DNA from: a bacterium
Lineage (GTDB): Bacteria; Vulcanimicrobiota; Vulcanimicrobiia; Vulcanimicrobiales; Vulcanimicrobiaceae
Direction: 5' to 3'
DNA: 53,665 nucleotides
Assembly (NCBI GenBank): GCA_021832345.1
Contig: JAKBKY010000010.1
Coordinates: 1-53,665 of the forward strand
Part shown: piece after piece, positions 1 through 53,665 of the stretch
Position numbering within the stretch: the stretch's first letter is position 1
Layout of the letters: every line of letters starts with the position of its first letter
Program-made: the position numbers and the translations under genes
Notes under the pieces: model-generated
Told to the model about the DNA's origin: nothing
The model's database searches: none
What the model saw: the letters and a program-made list of their open reading frames with translations, nothing else

Positions 1-2
1 GC

Positions 3-470
3 GTTCCGCTCCAGTGGGCGGGGACGCAGAACAACCTCGGCAATGCGCTGCGGACCCTGGGCGAACGCGAGAGCGGCACCGTGCGGTTGGAGGAGGCGGT
101 GAGCGCCTACCGCGCGGCGCTGCAGGAGTACACGCGCGAGCGCGTTCCGCTCCAGTGGGCGGGGACGCAGAACAACCTCGGCAATGCGCTGCGGACCCTG
201 GGCGAACGCGAGAGCGGCACCGTGCGGTTGGAGGAGGCGGTGAGCGCCTACCGCGCGGCGCTGCAGGAACGCACACGCGAGCGCGTTCCGCTCGACTGGG
301 CGATGACGCAGAACAACCTCGGCAATGCGCTGGCGACCCTGGGCGAACGCGAGAGCGGCACCGTGCGGTTGGAGGAGGCGGTGAGCGCCTACCGCGCGGC
401 GCTGCAGGAGTACACGCGCGAGCGCGTTCCGCTCCAGTGGGCGATGACGCAGAACAACCTCGGCAATGCG
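3..470 (+). repeat. Tandem 141-bp coding repeats
   Basis: Units begin at 3, 144, 285 and 426 with exact 141-bp spacing (47 codons). Units differ by only a few bases, for example at the Q-E-Y/R-T junction. The nucleotide identity, including third codon positions, points to recent duplication or ongoing homogenisation. The last unit is partial and runs into the unique tail near 471. Confidence 0.9.
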
Positions 471-653
471 CTTAAGTTCATCGGCGATTGCCATAGGACT
501 CAGGGTCGTGCACAGGCGGCATGTTCAGCCTACGGCGACGCGATCGTGGCTCTTGAGTCGGCCTCCACCGAGCGTTACACCCAGGAAGTAGAGCAATGCA
601 TTGCACGGGTGCGACGAAAATTTCAAGAGCTTGGCTGCGATGCGCTGAGCTGA
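3..653 (+). CDS. TPR-repeat protein, C-terminal part (5' end outside window)
   Basis: The frame is open from the window edge and ends at a TGA, so only the C-terminus is seen. It holds three complete 47-residue units and one partial unit, each carrying TQNNLGNAL, LGERESG and EEAVSAYRAAL. These are long tetratricopeptide repeats of the kinesin-light-chain type. A non-repetitive tail of about 60 residues follows. TPR arrays of this type usually serve protein-protein interaction, often at one end of a signalling or CHAT-protease-like protein, but the N-terminal domain is not visible, so no specific role can be given. The repeats are nearly identical at DNA level. Confidence 0.8.
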   Translation, partial: VPLQWAGTQNNLGNALRTLGERESGTVRLEEAVSAYRAALQEYTRERVPLQWAGTQNNLGNALRTLGERESGTVRLEEAVSAYRAALQERTRERVPLDWAMTQNNLGNALATLGERESGTVRLEEAVSAYRAALQEYTRERVPLQWAMTQNNLGNALKFIGDCHRTQGRAQAACSAYGDAIVALESASTERYTQEVEQCIARVRRKFQELGCDALS

Positions 654-1010
654 GCGGTGCCTCGACCGCCGGGCGCAGTCGGGCGCCCCGTCGTGCATGC
701 GCCGATGCATCGCCCCTCGGCCCTGCATCATGGTATGCGGTGGAAACCCTTTCAGGACGGGCGTTTGCGCACGCGTTTTTGCAACCGCGATATGCAAAAC
801 TTGCACACGACGCGATACGCAATGCATCGACACACGCAAGAACATATGTGCGGCGGACTTCTATCTCAAACGCGAATTCAAGTCTCTTGCACATCAGGAG
901 CCGCGGCTGCTCATCCCAACGCCGCAACTCGTTCGATACAATCCAGAGATCGTTGCCGCATTCAGGCAGCAACGGTGACTGGGCGCCCACCCGCAGGATC
1001 GGTACTCCGC
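654..1010. other. Intergenic region without a supported gene
   Basis: This lies between the convergent ends of the TPR gene and the small BTAD regulator. Open frames exist on both strands, but they are rich in Arg, His and Cys, match no family and have no ribosome-binding site. I see no strong terminator or promoter. The central part (about 770-850) is locally richer in A+T. Confidence 0.5.
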
Positions 1011-1763
1011 TTATGCGGTGGTGTGCGATGGGGAGTCGGCGAGGATCGAACACTCCGTCAACAGGTGCGCCAGCTCCCAGGCCGGCGGCGCCTGGAGTTC
1101 GCGCATCAAGGCGCGCGAGTAGACCCGATACTCGCGTAGTGCTCCGATGCGATCTTGCGCAGCCAGATGCGAGCGAATGAGCACGCTCCAGGCGCGTTCG
1201 TCGCACTCATCGCGGAAGAGCGCTTCGCGGGCGTACTGCATGGAGCGCTCCAGTTCTCCCGATGCCAGGGCGCGTTCGGCGAGCGTCGTCGAGACCGATT
1301 GCGCGAACTCTTCCAGGCGCCGCAACGTGGGTTCCATCCACTCAGGGAGCGGGCGGCGTGCCCGCTCGGCGAGGCAGGCGTCGAGTTGGTCTGCGAGAGC
1401 TTGGGTTGCATGCCCGGCCGGGTTGTCCCAGAGCCGAGCGAACGACCACAGATCGACCTCCACCACGCCCTCATCCAGCCGGTATGAACGCCCACTTTGG
1501 AGGATGATCTCGAAGGGCGCAAAACGCCGGCGAACGCGATGCAGCGCGACGTAGAGGCGGTTGTACGCCGCCGGCGAGGCAAGCTGCGGCCACATCGCCT
1601 CGGTGAGGCGGTCAGCCGCGATGCCGCGCCGCGCCAGGGCTAAGGCCAGAAGCAGATTGCGGTCGTTGCCGGTAAGCGCGAATCGCTGCGCTCCAACCGT
1701 CGCGAATCCCGAGAGCAGATCGAGCCGCGGCGGATTAGCCGGCAGTGGTAGTTCTCTCTTCAT
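1011..1763 (-). CDS. Small SARP-like transcriptional regulator (winged helix + BTAD)
   Basis: The 250-residue protein has an OmpR-type winged helix at about residues 15-100 (LTGNDRNLLLALALARRG, then LHRVRRRF) and a bacterial transcriptional activation domain of helical TPR-like repeats at about 105-240 (AMQYA-like helices, DECDERAWSVLIRSHLA, ALREYRVYSRALMREL). It has no sensor domain, so it probably acts as a soluble DNA-binding regulator. The start is the ATG beside a weak ribosome site. It lies 36 bp downstream of a larger membrane-bound SARP on the same strand and may be co-transcribed with it. The target is unknown. Confidence 0.75.
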   Translation of the reverse strand: MKRELPLPANPPRLDLLSGFATVGAQRFALTGNDRNLLLALALARRGIAADRLTEAMWPQLASPAAYNRLYVALHRVRRRFAPFEIILQSGRSYRLDEGVVEVDLWSFARLWDNPAGHATQALADQLDACLAERARRPLPEWMEPTLRRLEEFAQSVSTTLAERALASGELERSMQYAREALFRDECDERAWSVLIRSHLAAQDRIGALREYRVYSRALMRELQAPPAWELAHLLTECSILADSPSHTTA

Positions 1764-1799
1764 GGGGGACGATGGTAGCGTTCAGAACTAAAAAAACAG

Positions 1800-3926
1800 T
1801 CACAATTCGGCGGACGTCAGCGGACGGCACAGATCGTTAAACTGCGGCGACGGCGCGACGCCGAGTTCCCGTTCGAGCGCACGGCGGCAGTCGTCGTAGA
1901 GCCGGCGGGCAGCCTGGAGCTGGCCTGCGAGCAGGTGCGCTTGGATCGCAAGCCCATAGCCGGTCTCATCGGTGACGTCGAGGCGGCGCAGATCGGCGGC
2001 GATCCCAAGTACCGCAGCGATGTCGCCTCGGGCAAGAAAGGCCTCACCGAGCCGGACGCTCGCCTCGCGCCGCATGTTCTCCAGCAAGATGCCGTAGGGC
2101 GCAAACCACTCGCGCTTGGCGAGCGCCGCGGGAATCGGCCCCTTTAGGCCGGGCCAGATTTGCTCCAAGCGTACCACGTCGCCGGCGCGCAGGGCGGCGT
2201 GAAGCTCGTCGACGTCGCGGCTCACCCCGGTGCCGAGCGCATAGCGACGACGCGACGCCGGGAGGGTGTCCGGCGGCAGTTTCTTGCGCAGGCGCGAGAT
2301 CGTCGTCTGCAGGGTGCTGGCGGCCGCACGCGGCTCGTGGTCGGGCCAGAGCGTCGCTGCGACCTGGGCGCTCGGCAGGGGATCCGGCTGGAGCGCGAGG
2401 TAAGCGAGCAGTTCGATCTCGCGATCGGTGAGCGCGATGGGAGTGCCGTCGACGGTGAGCGTCGCACGGTAGACCGATACGCCGATGCGTCCCGGCGTTA
2501 CCGCAGGGTGGGCGGCGGCCTCCTCGCCGCTCGGCGGCGCGGCCGGGCGCAGGCAGAGTTGGATCTCCTGGATCTTTCCAAGGCCATCGCGCTCGGCGTG
2601 GACGGCAGCGGTCAGGCGCCGCGTGGCGCCGGCGGGGTTTTCAAGCGGGATCTCGATCGCCGGGATGTCGCCGTTACGCGAGGCGATCGCCGCACGCGCC
2701 ACCGCGCGAAACGTGCCGTGCTGCGAGCCTCCCAGTACGCTTGCGATGCGTTTGCCGATGAGGTGTTGGGCAGGCATCCCGAAGAGCGTGCCGGCGTTGG
2801 TTGTGGCAAAGAGGATTCGCCCGTCGCGGCCGATACGCACGATCACCTCCGAGAGCCCGGATACGACTCGGTGCAAGATGCGTTCGATACGAAGCCGGTC
2901 GCCGACCGCATACGCGAGCAGGATGCACTCGCTTCCCGTCCCGATCTCTGCGCCGTAATCGGCCCAGCCCCAATGGGCGTGCGTCACATACTGCCAAAGC
3001 GCGATGCTGACGAAGAAAAAGAGCACGGGGTAGCTCAGCAGAAAGTACGCAGCCGGGCGATAGCCGTCGCGTGCGCGCCCGATCGTTGCGGGGATGACGA
3101 GCACGGTCACGCAGCACATGAGCACCACCGGGACGAGCCCGTGTGGATCGAGCATGACGCCGAAGATCCAATGCAGCAGCACTGCCGCCGGGAGATAGAG
3201 GAGGAAGCCGACGATGGTCGCCAGCAGCAGCCGGTCGATTCTGCGCGCATAGACGGCGGTCTGCAGGAACGAACGCGCGAACTGCGCGTAGAGCGCGATG
3301 TTCGGCCCCCAGAGGGCGAACTCAATATCGCCTTCGTGCCAGGGCGTAAATGGCCATGCGAGCGGCCACAGAAAGTCGCTGCGAAAGAGTTGGTAGACGA
3401 TCAGCGAGCAGAGGTAGGCCAGATACCATCCGATGAAGGGCTCGCGCGACATGGCAAAGAGCACCAGCATCATCAGAACGGTGCCGCCCAGCAGGCCGAA
3501 GTACAGAAAGAGCGGGACGTGCGTGGGTTCGTTGCCGAGGACCAGGCCTAAGGGGGCGGCGCGAATGCACCCGTGGACGCCGCCCGTCGATTCCGCCAGC
3601 ACGTAGAGCGGTCCACCGGCCCACGACGGCGGCACCGTGAGTGCGGGAGGCCCGCTGTAGAACACGTGTCCGTCGCCGGGGATCTCGTCCTCGAACGCGC
3701 TCATCTGCCAGCCGGTCGCGGAGCGCCGGTAGGCGTATGCCGCCTGACTACCCGCAGGCGCGATGATCTCCCAGGCGCCGCGACGAGGCGCGCCCTTCAG
3801 CTCGATCTTGGAGAGAACGCGACGATCACCCTGCGCTGCAAAGACGCGAACCGCACCGGCGCACGGTGCAAGCGGCGGACGCGACGAGGGTCCGGCGAGA
3901 GCCAAAACGAGAGCGGCTGCGAGCAT
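1800..3926 (-). CDS. Membrane-bound sensor-regulator: 7TM (DISM-like) + PAS + SARP winged helix + BTAD
   Basis: The 708-residue protein combines four parts. A signal peptide (about 1-28) and an extracytoplasmic domain (30-135) come first. About seven hydrophobic segments follow (137-345: VPLFLYFGLLGGTVLMML through CILLAYAVGDRL), resembling 7TMR-DISM receptors. A PAS domain spans about 355-470 (VIVRIGRDGRILFATTNAG, LFGMPAQHLIGKRI). The C-terminus is a SARP-type winged helix (about 480-565, IALTDREIELLAYLAL, SRLRKKLPPD) plus a BTAD domain (about 575-705). The DNA-binding module therefore seems fixed to the membrane and controlled directly by external and PAS signals, without a phosphorelay. The small BTAD regulator lies immediately downstream. 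The ligand and promoters bound are unknown. Confidence 0.8.
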   Translation of the reverse strand: MLAAALVLALAGPSSRPPLAPCAGAVRVFAAQGDRRVLSKIELKGAPRRGAWEIIAPAGSQAAYAYRRSATGWQMSAFEDEIPGDGHVFYSGPPALTVPPSWAGGPLYVLAESTGGVHGCIRAAPLGLVLGNEPTHVPLFLYFGLLGGTVLMMLVLFAMSREPFIGWYLAYLCSLIVYQLFRSDFLWPLAWPFTPWHEGDIEFALWGPNIALYAQFARSFLQTAVYARRIDRLLLATIVGFLLYLPAAVLLHWIFGVMLDPHGLVPVVLMCCVTVLVIPATIGRARDGYRPAAYFLLSYPVLFFFVSIALWQYVTHAHWGWADYGAEIGTGSECILLAYAVGDRLRIERILHRVVSGLSEVIVRIGRDGRILFATTNAGTLFGMPAQHLIGKRIASVLGGSQHGTFRAVARAAIASRNGDIPAIEIPLENPAGATRRLTAAVHAERDGLGKIQEIQLCLRPAAPPSGEEAAAHPAVTPGRIGVSVYRATLTVDGTPIALTDREIELLAYLALQPDPLPSAQVAATLWPDHEPRAAASTLQTTISRLRKKLPPDTLPASRRRYALGTGVSRDVDELHAALRAGDVVRLEQIWPGLKGPIPAALAKREWFAPYGILLENMRREASVRLGEAFLARGDIAAVLGIAADLRRLDVTDETGYGLAIQAHLLAGQLQAARRLYDDCRRALERELGVAPSPQFNDLCRPLTSAEL

Positions 3927-4016
3927 CGGCGGCGGTTCCCCATTCGGGGTTCTTCAAGCCGCTCCCGTCGTCGCGGTAAGGGAGATGTAAGATCGGTGGC
4001 GGCGCCGCGGCGGGCG

Positions 4017-5159
4017 TCAATCCTTGCCGGCGTACGGGCTGATGACCAGCGCCGGCACGCGTATGCCGTATCCGAGCGCGTCGACCGTGGGCGGAACGAC
4101 ATGATCGTAGAAGCCGCCCCAGTCGTCCCACGCCAGGAAGATCGCCGTGGAGTTCCAATCCGGACTACGCATCACGGCATTGATGATTCTCGTCACGTAG
4201 GATTGGCCCGTGCTCACCAGCGCCGGTGGATGTTCGCTGTCGACGTTATCGGGTAGTACCCATGAAACCGCAGGCAACGTCCCGGCTCTTGCCGCAGCGA
4301 AGAACGCGCGTTGCGCCTGGATGTTCGCCATCTGATGATCCTGCCGAACGTCGGTGAACCCAGGCAACACGTTCCAGATCGGCGGGACGCCGGGTTTCGA
4401 GAACGTCTTCTTGCCTCCAAAGCGTCCTTTGGCGCCATGATCGAGATACCATCGCCAGCTCACGTGATGCGCGTTCAGCAGATAGGTCAAGTCCGTCCAC
4501 GCGAACGGGGTAGGGTCTCTCGCCGTGCGGTTCCGAGGATCCACTGCGCTCGTGCAGCTCATCGGATCGTTGACTTTGCTGCAGTCTGCCGACCATGCCG
4601 ACACCAGGTAGAGATGCGAGGGAAAGCTCCACGAATGCACCGACTCAAACATGTGATCTTGAAGCACAAAGTCGTGCGCGTACGCCCAATAGTTCGGGAT
4701 GTCCGAACCGGTATGATAGCCCATGACGTCGGTGGTTCCGGCCGCCATACACGCAGGATTCGTGAGATTGCGGCATCTGCCGCGAGCGCGCTCGGCTTGT
4801 GCGATAAAGCCGTTCATCTTTCCGCCGTTCGTATCGGCGATACTATTCACATTGTTGTGCGGGCCGCCGCGTTGCCTATCGGCATGATCCGGATAGGGCT
4901 TCACGCACGCGTGCGTACGAGGATCCGGCACGCACACGGTAGGGACTCCGTGTTGCATCGGGATACCGTCCGCACCAGGGTAGGTGCCGAAGTACGAATC
5001 GAACGAACGATTCTCCTGAAAGATCACAACCACGTGGCGAATCTTATGGATGCCGGTTGCAGCGCGTGAAGGGGCCCCGGAAACGGGGCCGATGGCCAGT
5101 GCGAGCAGAGAGAGTGTGAGCAGCAGCGCCAGCGCGACTTTTACAGATGGCTTCAGCAT
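4017..5159 (-). CDS. Secreted phosphoesterase family protein (phospholipase C / acid phosphatase type), short C-terminus
   Basis: The N-terminus is a signal peptide ([20 protein letters not shown]) followed by [20 protein letters not shown], the hallmark of the phosphoesterase family (PF04185) that includes phospholipase C and AcpA-like acid phosphatases. The motifs [31 protein letters not shown] and [18 protein letters not shown] also fit. I chose the ATG at 5159 over the in-frame ATG at 5174 because GAGGGA lies 7 nt upstream of it. The protein stops right after [13 protein letters not shown]. Family members normally continue for another stretch beginning with a YxxHT-like segment, so this copy looks truncated or is a short variant. 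The enzyme would act outside the cytoplasm on phosphate esters. Confidence 0.75.
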
Positions 5160-5174
5160 TCTCGATTCCCTCAT

Positions 5175-5250
5175 GGGCGAAGGACCGTCGCAGTTCGCGC
5201 AAGGGCTGGGCTTACCGGCCGGCTAGCCCTCACAAGAGGCGGTCCTTGAC
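5175..5250 (-). promoter_or_regulatory. Structured leader between glycosyltransferase and phosphoesterase genes
   Basis: Two nested inverted repeats are present: AAGGACCG/CGGTCCTT (5180-5187 with 5240-5247) enclosing AGGGCT/AGCCCT (5202-5207 with 5225-5230), with the palindrome CCGGCCGG (5215-5222) between. No T-run follows, so it is a poor terminator. It sits just before the phosphoesterase start and could be a cis-regulatory RNA. I could not match it to a known riboswitch class. Confidence 0.4.
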
Positions 5251-5272
5251 CTATACCACATGCAACCGTCGT

Positions 5273-6334
5273 TCAACCGCTGGACGAACTCTCGGTCGTA
5301 GCCCCTGCGGCGCGTAACTCCGCAAGCGTGGCGTCGGCGGTCGCCTGCCAGGTGAAAGCGGCCGCGTGCTGCAGGCCGCGGGTGCGCAGCGCTTGGCGCA
5401 GCGCGAGAGCGGCGGGATCGTCGCCTGCGAGCGCGCGCAGCGCCGCGGCCCACGCATCGACGTCCGCCGGCGCATCGACGTAGAGCGCGGCCTGCGCGCA
5501 GGTCTCCGGTAACGCCGCGGCGCGCGATGCGAGTACCGGAGCACCGCAGCCCATCGCCTCAAGCAGCGGCATGCCGAAGCCCTCGTGCGTCGAGGGCATC
5601 GCAAAGCAGCGCGCCCCGCGATACAGGTCGCGCAGGCGCTCGGCGGAGAGCCACTGCAGGCAACGCGCGCCGGGGAAGTCGGCGTTCGTCACGATAACCA
5701 GTTCGAGTTCACGATGCGGGAAGGCTGCGCGGTGCGCGGCGCGTAGCGTCGCGAGATTCTTCCGCGGTTCATCCACGCCGACGGCGAGGATATAGTCGTT
5801 TGCGTGAAGTCCCGCGGGCAGCTCTTGCGGCGTCCCGGGAGTGAAGCAGTCGCCGGCAGCAAGGTGGATCACCACGATGCGCGCGGGATCGGCGCCCAGA
5901 TACTGCGTGAGTTCGTTGCGCGTCCAGGCGGAGTTCGCCAAGATGCGCTGCGCGCTTTCGACGGAGCGACGAAACGGCGCTTGTTCGCGCAGGCGTTTCG
6001 CGGGATCGGTCGCCGGAGAGACAAACGGGTAAGCATCGTGCATCGTCACGACGTTGACGGCGCCGTTCGGTTCAAAGAACGTACCGTTCCACGGACTCCA
6101 GAGCACCTGCGTGCCGCGCGGTACGCGCCCGGCCACCCGCACGCGCGCCACGCCGAGTTCGGTCGCGAGCGCGCGAGCGCGTAGGCCGGGCAACGGGCCG
6201 CGCAGCAGCAACGTGGCGTCGATATCGTCACGCGGCAGGATGCGGCGCAGCAACGCGCGCGCGTAGCGGCCGATGCCGCGGTGGTCAACGAGCAGCGGGT
6301 GGACGTCCACCGCGAGGCGTAGCGCTTGGGCCAT
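5273..6334 (-). CDS. Glycosyltransferase family 4 (GT-B fold)
   Basis: The 353-residue protein has an N-terminal Rossmann-like half (LRLAVDVHPLLVDHRGIGRY) and a C-terminal nucleotide-sugar-binding half with AVGVDEPRKNL and an EX7E-type signature (HEGFGMPLLEAMGCGAPVLA). It would transfer a sugar from an activated donor to an acceptor in exopolysaccharide, lipopolysaccharide or glycolipid synthesis. The substrate cannot be deduced. The ATG at 6334 has GGAAAG upstream and leaves room for a promoter shared with the divergent NUDIX gene. A more upstream ATG at 6409 would almost abut that gene's start and adds an Arg-rich, unlikely N-terminus. Confidence 0.85.
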   Translation of the reverse strand: MAQALRLAVDVHPLLVDHRGIGRYARALLRRILPRDDIDATLLLRGPLPGLRARALATELGVARVRVAGRVPRGTQVLWSPWNGTFFEPNGAVNVVTMHDAYPFVSPATDPAKRLREQAPFRRSVESAQRILANSAWTRNELTQYLGADPARIVVIHLAAGDCFTPGTPQELPAGLHANDYILAVGVDEPRKNLATLRAAHRAAFPHRELELVIVTNADFPGARCLQWLSAERLRDLYRGARCFAMPSTHEGFGMPLLEAMGCGAPVLASRAAALPETCAQAALYVDAPADVDAWAAALRALAGDDPAALALRQALRTRGLQHAAAFTWQATADATLAELRAAGATTESSSSG

Positions 6335-6415
6335 CGCGCTCGCGCTTTCCGCATGGGATTGCCGCAGCCCCCCGGCACGGCGGGAAAGCGGCCGCGCACG
6401 CGCAACCACGACCGC

Positions 6416-6877
6416 ATGGTGATCCGGGTAGGCAGCGGGCTCTTGGTGCGCGACGGGTGCGTGCTGCTGGTGGCCTCGCGCTACGCTAACCTCGCGCAGC
6501 CGGCCTGGGGCTTGCCGGGCGGCCGCCAGCGCGCAGAAGAACTCTTGCCTGAAACCGTGGTACGCGAAGTGGCCGAAGAGACGGGACTAGCGGCTCGCGC
6601 CGGGGAGCTCCTCTACGTCGCCGAGAGCTACGTGCGCGGGCGGCACGTCACGTGCGTAACGTTCGCAATCGAGGCAGCGGGGCAGCCGCGCGTGCCGACC
6701 CGCGACGGCGAGCACATCGCCGGCGTCGCGTTTGTGCCGATTGAGGCGCTCGGCGAGCGAATCGCGGCTGCGGTCGTACGCGAACCGCTTCAGGCGTGGC
6801 TGCGCGGCGAGCTGACGAGCCGCTACGCGGGCTTCCGGCGCGCGGACGTCTGGTTCGACTTGCCCGACGACGTGTAA
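6416..6877 (+). CDS. NUDIX hydrolase
   Basis: The 153-residue protein carries an intact Nudix box (GX5EX7REVAEETGL, seen as GGRQRAEELLPETVVREVAEE over about residues 36-58), which binds the divalent metal and cleaves nucleoside diphosphates linked to other groups. The start chosen is the ATG leading into IRVGSGLLVRDGCVLLVASR, a typical Nudix beta strand. An upstream in-frame ATG would lie inside the divergent glycosyltransferase. Substrate specificity is not visible. Its 3' end overlaps the convergent GNAT gene by 55 bp. Confidence 0.85.
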   Translation: MVIRVGSGLLVRDGCVLLVASRYANLAQPAWGLPGGRQRAEELLPETVVREVAEETGLAARAGELLYVAESYVRGRHVTCVTFAIEAAGQPRVPTRDGEHIAGVAFVPIEALGERIAAAVVREPLQAWLRGELTSRYAGFRRADVWFDLPDDV

Positions 6878-7389
6878 GCGTAGACGACGACGTCGACGGC
6901 GCGGCCCCGGACGGTAGCGCCGTGGCGCAGCAGGTCGGTCTTCCGGAAACCGATGCGCTCGAGGACGCGCCGCGAAGCCTGGTTCTCCGGCACGCAGTAG
7001 GCGCGGATCTCGGCGAGCACCGCGACGGCCTGTGCTTCGGCGAGCAGCGCGCGCACGGCGCGCGTGGCGTAGCCGCGGCCGCGCGCCTGCGGCAGCAGGG
7101 TGTAGCCGATCTCTCCGGCACGCAGGGCACCGCTCGGGATGCGCAGCGAGACCCAGCCGACCGGCTGGGTTGCCCCGGTGGGATAGATCAGCCACTCGAA
7201 GCGCCCGAGCGATTCGGCGTCCAAACGCCTCTCGCGCTGCTCCACCATATGGGCGAACTCCGCGGCCGAGACGGCCGGCAACTCCTGGTACTCGCGCAGA
7301 CCCGGCTCCTTAAGCACGCCCCATAGCACCGCAGCGTTGCGGGGCAACACGGGTTCCAGACGCAGACCTTCGGCGTGGAGCACCCTCAT
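6823..7389 (-). CDS. GNAT family N-acetyltransferase (RimJ/RimL-like)
   Basis: The 188-residue protein shows the GNAT core: GRFEWLIYPTGATQPVGWVSL, GEIGYTLLPQARGRGYATRAVRALL (acetyl-CoA pyrophosphate loop R/QxxGxG/A) and NQASRRVLERIGFRKT. The pattern of entry strands and the NxxSxxxLEKxGF motif resembles ribosomal-protein or amino-acid acetyltransferases of the RimJ/RimL type. The ATG at 7389 is preceded by GGTGG and begins the recognisable fold. The open frame upstream is Arg/Pro-rich and covers the promoter region shared with the divergent DUF3465 gene. The acceptor is unknown. Confidence 0.85.
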   Translation of the reverse strand: MRVLHAEGLRLEPVLPRNAAVLWGVLKEPGLREYQELPAVSAAEFAHMVEQRERRLDAESLGRFEWLIYPTGATQPVGWVSLRIPSGALRAGEIGYTLLPQARGRGYATRAVRALLAEAQAVAVLAEIRAYCVPENQASRRVLERIGFRKTDLLRHGATVRGRAVDVVVYAYTSSGKSNQTSARRKPA

Positions 7390-7457
7390 CGCGTTGTCGC
7401 CACCGGTGCCTTGCGGTGCACCGCACGCGAGGGATGGGGTGAGCGGAGGATGCCGAC

Positions 7458-7787
7458 ATGGATTTCGCAAGCGCGTATGCCGGAGCACGCCCGGCGATGG
7501 TACAGTTCGACGCCACGGTCGAATCGGCACCGCACTTCTTCTGCGGATCGCGCACACACGCCGTTCACGAAGCGTTCGATGCGCGTACATCGGCGGGGCC
7601 GGTGGAGATCGTCGATAACGTCGATATCGCGCCACGCGTTCCGGTGCAGGTCGGCGACAGCATCGCGGTGCGTGGCGAAATGGTGCATGACCCGGGCCGG
7701 CCGCCGGTCGTTCACTGGACGCATCACGACCCGGAGGGAACCCATGCCGGAGGCTTCATTCGCCTGCACGGCCGGACCTACGCGTAG
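7458..7787 (+). CDS. DUF3465 family protein
   Basis: The 109-residue protein matches the DUF3465 pattern from memory: an OB-like small fold with VEIVDNVDIAPRVP, VQVGDSIAVRGEMVHD and the C-terminal VVHWTHHDPEGTHAGGFIRLHGRTY. The His-rich HWTHHDP motif is the family signature. No signal peptide is evident in this copy, although homologues are often secreted. The biochemical role is not known. It is divergent from the GNAT gene and overlaps the convergent deacetylase gene by 32 bp. Confidence 0.75.
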   Translation: MDFASAYAGARPAMVQFDATVESAPHFFCGSRTHAVHEAFDARTSAGPVEIVDNVDIAPRVPVQVGDSIAVRGEMVHDPGRPPVVHWTHHDPEGTHAGGFIRLHGRTYA

Positions 7788-8547
7788 GCGGGCGCAAACG
7801 CAGCAACTGCGGGATCGTCACGAAACGGTAGCCTTCGCGCTTCAGCATCGAGACGATGATGCGCGTCGCACCGACGTCCTGGCTACGGTCGCAGACGTGC
7901 GGTGCGAGGTGGTCCAGCGCGCAGAGGCGGCCTTGGTTCCCGTCGTGCAACACGATGATGGAGCCGTCGCGCACGTAGCGCAGGATCCGGCGCGCAATCG
8001 TCTTGGGCGGAGGATAGAGCCAGTCGTGCGCTAGCGGCACCGACCACATTACGGGCGTGTACCCGAGGCGGCGCACTTCGCCAAGCACGAGCCAATCGCG
8101 CTTGCCGTAGGGCGGGCGCATGATGCGCGGGCGAACGCCGGCGGCGGCAGCGATGGCGTTCTCGGTACGGTCCAGGGACGTCGCGATCTGTTGCGGAGTC
8201 ATGATGTCGAGGTGCTGGTGGGCCCAGGTGTGATTCCCGACGGCGTTCCCCAGCTTCACTTCGCGGCGCACGACGTTTGGATAGGCAGCAACGGCACGGC
8301 CGACCAGAAAGAACGTCGCATGCACGCCGTCCTGCTTTAAGACGTCGAGGATCTCGTCGGTGTACGGTGGGTTCGGGCCGTCGTCGAAGGTCAAGGCGAC
8401 GATCTTCTGGTTGCGCGGGCCGTGCACGAGGGTCTTTCCGAAGAGTTGGCTTGCGGGGCGCTCGGTGTACTCGTACGCAGCGAAGAGCACCACCGCGAGC
8501 ACGACGACCATGGCAACGGTGCGCAGCAGCGCGCGCAAGGCTTTCAC
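7756..8547 (-). CDS. Membrane-anchored polysaccharide deacetylase (NodB domain)
   Basis: The 263-residue protein has one N-terminal hydrophobic anchor (VAMVVVLAVVLFAAYEY) and then the NodB homology domain of carbohydrate esterase family 4: TFDDGPNPPYTDEIL (catalytic and metal Asp), GNHTWAHQHL (metal His pair), RPPYGKRD, and IIVLHDGNQ (catalytic His). It would remove N- or O-acetyl groups from peptidoglycan or an exported polysaccharide outside the cytoplasmic membrane. The start overlaps the stop of the upstream membrane-protein gene by 4 bp, so the two are translationally coupled. Confidence 0.9.
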   Translation of the reverse strand: MKALRALLRTVAMVVVLAVVLFAAYEYTERPASQLFGKTLVHGPRNQKIVALTFDDGPNPPYTDEILDVLKQDGVHATFFLVGRAVAAYPNVVRREVKLGNAVGNHTWAHQHLDIMTPQQIATSLDRTENAIAAAAGVRPRIMRPPYGKRDWLVLGEVRRLGYTPVMWSVPLAHDWLYPPPKTIARRILRYVRDGSIIVLHDGNQGRLCALDHLAPHVCDRSQDVGATRIIVSMLKREGYRFVTIPQLLRLRPPTRRSGRAGE

Positions 8548-9224
8548 CCGTGCTTGGCTCCCTTGTGGGCGCTATCGCGCAGAATCTCGGCGCGCGCCGC
8601 GGCGACCTTCCGGCGAAACGCCGGGGAGCCGAAGTGCCGAAACGCGGTCACGATCTCCTCGTATCGCTTATCGGCGAGAGCACGGCTCTTCAGAAAGACG
8701 AATTGGTTCGCATTCGGTACGCCCTTGTTCAAGTTAATCTCATACTTATGACTAGCGATTGTCGCCCAATAATGCGGACTCGTAAACGTCACGGTACGCT
8801 GCCCGGACTGGTACTGCACGATCTGCTTTACAAACAGGGTATAGTGCGCGACGGCGTGCGGGCGTGGCGCCCGGTTCATGAGCTTCCAGATACCGTCCTG
8901 CTCCAGCTTCCCAAAGAAGAACGAGACCGCGTAGACGCGATCGGGCAGCGCTTTCACGGTAATCTGCTTCCCGCTATAAGCACGGATGCGGTAGCTCGAG
9001 GTCGAGATACCGTTGATGTCGGAGAGGATGTACTGCTCGACGTAGATCGGCGGGCGGTCGTAGCGGATCGTCAAACGCAGATCGATGCGGCTCGGCGAAA
9101 CCGCCATGTGGCGAACGGCCGTCCAGCGCGCAATCTCGCCGCCGCTATAGAAGAACCAGGCTGGGATCGCCGTCACGACCACCAACGCAAAGATCGCCCA
9201 GCCGACCGGGAAACGTCGCTCCAT
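8544..9224 (-). CDS. Hypothetical protein with N-terminal membrane anchor
   Basis: The 226-residue protein begins with one hydrophobic helix (VGWAIFALVVVTAIPAWFFY) and continues as a soluble, probably beta-rich, extracytoplasmic domain with many aromatic and basic residues, ending in a charged helical region (KRYEEIVTAFRHFG). I do not recognise a family. Its stop overlaps the start of the polysaccharide deacetylase by 4 bp, so a role at the cell surface beside that enzyme is likely. It follows the RNase HI gene by 13 bp on the same strand. Confidence 0.7.
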   Translation of the reverse strand: MERRFPVGWAIFALVVVTAIPAWFFYSGGEIARWTAVRHMAVSPSRIDLRLTIRYDRPPIYVEQYILSDINGISTSSYRIRAYSGKQITVKALPDRVYAVSFFFGKLEQDGIWKLMNRAPRPHAVAHYTLFVKQIVQYQSGQRTVTFTSPHYWATIASHKYEINLNKGVPNANQFVFLKSRALADKRYEEIVTAFRHFGSPAFRRKVAAARAEILRDSAHKGAKHG

Positions 9225-9237
9225 GCTCTAGTTGCGC

Positions 9238-9660
9238 TTACGCATCCGTGCGGTGCGCCTCCTGGTCGAGGACGCGGTTCACCAGGCTATCGGCCAGCGC
9301 GTTCTGCTTACGGGGAACATGCCGCAGCTCGACGTCGTCGAAGCCGGCGACCAAGCGCGTCGCGCGCGTATGGAAGGGGCGCAGATCCGGGTGCTTCACG
9401 CGGTACTCTCCTCGCATCTGCTTAATCACCAGCTCCGAATCCATGCGCACGGCCAAGCGGCGGATACCCAACGCTTGCGCCGCTTCAAGGCCGATGCACA
9501 GGGCATTCCACTCGGCGACGTTGTTCGTCGCGACCCCAAGGAAGTCACCGACTTCGCGCAGCACCGCACCCGACGAATCGAGTAGCACCGCGCCGCTCGC
9601 GGCAGGGCCGGGGTTGCCGCGCGAACCGCCGTCGGCGTAGAGCATCACCAGTTCATTCAC
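9238..9660 (-). CDS. rnhA: Ribonuclease HI family protein
   Basis: The 140-residue protein has the four RNase H carboxylates in place: D in MLYADGGSRGNPG, E in NNVAEWNAL, D in VRMDSELVIKQM and D in HVPRKQNALADSL. It would cleave RNA in RNA:DNA hybrids. The GTG at 9660 (MNELVMLYADGG) is chosen because AAGG lies 9 nt upstream. A longer reading frame runs upstream into the tRNA-Pro gene, where its residues are only the translated T-arm sequence, so that extension is rejected. Confidence 0.85.
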   Translation of the reverse strand: MNELVMLYADGGSRGNPGPAASGAVLLDSSGAVLREVGDFLGVATNNVAEWNALCIGLEAAQALGIRRLAVRMDSELVIKQMRGEYRVKHPDLRPFHTRATRLVAGFDDVELRHVPRKQNALADSLVNRVLDQEAHRTDA

Positions 9661-9725
9661 GATGATCCGCCTTCGTCGCAACGCCGGAGAACTCCGGGGA
9701 GCCTCGCGCCGGGGCCAAGCCGGGA

Positions 9726-9803
9726 TGGTCGGGCTGACTGGATTCGAACCAGCGACCTCTTGACCCCCAGTCAAGCGCGCTAACCAAACTGCGCCACAGC
9801 CCG
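9726..9803 (-). tRNA. tRNA-Pro (GGG anticodon), CCA encoded
   Basis: The minus-strand sequence folds into a full cloverleaf. The acceptor stem is CGGGCTG/CAGCCCG, the D-arm contains AGTTTGGTTAGC, the anticodon stem is CTTGA/TCAAG with loop CTGGGGG giving anticodon GGG, and the T-arm contains GGTTCGAATCC. The discriminator base is A and CCA is encoded. It lies between HU and RNase HI on the same strand. Confidence 0.95.
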
Positions 9804-9859
9804 TCGAAAAACGGACGGATCGCTACGCACTCGGCACAGCGACACCGTCCGTTGAAATC

Positions 9860-10219
9860 TTAGCGGCGACGGCCGCCTTTCTTTGCTGCAACCTTCTTCA
9901 CGGCAGTCTTTTTCGCTGCAGGTTTCTTCGTTGCGCCCTTCTTCACGCCGCCGACGGCCTCTTTCAGGGATTTGCCGGCAACGAACGCCGGAACCTTACG
10001 TGCGGCGATCTTAATTTTCTCGCCGGTCTTCGGGTTGCGGCCTTCGCGCGCCTTACGCGCACGCACAACAAAGCTGCCGAACGGCGTCAACGCGACGCGA
10101 TCGCCCTTCTGCAGCGCGGTCTTAATCTCGTCCAAGACGAGGTCGACGATCTCGCCTGCCTGGCGCTTCGACAGCTCGGCCTCAGAGGCGATGGAATCGA
10201 TCAGATCAGCTTTCGTCAA
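9860..10219 (-). CDS. hupB: HU-type DNA-binding protein with Lys/Ala-rich tail
   Basis: Residues 1-90 are a complete HU fold (MTKADLIDSIASEAELSKRQAG, LTPFGSFVVRARKAREGRNPKTG with the DNA-intercalating proline, KIAARKVPAFVAGKSLK). Residues 92-119 form a basic tail of KKPAAKKTAVKK-like repeats, as in actinobacterial HupB. It compacts and bends nucleoid DNA. The start codon is TTG, supported by AAGGAG 8 nt upstream and by the universal HU N-terminus. The tail may add non-specific DNA affinity. Confidence 0.92.
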   Translation of the reverse strand: MTKADLIDSIASEAELSKRQAGEIVDLVLDEIKTALQKGDRVALTPFGSFVVRARKAREGRNPKTGEKIKIAARKVPAFVAGKSLKEAVGGVKKGATKKPAAKKTAVKKVAAKKGGRRR

Positions 10220-10332
10220 AATACGTTCTCCTTAAGCGGCGCATGGACAGGTGGGTTTCGACGGACTGGCCGCCGGGGTGGTTATACGCAAGCACGGCGC
10301 GTGCTCCTTCCCGTTCCCAGGGCGAAAATGCC

Positions 10333-10767
10333 TTATTTTATGAGGATTTCTCGGGCAGCTCGTAGTGCCAGGAGGTAGGAGGAGACACCGAAGCCGCTCA
10401 CGGTGCCGACGCATGCGGCTGCCGTCACGCTCACCCGGCGGAATGGCTCACGTCCAGCGATATTTGAGAGGTGCGCTTCGATGACCGGCAAGCCGATCGA
10501 CGAAACAGCATCGGCGATCGCGTACGAATAATGCGCGTACGCCCCCGGGTTGAGGATGACGGCATCGTAGACCCCGCGCGCGGTGTGCAAGGCATCGATG
10601 ATCGCTCCCTCGGCATTATATTGCCTGCAATCGACGGCCAGCGCGAGCTCGACCGCCAGCAGGGCGATGCGCTCATCCAACTGAGCAAGCGTCCCCGTGC
10701 CGTAGACTGCCGGTTCGCGCTCCCCGAGCAAGTTCAAGTTTGGCCCATGGATCACGAGAATGCGCAT
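10333..10767 (-). CDS. aroQ: Type II 3-dehydroquinate dehydratase
   Basis: The 144-residue protein matches AroQ: MRILVIHGPNLNLLGEREP at the N-terminus, AVYG with the catalytic tyrosine on the mobile loop, NAEGAIIDALH, NPGAYAHYSYAIADAV with the catalytic histidine, and EAHLSNIAGREPFRR. It converts 3-dehydroquinate to 3-dehydroshikimate in the shikimate pathway. The ATG at 10767 gives the canonical start. An upstream ATG adds nine unrelated residues. The last base of the stop is 113 bp before the HU start codon on the same strand. Confidence 0.92.
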   Translation of the reverse strand: MRILVIHGPNLNLLGEREPAVYGTGTLAQLDERIALLAVELALAVDCRQYNAEGAIIDALHTARGVYDAVILNPGAYAHYSYAIADAVSSIGLPVIEAHLSNIAGREPFRRVSVTAAACVGTVSGFGVSSYLLALRAAREILIK

Positions 10768-10848
10768 GGCTCCCAGGCTTCGGGATGCATCCAATCGCGA
10801 CCTCGACGGCGGCGCTGTCGGCGACGGGGCTCACGGGGACCGGGCGCG

Positions 10849-11082
10849 CTACTCCGCGGGGAAGAGCGTACTGAGCGGCGGCGGATCCCGATACGGCTGG
10901 ATGCGTTGCCAATAGGCCTCGCGCAACGCAAGCCCATCGTTGTAGTACCACCAGCCGCACTCGCAACGAATCGGGCGTTCGTGCGCTTGCGGATACGCGT
11001 AGATGCGTCCGCACCGCTTACAGGTGAACGTGCGGCCCAAGATCGGCTCAGCGGCAGTATAGGTGATCGCAGTATCCGCCAT
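10849..11082 (-). CDS. Small zinc-ribbon-like protein
   Basis: This 77-residue protein has two Cys pairs, FTCKRCGRIYAYPQ and IRCECGWWYYND, which should bind one zinc as a minimal zinc ribbon. No further domain is recognised. The ATG at 11082 has AAAGGGA 5 nt upstream. A GTG at 11097 directly follows the tyrS stop codon and is less likely. Because it lies about 15 bp after tyrS on the same strand, it is probably co-transcribed with it. Function unknown. Confidence 0.65.
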   Translation of the reverse strand: MADTAITYTAAEPILGRTFTCKRCGRIYAYPQAHERPIRCECGWWYYNDGLALREAYWQRIQPYRDPPPLSTLFPAE

Positions 11083-11097
11083 GGGAATCCCTTTCAC

Positions 11098-12279
11098 TTA
11101 CGGAAGAACGCGGACGAACTTTCGAGACCCGACCGAAAGCACCGCCGGAGCATCGGTGCTCCAGATGGCCTTGGGGTCGTCTATCACGATACCATCGACG
11201 CGCACCCCCTTCCCCGAGATTAGTCGCTCCGCCGCCCTGCGACTCTCCGCGAAACCGGCCAGAACGAGCACCTCTGCAACCCGCTGCGCCGGGCCCCGAG
11301 CCAGTTCCGGTACCCCATCGGTGGGGAGTTCCTTGCGCTGAACGGTGCGCTCGAAGTACTCCCGCGCGCCGCGCGCCGCCTCGGAGCCGTGATAGCGAGC
11401 GACGATCTCTTGGGCCAAGCGTTTCTTCTCGCCGATGGCGTCGACCCGACCGGCGGCCAGTGCTGCCGCCAACGCGTCACACTGCGCCCGTGGGCGAAAT
11501 GCAGCAAGCCTCGCGTAGGAGGGGATGAGCGCGTCGGGCAGCGACATCAGCTTGCCGAACTGCATCTGCGGGGGCTCAGCGATGCCCACGTAGTTGCCCG
11601 TGGACTTACTCATCTTCTTCTCGCCGTCGAGACCGATGAGCAACGGCACCGTCGCACAGATTTGGGGGAGTTGTCCCATACGCTCCTGGTAGTGCCGGCC
11701 GAGCAACAGGTTGAAAAGCTGATCGCTACCGCCAAGTTCAAGATCGGCTTCGATCGCCACCGAATCGTACGCCTGGGCGACCGGATAGAGAAACTCATGC
11801 AAGGAGATCGCTGTTCCGCCGGCATAGCGGGCGGCGAAATCGTTGCGCTCCAGCATCTGCGCGACGGTCGTATGCGATAACAGCTTGATCAGCTCCGAGA
11901 AGCCGAGGCGATCGAGCCATTCGGAGTTGTAGCGAATACGGACGCGATCGAGGTCAAGAACCTTACTCGCCTGTTCGCGGTAGGTATGCATATTGGCCTC
12001 GATCTCTTCGTCGCTTAACTGCGGACGAAGCGCGTTGCGACCGCTCGGGTCACCGATCTTCGCAGTGAAATCCCCGATGATCAGGGTCACGTCGTGCCCC
12101 GATTCTGCAAAGCGCTGCAGCTTCTCCAAGACCACCATGAATCCCAGATGCAGATCCGGACTGGTTGGGTCAACACCCAGCTTCACACGAAGCGGGCGCC
12201 CGAGTCGAAGCCGCTCGAGGAACTCCCCGACCGACTCTACCCGTTCAAATCCATCTAAGAGCGCATCTGCTGCCGTCAT
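11098..12279 (-). CDS. tyrS: Tyrosyl-tRNA synthetase
   Basis: The 393-residue class I synthetase has the HIGH-type motif (DPTSPDLHLGFMVVLEK), the ATP-binding GDFTAKIGDPSGRN, the KMSKS loop (KKMSKSTGNYVG) and a C-terminal S4-like RNA-binding domain (AERLISGKGVRVDG). It charges tRNA-Tyr. The layout is of the TyrRS type with LHLGF in place of HIGH. It lies 87 bp downstream of the universal stress protein gene on the same strand. A hairpin with AGCGCC/GGCGCT arms in that gap lacks a T-run, so read-through from the upstream complex operon is possible. Confidence 0.95.
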   Translation of the reverse strand: MTAADALLDGFERVESVGEFLERLRLGRPLRVKLGVDPTSPDLHLGFMVVLEKLQRFAESGHDVTLIIGDFTAKIGDPSGRNALRPQLSDEEIEANMHTYREQASKVLDLDRVRIRYNSEWLDRLGFSELIKLLSHTTVAQMLERNDFAARYAGGTAISLHEFLYPVAQAYDSVAIEADLELGGSDQLFNLLLGRHYQERMGQLPQICATVPLLIGLDGEKKMSKSTGNYVGIAEPPQMQFGKLMSLPDALIPSYARLAAFRPRAQCDALAAALAAGRVDAIGEKKRLAQEIVARYHGSEAARGAREYFERTVQRKELPTDGVPELARGPAQRVAEVLVLAGFAESRRAAERLISGKGVRVDGIVIDDPKAIWSTDAPAVLSVGSRKFVRVLP

Positions 12280-12366
12280 CTCTGCGCTGTTGAAATACGC
12301 CCTCAGGCACCCTTGCGCCTTGCGCCGACACCGACTCCCTCGGGCAGCGCCGGTACCCGAAGGCGC

Positions 12367-12795
12367 TCAGCGGTCGTTAACGACCAAGACGGGGCACGAA
12401 GCATACCGTACAACCCGATCCGAGGTGCTTCCCATCAGGAAACGCGACATCGCCGAACGGCCGCGACGACCAATCACGATGACGTCGGCACCAACGTGGG
12501 CTGCCGTTTCCACGAGTTTCTCCGCCGGGTGCTCCCCCTCAAGCACCAGGAGCTCCGCGTGAACGCCACGCTCCCGAGCCGCCTCCAACAATGGACTCGA
12601 GCGCTCTTGATAAAAGCGCCGTGCTTCTTCGACCGATCGGCGTCGTTCGGTATCCGAATCCGCATGCTCCGCACTTCGAGCGACGACCGCGACGTTCAAA
12701 CGGGAGTCAAATCGCTTGGCGATCTCCAGCGCGTAATCAAAAGCCCGCCGTGCATTTGGCGAGGCGTCCCAGGCGATAAGAATATGCGAAAACAT
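12367..12795 (-). CDS. uspA: Universal stress protein (UspA family)
   Basis: The 142-residue protein has the Usp fold: MFSHILIAWDASPNARRAF at the N-terminus and the ATP-binding signature G-x2-G-x9-GS (GRRGRSAMSRFLMGSTSDRV) followed by CPVLVV. It is an ATP-binding stress protein of unclear biochemical output. A strong GGAGGG lies 8 nt before the ATG. It starts 17 bp after the stop of the last gene of the first hydrogenase-like complex, so it is almost certainly the seventh gene of that operon and would share its upstream regulation. Confidence 0.92.
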   Translation of the reverse strand: MFSHILIAWDASPNARRAFDYALEIAKRFDSRLNVAVVARSAEHADSDTERRRSVEEARRFYQERSSPLLEAARERGVHAELLVLEGEHPAEKLVETAAHVGADVIVIGRRGRSAMSRFLMGSTSDRVVRYASCPVLVVNDR

Positions 12796-12812
12796 CTACC
12801 GATCCCTCCGAA

Positions 12813-14825
12813 TTACCACCGACGAATAGACGGATACAACAGCAACAATAGGGTGACAAAGACTAAAATGTACGAAAGGTACGCCGCGATTTTCCCCGAC
12901 TGTGTGGCTCGCACCACATTTGATATTCGCTCGAACCATCGCCCGATACTCTCCCACCACGGGAGATCGAACCATGGATTGGCCTGGCTCACATATTCGA
13001 TTCGTTTGCTTAAACTGCTCGCCGGATTGACGTGCTGATCGCGTTCGGTACGAACCACCACATCGAGCACAACGCGGGTCGGATTAGCAAATCCGCTGCC
13101 GGTATACTGGGTCCAAGGGCGATAGGCATCGCCCGATGTCCACACTTCTACGTGCGCTGGGCGCGCGCGTGGGATAAGCCGCACCAGGAGGGCAAAGCCC
13201 AACGAAAATGCCCCTACCACGAGCACAAGGCCAAGCGGCGACGTTGAGGAGAAGCTCGGGTATACCGGCGTCACAACCCATGGAACAGCGAGAATCCCGG
13301 TACTTACCGGTGCGTGGGAAAGCGTATCCAATAGCGGTGCCACACCCATGAAGAACTCCCGCGCCCCCAACCCGACACCCAGGATGAGTACGGTCCCCAT
13401 AAGCAACCCAACGCTGCGCAACACGGATCCATCCCGCTTGGCGTGCTGGGCTGCAAGCGAGCGCGCAGCTCCCAGCCATCCGATGCCGAAACACTTCACG
13501 AAGGCCACGACCGCGATCCCGGCCGCCACGCCGAGCGCGGCGCCCGCCAATGCAAACCCAACGACCGAGGCGACATGGCCCGTACGAAAGGCTTGCATGA
13601 GCCCTTCCAGCGTCATCCATTCGCCGAGAAACCCGGCGGTCGGCGGCAGCGCTACAAGCGAAGCCGAGGCGCTCAACACCGCAAACGTCGTCACCGGCAA
13701 AGCTCGCGCCAGCCCTCCAAGCCGCTCGAACGAGGTCGTTCCGCACGCATGATACACGCTACTAGCACCCAGAAAGAGCGTCATCTTGGCAAACGCATGC
13801 GCAGTAATCTGCGCGAGTGCCGCAGCCAGGCCGACACCGACGATGAGCGGCAAGCTCAACTCTCGCCCTACCAACGCCACGCCGATTCCCACGAGAATGA
13901 TTCCTGCGTTCTCCACCGATGAAAACGCCGCCAGCTCTTCGACCGTTCGCTGTGCGCTCGCCCAAGCGATGCCGCCGAGCGCACCGAGCGCACCGAGCGC
14001 AATCACGAGAAACGCGATCCACAAACCGACGCCGCCGGCCATGCCGACTTCAAAGCGCAGCAGCCCATAAAAGCCCACGTTCATCGCTCCACCAGCCATC
14101 AATGCAGCAAGGGTACGCGGTGCGCTACGATAGCCCAAGCGCAGCCATGCGTTGAAGGGCAGCATCCCAATCTTGGCACCGAATCCGATCAGCAGCGCAA
14201 CCGCAATACCCGCACGCGACCACGGAGCCAACGTCGCGCCGGCTGCCAATACCTTGGGAAGCGCGAAGCTCCCCCCAACGTGGGCAAGCACGAGGAGCCC
14301 GAGAATGATCCCCGCTCCCGCGCCATGGGTGATCAATGTCGCAAAGTATCCCGAGCGCGCTGCATCCTTGCTGCGACCGGCGTATACAATGGCCCAATAG
14401 AACGAGATTGCCAGCAACTCCCACGCAAAAATGAAGAGCAATACGTCGTTTGCGAGACAGATAAGCAAGGATGCAACGAAGATCGCACACGCCGCTGCCG
14501 CGCCTGTGCGACCGGTACCTCGTTCATCATCGATTCGGCCGCCCAACGCATACACCGAGACGATGGCAGCAACCATACTGATAATCGCTACAAAGAATCC
14601 CGCTAACGGATCCAGCCGCAAAGAGAAATGCGCTTCCAGAAGTACTGCAATAAACGTGCGACCGGCAATGAGTGCCGCCATGCTGCCGGCACATGTGCTT
14701 ACTGCGGCCAATCCTAGAAGGGCGTAGGCGAGTGCGCGTCCGATCGCACCAGGCACGAGGGTGGCAACCCCACCTGCAACGAGCGCAATCGCAAGGCCGG
14801 CGATCACCAACCCAACGTCATTCAT
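12813..14825 (-). CDS. HyfB-like antiporter subunit of Ehr complex 1
   Basis: The 670-residue polytopic protein belongs to the NuoL/MrpA/HyfB antiporter-like family. Visible proton-path residues include the Glu in FIFAWELLAISFYW, the Lys in GFGAKIGMLPFNAW and the Lys in HAFAKMTLFLGA. The usual LPxAHPxAP stretch after the first Lys is altered to LRLGYRSAP, so the conserved His is absent, while copy 2 keeps it. A C-terminal cytosolic tail and a last membrane helix (IAAYLSYILVFVTLLLLLYP) resemble HyfB/HycC. It would form the distal ion-translocating arm of the complex. It overlaps the small-subunit gene by 4 bp and is followed by uspA. Confidence 0.85.
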   Translation of the reverse strand: MNDVGLVIAGLAIALVAGGVATLVPGAIGRALAYALLGLAAVSTCAGSMAALIAGRTFIAVLLEAHFSLRLDPLAGFFVAIISMVAAIVSVYALGGRIDDERGTGRTGAAAACAIFVASLLICLANDVLLFIFAWELLAISFYWAIVYAGRSKDAARSGYFATLITHGAGAGIILGLLVLAHVGGSFALPKVLAAGATLAPWSRAGIAVALLIGFGAKIGMLPFNAWLRLGYRSAPRTLAALMAGGAMNVGFYGLLRFEVGMAGGVGLWIAFLVIALGALGALGGIAWASAQRTVEELAAFSSVENAGIILVGIGVALVGRELSLPLIVGVGLAAALAQITAHAFAKMTLFLGASSVYHACGTTSFERLGGLARALPVTTFAVLSASASLVALPPTAGFLGEWMTLEGLMQAFRTGHVASVVGFALAGAALGVAAGIAVVAFVKCFGIGWLGAARSLAAQHAKRDGSVLRSVGLLMGTVLILGVGLGAREFFMGVAPLLDTLSHAPVSTGILAVPWVVTPVYPSFSSTSPLGLVLVVGAFSLGFALLVRLIPRARPAHVEVWTSGDAYRPWTQYTGSGFANPTRVVLDVVVRTERDQHVNPASSLSKRIEYVSQANPWFDLPWWESIGRWFERISNVVRATQSGKIAAYLSYILVFVTLLLLLYPSIRRW

Positions 14826-15544
14826 CGTCCCACCTCGGAGGGCTGCAGCCGCCCGGCGGCCAGCAGTATCGCATAGAGAATCGCCAGCGGCGGCGGCGGC
14901 GCGCCCGGCAAGTAGACATCCACCGGAAGCACCGTGTCAACCGGCCCGGCCACGCAGGCTGAGTGGGCAAAAAGGCCGCCCGAACATGCAGCGGTCCCGA
15001 CCGCGACAACACGCTTGGGCAGAGGCATCGCGGCATAGACGCGTTGCAGCGGCTCCTTCATCGGCTCCGCGACCACTCCGGTGACCAGCAGGATATCGGC
15101 CCGTCGTGGACTCGCCGTTAAGAAGACGCCGAGGCGATTCGCGTCATAGTAGGGGTTAAAGATAGCCGCAAGTTCTTGTTCGCATGAAGCGTCACTGCCG
15201 GCATCGACATGACGCACATGTATAGAACGCCCGAAGCGACAACCTGTGGGAAGCAACTTCGCCGGTTGTGCGACCTCAATGTCGTTGCGCATCGCGAAAG
15301 CTTCGGGTGCCCGGCGAACGCATTCGCCGCACTGAAAACAACGCCGTTCGTCGATAGCTGCAATCGCTGGCCCAGGCGCGATCGCTCCCGTCAGGCATGC
15401 GGATGCTCCCTGGTTTTGCGCTTCCGGAGATGCTTCGAGCGCAAGGACCCTTCCGCGATAGAGCGACGGCATCGAAGGAACCTCTTGGGGGTACCGCGTC
15501 GTGAGAATTCCTCCACGCAGCCCACGCAGAATCCAGCCGTTCAT
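14822..15544 (-). CDS. NuoB/HyfI-like small subunit of Ehr complex 1, with degenerate Fe-S ligands
   Basis: The 240-residue protein fuses an N-terminal ferredoxin-like segment (ERRCFQCGECVRRAP) to a NuoB/HyfI core. In hydrogenase relatives the proximal [4Fe-4S] cluster is held by CxxC, GxCAxSGG and PGCPP. Here these read SDASC, GTAACSGG and PGAPPPP, so three of four ligands are missing at their normal positions. The ferredoxin motif also lacks its fourth Cys (C-A change). The paralogue at 43620 keeps the NuoB-type set. The gene overlaps both neighbours by 4 bp and the frame is intact, so this is an expressed but probably cluster-less subunit and not a decayed gene. Confidence 0.82.
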   Translation of the reverse strand: MNGWILRGLRGGILTTRYPQEVPSMPSLYRGRVLALEASPEAQNQGASACLTGAIAPGPAIAAIDERRCFQCGECVRRAPEAFAMRNDIEVAQPAKLLPTGCRFGRSIHVRHVDAGSDASCEQELAAIFNPYYDANRLGVFLTASPRRADILLVTGVVAEPMKEPLQRVYAAMPLPKRVVAVGTAACSGGLFAHSACVAGPVDTVLPVDVYLPGAPPPPLAILYAILLAAGRLQPSEVGR

Positions 15545-16938
15545 CGGTCAACCTCGGCCTGAAGTAGGCCAAACGAATGATCGATAAAGGAAAAATCCGT
15601 GAAGATATTGCCCGGGAGCGTCGTTTGAAAGAGCGGCCAGTTCGCATACGAAGCCGACCGCAGGCGAACGCAGGGGAGTCGCCCGCCGAGGACCCGCACC
15701 GCGTACACAAGCTCGCCCTGTGGTGACTCAACACGAGCGATTCCGCATCCGTCAACGTCAGGCACGTCTGCGCACCATGCTCCCGATGGAGCGGCATCGA
15801 GCGCATTGCGGATCAAGCGAAATGAGTCGCGGATCTCCGTGCGACGCACCAGTGCACGTGCTGCAGCATCGGTTCCTTCTTCAAGCACTTCATCACCGGT
15901 GAGCGAAGTAAAGAGCGCGCCATCGATGGCTCGGGCATCACATCGAACTCCGCTTCCGCGAGCTACCGGCCCGACGCCGCCGAATGCAACAACGTTTTTA
16001 GGGGTGAGTCTTCCGGTCCCAATCAGCCGATCGAGCAGGGACTGCGAAGCAAACAACGCCTCGACCACGCTGCGCGTCTGCGCCTCGACCTCGTCGAGCA
16101 GACGAACGCAGACCTCGGCTAGGCTAGCGAACGCATCTGCTCGTAACCCACCCGGCTTGACGACGCCCCGACCGAAGCGACTGCCGGTTGATTCCGCCAA
16201 CAAGCGATGTACGCGCTCTTTCGCGGCGAACAGTTGCATCGAACCGACGAGCAACGAGCCATCTTCGGCGAGCTTGGCGAGGGCATCGAGATGCTGGTGG
16301 ATGCGCTCGAATTCGACGAGCATGGAACGCGCGGCACGAGCGCGGAGCGGCACCTCGCTACCGGTCGCCGTCTCAACGGCCCGCGCATAGGCGCAGGCAT
16401 GCGATAGGGCCGTCGCTCCGCTGCAGAACTCCGCCACAAAGGCGCCGTCATCCAGCGTGCAGCCGACAAAACGCTCCTCGACCCCCCGTCGCTTGTAAAA
16501 CATCGACGGCGCAACGTGAACGAAGTCTTCTCCAACAGTCTGTACCACCCACTGTGCCGACTCCACGATACCCGAACGAATCGGCCCGTAAAGGACGCTC
16601 GACACTTCGGGCGAGGCCGACGCCAGTAGCGCCTCCGCATCCAGGGGAGGAATGAGTCGCGCGCCCACGTCACGATCGAAGCGCAGGCCGAAACGATCTC
16701 GTGCCTCACGTTCGGCCCAACCGGCGGCCGGCACCTTGAGCGACGGCAGGGCCGCCGCCGTGAGCGTCCCCGTTCTCCGGCTTAACTTTCGGGCTTCGTC
16801 GAGCACGTAGGTTACGGACTGAGCACCCGTTGAGCCCGTCTCGACAAAGAGCGCAATAAACCGCGCTCCCTGCGCAAGCGCCTGTGCCGTGCCATGCGCA
16901 GCATCCACCGCCGTCATATCGTTGGTGCGCTCCGTCAC
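15541..16938 (-). CDS. HyfG/NuoCD-like large subunit of Ehr complex 1, lacking [NiFe] cysteines
   Basis: The 465-residue protein fuses a NuoC-like part (AEREARDRFGLRF) to a NuoD/HycE-like part. In [NiFe] hydrogenases two CxxC pairs hold the metal site. The first region here reads AEFCSGATALSHACAYARAVE and the C-terminal one reads FIDHSFGLLQAEVDR where HycE has SLDPCYSCTDR, so no CxxC pair remains. This places it among energy-converting-hydrogenase-related (Ehr) proteins, not hydrogenases. I chose the GTG at 16938, which overlaps the upstream stop as GTGA and has GGTGG 6 nt before it. It is part of a tightly coupled six-gene operon. Confidence 0.85.
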   Translation of the reverse strand: MTERTNDMTAVDAAHGTAQALAQGARFIALFVETGSTGAQSVTYVLDEARKLSRRTGTLTAAALPSLKVPAAGWAEREARDRFGLRFDRDVGARLIPPLDAEALLASASPEVSSVLYGPIRSGIVESAQWVVQTVGEDFVHVAPSMFYKRRGVEERFVGCTLDDGAFVAEFCSGATALSHACAYARAVETATGSEVPLRARAARSMLVEFERIHQHLDALAKLAEDGSLLVGSMQLFAAKERVHRLLAESTGSRFGRGVVKPGGLRADAFASLAEVCVRLLDEVEAQTRSVVEALFASQSLLDRLIGTGRLTPKNVVAFGGVGPVARGSGVRCDARAIDGALFTSLTGDEVLEEGTDAAARALVRRTEIRDSFRLIRNALDAAPSGAWCADVPDVDGCGIARVESPQGELVYAVRVLGGRLPCVRLRSASYANWPLFQTTLPGNIFTDFSFIDHSFGLLQAEVDR

Positions 16939-18374
16939 GATGCGCCACCAAAGACCAAGTCGGCGGCACGGGTTAACAGCGTGCCGAGGGAGGCAGGCAC
17001 GAATAACCCAAGTCCCACCACGACCACCAGGCCGCACACCATCGCAAGCGATGCGATGCCGAAGCGTTCGCCATGAGGGACCGCCGGTGCATCACCAGCT
17101 CCCATCCCAGTGACTAAGCGAACCAACCCTGCGAACGAGACCACCAACAGAGCGATCATGATGACGGCCGGCACCCAACGACTCGTGCCCAATCCTCCAG
17201 CCAAGATCATCAACTCGCTACGAAAAATCCCAAACGGAGGCAAACCCGCCAGGGCCAACGCAGCGATGACGAAGAGCGTCCCGGAGATCGGCAGCACCGT
17301 CACGGCTCCCTGCACCTGATCGATCTCGCGAGTACGATAGCGATGGGCGATGCGCCCGGCACCGTAGAATGCCATCGACTTTGTCGCAGCATGGTTGATG
17401 ACATGCAAGAGTGCTCCGGCAATCGCAAGCGGAGCGCCAAAGCCCAGCCCACACGCAATTAATCCCATATGCTCGATGCTCGAATATGCCAGCATCCGTT
17501 TCGTATCTCGTTGCCGCAAGAGGAAGAACGCACCCAGAAAGAGCGAGAGCAGCCCAACAATGAAGAAGATGTGTTCGGGTAGTTGTGGCCCAACCGCTGC
17601 CCGCGTGATGGAGGTGATACGCAAGATGATATAGAGCGCATCGGAGAGCAGCGCGCCTGAGAGCATGGCGCTCGTCGTCGTCGGGCCGGCTCCATGGGCA
17701 TCCGGCAACCACGTGTGCATCGGCGCAAGGCCCATCTTCGTTCCAAAACCGACCAGCGAGAACACGAAAGCCAAGCGGACGCTGTTGGGGTCTAAGCGAT
17801 GCGCTGCCGCCAGATAGACGCTCCACGTCGGCGCATAACTCGGCCCCAGCGCATGAACGGCGGAGGCATAGAGTATGACGACGCCAAGCAGACCAAAAGC
17901 CAGGCCGCAGGACGCGATCAAGATATACTTCCACGCCGCCTCCAACGCAGCGTCGGTGCCCTGCATACGAACGAGCAGAGCGGCGATCAGCGTCGTTCCC
18001 TCGAGGGCGACCCACGCCCCGGGCAGATTGATCAGCATCGGAATAATGACTTCAGCACAGGCAAAGGCGTTGGTTAACGCCAGAAACTCTCGTTGATGAC
18101 GTTCGTCATGGCCGGTGGATTCAGCGCGAACGTACCAGTACGTATAGAGCCCGACCGTGCCGTAGACGATGCCGACCGGCAGCAGAAACAATGCGGAGAG
18201 GGCATCGGTTCTACCCTGCCCATGGGCGGTCGCCCATGCGACCAGCAGAATGCAGATTGCAGTGGCTACGCCTGCGATAGCGGTGAGTACTCGACCGACT
18301 CTCGATGGAAGCAGCAACGAGGCAACACCGGCGCTCGCCGGAATAGCGACCATGGCGAAAGGCAGGATGCTCAC
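16935..18374 (-). CDS. HyfF-like antiporter subunit of Ehr complex 1
   Basis: The 479-residue polytopic protein is a second NuoL/M/N-type subunit. The signature GFGTKMGLAPMHTWLPDAHGAGPTTTSAMLSG is intact, with the central Lys and the AH motif, and further channel residues appear in EGTTLIAALLV (Glu) and NHAATKSMAFYGAGRI (Lys). It would translocate H+ or Na+ next to the HyfB-like subunit. The gene overlaps the HyfE-like and large-subunit genes by 4 bp on each side. Copy 2 has a matching gene at 40599 with the same motif order. Confidence 0.88.
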   Translation of the reverse strand: MSILPFAMVAIPASAGVASLLLPSRVGRVLTAIAGVATAICILLVAWATAHGQGRTDALSALFLLPVGIVYGTVGLYTYWYVRAESTGHDERHQREFLALTNAFACAEVIIPMLINLPGAWVALEGTTLIAALLVRMQGTDAALEAAWKYILIASCGLAFGLLGVVILYASAVHALGPSYAPTWSVYLAAAHRLDPNSVRLAFVFSLVGFGTKMGLAPMHTWLPDAHGAGPTTTSAMLSGALLSDALYIILRITSITRAAVGPQLPEHIFFIVGLLSLFLGAFFLLRQRDTKRMLAYSSIEHMGLIACGLGFGAPLAIAGALLHVINHAATKSMAFYGAGRIAHRYRTREIDQVQGAVTVLPISGTLFVIAALALAGLPPFGIFRSELMILAGGLGTSRWVPAVIMIALLVVSFAGLVRLVTGMGAGDAPAVPHGERFGIASLAMVCGLVVVVGLGLFVPASLGTLLTRAADLVFGGAS

Positions 18375-19039
18375 CCGATAAGCCTCTCGAAGGGATGAAT
18401 CGCGGCTGAGTTCTGCCCGTCAACCAACACCCGCACGAGAACCCCGAAGACCACCACCGCGACGAGCACATCAACCAGCAACAGCATGCCGATCACGAAC
18501 GGAAGCCCAGGTGCAAGCGTTACCGTCCCAAAGAACAATCCGTTTTCTATCGTAAGAAACGCGACAACCTGAGCGAGCGCATTCGGCCGTAAGATCGCCA
18601 GCAGAAAGCCGATGAAGATGATCGCCAAGGCCGTGGCAAGATCGGCCCTGGGCAAAAATACTCCAGCCGTCTCTGTAAGGCGCGCTGCCACGAGGATCGC
18701 CAACCCCGTAACGCCGGCAGCAAGCATCAATGAAAGCGTCACGTTGATTCGCACCGGGATTTCGACCCGCTTTGACACGCCGCGCACGAGCGAACTCATA
18801 TATCCAGGCAGGAAGACCACTTTCAGCAGGAACGTTACGCCCGCAAGCACCCCGAGGTCCCATGCGTGCGTAGTCACTGCCACCACGGCGGCAATGCCTG
18901 CAACAAGAAAGGATTGCACGGCATACAATCGGATCAGTTCGCCGATCACTACCGATCGGAAGCACGCTAGCTGCGTCAAGATGAGGAACATCGCAACCGT
19001 TCCGGAGATAGCCGCAGGCAGGCCAATGGTATGCTGCAT
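18371..19039 (-). CDS. HyfE-like membrane subunit of Ehr complex 1
   Basis: The 222-residue protein has about seven hydrophobic helices and matches HyfE (a NuoK-like extended subunit): FLILTQLACFRSVVIGELIRLYAVQSFLVAG at the N-terminus and LRPNALAQVVAFLTIENGLFFGTVTLAPGLP near the C-terminus. The buried glutamate in FLTIENG corresponds to NuoK-type proton-path residues. It overlaps the HyfC-like stop as TAATG and the HyfF-like start as ATGA, which implies translational coupling within the operon. Confidence 0.85.
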   Translation of the reverse strand: MQHTIGLPAAISGTVAMFLILTQLACFRSVVIGELIRLYAVQSFLVAGIAAVVAVTTHAWDLGVLAGVTFLLKVVFLPGYMSSLVRGVSKRVEIPVRINVTLSLMLAAGVTGLAILVAARLTETAGVFLPRADLATALAIIFIGFLLAILRPNALAQVVAFLTIENGLFFGTVTLAPGLPFVIGMLLLVDVLVAVVVFGVLVRVLVDGQNSAAIHPFERLIG

Positions 19040-19989
19040 TATCCTACTCCCACAGCATAGGCGAATACGGCAAGGACTGCGACGAGCAACCCGGTCGCGA
19101 TGAACTCCGGTATTTTATACAAGCGCAACTTGGCAAAACTCGTTTCGATAGCGACAACCACAGTTCCGACCAATAACATCTTCGCAAACAGCAGGGCTGC
19201 CGCAAGTGCCACGGATGCGGCCGAGCCGGTGCTTGATAATCCCTCTGGGATCAATAACACATTGCAAAAAATCGTATAGAGCACAAATTGCTTCATGGCT
19301 GTGCCCCATACGAAGAGGCCCAAAGCCGGCCCCGAGTGCTCAAACGTCCTGGCATCGTCGATCATGCCGAACTCAATTGTGGCCGACGAGCTTTCAATGG
19401 GAATGCGCCCCGTATCAACGAGGAGCATCATGAAGAAAGCCGCAGTTGCCAGCACGTGAGCCGGCCGTATAACATCGGCAAATGAACCACGCAACGCGGA
19501 GTTCATGGCATACGGGAGATCCGTCCCGGTGACAAAGGCGACGGAGAAAAACACAAAAATAAGCGTCGGCTCGACCAGAATCCCAATCATGGTAGCGCGC
19601 GACGCACCGATATGCGCGTACTGCGAGCCGGAATCAATCGCAGCAAGAGCGGTGACAAAGCCGCCAAGCGCCAGGACAAACGCCCCGCCGAGAATATCGC
19701 CGAAGGTTGCCCCTGGAAGTGGATAGGTGGTCAACACCGGAATGAGGGTCGCAACACCGGCATACGCGCCACAGGCGACGTATGGAGCGACGCGAAATAT
19801 CCACGAGGCCGGTTCCGGGATGAGCGACTGCTTCCCCAGGAACTTCCAGATGTCGCGATAGACTTGAAAGATCGACGGACCGCGCTTACCGGCGATCATC
19901 GCTTCCGCACGCGCGATCGAACCGGTCAACAAGGGTGCAAGAAAAACCACGACGGCGACTTGGAGACCTTGCAGAACGATCGATGGCAA
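19039..19989 (-). CDS. HyfC/NuoH-like membrane subunit of Ehr complex 1 (first gene)
   Basis: The 316-residue, eight-helix protein corresponds to HyfC/HycD/NuoH, which links the redox or soluble arm to the ion pumps. Motifs seen are AEAMIAGKRGPSIFQVYRDIWKF, DTGRIPIESSSATIEFGM and the C-terminal ETSFAKLRLYKIPEF. The start is a TTG, the only start codon in the open frame before a TAA. It has AGGAG 7 nt upstream. That AGGAG lies in the 3' arm of a perfect 10-bp hairpin (see the leader), so initiation should be controlled. The length equals that of the paralogue at 38990. Confidence 0.85.
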   Translation of the reverse strand: MPSIVLQGLQVAVVVFLAPLLTGSIARAEAMIAGKRGPSIFQVYRDIWKFLGKQSLIPEPASWIFRVAPYVACGAYAGVATLIPVLTTYPLPGATFGDILGGAFVLALGGFVTALAAIDSGSQYAHIGASRATMIGILVEPTLIFVFFSVAFVTGTDLPYAMNSALRGSFADVIRPAHVLATAAFFMMLLVDTGRIPIESSSATIEFGMIDDARTFEHSGPALGLFVWGTAMKQFVLYTIFCNVLLIPEGLSSTGSAASVALAAALLFAKMLLVGTVVVAIETSFAKLRLYKIPEFIATGLLVAVLAVFAYAVGVG

Positions 19990-20095
19990 ATGAAAACTCC
20001 TAACGGCAACGTGAGCGCGGTCCGCGTGTCGTTAGGAGTCATTGACCCGGCGGGCTCTTTACGGACTCATTACCGTCGGCGAACTCCTCCGCCGC
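19990..20095 (-). promoter_or_regulatory. Degenerate fluoride-riboswitch-like leader with SD-sequestering hairpin
   Basis: Right after the coiled-coil gene's TAG, the minus strand carries GGCG/CGCC (20090-20093 with 20078-20081) flanking GGAGTT (20082-20087), which can pair with GACTCC (20035-20040) inside CAATGACTCCTAAC. This is the P2, P1 and 3' conserved part of the fluoride aptamer. The 5' core reads GGCGGAGG where the consensus is GGCGATGG, so it may not bind fluoride. ACTCCTAACG pairs perfectly with CGTTAGGAGT (20030-20039 with 19996-20005), which hides the AGGAG of the TTG-started HyfC-like gene. TTTT follows, so attenuation is also possible. Confidence 0.5.
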
Positions 20096-20098
20096 ATG

Positions 20099-20527
20099 CT
20101 ATTGCGGCCGTTTAGCCGTGGATTCGGCTTCTCCTCCCGAAGATTCGATGTCGTCGCCAACGGGGTCGTACCACACCTCCTCGACCGGTTCGTGAAGGGC
20201 CAAGCGCGCCTTGAGTTCATGAATGCGGCGGATCAGCAATCGCCGTTGCGTTGCCGCCGCTTCGCTTTGCGCGACCATGCCGACATTGCGTAAATGTTCG
20301 GTATTGAGGTCTCGCATGAAACGCGCGAGGTCAAAGTGCTCGGAAGAATACTGCCGCTGGAGATCGTAGAGTAGCTCGCCACGCTTGCGCGAAAGCTCTG
20401 TTTCCTGGGCCAAACGGCCTTCAAGTTCGGTGATTCCGGCTTCGAGCTGTGGGCAACGCGGACACGCGCCGCCCTGCGGCACAGCATCATGCGTCTGTCG
20501 ATCGCGCAGAAACCAGGGACGCCACAT
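20099..20527 (-). CDS. Small coiled-coil protein with CxxC
   Basis: This 142-residue soluble protein starts MWRPWFLRDR, has a CPRC pair at residues 22-25 and then long charged helices (ITELEGRLAQETELSRKRGELLYDLQ; QSEAAATQRRLLIRRIHELKARL) likely to form coiled coils, and ends in an acidic tail. I recognise no family. It is the first gene after a fluoride-riboswitch-like leader, and the hydrogenase-like operon follows on the same strand after a second leader of 109 bp. It could be an accessory or assembly factor of that complex. GGAG upstream is about 15 nt from the ATG, which is long. Confidence 0.65.
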   Translation of the reverse strand: MWRPWFLRDRQTHDAVPQGGACPRCPQLEAGITELEGRLAQETELSRKRGELLYDLQRQYSSEHFDLARFMRDLNTEHLRNVGMVAQSEAAATQRRLLIRRIHELKARLALHEPVEEVWYDPVGDDIESSGGEAESTAKRPQ

Positions 20528-20612
20528 GGTTATGGTCGATGTTCTCCATCAAGTCCAGATAGGAGCCATCAGCCGCTACGGCAGACTCGGCGAGCCCCAT
20601 CGCCGTTCGCGC
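20528..20612 (-). promoter_or_regulatory. Fluoride (crcB-motif) riboswitch before coiled-coil gene
   Basis: The minus strand reads GGCGATGGGGCTCGCC (20589-20604), a P3 hairpin GCCG-TAG-CGGC (20572-20582) and CTGATGGCTCCTATC, matching the crcB-motif consensus GGCGAUGGnnnnCGCC ... GGCUGAUGnCnCCUaC. P2 is GGCG/CGCC and P1 is GGGGCT (20593-20598) with GGCTCC (20562-20567). In the alternative fold CTCCTATC (20558-20565) pairs with GATGGAG (20544-20550), hiding the only GGAG near the start codon. That predicts expression when fluoride is bound. Confidence 0.85.
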
Positions 20613-20666
20613 CTATATTCCCCAAATACGGCGCTCCTCCTGCCTTTCCAGAGCAATCCGTAGGTC

Positions 20667-21470
20667 ATGCGATCCTTCGACCGCGACGAGGCCGAGTGCC
20701 GACATCGAAGAGTTGGTCGCCTCTATCTCGCCAAGAACCGCGCTTCCATGCAGACGGGTACGAAGGACGCCTCGAGGATGGAGTTCCCCCGCAAACTGCC
20801 GAAACATCGACTGATGGTTCCTGACCATGCGATCATCGAAAGTTTGTTCGCGGAGTTGCGTGACGCCGAGCGAGTCGCCGGAGAGCGCCTCGAAGCGGGA
20901 TGCGCCGACGATGCGAAAGCGATCGAGACGTTCTTCCGGCAACCGCTCGAAAGCGCGCGCCGCGAGGCAATCGATGCCATCTCCGGAATGGGAAAGAATC
21001 TTGAGGCCGATCTCGCGGCCCATCTGCGCCGGGAAGCATTCATACGCATCGCGAGCAGCTTCGCCGAGCAAATTCGTGCGAATGCCGGGATGCGGGCGCG
21101 CGCGCGCTTCAAACGATACGCGCAGGAGCTCGCGAATGCTGAAGCGCGAATCGCCGAAGCGATCGCGGCGTCACGCACGACACGGGCTAAACGCCTGTTC
21201 CCGCGCATGTTCACGATCCACTACCTGGATTTCGACGATCTCCATTTCCCGGACGCTCCGAGCGACGACTCGGAGGAAGAAATCGAGGCCTGGATCGAGC
21301 GCTTGCGACGATGCGTCCGCGACCTCCTGACGGCGCAGGTCGATTCCGAACGCGAGCATGTGCTCGCATGCGGAATCGAACGCCTTGGAATCGTCAGCGC
21401 GCGCATGCATCTCGCCCTGCATGCACATCAGCGCGCGGCTGGGCTACGAGCAACGAAGATGCGGTCGTAG
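20667..21470 (+). CDS. Hypothetical helical protein
   Basis: The 267-residue frame has normal protein composition after about residue 37: alternating charged helices (IESLFAELRDAERVAGERLEAG; RREAFIRIASSFAEQIRANAG) and an acidic segment (DDLHFPDAPSDDSEEEIEAWIERL). I recognise no family, signal peptide or membrane segment. The start is uncertain. ATGs at 20667, 20748 and 20778 are all possible and none has a strong ribosome site. It lies between two fluoride-riboswitch operons, divergent from one, and its 3' end overlaps the convergent MutS-like gene by 43 bp. A part in the same stress response is possible but unproven. Confidence 0.55.
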   Translation: MRSFDRDEAECRHRRVGRLYLAKNRASMQTGTKDASRMEFPRKLPKHRLMVPDHAIIESLFAELRDAERVAGERLEAGCADDAKAIETFFRQPLESARREAIDAISGMGKNLEADLAAHLRREAFIRIASSFAEQIRANAGMRARARFKRYAQELANAEARIAEAIAASRTTRAKRLFPRMFTIHYLDFDDLHFPDAPSDDSEEEIEAWIERLRRCVRDLLTAQVDSEREHVLACGIERLGIVSARMHLALHAHQRAAGLRATKMRS

Positions 21471-22942
21471 ATATCTTCCCCGTAACTGGTCGCCAACGGC
21501 TCGCCTTCCAACAGTTTGAATCTCCGGTCGGAATCTCCGGCGTGCCGCTGAGCACGCAAGAACAGCATCGGTACGACGTGCTGTTCCCACAACCCGGACG
21601 CAAACTCGTACAGATGGGTCACGAAGACAACCCGCGCTCCGCACTCCACGAGCCCGGTCACGATCTGGCGAGCTATTTCCGAGCCTTCTCGATCGTTAGT
21701 AGCGGCAAACGACTCGTTAAAAAGGAGCAGCGAGTGCGGCTTGACGTTCTCGACCAGGTCGCTCATTCTACGAAGTTCTTCGTCGAACTTTCCGCTCTCC
21801 ATCGTCACGTCTTCTTCGCGCTTGTAGTGCGTGAAGAGCCCATCACACAGGCTGGCGCTGTACGATTCGGCCGGTACGAACATCCCACTCTGCATCATCA
21901 ACTGCGATAATCCGACGCTTCGCAGGAACGTTGACTTTCCGCCTTGGTTGGCACCGGTCACGACGATCAGCGCCTTACCGTCGGCGCACAGGTCATTGCC
22001 GCTCACCCTTTCCTCGGTTACGAGCGCCAAGGACGCATCATAGAGCCCCACGCAATGCCGGATCCCGGCGCTTGCCTCCATCGGAGCGGGGAAACACACG
22101 GGTTCACCCTTGCCCGTAAGCCGTTCGTGCAAGTTCATGCAGCCGACGTAAAACGCAGTCTCCGCTCGCAGGCTGATAAAAAAAGCCAAGATGTGGTCGG
22201 CAGACTGGGCAAGCGCAGCGGCGACGAGATTGACTCCGCGGTCCGCGATCTCCGAGAGGGCTCGAGCCCCGCTTTCGTCTCGTGGATGCACATGGTACGT
22301 ATAACCGGCCGGCTCGGGATCGAAGATCCGCTCGAGCCAACTTCGTCTATGATCGGGGGCATCACGCAAAACGTACCCGGCACCGCGGTTCCCTTCTCCG
22401 AGGCCGGCGCTCATGAGGATTCCGCCACGGAACTCCACGCGCCGCAAGTGATCGGCAACACCGGCTAAATAATCATCGGGAAGCTCCGCCACGAGCATCG
22501 AGAAGAGCCTGGTGAAGCCTTCAGATTCGAAGCCGGCCGCGTACCGGTCCGCGATCGCCCGCAGCCTCCGCAACGCGCCCAAGAACATTTTCAGCACGTC
22601 GGTCGATCGGCGCAGGATCGAACTCGGATGCCGGCTCCTTAGACCCCAAAAATTCTTCCGTTCGTCTTCGATCGCTTGCGTCGCGATATCGTAGATATCC
22701 CTGACCACGGACGAGTTAGCCAAGCAGTCTCTCAGCACGTCCTGCCGGTAGCGTACGGCATCCACGTCGCGGACGCCGACGATGAGCCTCGTTTTTGCGG
22801 CCTCGAACACGTGGGGATCATCATTCGCCATGGCCGTGAAGAGGGCGTTCAAGCCAAGGTCTTCGACGAGGTTATCCGCGTTCGGCGGCAATGCCTCTTC
22901 AAGGTCGGCATCACGATCGCGATGCAATAGGAACGCCTTCAT
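21428..22942 (-). CDS. MutS-like ATPase lacking the mismatch-recognition domain (second copy)
   Basis: The 504-residue protein has a helical lever/clamp-like N-terminal part and a C-terminal MutS ATPase domain with Walker A TGANQGGKSTF (about residues 329-339), SGKFDEELRRMSDLV and FVTHLYEFA. There is no N-terminal mismatch-binding domain or FxE motif, so it is not a canonical mismatch sensor. Walker B reads LLLFNESF with Asn where MutS has the Mg-binding Asp. The neighbour paralogue shows the same change. It overlaps that gene by 4 bp. It would use ATP to change conformation on an unknown nucleic acid or protein partner. Confidence 0.85.
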   Translation of the reverse strand: MKAFLLHRDRDADLEEALPPNADNLVEDLGLNALFTAMANDDPHVFEAAKTRLIVGVRDVDAVRYRQDVLRDCLANSSVVRDIYDIATQAIEDERKNFWGLRSRHPSSILRRSTDVLKMFLGALRRLRAIADRYAAGFESEGFTRLFSMLVAELPDDYLAGVADHLRRVEFRGGILMSAGLGEGNRGAGYVLRDAPDHRRSWLERIFDPEPAGYTYHVHPRDESGARALSEIADRGVNLVAAALAQSADHILAFFISLRAETAFYVGCMNLHERLTGKGEPVCFPAPMEASAGIRHCVGLYDASLALVTEERVSGNDLCADGKALIVVTGANQGGKSTFLRSVGLSQLMMQSGMFVPAESYSASLCDGLFTHYKREEDVTMESGKFDEELRRMSDLVENVKPHSLLLFNESFAATNDREGSEIARQIVTGLVECGARVVFVTHLYEFASGLWEQHVVPMLFLRAQRHAGDSDRRFKLLEGEPLATSYGEDIYDRIFVARSPAAR

Positions 22943-24486
22943 CCGGGGCCGGCTCCGCTCAGCCGCTCCTTCAAGCGCCGGTATGTGAGCCCGTATTTTT
23001 CCGCAAGTGACACGGCATAGGCAAGGCCGTCTGCTGGTTTTCGCTCGAGCTTATAGGTTCGTACATCGGGATTCCGTGGATCGACGAGGCTGACCATGCT
23101 CACCGTCTTCTCGCTCAAAGAAGCCAGCTCGTCAATGAACGTTACGAACACGCACAATCCGTCGAGCCGCAGTATCTGCGCCATGATCTTCCGCCCCAGC
23201 ACTCCGGCATCGCGTGCAGTCGTGGAGGTAAATATCTCGTTTATGATGATGATGCTTGCCGAAGTGGCTCGCGCGAGAATGTCGTGGAGCCGGATGAGGT
23301 CGTCCTCGAGCTTGCCTCGAAGTGATCCGGGATCTTCCTGTCTCTCAAAATGTGAAAACATCGCGTCGAAGAGGAACGTGCGCGCTCTGCGTCCGGCGAC
23401 CGGAAATCCTAGGGACGCCAAGTACTGCATCTGTCCGAACGTGCGGGCAAACGTCGTCTTCCCGCCTTGGTTGGGGCCCGACACCACGAAGACACGCTCC
23501 GGTCCGCTCAAGTGGAAATCGTTGCAAACGACCGGCGTTCCCGTAGCGATGAGCTTTTGCGCGAGAGCGAAATCGAAGCAGTCCTCGCCGATGACGTCCT
23601 TGGTTTCGCTGGATACCTGCGGATAGCACGTCTGCAGCCCGGCGCGCTCGAAAATCTGTACATACTCCGCATAGGCGAGGTAGAGCTGTGCTTCGCGATC
23701 GAACTGATGAATCGTACTATCGATGAACGTCGCATGCAATCGGTAGAAACGATCGAGCTCGGAGAACACGCCGGGGTAGAGCAGCGCAACGAACTCCAAG
23801 ACCTTGGCTTCGACGTGATTCATCCCGATCCGCTCTGGGAACGCGACGAGATACTCTTTCGCCGAGCCTTGCTTGAATCGCGAGAACGTGTCCTGTATCG
23901 ACGTAACGTAATCGCTTTCGCCGGAATAGTTTCGTACCGTGATGCTACTACCGTTGACGAGAACCAAATACTCCACGTTTGCAAGGTTCGACAATAGTTC
24001 TTTGACGTCATCATGGAGCGTCTTGAACGATTCGGACTGCAGATACGCTGCAAGATACGCTCCGAACGCCGAAAGACCGGTCGACTCCACATCGTCACCG
24101 GCTAAATCATCCGTGAGGCGTATTACCGCCTCGCAGTAGATGCGCGCGCCGTCCACGAAGTGACGTTCCTTCTCGTGCACGTAATAGAGCTTCTCTACCG
24201 TATGAAGTTCCGCGCGCACAGTACGCATGCTCCGTGCAAACATTGCAATTGCTTCAGCGATCCGTTCCTTTCGAACGTCGCGCATCACCTCCTGGCGGTA
24301 GCCGACGGCTTCGGGACCGTTCAGCGGCGCGCGAAGGAACGGCTTTAGATCGTATTCCTCTCTTCCTGAGACGATCGCATCGAGAACCTGGTCGAGGTTC
24401 AAATCGATAAAAAACGGCGGAGATTCCAGCGTATCGATCGGCGGCCGATCACCGGCGTGGCGATACAATATACTATGAAACTTCAT
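22939..24486 (-). CDS. MutS-like ATPase lacking the mismatch-recognition domain (first copy)
   Basis: From the ATG at 24486 the protein has 515 residues. The C-terminal ATPase shows Walker A VVSGPNQGGKTTFAR (about 334-348), SLRGKLEDDLIRLHDIL and a Walker B of SIIIINEIFTSTTARD with Asn for Asp. The N-terminal 320 residues are helical (MutS domain III-like) and include PPFFIDLNLDQVLDAI and PVVCNDFHL. A longer frame upstream lies inside the GTPase gene and is rejected. The gene is sandwiched between the GTPase (7 bp gap) and its paralogue (4 bp overlap), so the three proteins probably act together. Confidence 0.85.
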   Translation of the reverse strand: MKFHSILYRHAGDRPPIDTLESPPFFIDLNLDQVLDAIVSGREEYDLKPFLRAPLNGPEAVGYRQEVMRDVRKERIAEAIAMFARSMRTVRAELHTVEKLYYVHEKERHFVDGARIYCEAVIRLTDDLAGDDVESTGLSAFGAYLAAYLQSESFKTLHDDVKELLSNLANVEYLVLVNGSSITVRNYSGESDYVTSIQDTFSRFKQGSAKEYLVAFPERIGMNHVEAKVLEFVALLYPGVFSELDRFYRLHATFIDSTIHQFDREAQLYLAYAEYVQIFERAGLQTCYPQVSSETKDVIGEDCFDFALAQKLIATGTPVVCNDFHLSGPERVFVVSGPNQGGKTTFARTFGQMQYLASLGFPVAGRRARTFLFDAMFSHFERQEDPGSLRGKLEDDLIRLHDILARATSASIIIINEIFTSTTARDAGVLGRKIMAQILRLDGLCVFVTFIDELASLSEKTVSMVSLVDPRNPDVRTYKLERKPADGLAYAVSLAEKYGLTYRRLKERLSGAGPG

Positions 24487-24493
24487 AGCGCGA

Positions 24494-26173
24494 TCAGCAT
24501 GAGTGCGCCGGCACATCGAACTCTGCGCTGAGAGCTTCCAGGCGACGCGCAGTTTGGTTGAGAAGCTCCACCTCAAGATCGGGGCTTTCGCAGTCGCCTT
24601 GCGCGACCCGAGAAAAGGCCGCCAGCACGGATGCATGAGCGGCATCCAGGCCCTCTTTGAGCACTCTTCGCGATGCCGCTACCCAAGCGTCGCTTTCGGT
24701 ACGCACGGCATAATGAAGGCGCCCACGCGCAGCGTCGAGTTCGCTTGCGAGCATACGCTCATAATAGCTGCGTCGCAGGCGTGTGCGCAAAACGGATGGT
24801 AAGGCCGCGGTGAGCGCCCCCTGGATCAACTCCAGGCCGGTCGTCGGTTCATCGGCAAGCACACGGGAGTGGCGCAGGATGCTCAAAGCCGCAGGCTCCT
24901 CGTCAACCGACGGCATGGCAATGCCGAACGCTTGGCAACCGGCGGCAAACATCGCCCTTTCCAACTCTGCGAGCTTGACGCCATAGCTGACGGCAAATGT
25001 GCCCAGCCCGCGCTCAAGTTCGCTTGAGACCTCCTGACGCCACGAACGGCCTGTTTCAAGGACGTAGCTACGCGCGCGCTCGTAGCCGTGTTCTGCGGAC
25101 GGATCCTCGGCGGCAGCCTTCGCTACGGCAGACGTTTTCGCGAGGGTGGCACGATAACGCTCATCCAGCCGATCCAATATCCCAGTCCGCATCGATCGCG
25201 CGTCATCGGCAACCAAGAGGCCAAGTGCGCGCAGGCGTTCATCGAGATCATGGGCAACCTGCTCGACGGCTTGCCGACGGCGCTCCCGTTCCTGAGCCGG
25301 CAGCGACGCCGCCACTTGTCGCATGGCAAGCAACGCACGCAAACGGTCGATAATGACGCGTACGCGCCGCTGACCCGACTCTTCCCGGACTCTAGACCCG
25401 TGCAGCGCAAGGAAAGTGTCCAGCGCACTGCCAAACGCTTGGAAGTTCTCGTCGACTTCCCCGTTCTGCCGTGCGGCACACGCCGCAGCGGCGGATAGCG
25501 GCGCGATGTCGGGAGCCTTACCAAGCTCTTCTGCCAGAGCCGACTGCGTAAACGCCATCAGTTCCGGCAGGGCCGATCCCGCGAGATCCATTTTGTTGAA
25601 TACCACGAAGAGTCGACTGGCCGAGCCCACCACTTCATGTACGAACTCAAGTTCGTCACGCCCGACGGGAGGTTCCGGGCCAACCACGAGAATCGCAACA
25701 TCGGCTTGGGCGAGCGCTTGGAGCGCACTGGCAGAGTTATGATCGAAGGTCGATCCAATCCCCGGCGTATCTACAAGCGCAACGTTCCGCAGCCTCGCCG
25801 TAGGAAGCCAAATATCGACTTGTGCAATCTGTCGGCAATTTTTCGGGTTTTCTGATTCACTGACATACCGACCCACATCATCGAGTGGAATGCCCTGCTC
25901 GCTACCATCAAACATGCGAATGCGCACCCGGATGTCGCCGTAGTGTACTGCGGTAACGACACCGGTGACCGGCAACACGCCAACCGGTAAGACATCGCGT
26001 TCGACGAGCGCATTGATGAACGTGCTCTTGCCGCGCTTAAAACGCCCTACGACGAGCACGTTCGTTTCGCGATGGTCGAACTGCTCCCGCAAGACCCGAA
26101 CCCGCAAAGCGAGCTCCGGCTCTCCAACAGATATGGCAAGCTCTTCGAGCTGCCCCAGCCACGCGACATCCAT
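24494..26173 (-). CDS. Dynamin-family GTPase
   Basis: The 559-residue protein carries all four GTPase motifs: G1 GRFKRGKSTFINAL, a G2-region threonine in GVLPVTGVVTAV, G3 LVDTPGIGSTFDH and G4 FNKMD. A long helical region follows, as in bacterial dynamin-like proteins, which remodel or protect membranes. I see no clear membrane-spanning segment. The ATG at 26173 has AGGGA 9 nt upstream, and that SD can be hidden by the riboswitch leader. A start further upstream would translate the aptamer itself. It is the first gene of a three-gene operon with two MutS-like ATPases. Confidence 0.87.
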   Translation of the reverse strand: MDVAWLGQLEELAISVGEPELALRVRVLREQFDHRETNVLVVGRFKRGKSTFINALVERDVLPVGVLPVTGVVTAVHYGDIRVRIRMFDGSEQGIPLDDVGRYVSESENPKNCRQIAQVDIWLPTARLRNVALVDTPGIGSTFDHNSASALQALAQADVAILVVGPEPPVGRDELEFVHEVVGSASRLFVVFNKMDLAGSALPELMAFTQSALAEELGKAPDIAPLSAAAACAARQNGEVDENFQAFGSALDTFLALHGSRVREESGQRRVRVIIDRLRALLAMRQVAASLPAQERERRRQAVEQVAHDLDERLRALGLLVADDARSMRTGILDRLDERYRATLAKTSAVAKAAAEDPSAEHGYERARSYVLETGRSWRQEVSSELERGLGTFAVSYGVKLAELERAMFAAGCQAFGIAMPSVDEEPAALSILRHSRVLADEPTTGLELIQGALTAALPSVLRTRLRRSYYERMLASELDAARGRLHYAVRTESDAWVAASRRVLKEGLDAAHASVLAAFSRVAQGDCESPDLEVELLNQTARRLEALSAEFDVPAHSC

Positions 26174-26256
26174 GCAAGACGGTCCCTGCGATATACACAC
26201 AGGGGCCATCAGCCGCAAGGCGGCGGTCGGCGGCGAGCCCCATCGCCGTTCTTGCA
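26174..26256 (-). promoter_or_regulatory. Fluoride (crcB-motif) riboswitch before dynamin/MutS-like operon
   Basis: The minus strand reads GGCGATGGGGCTCGCC (26232-26247), a P3 hairpin GCCGC-CTT-GCGGC and CTGATGGCCCCTGTG, matching the fluoride aptamer. P1 is GGGGCT (26236-26241) with GGCCCC (26202-26207). The alternative hairpin CCCTGTG (26198-26204) with CGCAGGG (26184-26190) covers AGGGA, the SD of the GTPase gene. This suggests translational activation by fluoride. Confidence 0.87.
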
Positions 26257-26259
26257 TCT

Positions 26260-26265
26260 ATCATA
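26260..26265 (-). promoter_or_regulatory. Candidate -10 box of the riboswitch operon
   Basis: The minus strand reads TATGAT 11 nt before the aptamer core, so the transcript would start at about the first aptamer base. No good -35 hexamer is found at 16-18 bp spacing. Confidence 0.45.
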
Positions 26266-26280
26266 CCCTATTGAGCAAGC

Positions 26281-26649
26281 CTATGCCTTGGGCCGGCTAA
26301 GGCTCTGCGCGATTGCGCGCATGCGTACCCGGGAGTCTCCTAGTGCCTCGTGAATCCGCGCATGTGCCTGCTGGTCATCAAAGCTCGCTAGTGCTTCGAG
26401 CGCGGCCTCGGCTCGCAGGGGCTCCGCGCTCTGCGACGCCCGCAACAGTGCCTCCAGTGCTCCGGCCGGCTGCCGCTGCCCCAGCAGCCGAGCAGCATTT
26501 GCCGCGACGTCGGGGATCGGGTGGGCCAGCGCTTTGAGGAGGTCACCGTCGAAATCGTGTCCTAGACTCGGCTCACCGCATGCAGGGCAGCGCTCTTCGT
26601 CAAACGCATATTCACGGCCGCAAGCAAGGCAGAATCGGTGTATCGGCAT
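26281..26649 (-). CDS. Zinc-ribbon and HEAT-repeat protein
   Basis: The 122-residue protein begins with a zinc ribbon (C7, C10, C21, C24 in HRFCLACGREYAF ... RCPACGEP) and continues with about three HEAT-like repeats (LLKALAHPIPDVAANAARLLG; ALEALLRASQSAEPLRAEAALEALA; ARIHEALGDSRVRMRAIAQSL). Such repeats usually bind proteins. Its stop lies 20 bp upstream of the riboswitch operon's -10 box, on the same strand, so it is probably a separate transcript. Specific function unknown. Confidence 0.75.
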   Translation of the reverse strand: MPIHRFCLACGREYAFDEERCPACGEPSLGHDFDGDLLKALAHPIPDVAANAARLLGQRQPAGALEALLRASQSAEPLRAEAALEALASFDDQQAHARIHEALGDSRVRMRAIAQSLSRPKA

Positions 26650-27005
26650 GGAATCGATCGACCTTTCGCGTTAGGCACAACCCTTCTGCGCGGCATTCTA
26701 CGCATCGGCATTGAAGGTGGAGCCACGATTGAAGTGGTTTATCACGCGCTCGATGATGCGCTTTTCAGCGATGTTCTACGCGAGCTTCGAACCCATTGCC
26801 GATAACGCGATGGCCTACGCAAGAACGATTGGCCGGGCGCACCGAGCTTCCTTGTTTCCGGCCACGCGCAGTTCCCCTGGGCGATCACTGCCTTTATGCG
26901 ACATCGCCCTGGCAAGTCCGGGCCGGTGAGCTTGCCGTGCTGCTCTCACGCGGTCCTGCTTGCGGGGCGGCGTTGCCGCCCCACAAGCAGGGTTGTCGTT
27001 CAGGG
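26650..27005. other. Intergenic region with a strong hairpin at 26956-26990
   Basis: No gene is supported here. The notable part is an inverted repeat at 26956-26990: CTGCTTG then GGGGCGGC, loop GTT, GCCGCCCC then CAAGCAG, 15 pairs with a single C/A mismatch. It follows the stop of the large lipoprotein gene by 16 bp on the minus strand, so it is a likely transcription end or mRNA-stabilising hairpin. It has no T-run. Confidence 0.6.
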
Positions 27006-29045
27006 TTACTCTCTTGCGTGATGCGCCCGGGCAGTGGCCGGGCCTCCGGTGTAACCGGTCGCGATGTAGAAAAGTACTCCATTCGCAACCGGATCGTAGG
27101 TCGGGCTTATCTGATGCGGGTCCGTCGATGATGACGGGGCTGCGAGCAGCTTCGTGATGTCGACGACCGCCACGTACGAACGTGTGTAGTTGAAGATCGC
27201 ACCGAACAGATCCGAGGAACCCGGGATATAGAACGTCATCGCGACGTGCGGATCGTCTGCCGACTGGAATGGATTCCCATCCGGCGTGTTCGGCATGGCG
27301 GGGATGAACATCCATGTCGTGGGCGTGAACGGTGCGGTGAGCGGCGCACTCGGGAGTTGGATCACCCCAACGCAATCCGGAGTTGAGAACTCTCCGCTGA
27401 GGAACGCGAGGTGGGTGGTCGAGTCGATCGCAAACGCCGTGGATCTGCAGCCCGCATCGCTCGTGGTAGTAGTGGCATTTGCGTTCGCGTCGGTAAACGT
27501 TCCCGCGGTGCCGGCTGCCGGCGGCGGTGTACTCAGAATCGCGTTCGCCGAGTCGAGCGGAACGAAGCTGTCGTATGTCGGGCTCTCATCGACGGCCATT
27601 CCGATGTTCGTCGAGGAATCGACTGCTCCGCCGTCCCAGTCAGATGAGACGCTCGCACCCGTCAGCGTGTACCAGGTCCGGCTCGCCACGTCAACGAGGT
27701 CGACCTCGGTGTACGTCGGAGACCAGATCTGGTCCGTGGCCGAATTGTACCCGAAGTTCTCCGAAATCGGCGCAGGAATAGTCGCGATCACCTGCTTGCC
27801 GCTCGCGGTGCCCGGATCGTAGAACTCGTATCCGTTCGCCGTCGAGATGATGATCGCGTTATCTTTGCCATCCCATGCGACGCCGCAGATGTAGCAGTAT
27901 GCGCCGCTGAAGCTGACTGTGCTGGCGCTGGCGTCGGTCGTGATCGAACGAACGAACGTCGGCGTGCCCGAGGTGAGGTCCACGACGTTGATGATACCTT
28001 GGGGCCCGCTCGGTGCGTTGTACGTGATGCAGTATGCGAAGATGCCGTAGCTGGGGCCAGGGCCTGGACCTATGGCACATGCGTCCGGGGCCGGTGTGAG
28101 CACCAACGGTGACGGTGACGGCGCCGGAGCGGCGGCGGCAATTGGTTGCAGGGCACGCGCGGCGCTGATCGTACCACTCGATGCGATTTGGATCTGCAGC
28201 AAACCGCCTGCGCTCGGAACCTCGGCGTACGTGGTCCCACCAATGGTGACGACGCCGACGGCGCCGCTGCCGTTCTGGCTGTTGGCGGGCGTGAGCTTCG
28301 TGGTGGCGGAGGTCGACGTACCGGTGATCGTGGCGGTGATCGTAGCGCTTGAAATGGCTGCGCCGCTGTACGTGACAGTGACCGCCGCCCCAGGCGCGCT
28401 CACCGTCGTGCTTGAGAGCGCGGCATTGGTCGAATCGCTCGTCGAGAGCGCGATCGTCGGCGTGTAGTTTCCGGGCCCGACGATCGTGTCGCCGTCCGCA
28501 TCCATTGCAGTGACCGTGAGCGGAATCGTCGCGCTCACGCCGACCGCCGGTGCGGGGTTGGCAAGACTGACCGCAACGGACGCCACGACGCCGTTCAATA
28601 TCACCGGAACGTTGTTCGTGGTTCCGGCATTGATGGTCGCAGTGACTGTGCCGGTCGAGAGTTGATTGCCGGCGCCGTTTGTCTTGTCAAACATCGTCAG
28701 CGTGAACGTATCGCTGCCGATCGGTGCAGGAACCGATGCCGTGCACGTCAGCGTTCCGCTGCTGCTCGAACAATTCGGGGAGCTCGGTGTGAGATTTACC
28801 GTGGTCGGCGTCGACACGCCGCTGACCGTGATCGTCACGGACTGCGTTGCCGCGGAGATGTAGTTGGGGTTGGGGTTGGTCGAACTTGTCGTCGCGGCTT
28901 TCGGCACCTTGATGATGAAGTTTGCGATACCCATGCCGTGGGCTGCCGGCACCGGACCGGAGGGCGTGATGCCTTGCCCGTGTTGGGCACAGGCAGCCAG
29001 GGCAAAGGCTAGGACAACTGCGCCCGCAATAGCTAATCTTTTCAT
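27006..29045 (-). CDS. Large lipoprotein with Ig-like N-terminus and propeller-like C-terminus
   Basis: The 679-residue protein has a lipoprotein signal peptide with lipobox LAAC (Cys19). Residues 40-290 are Ser/Thr-rich and resemble bacterial Ig-like beta-sandwich repeats (SVTITVSGVSTPTTVNL, VAVSLANPAPAVGVSATIPLTV). The C-terminal half has repeated short strands such as GVAWDGKDNAIIISTANGYEFYDP and AFAIDSTTHLAFLSGEFSTPDC, suggestive of a beta-propeller or surface-binding domain. It would be anchored to the outer leaflet or outer membrane. Function unknown. It starts immediately after the small lipoprotein gene on the same strand. Confidence 0.75.
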   Translation of the reverse strand: MKRLAIAGAVVLAFALAACAQHGQGITPSGPVPAAHGMGIANFIIKVPKAATTSSTNPNPNYISAATQSVTITVSGVSTPTTVNLTPSSPNCSSSSGTLTCTASVPAPIGSDTFTLTMFDKTNGAGNQLSTGTVTATINAGTTNNVPVILNGVVASVAVSLANPAPAVGVSATIPLTVTAMDADGDTIVGPGNYTPTIALSTSDSTNAALSSTTVSAPGAAVTVTYSGAAISSATITATITGTSTSATTKLTPANSQNGSGAVGVVTIGGTTYAEVPSAGGLLQIQIASSGTISAARALQPIAAAAPAPSPSPLVLTPAPDACAIGPGPGPSYGIFAYCITYNAPSGPQGIINVVDLTSGTPTFVRSITTDASASTVSFSGAYCYICGVAWDGKDNAIIISTANGYEFYDPGTASGKQVIATIPAPISENFGYNSATDQIWSPTYTEVDLVDVASRTWYTLTGASVSSDWDGGAVDSSTNIGMAVDESPTYDSFVPLDSANAILSTPPPAAGTAGTFTDANANATTTTSDAGCRSTAFAIDSTTHLAFLSGEFSTPDCVGVIQLPSAPLTAPFTPTTWMFIPAMPNTPDGNPFQSADDPHVAMTFYIPGSSDLFGAIFNYTRSYVAVVDITKLLAAPSSSTDPHQISPTYDPVANGVLFYIATGYTGGPATARAHHARE

Positions 29046-29414
29046 TTATTTCACCCCTTGCGGTTGCAGATTGGTGTTAGTTACGGTGACGCCGACGCTC
29101 GCGGAGGTTGCTCCGCTGGCGGTGGCGGTAACCGTGGCGGTTCCACTGCCTACGGCAGTTACGCTAAACGAACCAGCCGTGGAACCCGCCGCCACCGTCG
29201 CGACGGCCGTGTTCGAACTGGTTGCCGTTATCCCCGTCGCTCCGCTAGCGGTAAAGGTCTGGACTTGGCCGTTCTGTGCGAATGAGAGCGTCGCCGGGCT
29301 GGTGGTGATTATCGGAAGCGGAGGACGGGTCCCACCGCCACCGCCACCGCTACCGCTACAAGCAGCGAACCCTAGCACCATCACAAAAGCACAAATAGAT
29401 CGCAAGTGTCTCAT
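29046..29414 (-). CDS. Small lipoprotein with Big2-like Ig domain
   Basis: The 122-residue protein has a lipobox (LGFAAC, Cys19), a Gly-rich linker and one bacterial Ig-like domain (IITTSPATLSFAQNGQVQTFTASGA ... VSVTV-type strands: SFSVTAVGSGTATVTATASG). AAAGGAG lies 10 nt before the ATG. Its stop abuts the start of the large lipoprotein with no gap, so the two are expressed together and probably form one surface assembly. Confidence 0.75.
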   Translation of the reverse strand: MRHLRSICAFVMVLGFAACSGSGGGGGGTRPPLPIITTSPATLSFAQNGQVQTFTASGATGITATSSNTAVATVAAGSTAGSFSVTAVGSGTATVTATASGATSASVGVTVTNTNLQPQGVK

Positions 29415-29773
29415 AGTGCATACTCTCCTTTAGGAGCTCGTGTGCGATATTGCGTGTTGTGTCGCTCTCGGAGGGGCATGGGACGGGCGCCAAGGCCGCG
29501 TCATGTGACGCGAGAATGCGTACCGTTGCCAGTATCGCATCCCTGCAGTGTGGTTGCGTATAAAGCTCGGGTCATCGTTGGACACCCCTCAAGCGCAACT
29601 TCTCAGGCGGCGGAAGTATACCAGCGGGGTCTTACGTAAGCCTTACAACGCTTGGGGCACTGCTAACGTCTTGTGGCGAAAGGGTGGCGGCGGGCGGCGC
29701 TCTACTTACCCGGCGCGGCGCAAAGCGGCCGGCACCTACGCGTACGGACCGTTCAATGCGTGTGCAGCTTGCG
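29415..29773. other. Intergenic region upstream of the lipoprotein operon
   Basis: This lies between the mutS2 stop and the lipoprotein start. No gene is supported. A small palindrome, CTTACGTAAG, is present near 29630-29640, and CTCCT/AGGAG flank each other at the lipoprotein SD. Neither a convincing sigma-70 promoter nor a terminator with a T-run is visible. Confidence 0.5.
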
Positions 29774-32104
29774 CTATGCCTCTCGCAGATCGACGATCGT
29801 GACGCCGCTGCCGCCTTCATCAGCGTTGCCGAAACGGAGAGTCTGTACGGCGGGATGCGCGCGCAGATACTCTTGCAAACCTCGTCCAAGCAACCCCGTT
29901 CCCTTACCGTGAATGAGTCGTAACGGAGACTGGCCGGCAACCTGCGCTTCGTCGAGCCAGCGTTCGACGAGCGGCTCGGCCTCAACGTATCGCATTCCGC
30001 GCACGTCGAGTTCCATCGCAAGGCCGGTACTCGCGGCCAGCCGTGCACTGCCGCCCTCCACGCGACTCTGCGCTCGGCCTTTAGAAGGGCGGAGCTGGAG
30101 ATCCGCTCGCGGGACGACGGTCTTCATCGAGCCAATCGCCACCAGAATACTCTCGCCGTAGTCCTCTACCATCACCCCGTCCTGACGCAAGGATTGCACC
30201 CAGACGTGATCGCCGGGCTGAAGCGCTGCGCCGGTATCGGGTGCAGGTTGCGAGCGCACCAGGCCCGCCTCGCGCCGAAGGTCATCGAGGACGCGGCCGA
30301 ACGCCGCGCTCTGACCGCGCGTGACCCGCGCTTTGGCTGCCTCGGGGGAGCGACGCCCTAACTCTTCAACGAACGCCCTCAGAGCACGGCGCAACTCCTC
30401 TTCAGCGCGCCCGGCAAATGCTTCCCGTTCGCCCTCAAATGCCTGCGCCCGTACCGACAGCGCCCGCGCGCGCTCCTCAAACTGCTGACGTTCCTGTTGT
30501 AGGCGATCCCGCTCCTGCGCGAGTTCGGCGCTACGCGTCGCCAAATCCGCAAGCGCACTCTCATAATCGCGTTCACGCACGCCAAGGAGCTCCGCCGCCC
30601 GCCGCAAGATTTCAACGGGAATCCCCAAACGCTGCGCCAGAGGAAAGGCCAAGGATTGGCCTGGCGCACCGATCTCCAACGAATATGTCGGTTCAAACGT
30701 ATCGGCGTTAAAGCGTACGCTCGCGTTCGTGATGCCGGTTTGCGCGTGCGCAAAGAGTTTGAGTTCGGTCGCATGGGTCGTCACGACGCCGCAAGCGTGT
30801 ACCGCAAGCAACCGCTCGAGGATCGCCGTCGCAAGGGCCGTTCCCGCACCGGGCTCCGTCCCGCCTCCAATCTCATCGACCAGAATCAAGGTCCGCTCGT
30901 CGGCGAGCTGGAGCATCTCGCGCATGCGCACCATGTGCGCCGAGAAGGTCGACGTGTTCTCGGCAATGGACTGATCGTCGCCGATATCAGCGAGAACATG
31001 GTCAAAGCGGCCGATTCGCGTCGCCGGACCGGCCGGCAGATGCAGACCCGCATAGGCCATCGCAACGAAAAGTCCGACCATCTTCAGCGCGACGCTCTTG
31101 CCTCCCATGTTGGGGCCGCTGATGACGAGCAATCGAGTTGGATCGGCCAAGGCCAGCGACTGTGGGATCGCCCGCGCAGCGAGCAAGGGATGACGCCCCC
31201 GATCGATAACGATCTCGGCGCCATCGACCAGCTCCGGCGCCCCGGCGTCCATCGCACTCGCAAGTTCTGCTCGTGCCGCAACCAGATCGACCCGCGCCAA
31301 CCCCTCGACGTTGAGGTCAATGGCAGCCGCCCGGCTACCGACGAGTTGGGAGAGTTCCGCGAGAATGCGTTCGGCCTCGCGCTCTTCAGCGGCACGCAGC
31401 GAGCGCACGCGGTTGTTCACCTCCAAAGCTGCCAAGGGTTCCACGAAGAGCGTCTGACCACTGGAACTCGTATCGTGAACGATACCTGGAAACTCCCCAC
31501 CGAACTCCGCTTTGATCGGGATCACGAATCGCCCCTCGCGAATCGTCACCACGGTATCTTGAATCGCTTTAGCGTGTCGTGCTGAGCGCATGATCGCGCT
31601 CACACGGTCACGCGCTTCAGACGACGCGCGAGCGATATCGCGACGAATACGTCCAAGTGCGGCAGAGGCGCGATCTTGAAGCGTCCCCCGCTCGTCGAAG
31701 GCGTCGATCAGGCGGCGCCCGAGCGCCGACAAGTCGCTATACCCCGCGATCAACTCCTGCAAAATGGGATCCTGTGCAAGCTGGATCGCGCGGCGAGCCG
31801 CGGCGGCTGCCGCCAATGCGTCTCCGATGGATCGCAGATCGTTGCCGGAGAGTATGCCGCCTCGGGCAGCCGTCTGCGTCAGAGAAGCGGTCTCCACGGC
31901 CGCTAGCAGGTGGAGGTCGTGCGCCGCCATCGCGTCTCGTAACGCCGATGTCTGCGCCTGCGCGCGACGCACTGCCTCAAAGTCATCCAGCGGCAGCAGT
32001 GCCAAGGCTTTCGCGCGTCCGCGCTGCGTCCGTGTCCGCGCCACAACGCGCTCTACGATCGCAGCGAAGTCAAGAACCTCCAGCGTCCGCTCGTCCGCGA
32101 GCAC
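29774..32104 (-). CDS. mutS2: MutS2 endonuclease/ATPase with Smr domain
   Basis: The 776-residue protein has the MutS2 layout: N-terminal core (LADERTLEVLDFAAIVERV), ATPase with Walker A ISGPNMGGKSVALK, Walker B LILVDEIGGGTEPGAG and VVTTHATELK, a long coiled coil (ELAQERDRLQQERQQFEERARAL) and a C-terminal Smr nuclease domain (MELDVRGMRYVEAEPLVERWLDEA, LIHGKGTGLLGRGLQEYL). It acts in suppressing recombination or rescuing stalled ribosomes. Unlike the two MutS-like proteins at 21-24 kb it has the normal Walker B Asp. It follows gatB on the same strand. Confidence 0.95.
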   Translation of the reverse strand: MLADERTLEVLDFAAIVERVVARTRTQRGRAKALALLPLDDFEAVRRAQAQTSALRDAMAAHDLHLLAAVETASLTQTAARGGILSGNDLRSIGDALAAAAAARRAIQLAQDPILQELIAGYSDLSALGRRLIDAFDERGTLQDRASAALGRIRRDIARASSEARDRVSAIMRSARHAKAIQDTVVTIREGRFVIPIKAEFGGEFPGIVHDTSSSGQTLFVEPLAALEVNNRVRSLRAAEEREAERILAELSQLVGSRAAAIDLNVEGLARVDLVAARAELASAMDAGAPELVDGAEIVIDRGRHPLLAARAIPQSLALADPTRLLVISGPNMGGKSVALKMVGLFVAMAYAGLHLPAGPATRIGRFDHVLADIGDDQSIAENTSTFSAHMVRMREMLQLADERTLILVDEIGGGTEPGAGTALATAILERLLAVHACGVVTTHATELKLFAHAQTGITNASVRFNADTFEPTYSLEIGAPGQSLAFPLAQRLGIPVEILRRAAELLGVRERDYESALADLATRSAELAQERDRLQQERQQFEERARALSVRAQAFEGEREAFAGRAEEELRRALRAFVEELGRRSPEAAKARVTRGQSAAFGRVLDDLRREAGLVRSQPAPDTGAALQPGDHVWVQSLRQDGVMVEDYGESILVAIGSMKTVVPRADLQLRPSKGRAQSRVEGGSARLAASTGLAMELDVRGMRYVEAEPLVERWLDEAQVAGQSPLRLIHGKGTGLLGRGLQEYLRAHPAVQTLRFGNADEGGSGVTIVDLREA

Positions 32105-32107
32105 AGC

Positions 32108-33586
32108 TTACGCTAATCGCTGCGTCATCATCGTTTGGACGAGCGCAGGATCGGCCTTTCCCCCCGACGCCTTCATGACCTGACCGACAAGAAATCCGAG
32201 GACGTTCGTCTTCCCTGCGCGATATTGGGCCACCGCATCTCCGTTGGCTGCAAGCACCTGGTCGACAAACTTGGCCACCGCGCCGGGATCGCTGGTCTGC
32301 GCAAGGCCTTCGCGTTCCACGATGGCCTTGGGCGAACCACCCCCGCTCCACATACGCTCAAGAAGATCTTTCGCGATCTTCGAGTTGATGGTCTTGCCGT
32401 CGAGGAGGGCAATCAGCTCCGCCACATGTTTGGGCACCACAGGTGAAGCGTAGATCGCGACGCCGGTTTCGTTGGCCAGACGCGAGAGGTCGCCAAGCAC
32501 AAAGTTGACGCTCTGCGCCGGGTTCTCACTCAACGCTACGCATGCGTCGAAATACTCCGCGAGCGACGGATTGTCGATCAGTTGCGTCGCCTGCTGCACG
32601 TTGAGCCCATACTCGCCGGTATAGCGAGTAAAGCGCCGGATCACCGACTCGGGCAGCTCGACGCGCAGCCATCCAACGGTATTCTCGGAGACTTCGAGCG
32701 GCGGGAGATCGGGGTCGGGGAAGTAGCGATAGTCGTGCGCCTCTTCTTTGCTGCGCATCGAATGCGTCGTTGCGTGTACCTCGTCCCAGCCACGCGTCTC
32801 TTGAATGACGCGGCCTCCCGAGGTCACTAATGCAACCTGCCGCGCGATCTCGCTGTCGATAGCCCGCTGCACCGACCGAAATGAGTTCATGTTCTTGATC
32901 TCGGTCTTCGTGCCGAGTTCATGTGCGCCGATCGGACGGATGGAGACGTTGGCATCGCATCGCAGCGAGCCTTCCTCCATCTTCACGTCACTCACGCCCA
33001 ACTGCACGAACGTGCGTTTTAACGCTTCAAGAAAAGCCACGGCTTCCTCGGCGCTACGGATATCCGGCTCCGAGACGCATTCCATCAACGGCACTCCGGC
33101 ACGGTTGAAATCCACCAGCGAATATGCGCTGCCGGCGATACGCCCATCGCCGGAGCCCGCATGCGTGGACTTGCCCGTATCCTCTTCGAGATGGATGCGC
33201 ACCAGACGACACTCTTTGATCGTTCCGTCTTCAAGCCAGTACCGCACCACACCACCTTGGGTAAGCGGCATATCGTACTGGCTGATCTGGTAGTCTTTGG
33301 GCATGTCGGGATAGAAGTAATTTTTACGATCGAACTTTGAGAAGGCCGGAATGGCCGCTTCAAACGCGAGGCCGGAACGAATCATATGTTCGATGGCGCG
33401 CAGATTAGGAACCGGCAAAGCCCCCGGCAGTCCTAGACAGACGGGGCACACTTTCGTATTCGGCTCTCCGCCGAACTCATTGAGGCATCCACAGAACATC
33501 TTCGTCTGCGTTTTCAGTTCGACGTGGCATTCGATGCCGATAACCGCTTCATAGCCCGCGGCTGCGGCGCCCGTTGTCCCACTCAT
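32108..33586 (-). CDS. gatB: Asp/Glu-tRNA amidotransferase subunit B
   Basis: The 492-residue protein has GatB hallmarks: EAVIGIECHVELKTQTKMFCGC with zinc-binding Cys, CPVCLGLPGALPVPN, FDRKNYFYPDMPKDYQISQYD and a C-terminal GatB/YqeY helical domain (KTNVLGFLVGQVMKASGGKADP). It binds misacylated tRNA and transfers ammonia. The ATG at 33586 overlaps the gatA stop by 4 bp, so the upstream extension is rejected. No GlnRS or AsnRS is in view, which would be consistent with the transamidation route. Confidence 0.95.
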   Translation of the reverse strand: MSGTTGAAAAGYEAVIGIECHVELKTQTKMFCGCLNEFGGEPNTKVCPVCLGLPGALPVPNLRAIEHMIRSGLAFEAAIPAFSKFDRKNYFYPDMPKDYQISQYDMPLTQGGVVRYWLEDGTIKECRLVRIHLEEDTGKSTHAGSGDGRIAGSAYSLVDFNRAGVPLMECVSEPDIRSAEEAVAFLEALKRTFVQLGVSDVKMEEGSLRCDANVSIRPIGAHELGTKTEIKNMNSFRSVQRAIDSEIARQVALVTSGGRVIQETRGWDEVHATTHSMRSKEEAHDYRYFPDPDLPPLEVSENTVGWLRVELPESVIRRFTRYTGEYGLNVQQATQLIDNPSLAEYFDACVALSENPAQSVNFVLGDLSRLANETGVAIYASPVVPKHVAELIALLDGKTINSKIAKDLLERMWSGGGSPKAIVEREGLAQTSDPGAVAKFVDQVLAANGDAVAQYRAGKTNVLGFLVGQVMKASGGKADPALVQTMMTQRLA

Positions 33587-35067
33587 CGCGCTCCTCCAAT
33601 CTGCGGGGCATGTGCTCCGGCATGGCGCGTGGCCTGCTCGTAGACATGCGCGGCGCCGAGCAATGCGCGCTCGGCAAAGAGTGGGCCGGTCAGTTGCAGC
33701 CCCATCGGCATCGGCACCGTGCCGCCCGCCGGGGTTATCCATCCACAGGGAACCGAGAGCGCGGGTAGCCCTGCAAGCGACATCGGAATCGTGTAGTAGT
33801 CCATCAAATACATGCTGTACGGGTCGCTCTTGGCATGAAATTCAAACGCCGGCGTACTCGCGGCCGGGCACGCGATCAGATCGCAGGCCTCAAACGCCTT
33901 GGCGAAGTCGCGCGCAATCAACGTCCGTGCCTTCTGGGCGCGCACGTAGTAGGCATCGTAGTAACCGCTCGAAAGCGCATGGGTTCCGATGAGGATGCGG
34001 CGTTTCACCTCAGGGCCGAATCCAGCCGCTCGCGTCTGCTCGTAGGTCTGCGTCACATCATCGCCCTCGACCCGCAGCCCGTAACGAATACCGTCGAAAC
34101 GCGAGAGATTCGACGAACACTCAGCCGGAGCGATGAGATAGTACGTTGCCAAACCATACTCTGCCGTCGGCAACGCCACCTCGACCAGATCGGCCCCAAG
34201 TTTTTGTAGATCGCCATACGCGCGTTGATAGAGTGAGGCGGCCTCCGCACCCAGCTTGGCTAGATCGAACTCGCGCACGATCCCGACGCGCACACCGGTG
34301 AGATCGCCCGGGAGCGGCTTGCCGGTGGTCTCGACATCACGCTGGACGCTCGTGGAATCCATCGGATCGTAGCCGGCCATCACCTCGTAGGCCAGTGCCG
34401 CGTCGGCCACCGTGCGTGTGAGTGGACCGATCTGATCCAGACTCGAGGCAAACGCAATCAGCCCATAGCGCGAAATGCGTCCGTAGGTCGGCTTAAAGCC
34501 CACCAGATTACAGAACGCCGCAGGCTCCCGAATAGAGCCGCCCGTATCGCTGCCAAGGCCAATCGTCGCCTCGTGCGCCGCCACGGCCGCCGCCGAACCG
34601 CCACTCGAACCACCCGGCACGCGCGTCGGATCGTACGGGTTGTGGGTGATCCCAAGCGCCGAGTTCTCACAAGACGAACCCATCGCAAACTCATCCAAGT
34701 TGGATTTGCCGATCGGAATCCCGCCGGCATCGATGATGCGCTGGACCGCCGTCGCCGTATAGGGGGAAACCCATCCGGCCAGGATCTTGCTCGCGGCGGT
34801 GGTGCGCGTCCCGTCGAGACACATGTTGTCTTTCACCGCGACCGGCACGCCGGCCAACGGCAAGGACTCACCGGAGCGTACGCGCCGGTCGACGCGCGCT
34901 GCATGCGAGCGAGCAGACTCATCGAGCCGCGTAAGATACGCACCGACACCAGGCTCGACGCCCTCCACGTGGGCAAGCATCGCTTCGGTCACCTCGAGCG
35001 CCGATGCCTGCCGCGCGTTGACGGCAGCAGCCACCTGCACCGCAGTTCCACGCAGAAGATCGCTCAC
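33583..35067 (-). CDS. gatA: Asp/Glu-tRNA amidotransferase subunit A
   Basis: The 494-residue amidase-signature protein has the catalytic Ser-cisSer-Lys set: Lys in PVAVKDNMCLDG, and Ser residues in VPGGSSGGSAAAVA and GSDTGGSIREPAAFC. It hydrolyses glutamine to supply ammonia for GatB. It overlaps both gatC and gatB by 4 bp. Length and motifs are normal for the family. Confidence 0.96.
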   Translation of the reverse strand: MSDLLRGTAVQVAAAVNARQASALEVTEAMLAHVEGVEPGVGAYLTRLDESARSHAARVDRRVRSGESLPLAGVPVAVKDNMCLDGTRTTAASKILAGWVSPYTATAVQRIIDAGGIPIGKSNLDEFAMGSSCENSALGITHNPYDPTRVPGGSSGGSAAAVAAHEATIGLGSDTGGSIREPAAFCNLVGFKPTYGRISRYGLIAFASSLDQIGPLTRTVADAALAYEVMAGYDPMDSTSVQRDVETTGKPLPGDLTGVRVGIVREFDLAKLGAEAASLYQRAYGDLQKLGADLVEVALPTAEYGLATYYLIAPAECSSNLSRFDGIRYGLRVEGDDVTQTYEQTRAAGFGPEVKRRILIGTHALSSGYYDAYYVRAQKARTLIARDFAKAFEACDLIACPAASTPAFEFHAKSDPYSMYLMDYYTIPMSLAGLPALSVPCGWITPAGGTVPMPMGLQLTGPLFAERALLGAAHVYEQATRHAGAHAPQIGGAR

Positions 35068-35369
35068 GACGCTTCTCCCTTGACGGCGATGATCCGCGGA
35101 ACGCGAAAGAATCCACCTTGAGAGGCCGGGGCCTGCGCGAGCACAACGTCACGATCGAGACCGGGGCGCGGGAGATCGTCGCGCAAGACGTTGCGCGACT
35201 CGATGACCTGGGCCGTCGCACTGACCGATGCGATATCTAGCTGCGCGAGTGCGTCGACATGGGTGAGCAGGTCGGCGAGCTGCGTCCCGAAGCGCTCGAC
35301 CTCGTCATCGGTCAGCGCGATACGGGCGAGTTTCGCTACATAGCGAACGTCAATCTTCTCGGATGACAA
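35064..35369 (-). CDS. gatC: Asp/Glu-tRNA amidotransferase subunit C
   Basis: The small belt subunit shows VRYVAKLARIALTDDEVERFGTQLADLLTHVDAL and the C-terminal NVLRDDLPRPGLDRDVVLAQAPASQGGFFRVPRII. I prefer the TTG at 35369, which gives 101 residues, a normal GatC start (SSEKIDVRYVAKLARI) and GGGAG 10 nt upstream. An ATG at 35405 is the alternative. Either way the gene overlaps the end of the upstream methyltransferase gene (20 or 56 bp). Confidence 0.9.
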   Translation of the reverse strand: MSSEKIDVRYVAKLARIALTDDEVERFGTQLADLLTHVDALAQLDIASVSATAQVIESRNVLRDDLPRPGLDRDVVLAQAPASQGGFFRVPRIIAVKGEAS

Positions 35370-36855
35370 AATCGGGATACTCCCGTGCGGAAGGCGAGTA
35401 TTCATGTTCGGGTCCCCAAACCGGTAGCGGCGCGTTCGCGAAGGCATCGCGCATCGACGAGTCGTCGAGCGAAGTCGTACGCGAGAGCGTCACCAGCGTC
35501 TCCACATGCCCCGTGTGCGGAAACATGTCGAACGGCTGAACGATCCCGAGGGCGTAGCCTTTGGCTGCTAAGTGCTTGCAATCCCGGGCCAGCGTCGCGG
35601 GATCGCAGGAGAGGTACCAGACGTTCGGCACGCCGGCCTGGGCAATCGCATCGAGCGTCACCGCGTCGCTGCCTTTGCGCGGGGGATCCAAGAAGACGAT
35701 CTGCGCATCGGTGAGCGCATTTGTCGCCTCTTCCGAGGCAAGCACCTGCTCGACGCGCCCAATCCGAAAGCGCGTCCGATCCGCCACCCCGTTGAGTCGC
35801 GCATTTTCCTGCGCTTCCACCACGGCCTGCTCGTTCTCCTCAACCCCGAAGACCGTACACCCGCGGCTCGCAAAGAACAGCGCGAACGTGCCGGCGCCGC
35901 AGTAGAGGTCGACAATACGGCGTGGCTTGGTAAGGCCCGCACCGAGAAACTGCAAGATCCGGTCCACCATCTCAACGTTAATTTGGAAAAACGAGCCCGA
36001 CGATACACGATAGCGCACACCGGCCAGGGACTCCTCGATTTCATCCACGCCGATGACGACGCGATAACGGCGGCCCATAATGGCGTTTTCACTCGTGAGT
36101 CCAAACGAGTTGACGATACCGACCGCACCGGGCAGATCGCGCAGCAGGGTGGGCGCAGCCCGCAGAACCTCTTCAGAGGGCTGCTCAGTCGTAAAGGTGA
36201 CAACGCTCTTGCGCGTGGCCCGCGAAGCGCGCGCCACGATATGGCGCGTTTGTTCGAACGCCGCGCTCGTCGCCTCGGCACCGCGGGCGCGGTCGATCCC
36301 GGCGATATGATCGTTGAGTTCCGGCAAGACAACCGGGCAACTCTCGATCGGAACGATGTCGTGTGAGCGCTGCCGGTAGAAGCCGATGCGCGGCCCTGCC
36401 GGCCCTGCGTCAACGACGAGCGAGACTTTGTTGCGATAGCTGCGCGGCTGGACCATCCCCAGCGGCGGACGGACCGCAAGCCCCGTGAAGCCTCCGATGC
36501 GGGCCAGAGCATTCTGTACGACATCGCGCTTCCACAAGAGTTGCGCAGCATAGCTCAAGTGCTGCACCTGGCAGCCGCCGCAGGCACCGAAGGCCTTGCA
36601 GAACGGTTGGGCGCGATTGGGCGAGGTCGAAAACCGCTCAACGAGTTTGGCGACCGAGTACGTGCGCCTGCGCTCCACGATGCGAACACGCGCTCGTTCA
36701 CCCGGCAACGGCCCAAAACAGAAGACGACGAACCCGCTGACGCGACCGACAGCTTGGCCGTTGGCAAGCAGATCCGTAAAGACCAACTCGAGTTGGGTCC
36801 CGACAACCGGGACGGCTGCGCCGGGCGGCTTAGGCGCCGTGCTTCTGGTCGTCAA
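35350..36855 (-). CDS. m5U RNA methyltransferase (RumA/TrmA family)
   Basis: The 501-residue protein has an N-terminal TRAM domain, a [4Fe-4S] motif (CKAFGACGGCQVQHL plus a later ESCPV Cys), an S-adenosylmethionine-binding core (VDLYCGAGTFALFFASRG) and the catalytic WYLSCDPATLARD and FPHTGHVETLVTLSR. It methylates C5 of a uridine in 23S rRNA or tRNA. The exact target cannot be told from sequence, though the Fe-S motif favours the RlmD/RlmCD-like type. It overlaps gatC downstream and a small membrane-protein gene upstream. Confidence 0.9.
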   Translation of the reverse strand: MTTRSTAPKPPGAAVPVVGTQLELVFTDLLANGQAVGRVSGFVVFCFGPLPGERARVRIVERRRTYSVAKLVERFSTSPNRAQPFCKAFGACGGCQVQHLSYAAQLLWKRDVVQNALARIGGFTGLAVRPPLGMVQPRSYRNKVSLVVDAGPAGPRIGFYRQRSHDIVPIESCPVVLPELNDHIAGIDRARGAEATSAAFEQTRHIVARASRATRKSVVTFTTEQPSEEVLRAAPTLLRDLPGAVGIVNSFGLTSENAIMGRRYRVVIGVDEIEESLAGVRYRVSSGSFFQINVEMVDRILQFLGAGLTKPRRIVDLYCGAGTFALFFASRGCTVFGVEENEQAVVEAQENARLNGVADRTRFRIGRVEQVLASEEATNALTDAQIVFLDPPRKGSDAVTLDAIAQAGVPNVWYLSCDPATLARDCKHLAAKGYALGIVQPFDMFPHTGHVETLVTLSRTTSLDDSSMRDAFANAPLPVWGPEHEYSPSAREYPDFVIRED

Positions 36856-37147
36856 GCGTACGCAAGAGTTGGTTGGCCTCGTCGATCAGCTCTTGGATGC
36901 GACGGCTCGTTGGATCCGCAGAGGGCGGCCGTGCGACCAGGACGCGCACCAGCGTCACGGCCAGTGCCGCGGACAAGCCGGCGACGCCGATCCATATCAA
37001 CGTCCTTGTGAGGCTCCCATCGCGGTCGCCTTCCCGGGGAAGGTCGGCAGTGGTCGGCTCTTCGGGGTGAATCTGTTGCTCCAAGACGATTTTTACGACT
37101 CCTTGCGAGGTGGACTCATTCTGCGCTTCGTACTCAGTCCTTCCCAT
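36830..37147 (-). CDS. Small single-pass membrane protein
   Basis: The 105-residue protein has one hydrophobic segment (LIWIGVAGLSAALAVTLVRVLVA) and a charged C-terminal helix (SRRIQELIDEANQLLRTLDDQ). No family is recognised. Its end overlaps the start of the m5U methyltransferase gene by 26 bp. The ATG at 37147 shares the tetranucleotide CATG with the divergent ModA-like start. An internal TTG after an AAGGAG is a less likely alternative. Confidence 0.5.
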   Translation of the reverse strand: MGRTEYEAQNESTSQGVVKIVLEQQIHPEEPTTADLPREGDRDGSLTRTLIWIGVAGLSAALAVTLVRVLVARPPSADPTSRRIQELIDEANQLLRTLDDQKHGA

Positions 37148-37979
37148 GAAGCACCGAATCACTCTTCTTCTTACCCTGGTTGCTCTGCTTGGTGCCGCAC
37201 ACCCTCCCCTCCGGAACGTTTCGGTGGCCTACGCCGCTTCGTTGCTCCAGACGATGGAGGGGCCGATCGCCACTGCCTTACTCACGCGAGAACACCTTCA
37301 TTTTCAGGGTGAGCCCGCAGGCAGCCGGGAGTTGGCCAATCTGATTCGAGCCGGAGTGCAGACGCCCGATGTCTTCATCAGCGCCGCACCCTCGATCTTG
37401 GGAGACCTCAAAGGGCCGGCCCACGGCAACTACATCGAGCATGACCTCATCTTCGGGCAAGCCAACCTCGTTCTCGCCTACTCACCATCCTCTCGCTTTG
37501 CACCCGCATTGGCGGCGGTCGCGCTTGGAAAAGCGAGTCTCGGCAGCGTGCTTGAGACCCCGGGGCTGCGGATCGCCCGCACCGACCCGCGCCTCGACCC
37601 GAAGGGCGGCAAGACGATCGCAGCGATCCGAGCGCTCGGGGCCTCCATGCACGACCCCGGCTATGAAGTCCGCTTACTCGGCCCGGCCCTCAACCCGCGC
37701 CAGATCTTTCCGGAGGAGGATCTCATCGTGCGCGTCGAGAGCGGCCAAGCTGACGTCGGCTTCTTCTACAGTACCGAGACGAAGGTCAAGGGCCTCAAGA
37801 CGATCGTCCTACCCGACGGCATCGGCGCCCGGCCCGGCATCGCGGTTCGCTACACGCTGGCCGTGCTGCGCCAGGCTCCCCATCCGCGCGCGGCTGCGAC
37901 ATTCGTCCGATTCATTCTGGCCGGACCGGGACGGGCGATCCTTCAACGCGCGGGCGTGAACTACACGATTGCTCCGTAG
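37146..37979 (+). CDS. ModA/WtpA-like molybdate or tungstate binding protein
   Basis: The 277-residue protein has a signal peptide (KHRITLLLTLVALLGAAHP) and a type II periplasmic binding fold typical of oxyanion binders: VAYAASLLQTMEG, FQGEPAGSRELANLIRAG, TPDVFISAAPSIL, ANLVLAYSP and DVGFFYSTETKVKGL. It would bind molybdate or tungstate outside the membrane. No ModB permease or ModC ATPase lies nearby, so it is an orphan that must use a transporter encoded elsewhere. The start codon overlaps that of the divergent small membrane protein and no clear SD is seen. Confidence 0.8.
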   Translation: MKHRITLLLTLVALLGAAHPPLRNVSVAYAASLLQTMEGPIATALLTREHLHFQGEPAGSRELANLIRAGVQTPDVFISAAPSILGDLKGPAHGNYIEHDLIFGQANLVLAYSPSSRFAPALAAVALGKASLGSVLETPGLRIARTDPRLDPKGGKTIAAIRALGASMHDPGYEVRLLGPALNPRQIFPEEDLIVRVESGQADVGFFYSTETKVKGLKTIVLPDGIGARPGIAVRYTLAVLRQAPHPRAAATFVRFILAGPGRAILQRAGVNYTIAP

Positions 37980-38020
37980 CACGCAGTAAGAGCCCAGGTC
38001 AGGAGCGTAGACTCCCCTAG

Positions 38021-38845
38021 ATGATTTCCCACCGCGATGATGAGGGCGACGATCAGCGTCGCCTGCCGGTTTCCCTCGTCCTCTCGGTGCTCATCCATGC
38101 GCTGCTCTTGCCGCTGCTCGTCTTGTCGCCGGGGGCACCCCTCAGACACTTAGCTCAACAAGCACCTGAGCACATCGTCGTCATTCGATCGTCAGCCCTG
38201 GCAATCTCAAAAAGGGCCAAGCCGAACGTTGCACCCATTCGACATCCTCTACCGCACCGCACACAACCGCAACATCGCATTAGCCCGCCAAAGCAGCAGC
38301 ACGAGATCGCGCGCATCGTACCGAACGCGCCGCCACAAGCACGGCACCCGGTACGCTCGGTGCAGCCGAAAGTCAGCTTCAGTCAACAACTCGCGCAACA
38401 ACAACAAGAGTTCGCACGCGAAGCGGAACACTTGCGTAAGAGCAACAATCCGCTCCGCGTCGCGCAGCAACCACCGCACCCTTCGATGCTCCGCAAAGAC
38501 TTCTTTAATTTTAACAAGCAAAAAAAGCGCCACGGAGATGGGATACTCTACCCCATACGCTCCTGGCATGCCAATGGAGAAGACTGTTACTATCTGCGCT
38601 ACACATTCCAATATGCAAGCGGCGGAAGCGAAGCCGGATCGATTCCGTGGCCGGCCTGTTGGTCGAAAAAGACCGATCCTCTACTGCTCCCCCCGCACCT
38701 GATGCCGATGCCGACACCGCCGCCCGGTTACGCGCCACCGCCGGGGCGCTACCTCCCACCGCAGGTCAAGAGAACCTACAATGCGTGGCGCCGAGAACAC
38801 CAGAAAACAAAACATGCCGGCACAACGGGCGGCGGTGGGAGATAG
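38021..38845 (+). CDS. TonB-like envelope protein
   Basis: The 274-residue protein has a short basic N-terminus, one membrane helix (LVLSVLIHALLLPLLVL, with the His typical of TonB anchors) and a long Pro/Gln/His-rich linker (HPLPHRTQPQHRISPPKQQ). A C-terminal part with YPIRSWHANGEDCYYLRYTF may be a small globular domain, followed by a Pro-rich tail. The layout resembles TonB, spanning the periplasm, but the C-terminal domain does not match TonB clearly. It ends just before the second riboswitch-controlled operon but has its own gene context. Confidence 0.6.
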   Translation: MISHRDDEGDDQRRLPVSLVLSVLIHALLLPLLVLSPGAPLRHLAQQAPEHIVVIRSSALAISKRAKPNVAPIRHPLPHRTQPQHRISPPKQQHEIARIVPNAPPQARHPVRSVQPKVSFSQQLAQQQQEFAREAEHLRKSNNPLRVAQQPPHPSMLRKDFFNFNKQKKRHGDGILYPIRSWHANGEDCYYLRYTFQYASGGSEAGSIPWPACWSKKTDPLLLPPHLMPMPTPPPGYAPPPGRYLPPQVKRTYNAWRREHQKTKHAGTTGGGGR

Positions 38846-38846
38846 C

Positions 38847-38875
38847 TTGCATACGTGAACCGCGTTCGCTATACT
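38847..38875 (+). promoter_or_regulatory. Sigma-70 type promoter for Ehr operon 2
   Basis: TTGCAT (38847-38852) and TATACT (38870-38875) are separated by exactly 17 bp, a near-consensus housekeeping promoter. Transcription would start near 38882, about 15 nt before the riboswitch aptamer. The -35 box begins two bases after the TonB-like gene's stop codon. Confidence 0.8.
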
Positions 38876-38891
38876 GTGGGCACGTAGACGC

Positions 38892-38989
38892 TTGAGCAGC
38901 GATGGAGCCCGCTATAGGCCGCGCCGGCATAATGGCTCCTACTCGGCACATTTTGCTGGTAGGAGCATTTCTATGTCACAGGACCATAC
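38892..38989 (+). promoter_or_regulatory. Fluoride (crcB-motif) riboswitch before Ehr operon 2
   Basis: The leader reads AGCGATGGAGCCCGCT (38898-38913), P3 GCCG-CGC-CGGC (38918-38928) and ATAATGGCTCCTAC (38929-38942), matching the fluoride aptamer. P2 is AGCG/CGCT and P1 is GGAGCC (38904-38909) with GGCTCC (38934-38939). A mutually exclusive 8-bp hairpin GCTCCTAC/GTAGGAGC (38935-38942 with 38959-38966) hides an AGGAG ribosome site. Ligand-bound P1 would release it, so this looks like a translational ON switch. Confidence 0.86.
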
Positions 38990-39011
38990 ATGGCCCAATC
39001 TGCGGCGCTGA
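38973..39011 (+). CDS. Possible 12-residue leader peptide overlapping the HyfC-like start
   Basis: The ATG at 38973 lies 7 nt after the AGGAG that the riboswitch can hide. The frame reads MSQDHTWPNLRR and stops at 39011, 19 bp inside the HyfC-like gene in another frame. The HyfC-like ATG at 38990 has its own weaker CAGGA. Translation of this short frame could open the region and couple to the main gene. It may also be incidental. Confidence 0.35.
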   Translation: MSQDHTWPNLRR

Positions 39012-39940
39012 ATCTCTGGCAACTCGCGTTCGTCCTTGGGCTTTCTCCTCTGTTCGCCGGCATTGCGCAGAAATGCAAAGAGCTGGTTGCGTCCAAGCGC
39101 GGCCCGAGTATCTTCCAACCCTATCGCGACCTGCGCAAGCTCTTCGCCAAAGACGAGGTGGTCTCCGAGCGAAGCTCCTGGATCCTTCGCTTCACTCCGT
39201 ATGTCGTGTTCGTCGTCCCGCTCGTCGTCACGCTGCTAATACCGGTCCTGACGGACTTTCCACTGTTCTTCGCCTTTGTCGGAGACATGCTGGCGGCGGG
39301 ATTCATCCTGGCAATGTCGGGATTCTTCTTCACCCTCGCGGCAATCGACGGTGGCAACCCCTACGGACCGATGGGCGCGAGCCGAACGCGCATGGTCGGC
39401 TTCCTGGTCGAACCAGTCATCATCGTCGTCCTTTTCACCGTGTCGTTCGTGGCGGATTCCACGATACCGTACATCGTGCAACAGCACTGGGTACATCCGC
39501 TCGCAAACTTCTTCTCCGCATCGCACGTCCTATTGCTGATCGCGTTCTTCATGGTGATCCTCGCCGAAACCGGACGGATTCCCGTCGATAATCCCAGCGG
39601 CCATTTCGAGCTGGCGATGGTCGACGAATCGAAGGCGCTCGAGTTCTCCGGGCGATCGCTCGCGCTCCTGAAGTGGGGTGGCTATATGAAGTTCACCGTC
39701 CTGGCAATCATTTTCCTCAACGTGCTGACCGCGCCGTGGGGCCTAGCTTCAACCGGCACGATCCCGGCAATGCTGCTTGCAACGGTGCTGATCTTCGTCA
39801 AGGTTCTCGTGCTCGTGCTGCTCGTCGTCATCGTGGAATCATCGTTTGCAAAGCTGCGGCTGTTTCGCATCCAAGAATTCGTGGGTGCCGCATTCATCGT
39901 TTCGGTTACGGCAATGGTAATGGAGTTGCTCGGTCTATGA
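38990..39940 (+). CDS. HyfC/NuoH-like membrane subunit of Ehr complex 2 (first gene)
   Basis: The 316-residue, eight-helix protein matches HyfC/NuoH: CKELVASKRGPSIFQPYRDLRKLF, ETGRIPVDNPSGHFELAMVDES, EFSGRSLALLKWGGYMK and VESSFAKLRLFRIQEF. The acidic loop residues are closer to classical HyfC than in copy 1. The ATG at 38990 has CAGGA 6 nt upstream. It is the first of six genes in the same order as copy 1 (C-E-F-G-I-B), each joined to the next by 4-bp overlaps or a 4-bp gap. Confidence 0.9.
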   Translation: MAQSAALNLWQLAFVLGLSPLFAGIAQKCKELVASKRGPSIFQPYRDLRKLFAKDEVVSERSSWILRFTPYVVFVVPLVVTLLIPVLTDFPLFFAFVGDMLAAGFILAMSGFFFTLAAIDGGNPYGPMGASRTRMVGFLVEPVIIVVLFTVSFVADSTIPYIVQQHWVHPLANFFSASHVLLLIAFFMVILAETGRIPVDNPSGHFELAMVDESKALEFSGRSLALLKWGGYMKFTVLAIIFLNVLTAPWGLASTGTIPAMLLATVLIFVKVLVLVLLVVIVESSFAKLRLFRIQEFVGAAFIVSVTAMVMELLGL

Positions 39941-40602
39941 GCGCATGGCTCTACCATCTCAACGCACTCGTGCTCGGCCTGTTCATTCTCACGGCGATCG
40001 CGATGGTCGTCATGCGGCAAATCGGCGCATGCATGCAGGTCTTCGTACTGCAGTCGCTGCTGCTCGCCGCGTCCGCCTTCCTGCTCGGTGGCGCTCCGTG
40101 GTCATGGCATCTGTTTGCGCTCGGTTGCGTTACGATCGCCAGCAAAGCGGTGCTCATCCCGTGGATACTGCGCTCGATGGTGCCGGCACAAGTATACGCA
40201 CGACGCGAGTTCTCACAGTCGATCGATGTTTCCGCCATACTGTTGAGTTCGCTCGCCTTACTGCTCGCCGGCTACGCCGCCGGCATCCCACTGAATGCAG
40301 CCGCCCACAGCCTCTCGCCGGCGAACGTCTCGGTCGGTATGGCGGGACTGCTCATCGGTCTGCTGCAGCTCGCGGTACGGCGCGAGGCGGTTCCGCAGAT
40401 TCTCGGAATACTCGCAATGGAAAACGGCGCGTTCCTGGTCGGCATCGCGATTGCACCGAACTTCCCCTTGATTGCCGAACTGGCGATTGCCTTCGACGTA
40501 CCATTACTGGCATTCATCGTCGCGCTCTTGACTCGCTCAGTGTACCAAGAGACTGGTTCCACCGAGGTAGGCAGCTTGACCGCGCTGCGGGAGTTGCTAT
40601 GA
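39937..40602 (+). CDS. HyfE-like membrane subunit of Ehr complex 2
   Basis: The 221-residue protein has about seven membrane helices (MSAWLYHLNALVLGLFILTA; MQVFVLQSLLLAASAFLLGG) and a NuoK-like glutamate in GILAMENGAFLVGIA. The ATG overlaps the HyfC-like stop as ATGA. A frame reaching further upstream lies inside the preceding gene and is rejected. The copy 1 counterpart is at 18371. Confidence 0.87.
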   Translation: MSAWLYHLNALVLGLFILTAIAMVVMRQIGACMQVFVLQSLLLAASAFLLGGAPWSWHLFALGCVTIASKAVLIPWILRSMVPAQVYARREFSQSIDVSAILLSSLALLLAGYAAGIPLNAAAHSLSPANVSVGMAGLLIGLLQLAVRREAVPQILGILAMENGAFLVGIAIAPNFPLIAELAIAFDVPLLAFIVALLTRSVYQETGSTEVGSLTALRELL

Positions 40603-42050
40603 ACATGCACGTCGCGGCGTGGCTCATCCCGGCGCTCCCGCTCTTCGCGGCGCTCGTTCTCGCGCTACCGCGCAGTGAACGGGTTGCCTCGGCTCTCACC
40701 ATCGGATGTTCGGTCGTATCGTTTGGGCTGAGCATCGCCGTGATGTGCGGCTTGCAAATGGGTGGCGTGCTGGTGCTCATAGCGCATTGGGTCGAGGTGG
40801 ATTCGCTTTCGGCGCTCTTGCTGCTACTGATAACGCTCATCGCCACGACTGCAGCGATCTTTTCCGCAGGATACATCGGACCGGAACATAGCGCCTTGCG
40901 CACGAGGCTCTATTACGCCAACTTCAATCTCTTCGTCTTTTCCATGCTGAGCATTCCGCTCACGGTGGAACTCGGGCTGGTCTGGATCGCCGTGGAGCTC
41001 ACGACGCTGCTCTCGATTCTGCTCGTCAGTTTTTCCGGGACGCGCGAAGCGCTGGAAGCGGCCTGGAAATACATGGTGCTGACGCTCCTGGGCGCGACCG
41101 TAGCCGTGCTAGGCGTGCTGATGCTGTTTTGGGCACTGCACGTCACCGGCTCCACGGATTTCACCTGGACAGGACTGCGGGTAGCCGCAAGCGTAATGCC
41201 GCTCGCGCTCGTCAAGACGGCATTTGCGCTGCTTTTGATTGGCTACGGTGCGAAGATTGGCCTGGTTCCGCTGCACACATGGCTACCCGACGCACACAGT
41301 CAGGCGCCCGCGCCTGTCTGCGCCTTGCTCTCCGGGATCGAAACGACGGTGGTGCTCTACGTGCTGCTGCGCCTGCGCGGCGTCTTTTTACAAGTACCGG
41401 CCGTGCATGTGCAGGCGTGGTTTGCGGTGCTCGGCTTGATTTCGGTCGGCGTCGCCGTGTTGTTGATCGTTCAAACGCACGACTTCAAGCGGCTCTTTGC
41501 CTTTTCCACCGTCGAACACATGGGCATCGTGCTGGTGGCAGCGAGTTTTGCCACGCCGCTCGGCGATGCGGCGGCCGTGTGGCAAATTCTCGCGCACGCG
41601 GTAACGAAGTCATTCTGCTTTTATGCTGCCGGGAGTGCCTTGCTCGTTTCGGGAACTCGCTCGATTGCAGATGTCACGGGTCTCCTGGATAAATCGAAAA
41701 TCACTGCCGCCGCGCTGCTCGTGGGAAGCCTCGCAATCTCGGGAGCACCTCCGTTCGCCGTGTTCTTGAGCGAACTGGCAATCTTCCGTGCGGGAATCGT
41801 TTCGCAGCACTATCTGGTTACGGGGCTGCTCGCCGCGTTCATCGTCATCGGATTCTTCGGTGTGCTCTTTCACGCCGGCAACATGGCCTTCGGACGGCCT
41901 GCGCCGGGCCGGCGTGCATGGCTTAAGCTACCGGTTCTCTGCGGGATCGCGCTTGGAATTGCCGCGTTGCCGGTGATCGTTCTAGGCGCGTGGATTCCAT
42001 TGGCGCTGGCACGCCTGCTGCTGCACTCTGCCGCGGTACTGGGAGGATGA
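40599..42050 (+). CDS. HyfF-like antiporter subunit of Ehr complex 2
   Basis: The 483-residue polytopic protein has the antiporter-family core GYGAKIGLVPLHTWLPDAHSQAPAPVCALLSG, with the channel Lys and AH motif, Glu in VWIAVELTTLLSILLV, and a second Lys in AHAVTKSFCFYAAGS. It should conduct H+ or Na+. ATGA overlaps join it to both neighbours. Confidence 0.9.
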   Translation: MNMHVAAWLIPALPLFAALVLALPRSERVASALTIGCSVVSFGLSIAVMCGLQMGGVLVLIAHWVEVDSLSALLLLLITLIATTAAIFSAGYIGPEHSALRTRLYYANFNLFVFSMLSIPLTVELGLVWIAVELTTLLSILLVSFSGTREALEAAWKYMVLTLLGATVAVLGVLMLFWALHVTGSTDFTWTGLRVAASVMPLALVKTAFALLLIGYGAKIGLVPLHTWLPDAHSQAPAPVCALLSGIETTVVLYVLLRLRGVFLQVPAVHVQAWFAVLGLISVGVAVLLIVQTHDFKRLFAFSTVEHMGIVLVAASFATPLGDAAAVWQILAHAVTKSFCFYAAGSALLVSGTRSIADVTGLLDKSKITAAALLVGSLAISGAPPFAVFLSELAIFRAGIVSQHYLVTGLLAAFIVIGFFGVLFHAGNMAFGRPAPGRRAWLKLPVLCGIALGIAALPVIVLGAWIPLALARLLLHSAAVLGG

Positions 42051-43615
42051 CCGAAGCGATGAAGCCGCTTGGGTCGGTACAGGACGTACTCGCAGAATGG
42101 CCCTTCTTGGCACATGCTTCGCTCGCGCCGGATGTCGATCTCATTAAACCGCCATCCGATATGCTACACGCGATCGCCACTCGGTTGCGTGCGCACGGCT
42201 GGCACCTGGGAACAATCGTCGCTTCGGAGACGGCAGATGCAACCGATCTGCGTTACTGCTTCTATGGAACGGCTGGCCGTGGCTGGCTGCATGTGCTGCT
42301 GGACGTCGACCGGCAAACGCGGCAAACGCCCTCACTCACACCCGTGTACATCTCGGCCGACCGCCACGAACGCGAAATCGAGGATCTCTTCTCGATTACC
42401 TTTACGGCGCATCCGCGCTTGGGTGATTTCGTCTTCCACGACGACAAGTGGGCATCAGGCATCGGTCTGATGCGTCCGCAAGCGCCGCAGCACATCGCTC
42501 AGACCAACCGGCCGTGGGAGCCGCATCACGTGCTGCAGGAAGAAGGCGCATTCATCATGCCCGTGGGTCCCATCTTCTCCGGGCACGCGGAATCAGCGCT
42601 CTTTCTGTTGGAAACGGTCGGCGAAGATGTGGTTCGCGCGGTTCCGCGATTGTTTTACAAGTATCGCGCCATCGAGAAACTTGCGGAGGGACGCAGCGTC
42701 CACGACGTTCTGCTACTGGTCGAACGATGCAACGGGATGAGCGCGCTGGGGAACGGCTGGGGCTATTGCAACGCCGTGGAATCCGCGCTTGGAATCGACG
42801 TTCCAGCCCGCGCGCTCGCGTTGCGCACGCTGTTGGCGGAACTCGAGCGGATTCGCCACCATGCCGGCGCGATTCGCGAAATCTGCGAATCGACGGCATT
42901 GACCGTCGCCGCCAACCAAGCCGCCGTACTCGAAGAAGAACTGCTACGCGTTACGGCGCAGCTAACTGGGCACCGGTACCTTTTCGGTACGCTTGCCGTC
43001 GGCGGATTGGCGCGCGATTTCGACGCGGAGGCGATTGCGGAGATGCTCGTTGCCGTCCACAACATTTTGCCGCGCTTTGCGAAGATGCGCGAGGCCCTGG
43101 AAAAGACCGGCAGCTTTCTGGATCGTATCGAAAACATCGGGCTCATTTCTCCGGAGAAAGCCCAAACGTTTGAACTGCTCGGTCCGATGGCGCGCGCAAG
43201 CGGCGTCGACCTGGATCTTCGTACATCGCACCCGTACGGCCGGTACGAGGATGCCGAGTTTTCCGTGCCGGTAGAGTACGAAGGGGATGGCTTCGCGCGA
43301 CTGCGCGTGCTCTTCCGCGAGGTCGAGCAATCCGCGCGCATCCTCAACGGCGTTGCGAACGCGCCCGGCGGTGCCTTGCGCGGGGAGATTCCGCAAACGC
43401 CTGGGAGCGCGCTAGGTTGGGCCGAGGCACCGCGCGGAGCTTCTCTGCACTGGACATGCATCGCAGCGGATCTCTCGCTGCTGCGCTACCACTTCGCCCC
43501 ACCTTCGTTCCGAAACTGGCACGGTTTTCACATCGCGACGGAGGACTTTGCGTTTCAGGATTTCCCCATCATTCTTGCGACGCTAGACTTATCCGTTGCG
43601 GAGAACGACCGGTGA
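42047..43615 (+). CDS. HyfG/NuoCD-like large subunit of Ehr complex 2, lacking [NiFe] cysteines
   Basis: The 522-residue protein fuses a NuoC-like domain (ISADRHEREIEDLFSITFTAHPRL) to a HycE/NuoD-like domain (EEGAFIMPVGPIFSGHAESALFLLETVGEDV, FYKYRAIEKLAEGR). The first metal-site region reads VERCNGMSALGNGWGYCNAVE and the last reads LDLSVAENDR where HycE has LDPCYSCTDR. No CxxC pair remains, so it cannot hold a [NiFe] centre and is Ehr-type. The ATG at 42047 overlaps the upstream stop by 4 bp. The paralogue of copy 1 at 15541 has lost the same ligands but is clearly diverged. Confidence 0.88.
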   Translation: MTEAMKPLGSVQDVLAEWPFLAHASLAPDVDLIKPPSDMLHAIATRLRAHGWHLGTIVASETADATDLRYCFYGTAGRGWLHVLLDVDRQTRQTPSLTPVYISADRHEREIEDLFSITFTAHPRLGDFVFHDDKWASGIGLMRPQAPQHIAQTNRPWEPHHVLQEEGAFIMPVGPIFSGHAESALFLLETVGEDVVRAVPRLFYKYRAIEKLAEGRSVHDVLLLVERCNGMSALGNGWGYCNAVESALGIDVPARALALRTLLAELERIRHHAGAIREICESTALTVAANQAAVLEEELLRVTAQLTGHRYLFGTLAVGGLARDFDAEAIAEMLVAVHNILPRFAKMREALEKTGSFLDRIENIGLISPEKAQTFELLGPMARASGVDLDLRTSHPYGRYEDAEFSVPVEYEGDGFARLRVLFREVEQSARILNGVANAPGGALRGEIPQTPGSALGWAEAPRGASLHWTCIAADLSLLRYHFAPPSFRNWHGFHIATEDFAFQDFPIILATLDLSVAENDR

Positions 43616-43619
43616 GGCT

Positions 43620-44339
43620 ATGAGTTGGTTCTTGCTCGGCATCCGCTCAGGCATCCGCACCGAACGCTACGCGGCAAATGCGCCCGCACCTGCGGGAGCT
43701 ACGCCGGGCTTTCCGCATGAGACGCGCTTCGAGACGACAGACGATGCGGCCGGCAATCAAGCGCGCTGCCCGACAGGCGCCATTCACGCACAAGGCGACG
43801 TAGCAACGGTAAACCGAGATCGCTGTATCCATTGCATGCGCTGCGCGAGTTGCGATGGATCCGCTGCCATGGAATGGAAGGTCGATTACAATTGGGCCCA
43901 TGGCACAGACGGCGTGGACACGCTTCCCGCGGCATTCCACGGCTCACTGCATGTTCGCGTCATTGACGCCGGCGATTGCGGTGCGTGTCTAAACGAGATC
44001 GCGCATCTGAGCGATCCGTTCTACAATGCGCACCGGCACGGTATCTTCATTACACCGACGCCGAGGCATGCCGACGTACTGCTCGTCGTCGGTCCCGTCA
44101 CGCAGCAGATGCGCGCGGAACTCGCAACCGCCTACGAGGCCATGCCGGAACCCAAACGCGTCGTTGCCATAGGCGCCTGCGCGGTGAGCGGCGGCATATT
44201 CGGACCAAGCGTAATGTGCGCCGCCGGCGCATCGAGCGTCGTCCCGGTAGACATATTCGTGCCCGGATGCCCGCCACCACCACTGGCGATTGTGCATGCG
44301 CTGCTCGGGGTTTGCGAAAGCAAACCGCTCGAACGATGA
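43620..44339 (+). CDS. NuoB/HyfI-like small subunit of Ehr complex 2, with intact proximal Fe-S ligands
   Basis: The 239-residue protein fuses a ferredoxin-like N-terminus (ARCPTGAI, DRCIHCMRCASCDGS) to a NuoB/HyfI core. All four proximal-cluster Cys are present: DAGDCGACLNEI, VAIGACAVSGGIF and FVPGCPPPPLAI. It should therefore hold one [4Fe-4S] cluster and possibly one more in the ferredoxin part, in contrast to copy 1. The ATG at 43620 has GTGAGG just upstream. The next gene overlaps by 4 bp. Confidence 0.87.
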   Translation: MSWFLLGIRSGIRTERYAANAPAPAGATPGFPHETRFETTDDAAGNQARCPTGAIHAQGDVATVNRDRCIHCMRCASCDGSAAMEWKVDYNWAHGTDGVDTLPAAFHGSLHVRVIDAGDCGACLNEIAHLSDPFYNAHRHGIFITPTPRHADVLLVVGPVTQQMRAELATAYEAMPEPKRVVAIGACAVSGGIFGPSVMCAAGASSVVPVDIFVPGCPPPPLAIVHALLGVCESKPLER

Positions 44340-46471
44340 CGGGCGCGCTCTGGGCGTACGCTGCGGTGTTCGCCATCTGCGCGGTTGGCGCGGTGGTTGC
44401 GTTTCTCGTTCCTGTAAAACGCGTTGCCGCCTCCATCGCGTGGTTCGCAGGGTCCGCCGCGCTCCTTGCGTGTGCCGCCGGTGCGCAAGCGCTGCTGGCG
44501 CCCGAGAGCTCCGTCTCTCTATGGAATCTTCCGACGTTAGGCCCCATGATTTTGGGAACGACGCACTTGGGTGCGCTGTTTACCTGCATCGCGGCGCTAG
44601 TGTATTTCCCGGTGTCGGTATACACGGCCGGATACCTGCAACGCTACGAAGAGCACTATTCGCCGCGTTCCTTTGCACTATGGTACTACGCCGCGCTGGC
44701 CGCAGTAATGGCCATTTTCATCGCTCGCGATTTGGTTTCGTTCTTCATCGCCTGGGAGATCATGGCGATAGCCAGTGCCGCTCTGGTTGCGTACGAATGG
44801 CGCGAGCGGGCAAACGCGCGCGCCGCGTACGTCATGCTGGCAATGAGCGAAGCCGGTACACTTGCCGCGATGATCGCGATGCTCCTGATATTCGCGAACG
44901 CGCACTCGTTGCGGTTCGTCGACGGCTCCGGCTCGGACTTGAGCGGGGCGACGCGATGGGCCGTCTTCTTGCTCTCGTTCTTCGGCTTTGGAGTAAAGGC
45001 GGGATTGATGCCGTTCAACTCGTGGCTGCCGCGTGCGCACCCCGTGGCGCCGGGCAACGTTTCCGCGTTGCTCTCCGGCGTCGTGCTCAATCTGGGCGTG
45101 TACGGCATTCTGCTCGTCAACCTGGTGCTGGCGCCGGTGTCGTTCGTTGGATTCGGCGCACTGGCACTGATCGTGGGAGCGGTTTCGGCTCTGGCAGGAA
45201 TACTCTATGCGACGATCAGCGACGATCTCAAGACGATGCTCGCATACAGTTCGGTGGAAAATATCGGCATCGCCATCGCCGCAATCGGAGCGGGATTCGT
45301 TTTTGTCGCGGTGCACCAACCGGCGCTGGCCGCAATCGGTCTTGCCGCAGGCCTCTACCACGTGCTGAATCACTCCGCATACAAGGGCCTGCTCTTCCTG
45401 GGAGCGTCCACAGTTCACGCGCAAACGGGGCAACGTTCGATAGACCGGCTAGGCGGTTTGATACGCCTGCTTCCCGTGACGGCGTTTTGCTTTTTCATCG
45501 GCGCGCTTTCGATCTCCGCGATTCCGCCGTTCAACGGATTTGCAAGCGAATGGCTCGTACTCGAGTCCTTGCTGCGCAGCGCGGAACTGGCGCCGCCGTG
45601 GCTGCGCGTCGTATTTTCGCTTAGCGGTGCGACGATCGCGCTGACTGCTGCGCTTGCGATTACCTGCTTCGTAAAAGCATTCGGGATGACGTTTCTCGGC
45701 GTGTCGCGCATGCGCTCGGAACATCTGGTGAGAGAAGCTCCGCGTAGCATGTTGTCGGCCATGTACGTGCTTGCGAGCGCGTGCGCACTGCTCGGGTTCC
45801 TGCCGACGTTCGTCTTGGCCGTCATCAACTCGGCACTCTCGCCCTCACTTGGCGGCTCCTGGGTGCAGCGCACGCTCGTGCCGGCGTTCTTCGGAACGCA
45901 GTCTGCAGCCGATCATCTGCCGCCCGATTTCGTGCGATCGTTTCACGCGCTGGGAGCGCAGCTTGGTCAAGGCGTCGTGCCGGGCCGTGGACTGGTTGTC
46001 ATGCTGCGCGGCGGCCACGCGAATCCCGTCGTTTTCGCAATGTCGTCCACCTACCTCGTCCTGACGCTGCTGCTCTTTCTGGGAGCGGCGTATTTCGGGG
46101 TTCGCGTGCTCTCGCGCGCCAGACGCCGTCGTACGGTGCCGGTTTGGGCCGGAGGGCTCTCGTCGCTGCCGCCGGTAATGACCTATACCGGAACTGGTTT
46201 CTCCAATCCGGTACGAGTCATCTTCAACGCCATCTTCCGACCCTCACGCGAAGACGAACGGAAAACGATCCACGAGCACTTTCGCGATGCGATACGGCGC
46301 GCTCGTGAAGACGTTTTCTTGGCGGACCGCGTCGTGGCCAGACCTGCGATCATCGCTACCTTGGCCGTGTCTCGAACGCTAGCTAGAATGCACCACGGGC
46401 GCCTCCCGGCCTACGTCGGCTACGCGCTGGCAGCGCTGCTCGCCGCACTCGCTATCAGTCTGCTGACATGA
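44336..46471 (+). CDS. HyfB-like antiporter subunit of Ehr complex 2
   Basis: The 711-residue polytopic protein has the classical HyfB/NuoL core: Glu in FFIAWEIMAIASAALV, GFGVKAGLMPFNSWLPRAHPVAPGNVSALLSGVV with Lys and AHP intact, and Lys in NHSAYKGLLFLGAST. The C-terminal part contains VPVWAGGLSSLPPVMTYTGTGFSNPVRV and a final membrane helix (LPAYVGYALAALLAALAISLL) as in HyfB. The start overlaps the small-subunit stop by 4 bp. It ends operon 2. The phosphofructokinase gene follows after 108 bp. Confidence 0.9.
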   Translation: MTGALWAYAAVFAICAVGAVVAFLVPVKRVAASIAWFAGSAALLACAAGAQALLAPESSVSLWNLPTLGPMILGTTHLGALFTCIAALVYFPVSVYTAGYLQRYEEHYSPRSFALWYYAALAAVMAIFIARDLVSFFIAWEIMAIASAALVAYEWRERANARAAYVMLAMSEAGTLAAMIAMLLIFANAHSLRFVDGSGSDLSGATRWAVFLLSFFGFGVKAGLMPFNSWLPRAHPVAPGNVSALLSGVVLNLGVYGILLVNLVLAPVSFVGFGALALIVGAVSALAGILYATISDDLKTMLAYSSVENIGIAIAAIGAGFVFVAVHQPALAAIGLAAGLYHVLNHSAYKGLLFLGASTVHAQTGQRSIDRLGGLIRLLPVTAFCFFIGALSISAIPPFNGFASEWLVLESLLRSAELAPPWLRVVFSLSGATIALTAALAITCFVKAFGMTFLGVSRMRSEHLVREAPRSMLSAMYVLASACALLGFLPTFVLAVINSALSPSLGGSWVQRTLVPAFFGTQSAADHLPPDFVRSFHALGAQLGQGVVPGRGLVVMLRGGHANPVVFAMSSTYLVLTLLLFLGAAYFGVRVLSRARRRRTVPVWAGGLSSLPPVMTYTGTGFSNPVRVIFNAIFRPSREDERKTIHEHFRDAIRRAREDVFLADRVVARPAIIATLAVSRTLARMHHGRLPAYVGYALAALLAALAISLLT

Positions 46472-46525
46472 GCGTTCAACCGTCATATTTGCGACGGAAA
46501 ACGACGGAAGGGGTACGTCCCATCG

Positions 46526-46560
46526 CCTGTCGGTTCCCCGCAAGGCCGGAAACCGACAGG
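46526..46560 (+). promoter_or_regulatory. Hairpin between Ehr operon 2 and phosphofructokinase
   Basis: CCTGTCGGTT (46526-46535) pairs perfectly with AACCGACAGG (46551-46560), with loop about 15 nt. No T-run follows, so it is a weak terminator or a 5' leader structure of the downstream kinase gene. I do not see the fluoride-aptamer consensus in this gap. Confidence 0.5.
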
Positions 46561-46579
46561 GGTCGAAACGCTTGGAGAT

Positions 46580-47866
46580 ATGGGGAATATCGACGGCGAT
46601 ACGCTGGCAATTCTGGTCGGAGGCGGTCCCGCACCCGGCATTAACGGCGTCATCGCTTCCGCGACAATCGAAGCGATCCACAACGGCTTGCGCGTCCTTG
46701 GGCTATACGACGGATACTATCACATCGCGGCGGGGGACACTTCGCATGTCGTCGAGCTGGGCATAGACGATGTCGCGCTCATCCATACTACCGGAGGATC
46801 GATCCTGCGCACTTCGCGCACGAACCCAGCCAAGGACGATCTCACCCTGCAAACCTGTGTGCGTACGCTAACGAAACTCGACGTGCGCTACCTCATTGCG
46901 ATCGGCGGCGATGATACGACATACGGCGCAAAACGCATTTCCAAAGTAACGCAAGGCCGCATCGGCATCGCCACGGTGCCCAAAACGATCGACAACGATC
47001 TGCCCCTTCCCGACAACGCGCCGACCTTCGGATTCGAAACGGCGCGATCCGTCGGCACGGGCATCATCGAAAATCTGATGGAAGACGCGCGTACGACGGA
47101 ACGCTGGTATCTTGTCATCAGCATGGGGCGCAAGTCCGGCGCCCTGGCGCTCGGGATGTGCAAAGCTGCCGGAGCCGAGCTTGCCGTGATTCCCGAAGAG
47201 TTTCCCGGCGAGGAACTCGACCTGCAAGGCGTCGTCGACACCATCGTCGGAGCCATCGTCAAGCGCAAAGCCTCGAATTACAGCCATGGGGTCGCAGTAG
47301 TCGCCGAAGGCATCGCTGAACGCCTCTCCCAAAAAACGCTCACTGCATTCGAAAACCTTGGTCGCGATGCGTATGGACATATTCGTCTGGCGGATATTCC
47401 GATCGGTTCCGTTCTTCGCGATTCGGTGCGGCGGCGTTTGAGCGAGATCGGCGTCGAAGCCACGATCGTCACCAAGGACATCGGCTACGAACTGCGCTGC
47501 GCAAAGCCCGTGCCCTTCGACGTCGAGTATACGCGAACGCTGGGGTACGGGGCAGTGCGCTATCTCTTGTCCGGCGGCAGCGGCGCGCTGGTGGCGCTCT
47601 CCGGCGGGCGTGTCGTTCCGGTGACGCTGGAAGAACTGCAAGATCCGCAGACCGGCCGCATCCCCGTTCGACTGGTCGACGTCAACACCGAATCGTATGA
47701 AGTCGCCCGCAACTACATGACTCGACTCGAACTTGAGGATTTCCAGGAACCGCAGATCGAGAGGCTGGCAGCCGCGACCAACTTGTCCCCCGATGCCTTC
47801 CGCCGGGAGTTCGTTCGTCTGCACGACGGTTCCGTCATGACTTTTTCTCGGGGGTTGCGCCTTTGA
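46580..47866 (+). CDS. pfp: Phosphofructokinase, probably pyrophosphate-dependent
   Basis: The 428-residue protein has LVGGGPAPGINGVI, LIAIGGDDTTYGA, VPKTIDNDL and YLVISMGRKSGALALG. In ATP-using enzymes the residues are GGDGS and PGTIDND. Asp in GGDD and Lys in PKTIDND are the known markers of PPi-dependent enzymes. It would interconvert fructose 6-phosphate and fructose 1,6-bisphosphate using PPi/Pi. GGAG lies very close (2 nt) to the ATG, so the exact start is unsure. It lies downstream of the fluoride-riboswitch operon, which is of interest because fluoride inhibits pyrophosphatase. Confidence 0.85.
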   Translation: MGNIDGDTLAILVGGGPAPGINGVIASATIEAIHNGLRVLGLYDGYYHIAAGDTSHVVELGIDDVALIHTTGGSILRTSRTNPAKDDLTLQTCVRTLTKLDVRYLIAIGGDDTTYGAKRISKVTQGRIGIATVPKTIDNDLPLPDNAPTFGFETARSVGTGIIENLMEDARTTERWYLVISMGRKSGALALGMCKAAGAELAVIPEEFPGEELDLQGVVDTIVGAIVKRKASNYSHGVAVVAEGIAERLSQKTLTAFENLGRDAYGHIRLADIPIGSVLRDSVRRRLSEIGVEATIVTKDIGYELRCAKPVPFDVEYTRTLGYGAVRYLLSGGSGALVALSGGRVVPVTLEELQDPQTGRIPVRLVDVNTESYEVARNYMTRLELEDFQEPQIERLAAATNLSPDAFRREFVRLHDGSVMTFSRGLRL

Positions 47867-47870
47867 TCCA

Positions 47871-49322
47871 ATGAGCGATTGGCCGGCGGGGCGCAACCGC
47901 GAGAATCTGCTGCGCGAGATCGATGCCAAGATCGTGGCCTCGCCCGACGACCTTGAGTTACGCTTTGGACGCGCCTGCCTACTCGAGGATCTCGGGTTCG
48001 CCGATGACGCCAAGCACGAGTACCTGGCGATCGTGGCACGCGATCCGACCCACTTCGGCGCACTCAACAACCTTGGAAACGTGCTGCTCTCTCAAGGCCT
48101 GCGCAGCGCCGCCCGCCTGACCTACGCCCACGCGGCGGCACAGCACCCGGACAATCCTATGGGAATCGTCAACCTCGCGAACGTGGTACGCGACGACGGC
48201 GATGCCGCTGCAGCGAAGGTCCTCTACGAACGGGCGTTGCAGCTCGATCCGCAGCATGCGCAGGCCCACCAGGGGATGGCCTATGTCTGCGATGAGCTCG
48301 GCGATGAGCCGGCCGCCGCACTCCACCGAGAACGTGGATTTCGCGGCCAAGCGATCAGTGCGCTACGCTACCGAGGCGTAGCCCCACCGATTGCAGTGCT
48401 TCTCGTGGTCTGCAGTCGCGGCGGAAACATCTTTATCGACCGCCTGCTCGACAACCGCGTCTTCTTGAACCTTCGGCTCTTCCCGGAGTTCTATGACGCG
48501 AGGCTGCCGCTGCCTCCGCATGCGCTCGTCTTCAATGCGATCGGCGATGCGGAGCGCTGTGAGGAGGCATTGCACACCGCCACAAGGCTGCTCAAGGCCA
48601 CGGATGCGCCCATCATCAACGCGCCGCAGGCGGTGTTGGCAACGGGACGTATCGCCAACGCCGCCCGCCTCGGCGCGCTCCCCGGAGTGGCCGCTCCGAA
48701 GATCATCTCCGTCTCGCGCGGAGCGTTGAGCGAATCCGCAACCGGCGAGTTACTCGCAAAGGTGGGGCTCGAGTGGCCCATCTTGCTGCGCTCGCCGGGC
48801 TTTCACATGGGACGACACTTTGCGCTCGTCAACGCGCCCGGCGATCTGGAAGCGGCGGTTACCCAGCTTCCCGGCGAGCACCTTGCCGTCATGGAGTACC
48901 TCGACGCTCGCGGCGCAGATGGATGTTGGCGCAAGTATCGTGTCATGATCGTCGACGGCAAGCTCTATCCGCTCCACCTAGCAGTCTCTAGGAGCTGGAA
49001 CGTGCACTACTTCAGCAGCGATATGGCCGAGAATGCGGCCTATCGTGACGAAGAAGCGGCCTTCCTCAGCGATATGCCGGGGACGCTTGGTGCGCCCGCG
49101 GTTGAAGCGCTCCACGCGATTGCCAAAATCCTTCAGCTCGACTACGGAGGAATCGACTTTGCGCTCTCCACAAACGGCCGGATCCTGCTCTTCGAGGCAA
49201 ATGCGAACATGATTGCCGCCGAACCCGAAGCCGACCCACGTTGGACGTACCGAAACAATGCGGTTGCCGACGTCCACGATGCTGTCCGCAGGATGCTCTT
49301 GCAACGGGCACGCCCACTATGA
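47871..49322 (+). CDS. TPR protein with C-terminal ATP-grasp-like domain
   Basis: The 483-residue protein starts with about four TPR units (DLELRFGRACLLEDLGFADDAKHEY; HFGALNNLGNVLLSQGLRSAARLTY; PMGIVNLANVVRDDGDAAAAKVLY) and continues with a domain resembling ATP-grasp ligases of the glutathione-synthetase type (EWPILLRSPGFHMGRHFALV, GEHLAVMEYLDARG, YRVMIVDGKLYPLHLAVS, DYGGIDFALSTNGRILLFEANANM with the metal-binding Glu/Asn). It may ligate an amino acid or peptide to an unknown acceptor. The ATG comes 4 bp after the phosphofructokinase stop, so co-transcription is likely. Confidence 0.75.
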   Translation: MSDWPAGRNRENLLREIDAKIVASPDDLELRFGRACLLEDLGFADDAKHEYLAIVARDPTHFGALNNLGNVLLSQGLRSAARLTYAHAAAQHPDNPMGIVNLANVVRDDGDAAAAKVLYERALQLDPQHAQAHQGMAYVCDELGDEPAAALHRERGFRGQAISALRYRGVAPPIAVLLVVCSRGGNIFIDRLLDNRVFLNLRLFPEFYDARLPLPPHALVFNAIGDAERCEEALHTATRLLKATDAPIINAPQAVLATGRIANAARLGALPGVAAPKIISVSRGALSESATGELLAKVGLEWPILLRSPGFHMGRHFALVNAPGDLEAAVTQLPGEHLAVMEYLDARGADGCWRKYRVMIVDGKLYPLHLAVSRSWNVHYFSSDMAENAAYRDEEAAFLSDMPGTLGAPAVEALHAIAKILQLDYGGIDFALSTNGRILLFEANANMIAAEPEADPRWTYRNNAVADVHDAVRRMLLQRARPL

Positions 49323-49348
49323 TCGTTCGCCGAGTTCTCGCATCTTTA

Positions 49349-49511
49349 GGGCGCCTCGATAAATCCAGGCACTCGTCTTGAACCCTCGGAGAACGCACCT
49401 GCTTCGTCGTGTGTTCAGTCACAGATCACGCTGTATATGCTCCCTCGCACCCTCCTCGCATCTGCATTCCCCGAGCGCCCAATCCGAGCACCTGGATTTA
49501 TCGAGGCGCCC
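49349..49511. mobile_element. MITE-like non-autonomous element with perfect inverted ends
   Basis: The 21-bp ends (49349-49369 and 49491-49511) are perfect inverted repeats beginning GGGCGCCTCGATAAATCC. The 163-bp element has no gene and is flanked by a direct repeat TTTA (49345-49348 and 49512-49515), the likely target duplication. It sits between two convergent genes, and the right TTTA supplies the cfa stop codon (TAA on the minus strand). It would need a transposase from elsewhere. Confidence 0.85.
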
Positions 49512-49512
49512 T

Positions 49513-50796
49513 TTACATGGGAGCGGCGTAGAGATGCCGGCGCGTGAGCGCAGCCTCGCTGCTACCGTCCGCGCGCGGTTTAGCTAGAAGCGCCTGAAAG
49601 AGCCCGATCCGGCCGACTCGGAACCCCTGGGCGCTCCCGGCCATGTAGAGCCGCCACGTCCGAAACGCTTCTTCTCCGGCAGCCGCGACCGCCTGAACAC
49701 GATTGCGCTCCAAGTTTTCGACCCAGCAGCGCAGGGTGCGCATATAATGCTCGCGCAGATTCTCAACATCGCGCACTTCGAAGCCGGCGCGTTCGGCGAT
49801 CATGAGCGCGTCGGAGACGGCGACGAGTTCGCCGTCTGGAAAGACGAACCGCTCGACGAACCCGCCACTCTTGCCGCCGTGCCTCCCCGGGCTCTGGTCG
49901 GCGATTCCGTGATTCATGAAGAGGCCGCCCGAGCGCAGCAAGCGATAGACACCGGCAAAGTACTCCGGCAGATGGCTGCGCCCGACATGTTCGAACATCC
50001 CGACGCTAGCGATCTTATCAAACGATGCATCGCCAAGTTCGCGGTAGTCACGCAACTCGACTGCTGCCAGATCCGCCACGCCGGCCTGCGCAATCGCTTG
50101 CTGCGCATGCTCGTACTGGCGCCGGCTCAAGGTCACCCCGCAGGCTCGAGCACCGTAGAGCTTGGCAGCCCGGATGACCAGCGTCCCCCAGCCACACCCG
50201 ATATCCAGCAAACGCTCTCCGGAACGGAGTTGCAGTTTACGTAGAATATAATCGATCTTGGCATTTTGCGCATCTTCAAGCGTCCGGACGCCGTCGTCAA
50301 AATACGCACATGAATAGACGAGTACCGTTCCCAGAAACGTTTGGAAAAAGTCGACGGGCTGATCGTAGTGGAAACCAATCGCTTCGCGATCCCGTTCGAG
50401 CGAATGCATTTTACCGTGCAACGCGGCTTCGTGGAGTTTCGGCAAGCGAGCCTTCGGCAGACGTAGTGCGAGCGGGAGCAACTTGCGCACATCGCCTAGG
50501 CGCAGAGCTGCCGTACGGTCGTAGATCAGATCGACGGCCGTTTCCACATCACCCTCACATTCAATCAGCCCGGCAACAAACGCGCGTCCTACATGCAAAT
50601 CCACCGGAGCGTGCAAGGCCTCGCGCAGCGCCGCCGGATCGTTGATCTTCAGGGTGAATCGCGGCGCCGGTGGCCCCAGATACGTGCCGTCCCAGAGGCG
50701 GACGGCATACTCCTGATCGTGCCGCTCGCCGAAGAGCCCGCGCAGGATGGTGAGCGCGGCATCGACCTGGCTGGAAGAACGAGCAGAGACAGCCAT
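49513..50796 (-). CDS. cfa: Cyclopropane-fatty-acyl-phospholipid synthase family methyltransferase
   Basis: The 427-residue protein has an N-terminal lipid-binding part (RFTLKINDPAALREAL, GLIECEGDVETAVDLIY) and the SAM-dependent core LRSGERLLDIGCGWGTLVIRAAK, with GVTLSRRQYEHA, DKIASVGMFEHVG and the C-terminal FEVRDVENLREHYMRTLRCWVENLE. It transfers a methylene group to unsaturated acyl chains in membrane phospholipids, which strengthens membranes under stress. The stop lies in the target duplication of a MITE. The gene follows recX on the same strand after a short gap. Confidence 0.9.
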   Translation of the reverse strand: MAVSARSSSQVDAALTILRGLFGERHDQEYAVRLWDGTYLGPPAPRFTLKINDPAALREALHAPVDLHVGRAFVAGLIECEGDVETAVDLIYDRTAALRLGDVRKLLPLALRLPKARLPKLHEAALHGKMHSLERDREAIGFHYDQPVDFFQTFLGTVLVYSCAYFDDGVRTLEDAQNAKIDYILRKLQLRSGERLLDIGCGWGTLVIRAAKLYGARACGVTLSRRQYEHAQQAIAQAGVADLAAVELRDYRELGDASFDKIASVGMFEHVGRSHLPEYFAGVYRLLRSGGLFMNHGIADQSPGRHGGKSGGFVERFVFPDGELVAVSDALMIAERAGFEVRDVENLREHYMRTLRCWVENLERNRVQAVAAAGEEAFRTWRLYMAGSAQGFRVGRIGLFQALLAKPRADGSSEAALTRRHLYAAPM

Positions 50797-50865
50797 CCGA
50801 AAGGCTTCGCCGCCGCCTCGACGACTACTTGCTCACGAACGCCACAAGCAGGGAGAGAGCACCCG

Positions 50866-51333
50866 CTAGCTCAGTTCGATTTCTGCGAGGGCTGCCAACG
50901 GCCCGAAGCGTGCGGCGTGCTCGCGCAGGACGCGGTAGATCAGGTGTGCCGGGAAGCCACTGCGCTCGAGTGCCCGAGCAGCAGAGGGATAACTCGTCTC
51001 CGGCTTACGCCGCAGGAGCGTGGTCAGCGCCAGCGAGCAGCGCGTGACCTCGTCGTTCTGACAGCTCGCAACGGCAACGGCGGCAACATCGCGGTCGATC
51101 CCGCGCAGCACGAGATCGCCCGCCAGGCGCGCGTCGCCGACCGGCTTGCGCGCGCCGGTCACGTAGAGTTCTGCGTAGAGGCGGTCATCCAGGAAGTGGT
51201 CCGCCTTGCAGGACGCGACCGCCTCGCGTACGTCGTCCTCGTCGTAGCCGCGGCGCCTCAACCGCTCCCAGAGCTGAGCTTCGGTGAGGCGGCGCCGGGC
51301 TAAGAGCCGCAACGCCGCCGCACGCGCACTCAC
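50866..51333 (-). CDS. recX: RecX regulator of RecA
   Basis: The 155-residue protein has RecX-type three-helix repeats: [57 protein letters not shown] and a C-terminal repeat with [12 protein letters not shown]. It binds RecA filaments and limits their activity. It overlaps the recA stop by 4 bp, the usual recA-recX arrangement. Confidence 0.9.
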
Positions 51334-52367
51334 GGCTGAGCAGGCGCGACCGAAGATCCGTTGCGCGACGTCGCGATAGAGAGCAACTCCCGAATCTTCG
51401 CATCGAGCTCGACCGCCATATCAGAGTGTTCCTCAAGGAACGCCTTGGCGTTCTCGCGCCCTTGACCGATGCGCTGGTCGCCATAGGTATACCAGGAGCC
51501 GCTCTTCCCAACGATGTTCTGCTCGAGTGCAACGTCGAGAATCGAGCCCATCTTCGAGATACCGTGCCCGTAGGTCAGGTCGAACTCCGCCTGCCGAAAC
51601 GGTGGCGCAACCTTGTTCTTGACGACCTTGACTCGCGTCCGCGAGCCGACGACCTCCTGACCGATCTTAATCTGCTCCAGCTTGCGAATATCCAAGCGAA
51701 TCGAGGCGTAGAATTTAAGCGCCCGGCCGCCCGAGGTCGTCTCAGGGCTGCCGAACATCACGCCCACTTTTTCACGCAATTGGTTGATGAAGATCATCAC
51801 CGCTTTGCTGCGCGAGATGGCCGAGGTGAGTTTGCGCAGGGCCTGCGACATCAGGCGCGCTTGGAGGCCGACATGCGTATCGCCCATGTCGCCTTCGAGC
51901 TCGGCCTTCGTCACCAAGGCCGCCACCGAGTCGACGACGATGACATCGACGGCATTACTGCGCACGAGCATCTCGGCGATCTCCAGCGCCTGTTCGCCGG
52001 TATCCGGCTGCGACACCAAGAGATTGTCCAGATCAACGCCGAGCGCCGCGGCGTAGTTGGGATCGAGAGCATGCTCGACATCGATGAAGGCAGCCGTGCC
52101 GCCGGCCTTCTGCGCCTCCGCAATGACATGCAGCGCCACAGTCGTCTTGCCGCTGGACTCCGGGCCGTAGATCTCCACGACGCGTCCGCGGGGTAAGCCG
52201 CCGACACCCAATGCGAGATCGAGCGCGATCGAGCCGGTCGAGATGACATCGAATGCCATCCGTTCCTGAATCTCGCCCATGCGCATGATCGAACCCTTAC
52301 CGAACTGCCGCTCGATCTGAGCCAGCGCATTACTGAGAGCAATCTGTCGTTCGTCGGTGCCTGCCAT
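51330..52367 (-). CDS. recA: Recombinase RecA
   Basis: The 345-residue protein is a full Rec[24 protein letters not shown], Walker [43 protein letters not shown], and the DNA-binding loop region [27 protein letters not shown]. It forms filaments on single-stranded DNA for strand exchange and SOS induction. The ATG at 52367 is chosen because GAGAGG lies 8 nt upstream; an upstream in-frame start adds ten unlikely residues. I see no LexA-box consensus in the 48-bp gap before it. Confidence 0.97.
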
Positions 52368-52415
52368 CTGCTTATCCTCTCCGTTTCCGGGATGCAATCG
52401 TGGTGCTATCGCCTA

Positions 52416-53357
52416 TCACGCTCTCACGCCGGCGTGCCAAGTGCCTGGCACTTCGTCGAAGAGCGCCGTGACGAACTCCGAGGGATCGAATGCCTGTAAC
52501 GAATCCGGGGTCTCCCCGAGCCCGACGAGTTTGATCGGGACCTCAAGGGTATCAACCAGGCCGATGAGGACCCCGCCTTTCGCGCTCGAATCGAGCTTGG
52601 TGACGGCGATGCCCGTCAGGCGGGTCGCTGCGTGAAAGAGCTTGGCCTGCGAGAGCGCGTTCTGCCCGGTTGTGCCGTCGACCACCAGGAGCGTCTCAGT
52701 CGGCGGCGAGCCGGTCAGGCGCTCGATCGAGCGCGCGATCTTCTTGAGCTCTTCCATCAGGTTCGTCTTGGTCTGAAGGCGACCGGCGGTATCGACGATC
52801 GCCACGTCGGCACCGCGAGAGACCGCCGCCTGAATGCCGTCGAAGACCACCGCCGCCGGATCGGCTCCCTCAACGCCGCGCACCAACTCGCTACCGCTGC
52901 GTTGCGCCCAGATCGCCAACTGCTCTGCCGCGGCCGCGCGGAACGTGTCGCCGGCGACCAAGAGGACGCGTTTGCCCTCTGCGCGCAGCCGCACCGCGAG
53001 CTTGCCGATCGTCGTCGTCTTCCCGCTGCCGTTGACGCCCACGACGAGAATCACCGCCGGCTTGCCCTCGGTGCGAAGCCCTCCGTCAGGCAGGGTGAGA
53101 AAGCGCTCGACATCACGACGAAAACGATCCACCGCCTGATCCGTCGTCTTCCAGGCCTCTTGCTTGGCGACGGTGCGCAGGCCGGTGAGAATTTTCTGGG
53201 TCGTTGCATTGCCCAGATCGGCCAGGATGAGCTGCTCCTCGAGTTCATCCCAGAACTCCGGCGTGATCGGCGCTCGACTGCGCCCAATCGCAGCGACCGC
53301 CGCGAAGCTCTCACGGGCCTTGCCCAGGGATGCCCGAAGGCGCGTCAACCAACTCAC
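52416..53357 (-). CDS. ftsY: Signal recognition particle receptor FtsY
   Basis: The 313-residue protein has the NG domains: N domain ([35 protein letters not shown]) and G domain with [70 protein letters not shown] and [15 protein letters not shown]. It receives SRP-ribosome complexes at the membrane and has no long acidic A domain. I chose the GTG at 53357 ([11 protein letters not shown]), with GGAAGG 8 nt upstream. The longer open frame before it is non-coding in appearance. Confidence 0.93.
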
Positions 53358-53375
53358 GGAGCTTGCCTTCCCCAC

Positions 53376-53578
53376 TCCCGAGTCGAACTCCTGTTCGATT
53401 CCCGGCGAACGAAACTCCTCTCGGCGCCACCGATCACGACGCACCCTGCCCCACGAACCTTCCTTCGAGCCATGCAGCGCCGCGTCAGGCCCGGCAACGC
53501 CGGGAATGCAGATCACCTGGAATCCGTTCTCGGTTTTATGGGCGAATCTCTCACCGCCCATAAGTCCCGTTCCCACTT
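53376..53578 (-). other. Region upstream of ftsY with a strong hairpin at 53536-53563
   Basis: TTATGGGCG (53536-53544) pairs with CGCCCATAA (53555-53563) over 9 bp, a likely transcription end for the gene entering from the window edge or a leader element. The rest, to the ftsY start, shows no known RNA and no supported gene. I compared it by eye with RNase P, tmRNA and SRP RNA motifs without a match. Confidence 0.45.
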
Positions 53579-53665
53579 CTACGCCGCCGGTTTCACGGCG
53601 AGGTCATCCTCGCCGCCAGCGCCTTCGGCTCCATGGGCTGCCCCGGGTGAACTCTCCGGGTATCG
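53579..53665 (-). CDS. Possible C-terminal tail of a gene entering from the right edge
   Basis: One minus-strand frame is open from the window edge to a TAG and encodes a Gly/Ala/Glu-rich tail ending LAVKPAA. Only 28 codons are visible, so the product cannot be named and the frame may be accidental. A hairpin follows its stop by 15 bp, which fits a gene end. Confidence 0.3.
   Translation of the reverse strand, partial: RYPESSPGAAHGAEGAGGEDDLAVKPAA

Follow-up and report, generated by a model that had tools for sequence, protein, structure and literature searches.

The window, by which we mean the whole stretch of 53,665 nucleotides analysed here, carries a gene for a protein (7TM-SARP) in which a signal peptide, an ectodomain, a 7TMR-DISM domain, a PAS domain, a winged helix and a BTAD follow one another in one chain (Table 1). 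This arrangement had been proposed in a preliminary description of the same DNA, and it was borne out by Pfam, by an AlphaFold model and by the uninterrupted frame of 708 amino acids. The domain search recovered four of these parts, each Pfam match exceeding its gathering score: 7TMR-DISM_7TM at residues 140-344 (2.2e-21; 77.1 bits against a cut-off of 29), PAS_4 at 358-451 (1.9e-5), Trans_reg_C at 494-553 (2.9e-8) and BTAD at 595-699 (7.3e-9). PF07696, the DISMED-type extracellular domain, had no Pfam match in the protein. The second, soluble BTAD protein that had been placed alongside is also real by Pfam; it is the next gene downstream and is referred to here as SARP2. At the contig edge (14-475, + strand), the window begins with near-identical tandem units of ~120 bp that encode TPR-like repeats and in which a second frame is also open. 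Farther in, three MutS domain V proteins are encoded within 11 kb (21428-24645 and 29774-32104, - strand), two of them next to each other and to a dynamin-like gene, the third carrying a Smr domain at its C-terminus.

Table 1. Positions in the window of the 7TM-SARP gene, its parts, its partner gene and the predicted promoter elements and targets.
Feature	Position	Strand	Basis and remarks
7TM-SARP gene	1800..3926	-	Open reading frame; 708 aa, ATG start, 0 internal stops
Ectodomain, residues ~27-125	3552..3848	-	Short beta-sandwich in model; pLDDT 63.5, low confidence
Seven transmembrane helices, residues 134-356	2859..3527	-	Pfam and AlphaFold
PAS domain, residues ~357-462	2541..2858	-	Pfam, AlphaFold, Foldseek
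Winged-helix DNA-binding domain, residues 480-570	2217..2489	-	Pfam, Foldseek, residue comparison with AfsR
BTAD, residues 571-708	1803..2216	-	Pfam, AlphaFold, Foldseek
SARP2, soluble SARP, 250 aa	1011..1763	-	Pfam; next gene downstream of 7TM-SARP
SARP-type direct-repeat box GTGACTG tttt TTTAGTT	1786..1803	-	Before SARP2; overlaps 7TM-SARP stop codon
-10-like TACCAT	1772..1777	-	8 bp past SARP2 box
SARP box GTAAGGG agat GTAAGAT	3976..3993	+	Upstream of 7TM-SARP; no -10 on + side, unlike relatives
SARP-type promoter GTAAGGC ttac GTAAGAC cccgctgg TATACT	29615..29646	-	Relaxed scan; before two lipoprotein genes
Predicted target, 122-aa lipoprotein	29046..29414	-	Ig-like (weak Big_2), lipobox ..GFAAC; downstream of 29615-29646 promoter
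Predicted target, 679-aa lipoprotein	27006..29045	-	Lipobox ..ALAAC; downstream of 29615-29646 promoter

The AlphaFold model of the chain is of moderate quality (mean pLDDT 70.8, pTM 0.44). It starts with a hydrophobic helix and a beta-rich ectodomain, continues with exactly seven long helices (134-160, 163-182, 200-221, 228-255, 264-286, 291-315 and 320-356), the last of which is a long one that is prolonged toward the PAS domain, and ends with a PAS fold, a wHTH and an all-helical BTAD. When the ectodomain was folded alone, which gave a weak model, its top fold match was the periplasmic domain of RetS (3jyb; probability 0.99, TM 0.55, E 0.03). The PAS domain aligned by Foldseek to many PAS/LOV structures, and the C-terminal half matched EmbR and AfsR, the latter in transcription initiation complexes (best E 3e-9 to 2e-8). 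The AfsR residues that read bases, T88 and R92 (PMC10936776), are retained as T541 and R545, as are most of its backbone contacts (W527, P532, S544, R547 and K548). Of the inner segments, the linker before the winged helix, residues 463-479, has the lowest order (pLDDT <50); it also evolves fast and varies in length. With such properties it could be a place where the SARP half is cut off on a signal, to act thereafter as a soluble SARP; we regard such regulated release as unlikely, since no cleavage motif is conserved at this linker in the alignment of 7TM-SARP homologues, and a DNA-binding module that stays tethered would equally need a disordered one.

Homologues were sought in 149 genomes of the phylum, i.e., the window's own genome (G000) and its Candidatus Eremiobacterota relatives. 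Full-length homologues were found in nine of the ten genomes of a second genus, g12 (53-58% identity), the tenth being 61% complete, and a more distant one (34-36%) in a further genome, G055; G000 itself apart, the remainder of the 149 had none. A scan of 84,980 species, one genome per species, returned only the same set, all Candidatus Eremiobacterota or MAG bacteria, its reach being limited by the use of two short conserved peptide patterns; a direct protein search of genome contigs with the window's 7TM-SARP gave no match. A frameshift, or a boundary between two genes, that would split the membrane part from the DNA-binding part had been named at the outset as the finding that would undo the single-chain reading; it was looked for and is absent, as the same in-frame junction recurs in the nine g12 genomes and in G055. 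Moreover, each of the three parts compared (7TM, wHTH and BTAD) has its codon differences concentrated at third positions, i.e., the protein is under purifying selection on either side of the junction. The idea of a non-functional fusion, or of an annotation artefact joining two genes, found nothing in its favour and is refuted by this conservation in ten other genomes; we give it practically no credence. It had also been stated that 7TMR-DISM proteins usually end in kinases, GGDEF or similar modules; in this phylum, all ten of the others sampled carry GGDEF at their ends, and G000 has no further 7TMR-DISM protein. 7TM-SARP would therefore appear to have arisen by an exchange of effector in a lineage where 7TM-GGDEF proteins abound.

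SARP2 lies directly downstream of 7TM-SARP in eight of the nine g12 genomes; the contig of the remaining one breaks off within 7TM-SARP. The two recognition helices differ, being LQTTISRLRKK in 7TM-SARP and LYVALHRIRRR in SARP2. In a tree of SARP modules, the backbone of which is weak in places, 7TM-SARP and SARP2 formed separate clades (99/95 and 100/100, respectively), SARP2 standing on the side of the STAND-type SARPs; a simple tandem duplication is thus an improbable origin of the two genes. The homologue in G055 (L077, C10, ~9867-12032) has no SARP2 alongside and no box, and its recognition helix, LYANLSRLRRK, is nearer to that of SARP2 than to those of the other 7TM-SARPs. G000 also encodes two STAND-type SARPs (L005, 2519-5371, on contig C5; L006, 2402-4669, on C10), large proteins in which a STAND/LuxR-like ATPase-type region at the N-terminus precedes a wHTH-BTAD at the C-terminus; this order is the reverse of that in AfsR, and similar frames of ~950 amino acids are common in the phylum. 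In another genome (G031:C81:80028-83075; L019), the SARP query aligned to two distinct segments of a frame of 1310 amino acids, which is possibly a double-SARP protein.

On its other side, 7TM-SARP of g12 is divergent from a gene for an NHL-propeller lipoprotein, which is followed by a gene for a secreted protein with a PKD domain. In the window, this place is taken by a gene for a PF04185 phosphoesterase (4017-5174, - strand), which ends directly after ..VISPYAGKD, with the profile covered only to 330 of 356 positions and the SARP box (3976-3993) ~20 bp away. The phosphoesterase may thus be truncated, suggesting a rearrangement breakpoint where the relatives have the divergent lipoprotein gene. 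As a conserved partner of 7TM-SARP the phosphoesterase was rejected, since it is not syntenic in relatives.

SARP promoters consist of direct repeats with an 11-bp period, the 3' repeat lying 8 bp from the -10 (PMC10936776). Alignment of the region between 7TM-SARP and the divergent lipoprotein gene in eight g12 genomes revealed such an element, CTAAGGG-gaat-GTAAGAT, conserved upstream of 7TM-SARP, and every g12 site reads as repeat, 4 nt, repeat, 8 nt and TACGCT. In the window the box has been kept even though the divergent lipoprotein gene has been lost; it might act in autoregulation, or else be left over from that gene. The g12 lipoprotein ortholog (55-57% identity) has been relocated to contig 7 in G000, where it is preceded by GTAAGGA-cgat-GTAAGAT-8 nt-TATCGT. 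On contig 2, GTAAGGG-cgat-GTAAGGT-8 nt-TACAGT stands ~285 bp before the first gene of an operon for three secreted proteins, including a propeller. A box of a second type, GTGACCG-N4-GTAAGnn-8 nt-TAnnnT, precedes SARP2 and encloses the 7TM-SARP stop codon; a pattern script matched it in five relatives and the window, and three other relatives, with the 4-nt spacer TTCT, fit by eye. In the window its first repeat and -10 are retained, and its second repeat, intact in relatives, is degenerate. The published layout, including the 8-bp spacing, is thus reproduced exactly at the predicted sites before the g12 lipoprotein genes, at C7, at C2, at 29.6 kb in the window and before SARP2. A fifth SARP box of G000 (C11:20497-20514; L095 1998-2015) has ~25 identical bases with the C2 box, no -10 at 8 bp and no clear downstream gene, and is possibly a relic or belongs to a small gene or RNA. 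No Rfam match to an RNA element was found at the target loci.

The pattern STAAGG-N5-GTAAGR-N9-TANNNT was then searched without mismatch in the 149 genomes, with the reversed pattern as a control. It matched three times in G000, once in each of the nine 7TM-SARP-bearing g12 genomes, once in G124 and nowhere in the rest, G055 included, while the reversed pattern had no match in any of the 149. Thus, box and -10 occurred in 10/10 genomes counted with the 7TM-SARP/SARP2 pair as against 1/139 without it, the one being chance-like. Three matches in one genome, given a background of 1 in 139 genomes, have a Poisson probability of ~6e-8; counted by genus, which allows for relatedness, Fisher's p was 0.001. 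A caveat to these tests is that the pattern was refined with the C7 and C2 sites already known. Since the boxes of the nine g12 genomes amount to a single orthologous promoter, the independent support comes mainly from the three unlinked sites of G000. The 11-bp period was found in 5/9 TAAGG-N(1-12)-GTAAGR sites in G000 versus 0/23 in five genomes without the pair, and it is to be noted that the C2 and C11 sites may not be independent, in view of their common bases. The presence of the two STAND-type SARPs in G000 raises the alternative that the boxes belong to one of these, at C5 or C10, and that 7TM-SARP has other targets. This is very unlikely, because dozens of genomes of the phylum have STAND-type SARPs and yet no box, and the box tracks the 7TM-SARP/SARP2 pair.

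We propose, with a probability of about two in three, that 7TM-SARP is a one-component transmembrane activator that works with the soluble SARP to switch on genes for envelope lipoproteins. The ectodomain and the seven-helix domain would sense a signal in the envelope or outside, which would travel along the extended helix 7 and through the PAS domain before reaching the C-terminal SARP module; held at the membrane, this module would bind DNA, probably in dimeric form, at the 11-bp direct repeats. One SARP-type promoter would fire the next gene, SARP2, and the two regulators, in cascade or together, would then activate the promoters of secreted and lipoprotein genes, in which a TAAGG-N5-GTAAGR box lies 8 bp before a TAnnnT -10. 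What the sequences show is the single chain and its conservation, the conserved gene pair, the layout of the promoters, the co-occurrence of boxes and pair among genomes, and that the genes downstream encode secreted proteins; we infer the signal, the dimerisation, the activation and the assignment of each SARP to a box. Several observations were counted against this circuit: neither SARP2 nor a box accompanies the 7TM-SARP of G055; the box beside 7TM-SARP in the window has no -10 on the + side and the second SARP2 repeat is degenerate; the C11 box has neither a -10 nor a clear gene and the C2 box is ~285 bp from its first gene; and the structural model is moderate in its pTM.

In a simple cascade, the action of 7TM-SARP would be confined to the promoter of SARP2, and the lipoprotein promoters would answer to SARP2 and no other regulator of the two. 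This would be a sub-case of this circuit rather than a contradiction of it, and is a realistic prospect, if somewhat short of even. It is favoured by the difference between the box types in the first repeat (GTGACCG versus C/GTAAGGG), by that between the two recognition helices, and by the lack of both SARP2 and the lipoprotein box in G055; however, the downstream GTAAG repeat is common to both box types, which leaves joint binding just as possible. In AfsR, two SARP protomers sit side by side on the repeats and form a new docking place for sigma region 4 (PMC10936776). The membrane SARP and the soluble SARP might form a mixed pair that occupies one direct repeat and jointly recruits RNA polymerase, one protomer held in the membrane and the other free. 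Such a promoter could be active only close to the membrane and only once the receptor had been signalled; this is a quite unlikely arrangement.

In comparison with known systems, the protein resembles 7TMR-DISM (PF07695) proteins such as RetS in its signal peptide, its seven-helix domain and the intracellular signalling module behind helix 7, and perhaps in its beta-sandwich ectodomain (a weak match), but the effector there is a kinase or GGDEF, whereas here it is PAS-wHTH-BTAD. Proteins of the ChiS family, already published, likewise join a seven-helix 7TMR-DISM receptor and a C-terminal DNA-binding domain in one chain; they have been described in Proteobacteria, and their DNA-binding domain is unrelated and has no BTAD, in contrast to the PAS and the OmpR-type wHTH with BTAD found here. 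With AfsR and EmbR the protein shares the wHTH-BTAD fold and the DNA-contact residues, and the predicted boxes share the 11-bp repeats 8 bp from the -10; AfsR, however, is soluble, as SARPs normally are, and has the SARP module at its N-terminus, whereas the module here is C-terminal and predicted to be tethered to the membrane. ToxR and CadC are also membrane-embedded one-component regulators with an OmpR-type wHTH, but theirs is N-terminal and accompanied by a single helix, as opposed to seven helices, a C-terminal wHTH and an additional BTAD. Some Actinobacteria have LysM/BTAD proteins with membrane helices, and therefore membrane anchoring of a BTAD may not by itself be new. Since it combines a membrane region and a DNA-binding domain in one chain, 7TM-SARP falls under the published definition of transmembrane transcription regulators, of which a survey of 9,673 genomes counted 50,302; more than two membrane helices were present in 27% of them (PMC10269533). 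The earlier designation, an uncommon type of one-component transmembrane transcription activator, fits the domains, the conservation and the promoters, although membrane-bound regulators are common as a class and activation is a presumption. The conserved pairing with SARP2, the SARP-type boxes and the lipoprotein targets go beyond that earlier description. No description of a SARP or BTAD protein with a 7TM receptor was found in the literature searched, which lay outside the 2003 list of 7TMR-DISM domains and the supplementary tables of PMC10269533.

SARPs have been studied as soluble switches of antibiotic clusters. The present system would add a seven-helix receptor as a direct input to a SARP, and would extend the SARP promoter grammar to a phylum of uncultured bacteria and to envelope lipoproteins. 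With a defined receptor, partner gene and set of predicted promoters, it lends itself to direct tests in a laboratory host, where one could address how a regulator held in the membrane reaches unlinked promoters. If the proposed circuit is true, a signal from outside could be read from the membrane directly onto DNA.

Follow-up and report, generated by a model that had tools for sequence, protein, structure and literature searches.

What does a bacterial locus that carries several fluoride riboswitches, and no exporter gene beside them, do for its cell? The window (the whole stretch of 53,665 nt that was analyzed) had been read in a first-pass annotation as a fluoride regulon with several elements and no exporter gene at the locus, and this reading holds beyond the locus itself: no CrcB was found in the window's own genome, the single CLC of this genome has no riboswitch nearby, and its two Na+/H+ exchangers lie outside the locus. 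By association the regulon is specific to fluoride, and its core has no exporter, which points to coping with fluoride rather than exporting it. We consider it probable, judging from sequence, that the locus is a fluoride-tolerance island under five riboswitches, in which translational ON switches would control Mrp-like antiporter complexes (Ehr1 and Ehr2) and a remodelling machine made of a dynamin-like protein and two MutS-like ATPases.

All five fluoride aptamers (crcB motif, RF01734) in the window fall within 19 kb and account for five of the six fluoride elements known in the 2.34-Mb genome (Table 1). The two clear aptamers that the first-pass annotation had placed at 26174-26256 and 20528-20612 correspond to A and B, both above the Rfam gathering threshold of 34 bits, and its element at 39 kb is aptamer E. 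Its total of four elements was one short, as aptamer D on the plus strand had been overlooked. A search with RF01734, the check proposed there, thus recovers A and B above the cut-off and D and E below it (29.6 and 23 bits), but gives no match for C. The window was also searched with two covariance models from which its own sequence was excluded, R1 from 20 variant elements of relatives and R2 from 32 canonical elements. R1 ranked aptamer C first and the four canonical elements next, with everything else at or below 9.2 bits; R2 placed the four canonical elements on top and the variant C fifth at 12.1 bits, the best unrelated match scoring 10.3 bits. The pair between positions 6 and 38 is A-U in aptamers A, B, D and E, and G-C in C. 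A TATGAT sequence stands immediately 5' of aptamer A. The gene calls of the first-pass annotation were borne out by Pfam.

Table 1. Aptamers, expression platform and genes of the locus (window positions; scores in bits or as E-values).
Feature	Position	Strand	Evidence and remarks
Universal stress protein (uspA)	12367-12795	-	End of Ehr1 operon; Usp 5.4e-32
Ehr1 HyfB/MrpD-like antiporter	12813-14825	-	Proton_antipo_M 1.8e-38; NCBIfam HyfB-like
Ehr1 NuoB/HyfI-like	14822-15544	-	N-terminal ferredoxin domain; 3 of 4 proximal-cluster Cys lost
Ehr1 NuoD/HyfG-like	15541-16920	-	Without Ni ligands; Pfam, alignments
Ehr1 antiporter-like (HyfF/NuoN-like)	16935-18374	-	Proton_antipo_M 1.7e-50
Ehr1 HyfE-like	18371-19039	-	Operon position; no Pfam match
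Ehr1 NuoH/HyfC-like	19039-19989	-	Pfam NADHdh 1.8e-28
Platform of aptamer C	19996-20039	-	ACUCCUAACG (20030-20039) pairs over 10 bp with CGUUAGGAGU (19996-20005), the Shine-Dalgarno of the nuoH-like gene
Aptamer C	20031-20097	-	Variant G6-C38, extra J2/3 hairpin; R1 45.0 bits, E 8e-11
P142, coiled-coil protein	20099-20527	-	Behind aptamer B; no Pfam or NCBIfam family
Aptamer B	20553-20613	-	RF01734 37.3 bits; R2 51.8 bits; leader of P142
Aptamer D	20765-20830	+	Divergent; RF01734 29.6 bits, E 2.7e-4 (permissive scan); R2 32.4 bits, E 1.8e-8
P267, helical-bundle protein	20814-21470	+	Start uncertain, in-frame ORF from 20667; behind aptamer D
MutS-like ATPase b (MutSb)	21428-22942	-	MutS_V 5.7e-23; Walker B NE
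MutS-like ATPase a (MutSa)	22939-24486	-	Only MutS_V in Pfam; Walker B NE
Bacterial dynamin-like GTPase	24494-26173	-	Pfam Dynamin_N 3.8e-22 (scanned from codon 8 of the listed start)
Aptamer A	26193-26256	-	Canonical A6-U38; RF01734 42.9 bits; R2 59.0 bits; leader of dynamin-MutSa-MutSb
Aptamer E	38889-38948	+	RF01734 23 bits (own-genome scan); R2 34.3 bits, E 4.7e-9; leader of Ehr2
Ehr2 NuoH-like	38990-39940	+	NADHdh 9.5e-32
Ehr2 remaining subunits	39945-46471	+	Antiporter, NuoCD (41990-43615), NuoB (43602-44339), HyfB-like; true starts of two ORFs later

Aptamer C had been taken for a degenerate candidate at 19990-20095; a real aptamer is present there, but it belongs to a coherent variant subclass rather than being degenerate. 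Elements upstream of orthologous nuoH-like genes in other genera keep the frame of the canonical aptamer but carry G at position 6 and C at position 38 in place of A and U, and most have an additional hairpin that separates P2 from P3. Of the collected elements, 42 have A-U at positions 6 and 38 and 21, counting that of the window, have G-C; there is also one case each of A-C, U-U and a misreading. The G6-C38 form is present in all 20 relatives used to train R1 and in all 12 further variant elements from a phylum-wide search, which precede a nuoH-like gene, DUF190 with CrcB, or a Na+/H+ antiporter; in some variant elements U7 is also changed to A. In the Bacillus cereus aptamer, the A5-U35 pair, which our own mapping equates with 6-38, is a long-range reverse Watson-Crick pair (PMC8004769), so that the change from A6-U38 to G6-C38 amounts to a paired substitution of a tertiary contact. 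Chance similarity is ruled out for aptamer C by its R1 score (45.0 bits against 9.2 bits for the best non-riboswitch match), and decay by the same G6-C38 form at the same place in other genera together with the perfect 10-bp platform. Perfect 6/38 covariation everywhere is likewise ruled out, because G-C and A-C forms also occur in Proteobacteria and Bacillota in loci of like kind; the covariation is strong in this phylum and not absolute. In Proteobacteria, the G6-C38 form was seen at L092 9224, L122 14708 and L107 12014, those of L092 and L122 without the extra hairpin. The subclass may have a different fluoride threshold, which could switch the genes on in sequence.

The expression platforms follow a common scheme, in which a downstream stretch bearing the Shine-Dalgarno sequence is complementary to the pseudoknot's 3' CUCCU strand. 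An anti-Shine-Dalgarno stem of at least seven pairs was found in 41 of 63 aptamers; 200 shuffles, which permuted mononucleotides and not dinucleotides, gave 11.9 on average and 23 at most. Within the window this pairing spans 10 bp at C, 9 at E and 7 at A, and forms a bulged helix at B; at these four sites the predicted apo folds bury the Shine-Dalgarno. At aptamer A a CCCUGUG/CGCAGGG helix spans the AGGGA Shine-Dalgarno region, and at aptamer E a long hairpin lies over it. Four of the five switches would thus be ON-type translational switches, fluoride binding being attributed to them from their family. Aptamer D, which extends over the probable start of the P267 gene, shows weak pairing and no stable predicted fold, and no Shine-Dalgarno platform was recognised; it is probably decayed or altered.

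The position of aptamer C appears intra-operonic, as it starts right after the stop codon of P142, whose own leader holds aptamer B. The Ehr1 operon is therefore apparently reached through two serial switches on one mRNA, P142 and Ehr1 appearing, from this arrangement, to share a transcript. The same spacing from P142 through the element to nuoH recurs in genera G005 and G012. Compared with the crcB motif as described by RF01734, the window elements share the pseudoknot loop, P2, P3, the CUCC strand and ON-type platforms, two of them scoring over the cut-off and two under it; they differ in the G6-C38 pair and J2/3 hairpin of C that Rfam misses, in the presence of five elements in 19 kb, in the intra-operonic serial switch and in being mostly translational. 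Behind the Ehr2 Shine-Dalgarno, a 12-codon mini-ORF at 38973-39011 (MSQDHTWPNLRR and a stop codon) overlaps the start of nuoH2, and relative G020 has MSRNRTWPKLRR and a stop codon at the same place, an arrangement that suggests translational coupling.

Ehr1 was expected to be a six-gene, hydrogenase-like operon ending in uspA. Pfam confirmed the gene calls, but the operon holds seven genes, six complex-I-like ones and uspA, and the complexes are not hydrogenases. The subunit at 18371-19039, which we take to be HyfE-like, is so named from its context; Ehr2 is paralogous to Ehr1, and its stretch 43976-46471 was identified by BLAST to relatives. The nickel-ligand cysteines are missing, with both CxxC pairs gone, in all 22 NuoD-like proteins covering the site among the riboswitch-neighbourhood complexes across phyla. 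In the Ehr1 large subunit, AEFCSGATALSH stands in place of the RVCGIC region and the C-terminus ends in EVDR, and the absent cysteine ligands rule out a group 4 hydrogenase. The Ehr1 small subunit retains one of four cysteines in its proximal-cluster motifs (SDASCEQE, TAAC and PGAPP); three or four of the four are lost in all seven genera, the relatives keeping none or one. Ion-path residues in transmembrane helices, Glu and Lys, are conserved in both Ehr1 antiporter subunits, as judged by alignment to the Mbh antiporter subunit 6cfw_H. With no nickel ligands and most proximal FeS ligands lost, Ehr1 is most readily interpreted as an ion antiporter of Mrp type. The N-terminal four-cysteine ferredoxin-type (4Fe-4S) domain is intact in both complexes, so that Ehr1 may not be wholly redox-silent, and the NuoB of Ehr2 keeps all four proximal cysteines, which makes an electron-driven pump possible for Ehr2. 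The complexes thus resemble Hyf/FHL-2, Ehr (energy-converting hydrogenase-related) and Mrp systems in the HyfB-C-E-F-G-I subunit set and in the Glu/Lys path of the antiporter subunits, and differ from hydrogenases and complex I in lacking a nickel site and, in Ehr1, most proximal FeS ligands.

Aptamer A leads an operon with a different content, a dynamin-like gene followed by two genes for MutS-like ATPases. By Pfam, MutSa and MutSb contain domain V alone and lack the mismatch-recognition domain I, and the NCBIfam models of the MutS family score them at 46.8-75.6 bits against cut-offs of at least 400. In their Walker B motifs Asn-Glu replaces Asp-Glu, as in 66 of 66 MutSa and 75 of 76 MutSb proteins in which the motif was readable, at 80 loci from many phyla, those of the best 80 of more than 500 MutSb relatives. 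A DNA repair role for the pair is disfavoured by these three features, and the sequences suggest that the two ATPases form a dedicated pair, set apart from mismatch repair. The Asp-to-Asn change may also serve as a marker that separates MutSa and MutSb from MutS1 and MutS2. The best NCBIfam match of MutSb is KamC, an aminomutase reactivase ATPase (NF052383), at 78.7 bits with a cut-off of 300. KamB and KamC occur paired. The window proteins are like such reactivases in being paired MutS-like ATPases of ~505 aa without a mismatch domain, and unlike them in falling far under the KamC cut-off and in being linked to fluoride switches; no aminomutase genes were identified near the window pair.

Two further genes of the locus belong to no known family. 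P142, judged a coiled coil by composition, is kept in seven genera, and in several of them its gene immediately precedes Ehr1 or a MutS gene. P267, which has no Pfam or NCBIfam family, is predicted to fold into three long helices (pLDDT 85); its fold matches are weak, the best informative one, the bacterial dynamin IniA, being not significant (E 0.1). Its homologue in G029 is likewise behind a fluoride aptamer. A 189-aa protein whose gene immediately precedes MutSa in G005 is a distant relative of P267.

Genera of the same family share these modules, but their order and orientation vary; many of the modules follow an aptamer of their own, with up to eight elements per cluster. MutSb was found in 15 of 99 same-family genomes, representing 11 of 38 genera. 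Canonical elements are present in all 15 of these genomes and in 21 of the 84 others (Fisher 2.6e-8), and two or more elements in 13 of 15 compared with 3 of 84 (p 9e-12). A scan of named genomes gave more than 500 MutSb relatives, from Thermoanaerobacter to Rhodopila and Methanocella. Among the best 80 of these loci, 79 also carry MutSa and 61, in many phyla, have fluoride elements within 10 kb (at least three elements in 29); the first genes behind the elements include MutSa (at least 39), dynamin (12), Na+/H+ antiporter (12), nuoH-like (11), enolase (11; named from sequence and not by profile) and CrcB (5). The neighbours in relatives include DUF190 with CrcB, NUDIX hydrolase, HAD, metallophosphatase, MFS and cyclopropane-fatty-acid synthase genes. 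The acid/halide stress setting proposed in the first-pass annotation fits this picture: genes for CrcB with DUF190, Na+/H+ antiporters, enolase, NUDIX and HAD proteins and phosphoesterases follow or adjoin these switches in relatives. These associations suggest, at the level of sequence, that enolase, CrcB and Na+/H+ antiporters belong with the MutS pair and the nickel-less complex to a single regulon. In Lucifera butyrica (L091 5879-6134), three tandem fluoride aptamers precede a complex-I-like operon.

The same comparisons bear on other explanations of the island. It could be a resistance cassette spread by horizontal transfer, with genes that serve against acid stress in general and with fluoride control incidental, and the patchy distribution in the family as well as the shuffled gene order among its genera would suit such a history; yet aptamers are kept in every MutS-carrying genome of the family, and the neighbours include enolase and CrcB, typical members of fluoride regulons, so that we regard this as quite unlikely. 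A ligand other than fluoride might be invoked for aptamer C to account for the coordinated core change from A6-U38 to G6-C38 and the U7-to-A change in some elements. This appears very unlikely, given that variant elements precede CrcB with DUF190, Na+/H+ antiporters and Ehr1, all of them fluoride-regulon genes, and that the G-C and A-C versions in other phyla sit in the same kind of loci.

The function of the complexes is likewise open to a second reading, in which they are true redox enzymes, formate hydrogenlyase-like or complex-I-like, that fluoride induces so as to redirect energy metabolism under a block of enolase. The best PDB matches of the Ehr subunits are indeed FHL and Mbh subunits, the Ehr2 proximal cluster is intact, and such genes are named formate hydrogenlyase in published lists (PMC2864571, PMC11139923). 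Against this, CxxC nickel ligands are missing at both ends in every riboswitch-linked large subunit examined, the loss of proximal cysteines from Ehr1 extends to all seven genera, and no formate dehydrogenase subunit is present among the window genes profiled; we therefore think a redox role unlikely.

In the antiporter and remodelling reading that we prefer, HF would enter the cell and raise intracellular F-, and Mg-F- would lock the pseudoknot of each aptamer, as expected for members of this family. The locked pseudoknot would hold the CUCCU strand and free the Shine-Dalgarno (ON), in line with the mutually exclusive pairing seen in the sequence. From their subunit anatomy, Ehr1 and Ehr2 would swap cations for H+ as Mrp-like antiporters and so oppose HF-driven acidification, a role in keeping with the stress that reviews lay on Na+/H+ antiporters under fluoride (PMC11139923). 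The dynamin and MutSa/MutSb may form an NTP-driven machine that acts on targets which fluoride has damaged or trapped, remodelling or reactivating them rather than repairing mismatches, as exclusion and weak similarity would indicate. More broadly, MutSa/MutSb with dynamin and complex-I-derived antiporters without redox function, under several or serial riboswitches that include the G6-C38 subclass, might constitute a form of fluoride tolerance that does not rely on export, a generalization that we offer tentatively.

Parts of this picture have precedents, as the first-pass annotation had cautioned. Genes named mutS and genes for ion transport and formate hydrogenlyase are already mentioned in the 2010 paper on the crcB motif (PMC2864571), and formate hydrogenlyase, antiporters, phosphatases, HAD and enolase appear in the portion of the Baker 2012 list relayed by a 2024 review (PMC11139923); the single links to mutS, formate hydrogenlyase, antiporters and HAD are therefore not new. 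The gene categories are the same here, whereas those lists, as far as relayed, give single links, and the present locus combines a fixed mutS pair with dynamin and a "formate hydrogenlyase" without nickel ligands in one multi-switch island. What appears to be new is the architecture of a cluster with several switches, some of them apparently in series on a single mRNA, together with the aptamer variant that carries G-C and the absence of ligands for redox chemistry. In the open-access literature searched, we found no account of fluoride switches that are clustered or act in series, of a fixed MutSa-MutSb pair carrying Asn-Glu at Walker B, of complexes that lack these Ni and FeS ligands or of an aptamer with G6-C38, nor of what the mutS and "formate hydrogenlyase" genes do in a fluoride-stressed cell, links known since 2010. 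The 2010 paper was the one relevant find there on fluoride riboswitches with mutS or dynamin, and nothing useful was found on Ehr or KamB/KamC. The suggestion that the clustering is undescribed thus stands as regards the open-access literature searched, but the arrangement is not unique, since it recurs in other genera and phyla; by Rfam alone, Formimonas, a genome of Xanthobacteraceae and a further metagenome bin were confirmed to hold multi-element clusters. The same loci are present in cultivable Thermoanaerobacterium, Moorella, Pollutimonas and Rhodopila, which makes the roles of the genes directly testable, and the aptamer variant provides a natural experiment on the fluoride-binding core.

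Two observations concern genes outside the five switches. No aptamer was seen at the cyclopropane-fatty-acid synthase gene of the window (49513-50796), and its homologue in G012 follows a fluoride aptamer (L042:5167). The sixth fluoride element of the genome (contig C3:137506; L053 6997-8339) stands before a NUDIX hydrolase gene, with a divergent HAD-family phosphatase gene.
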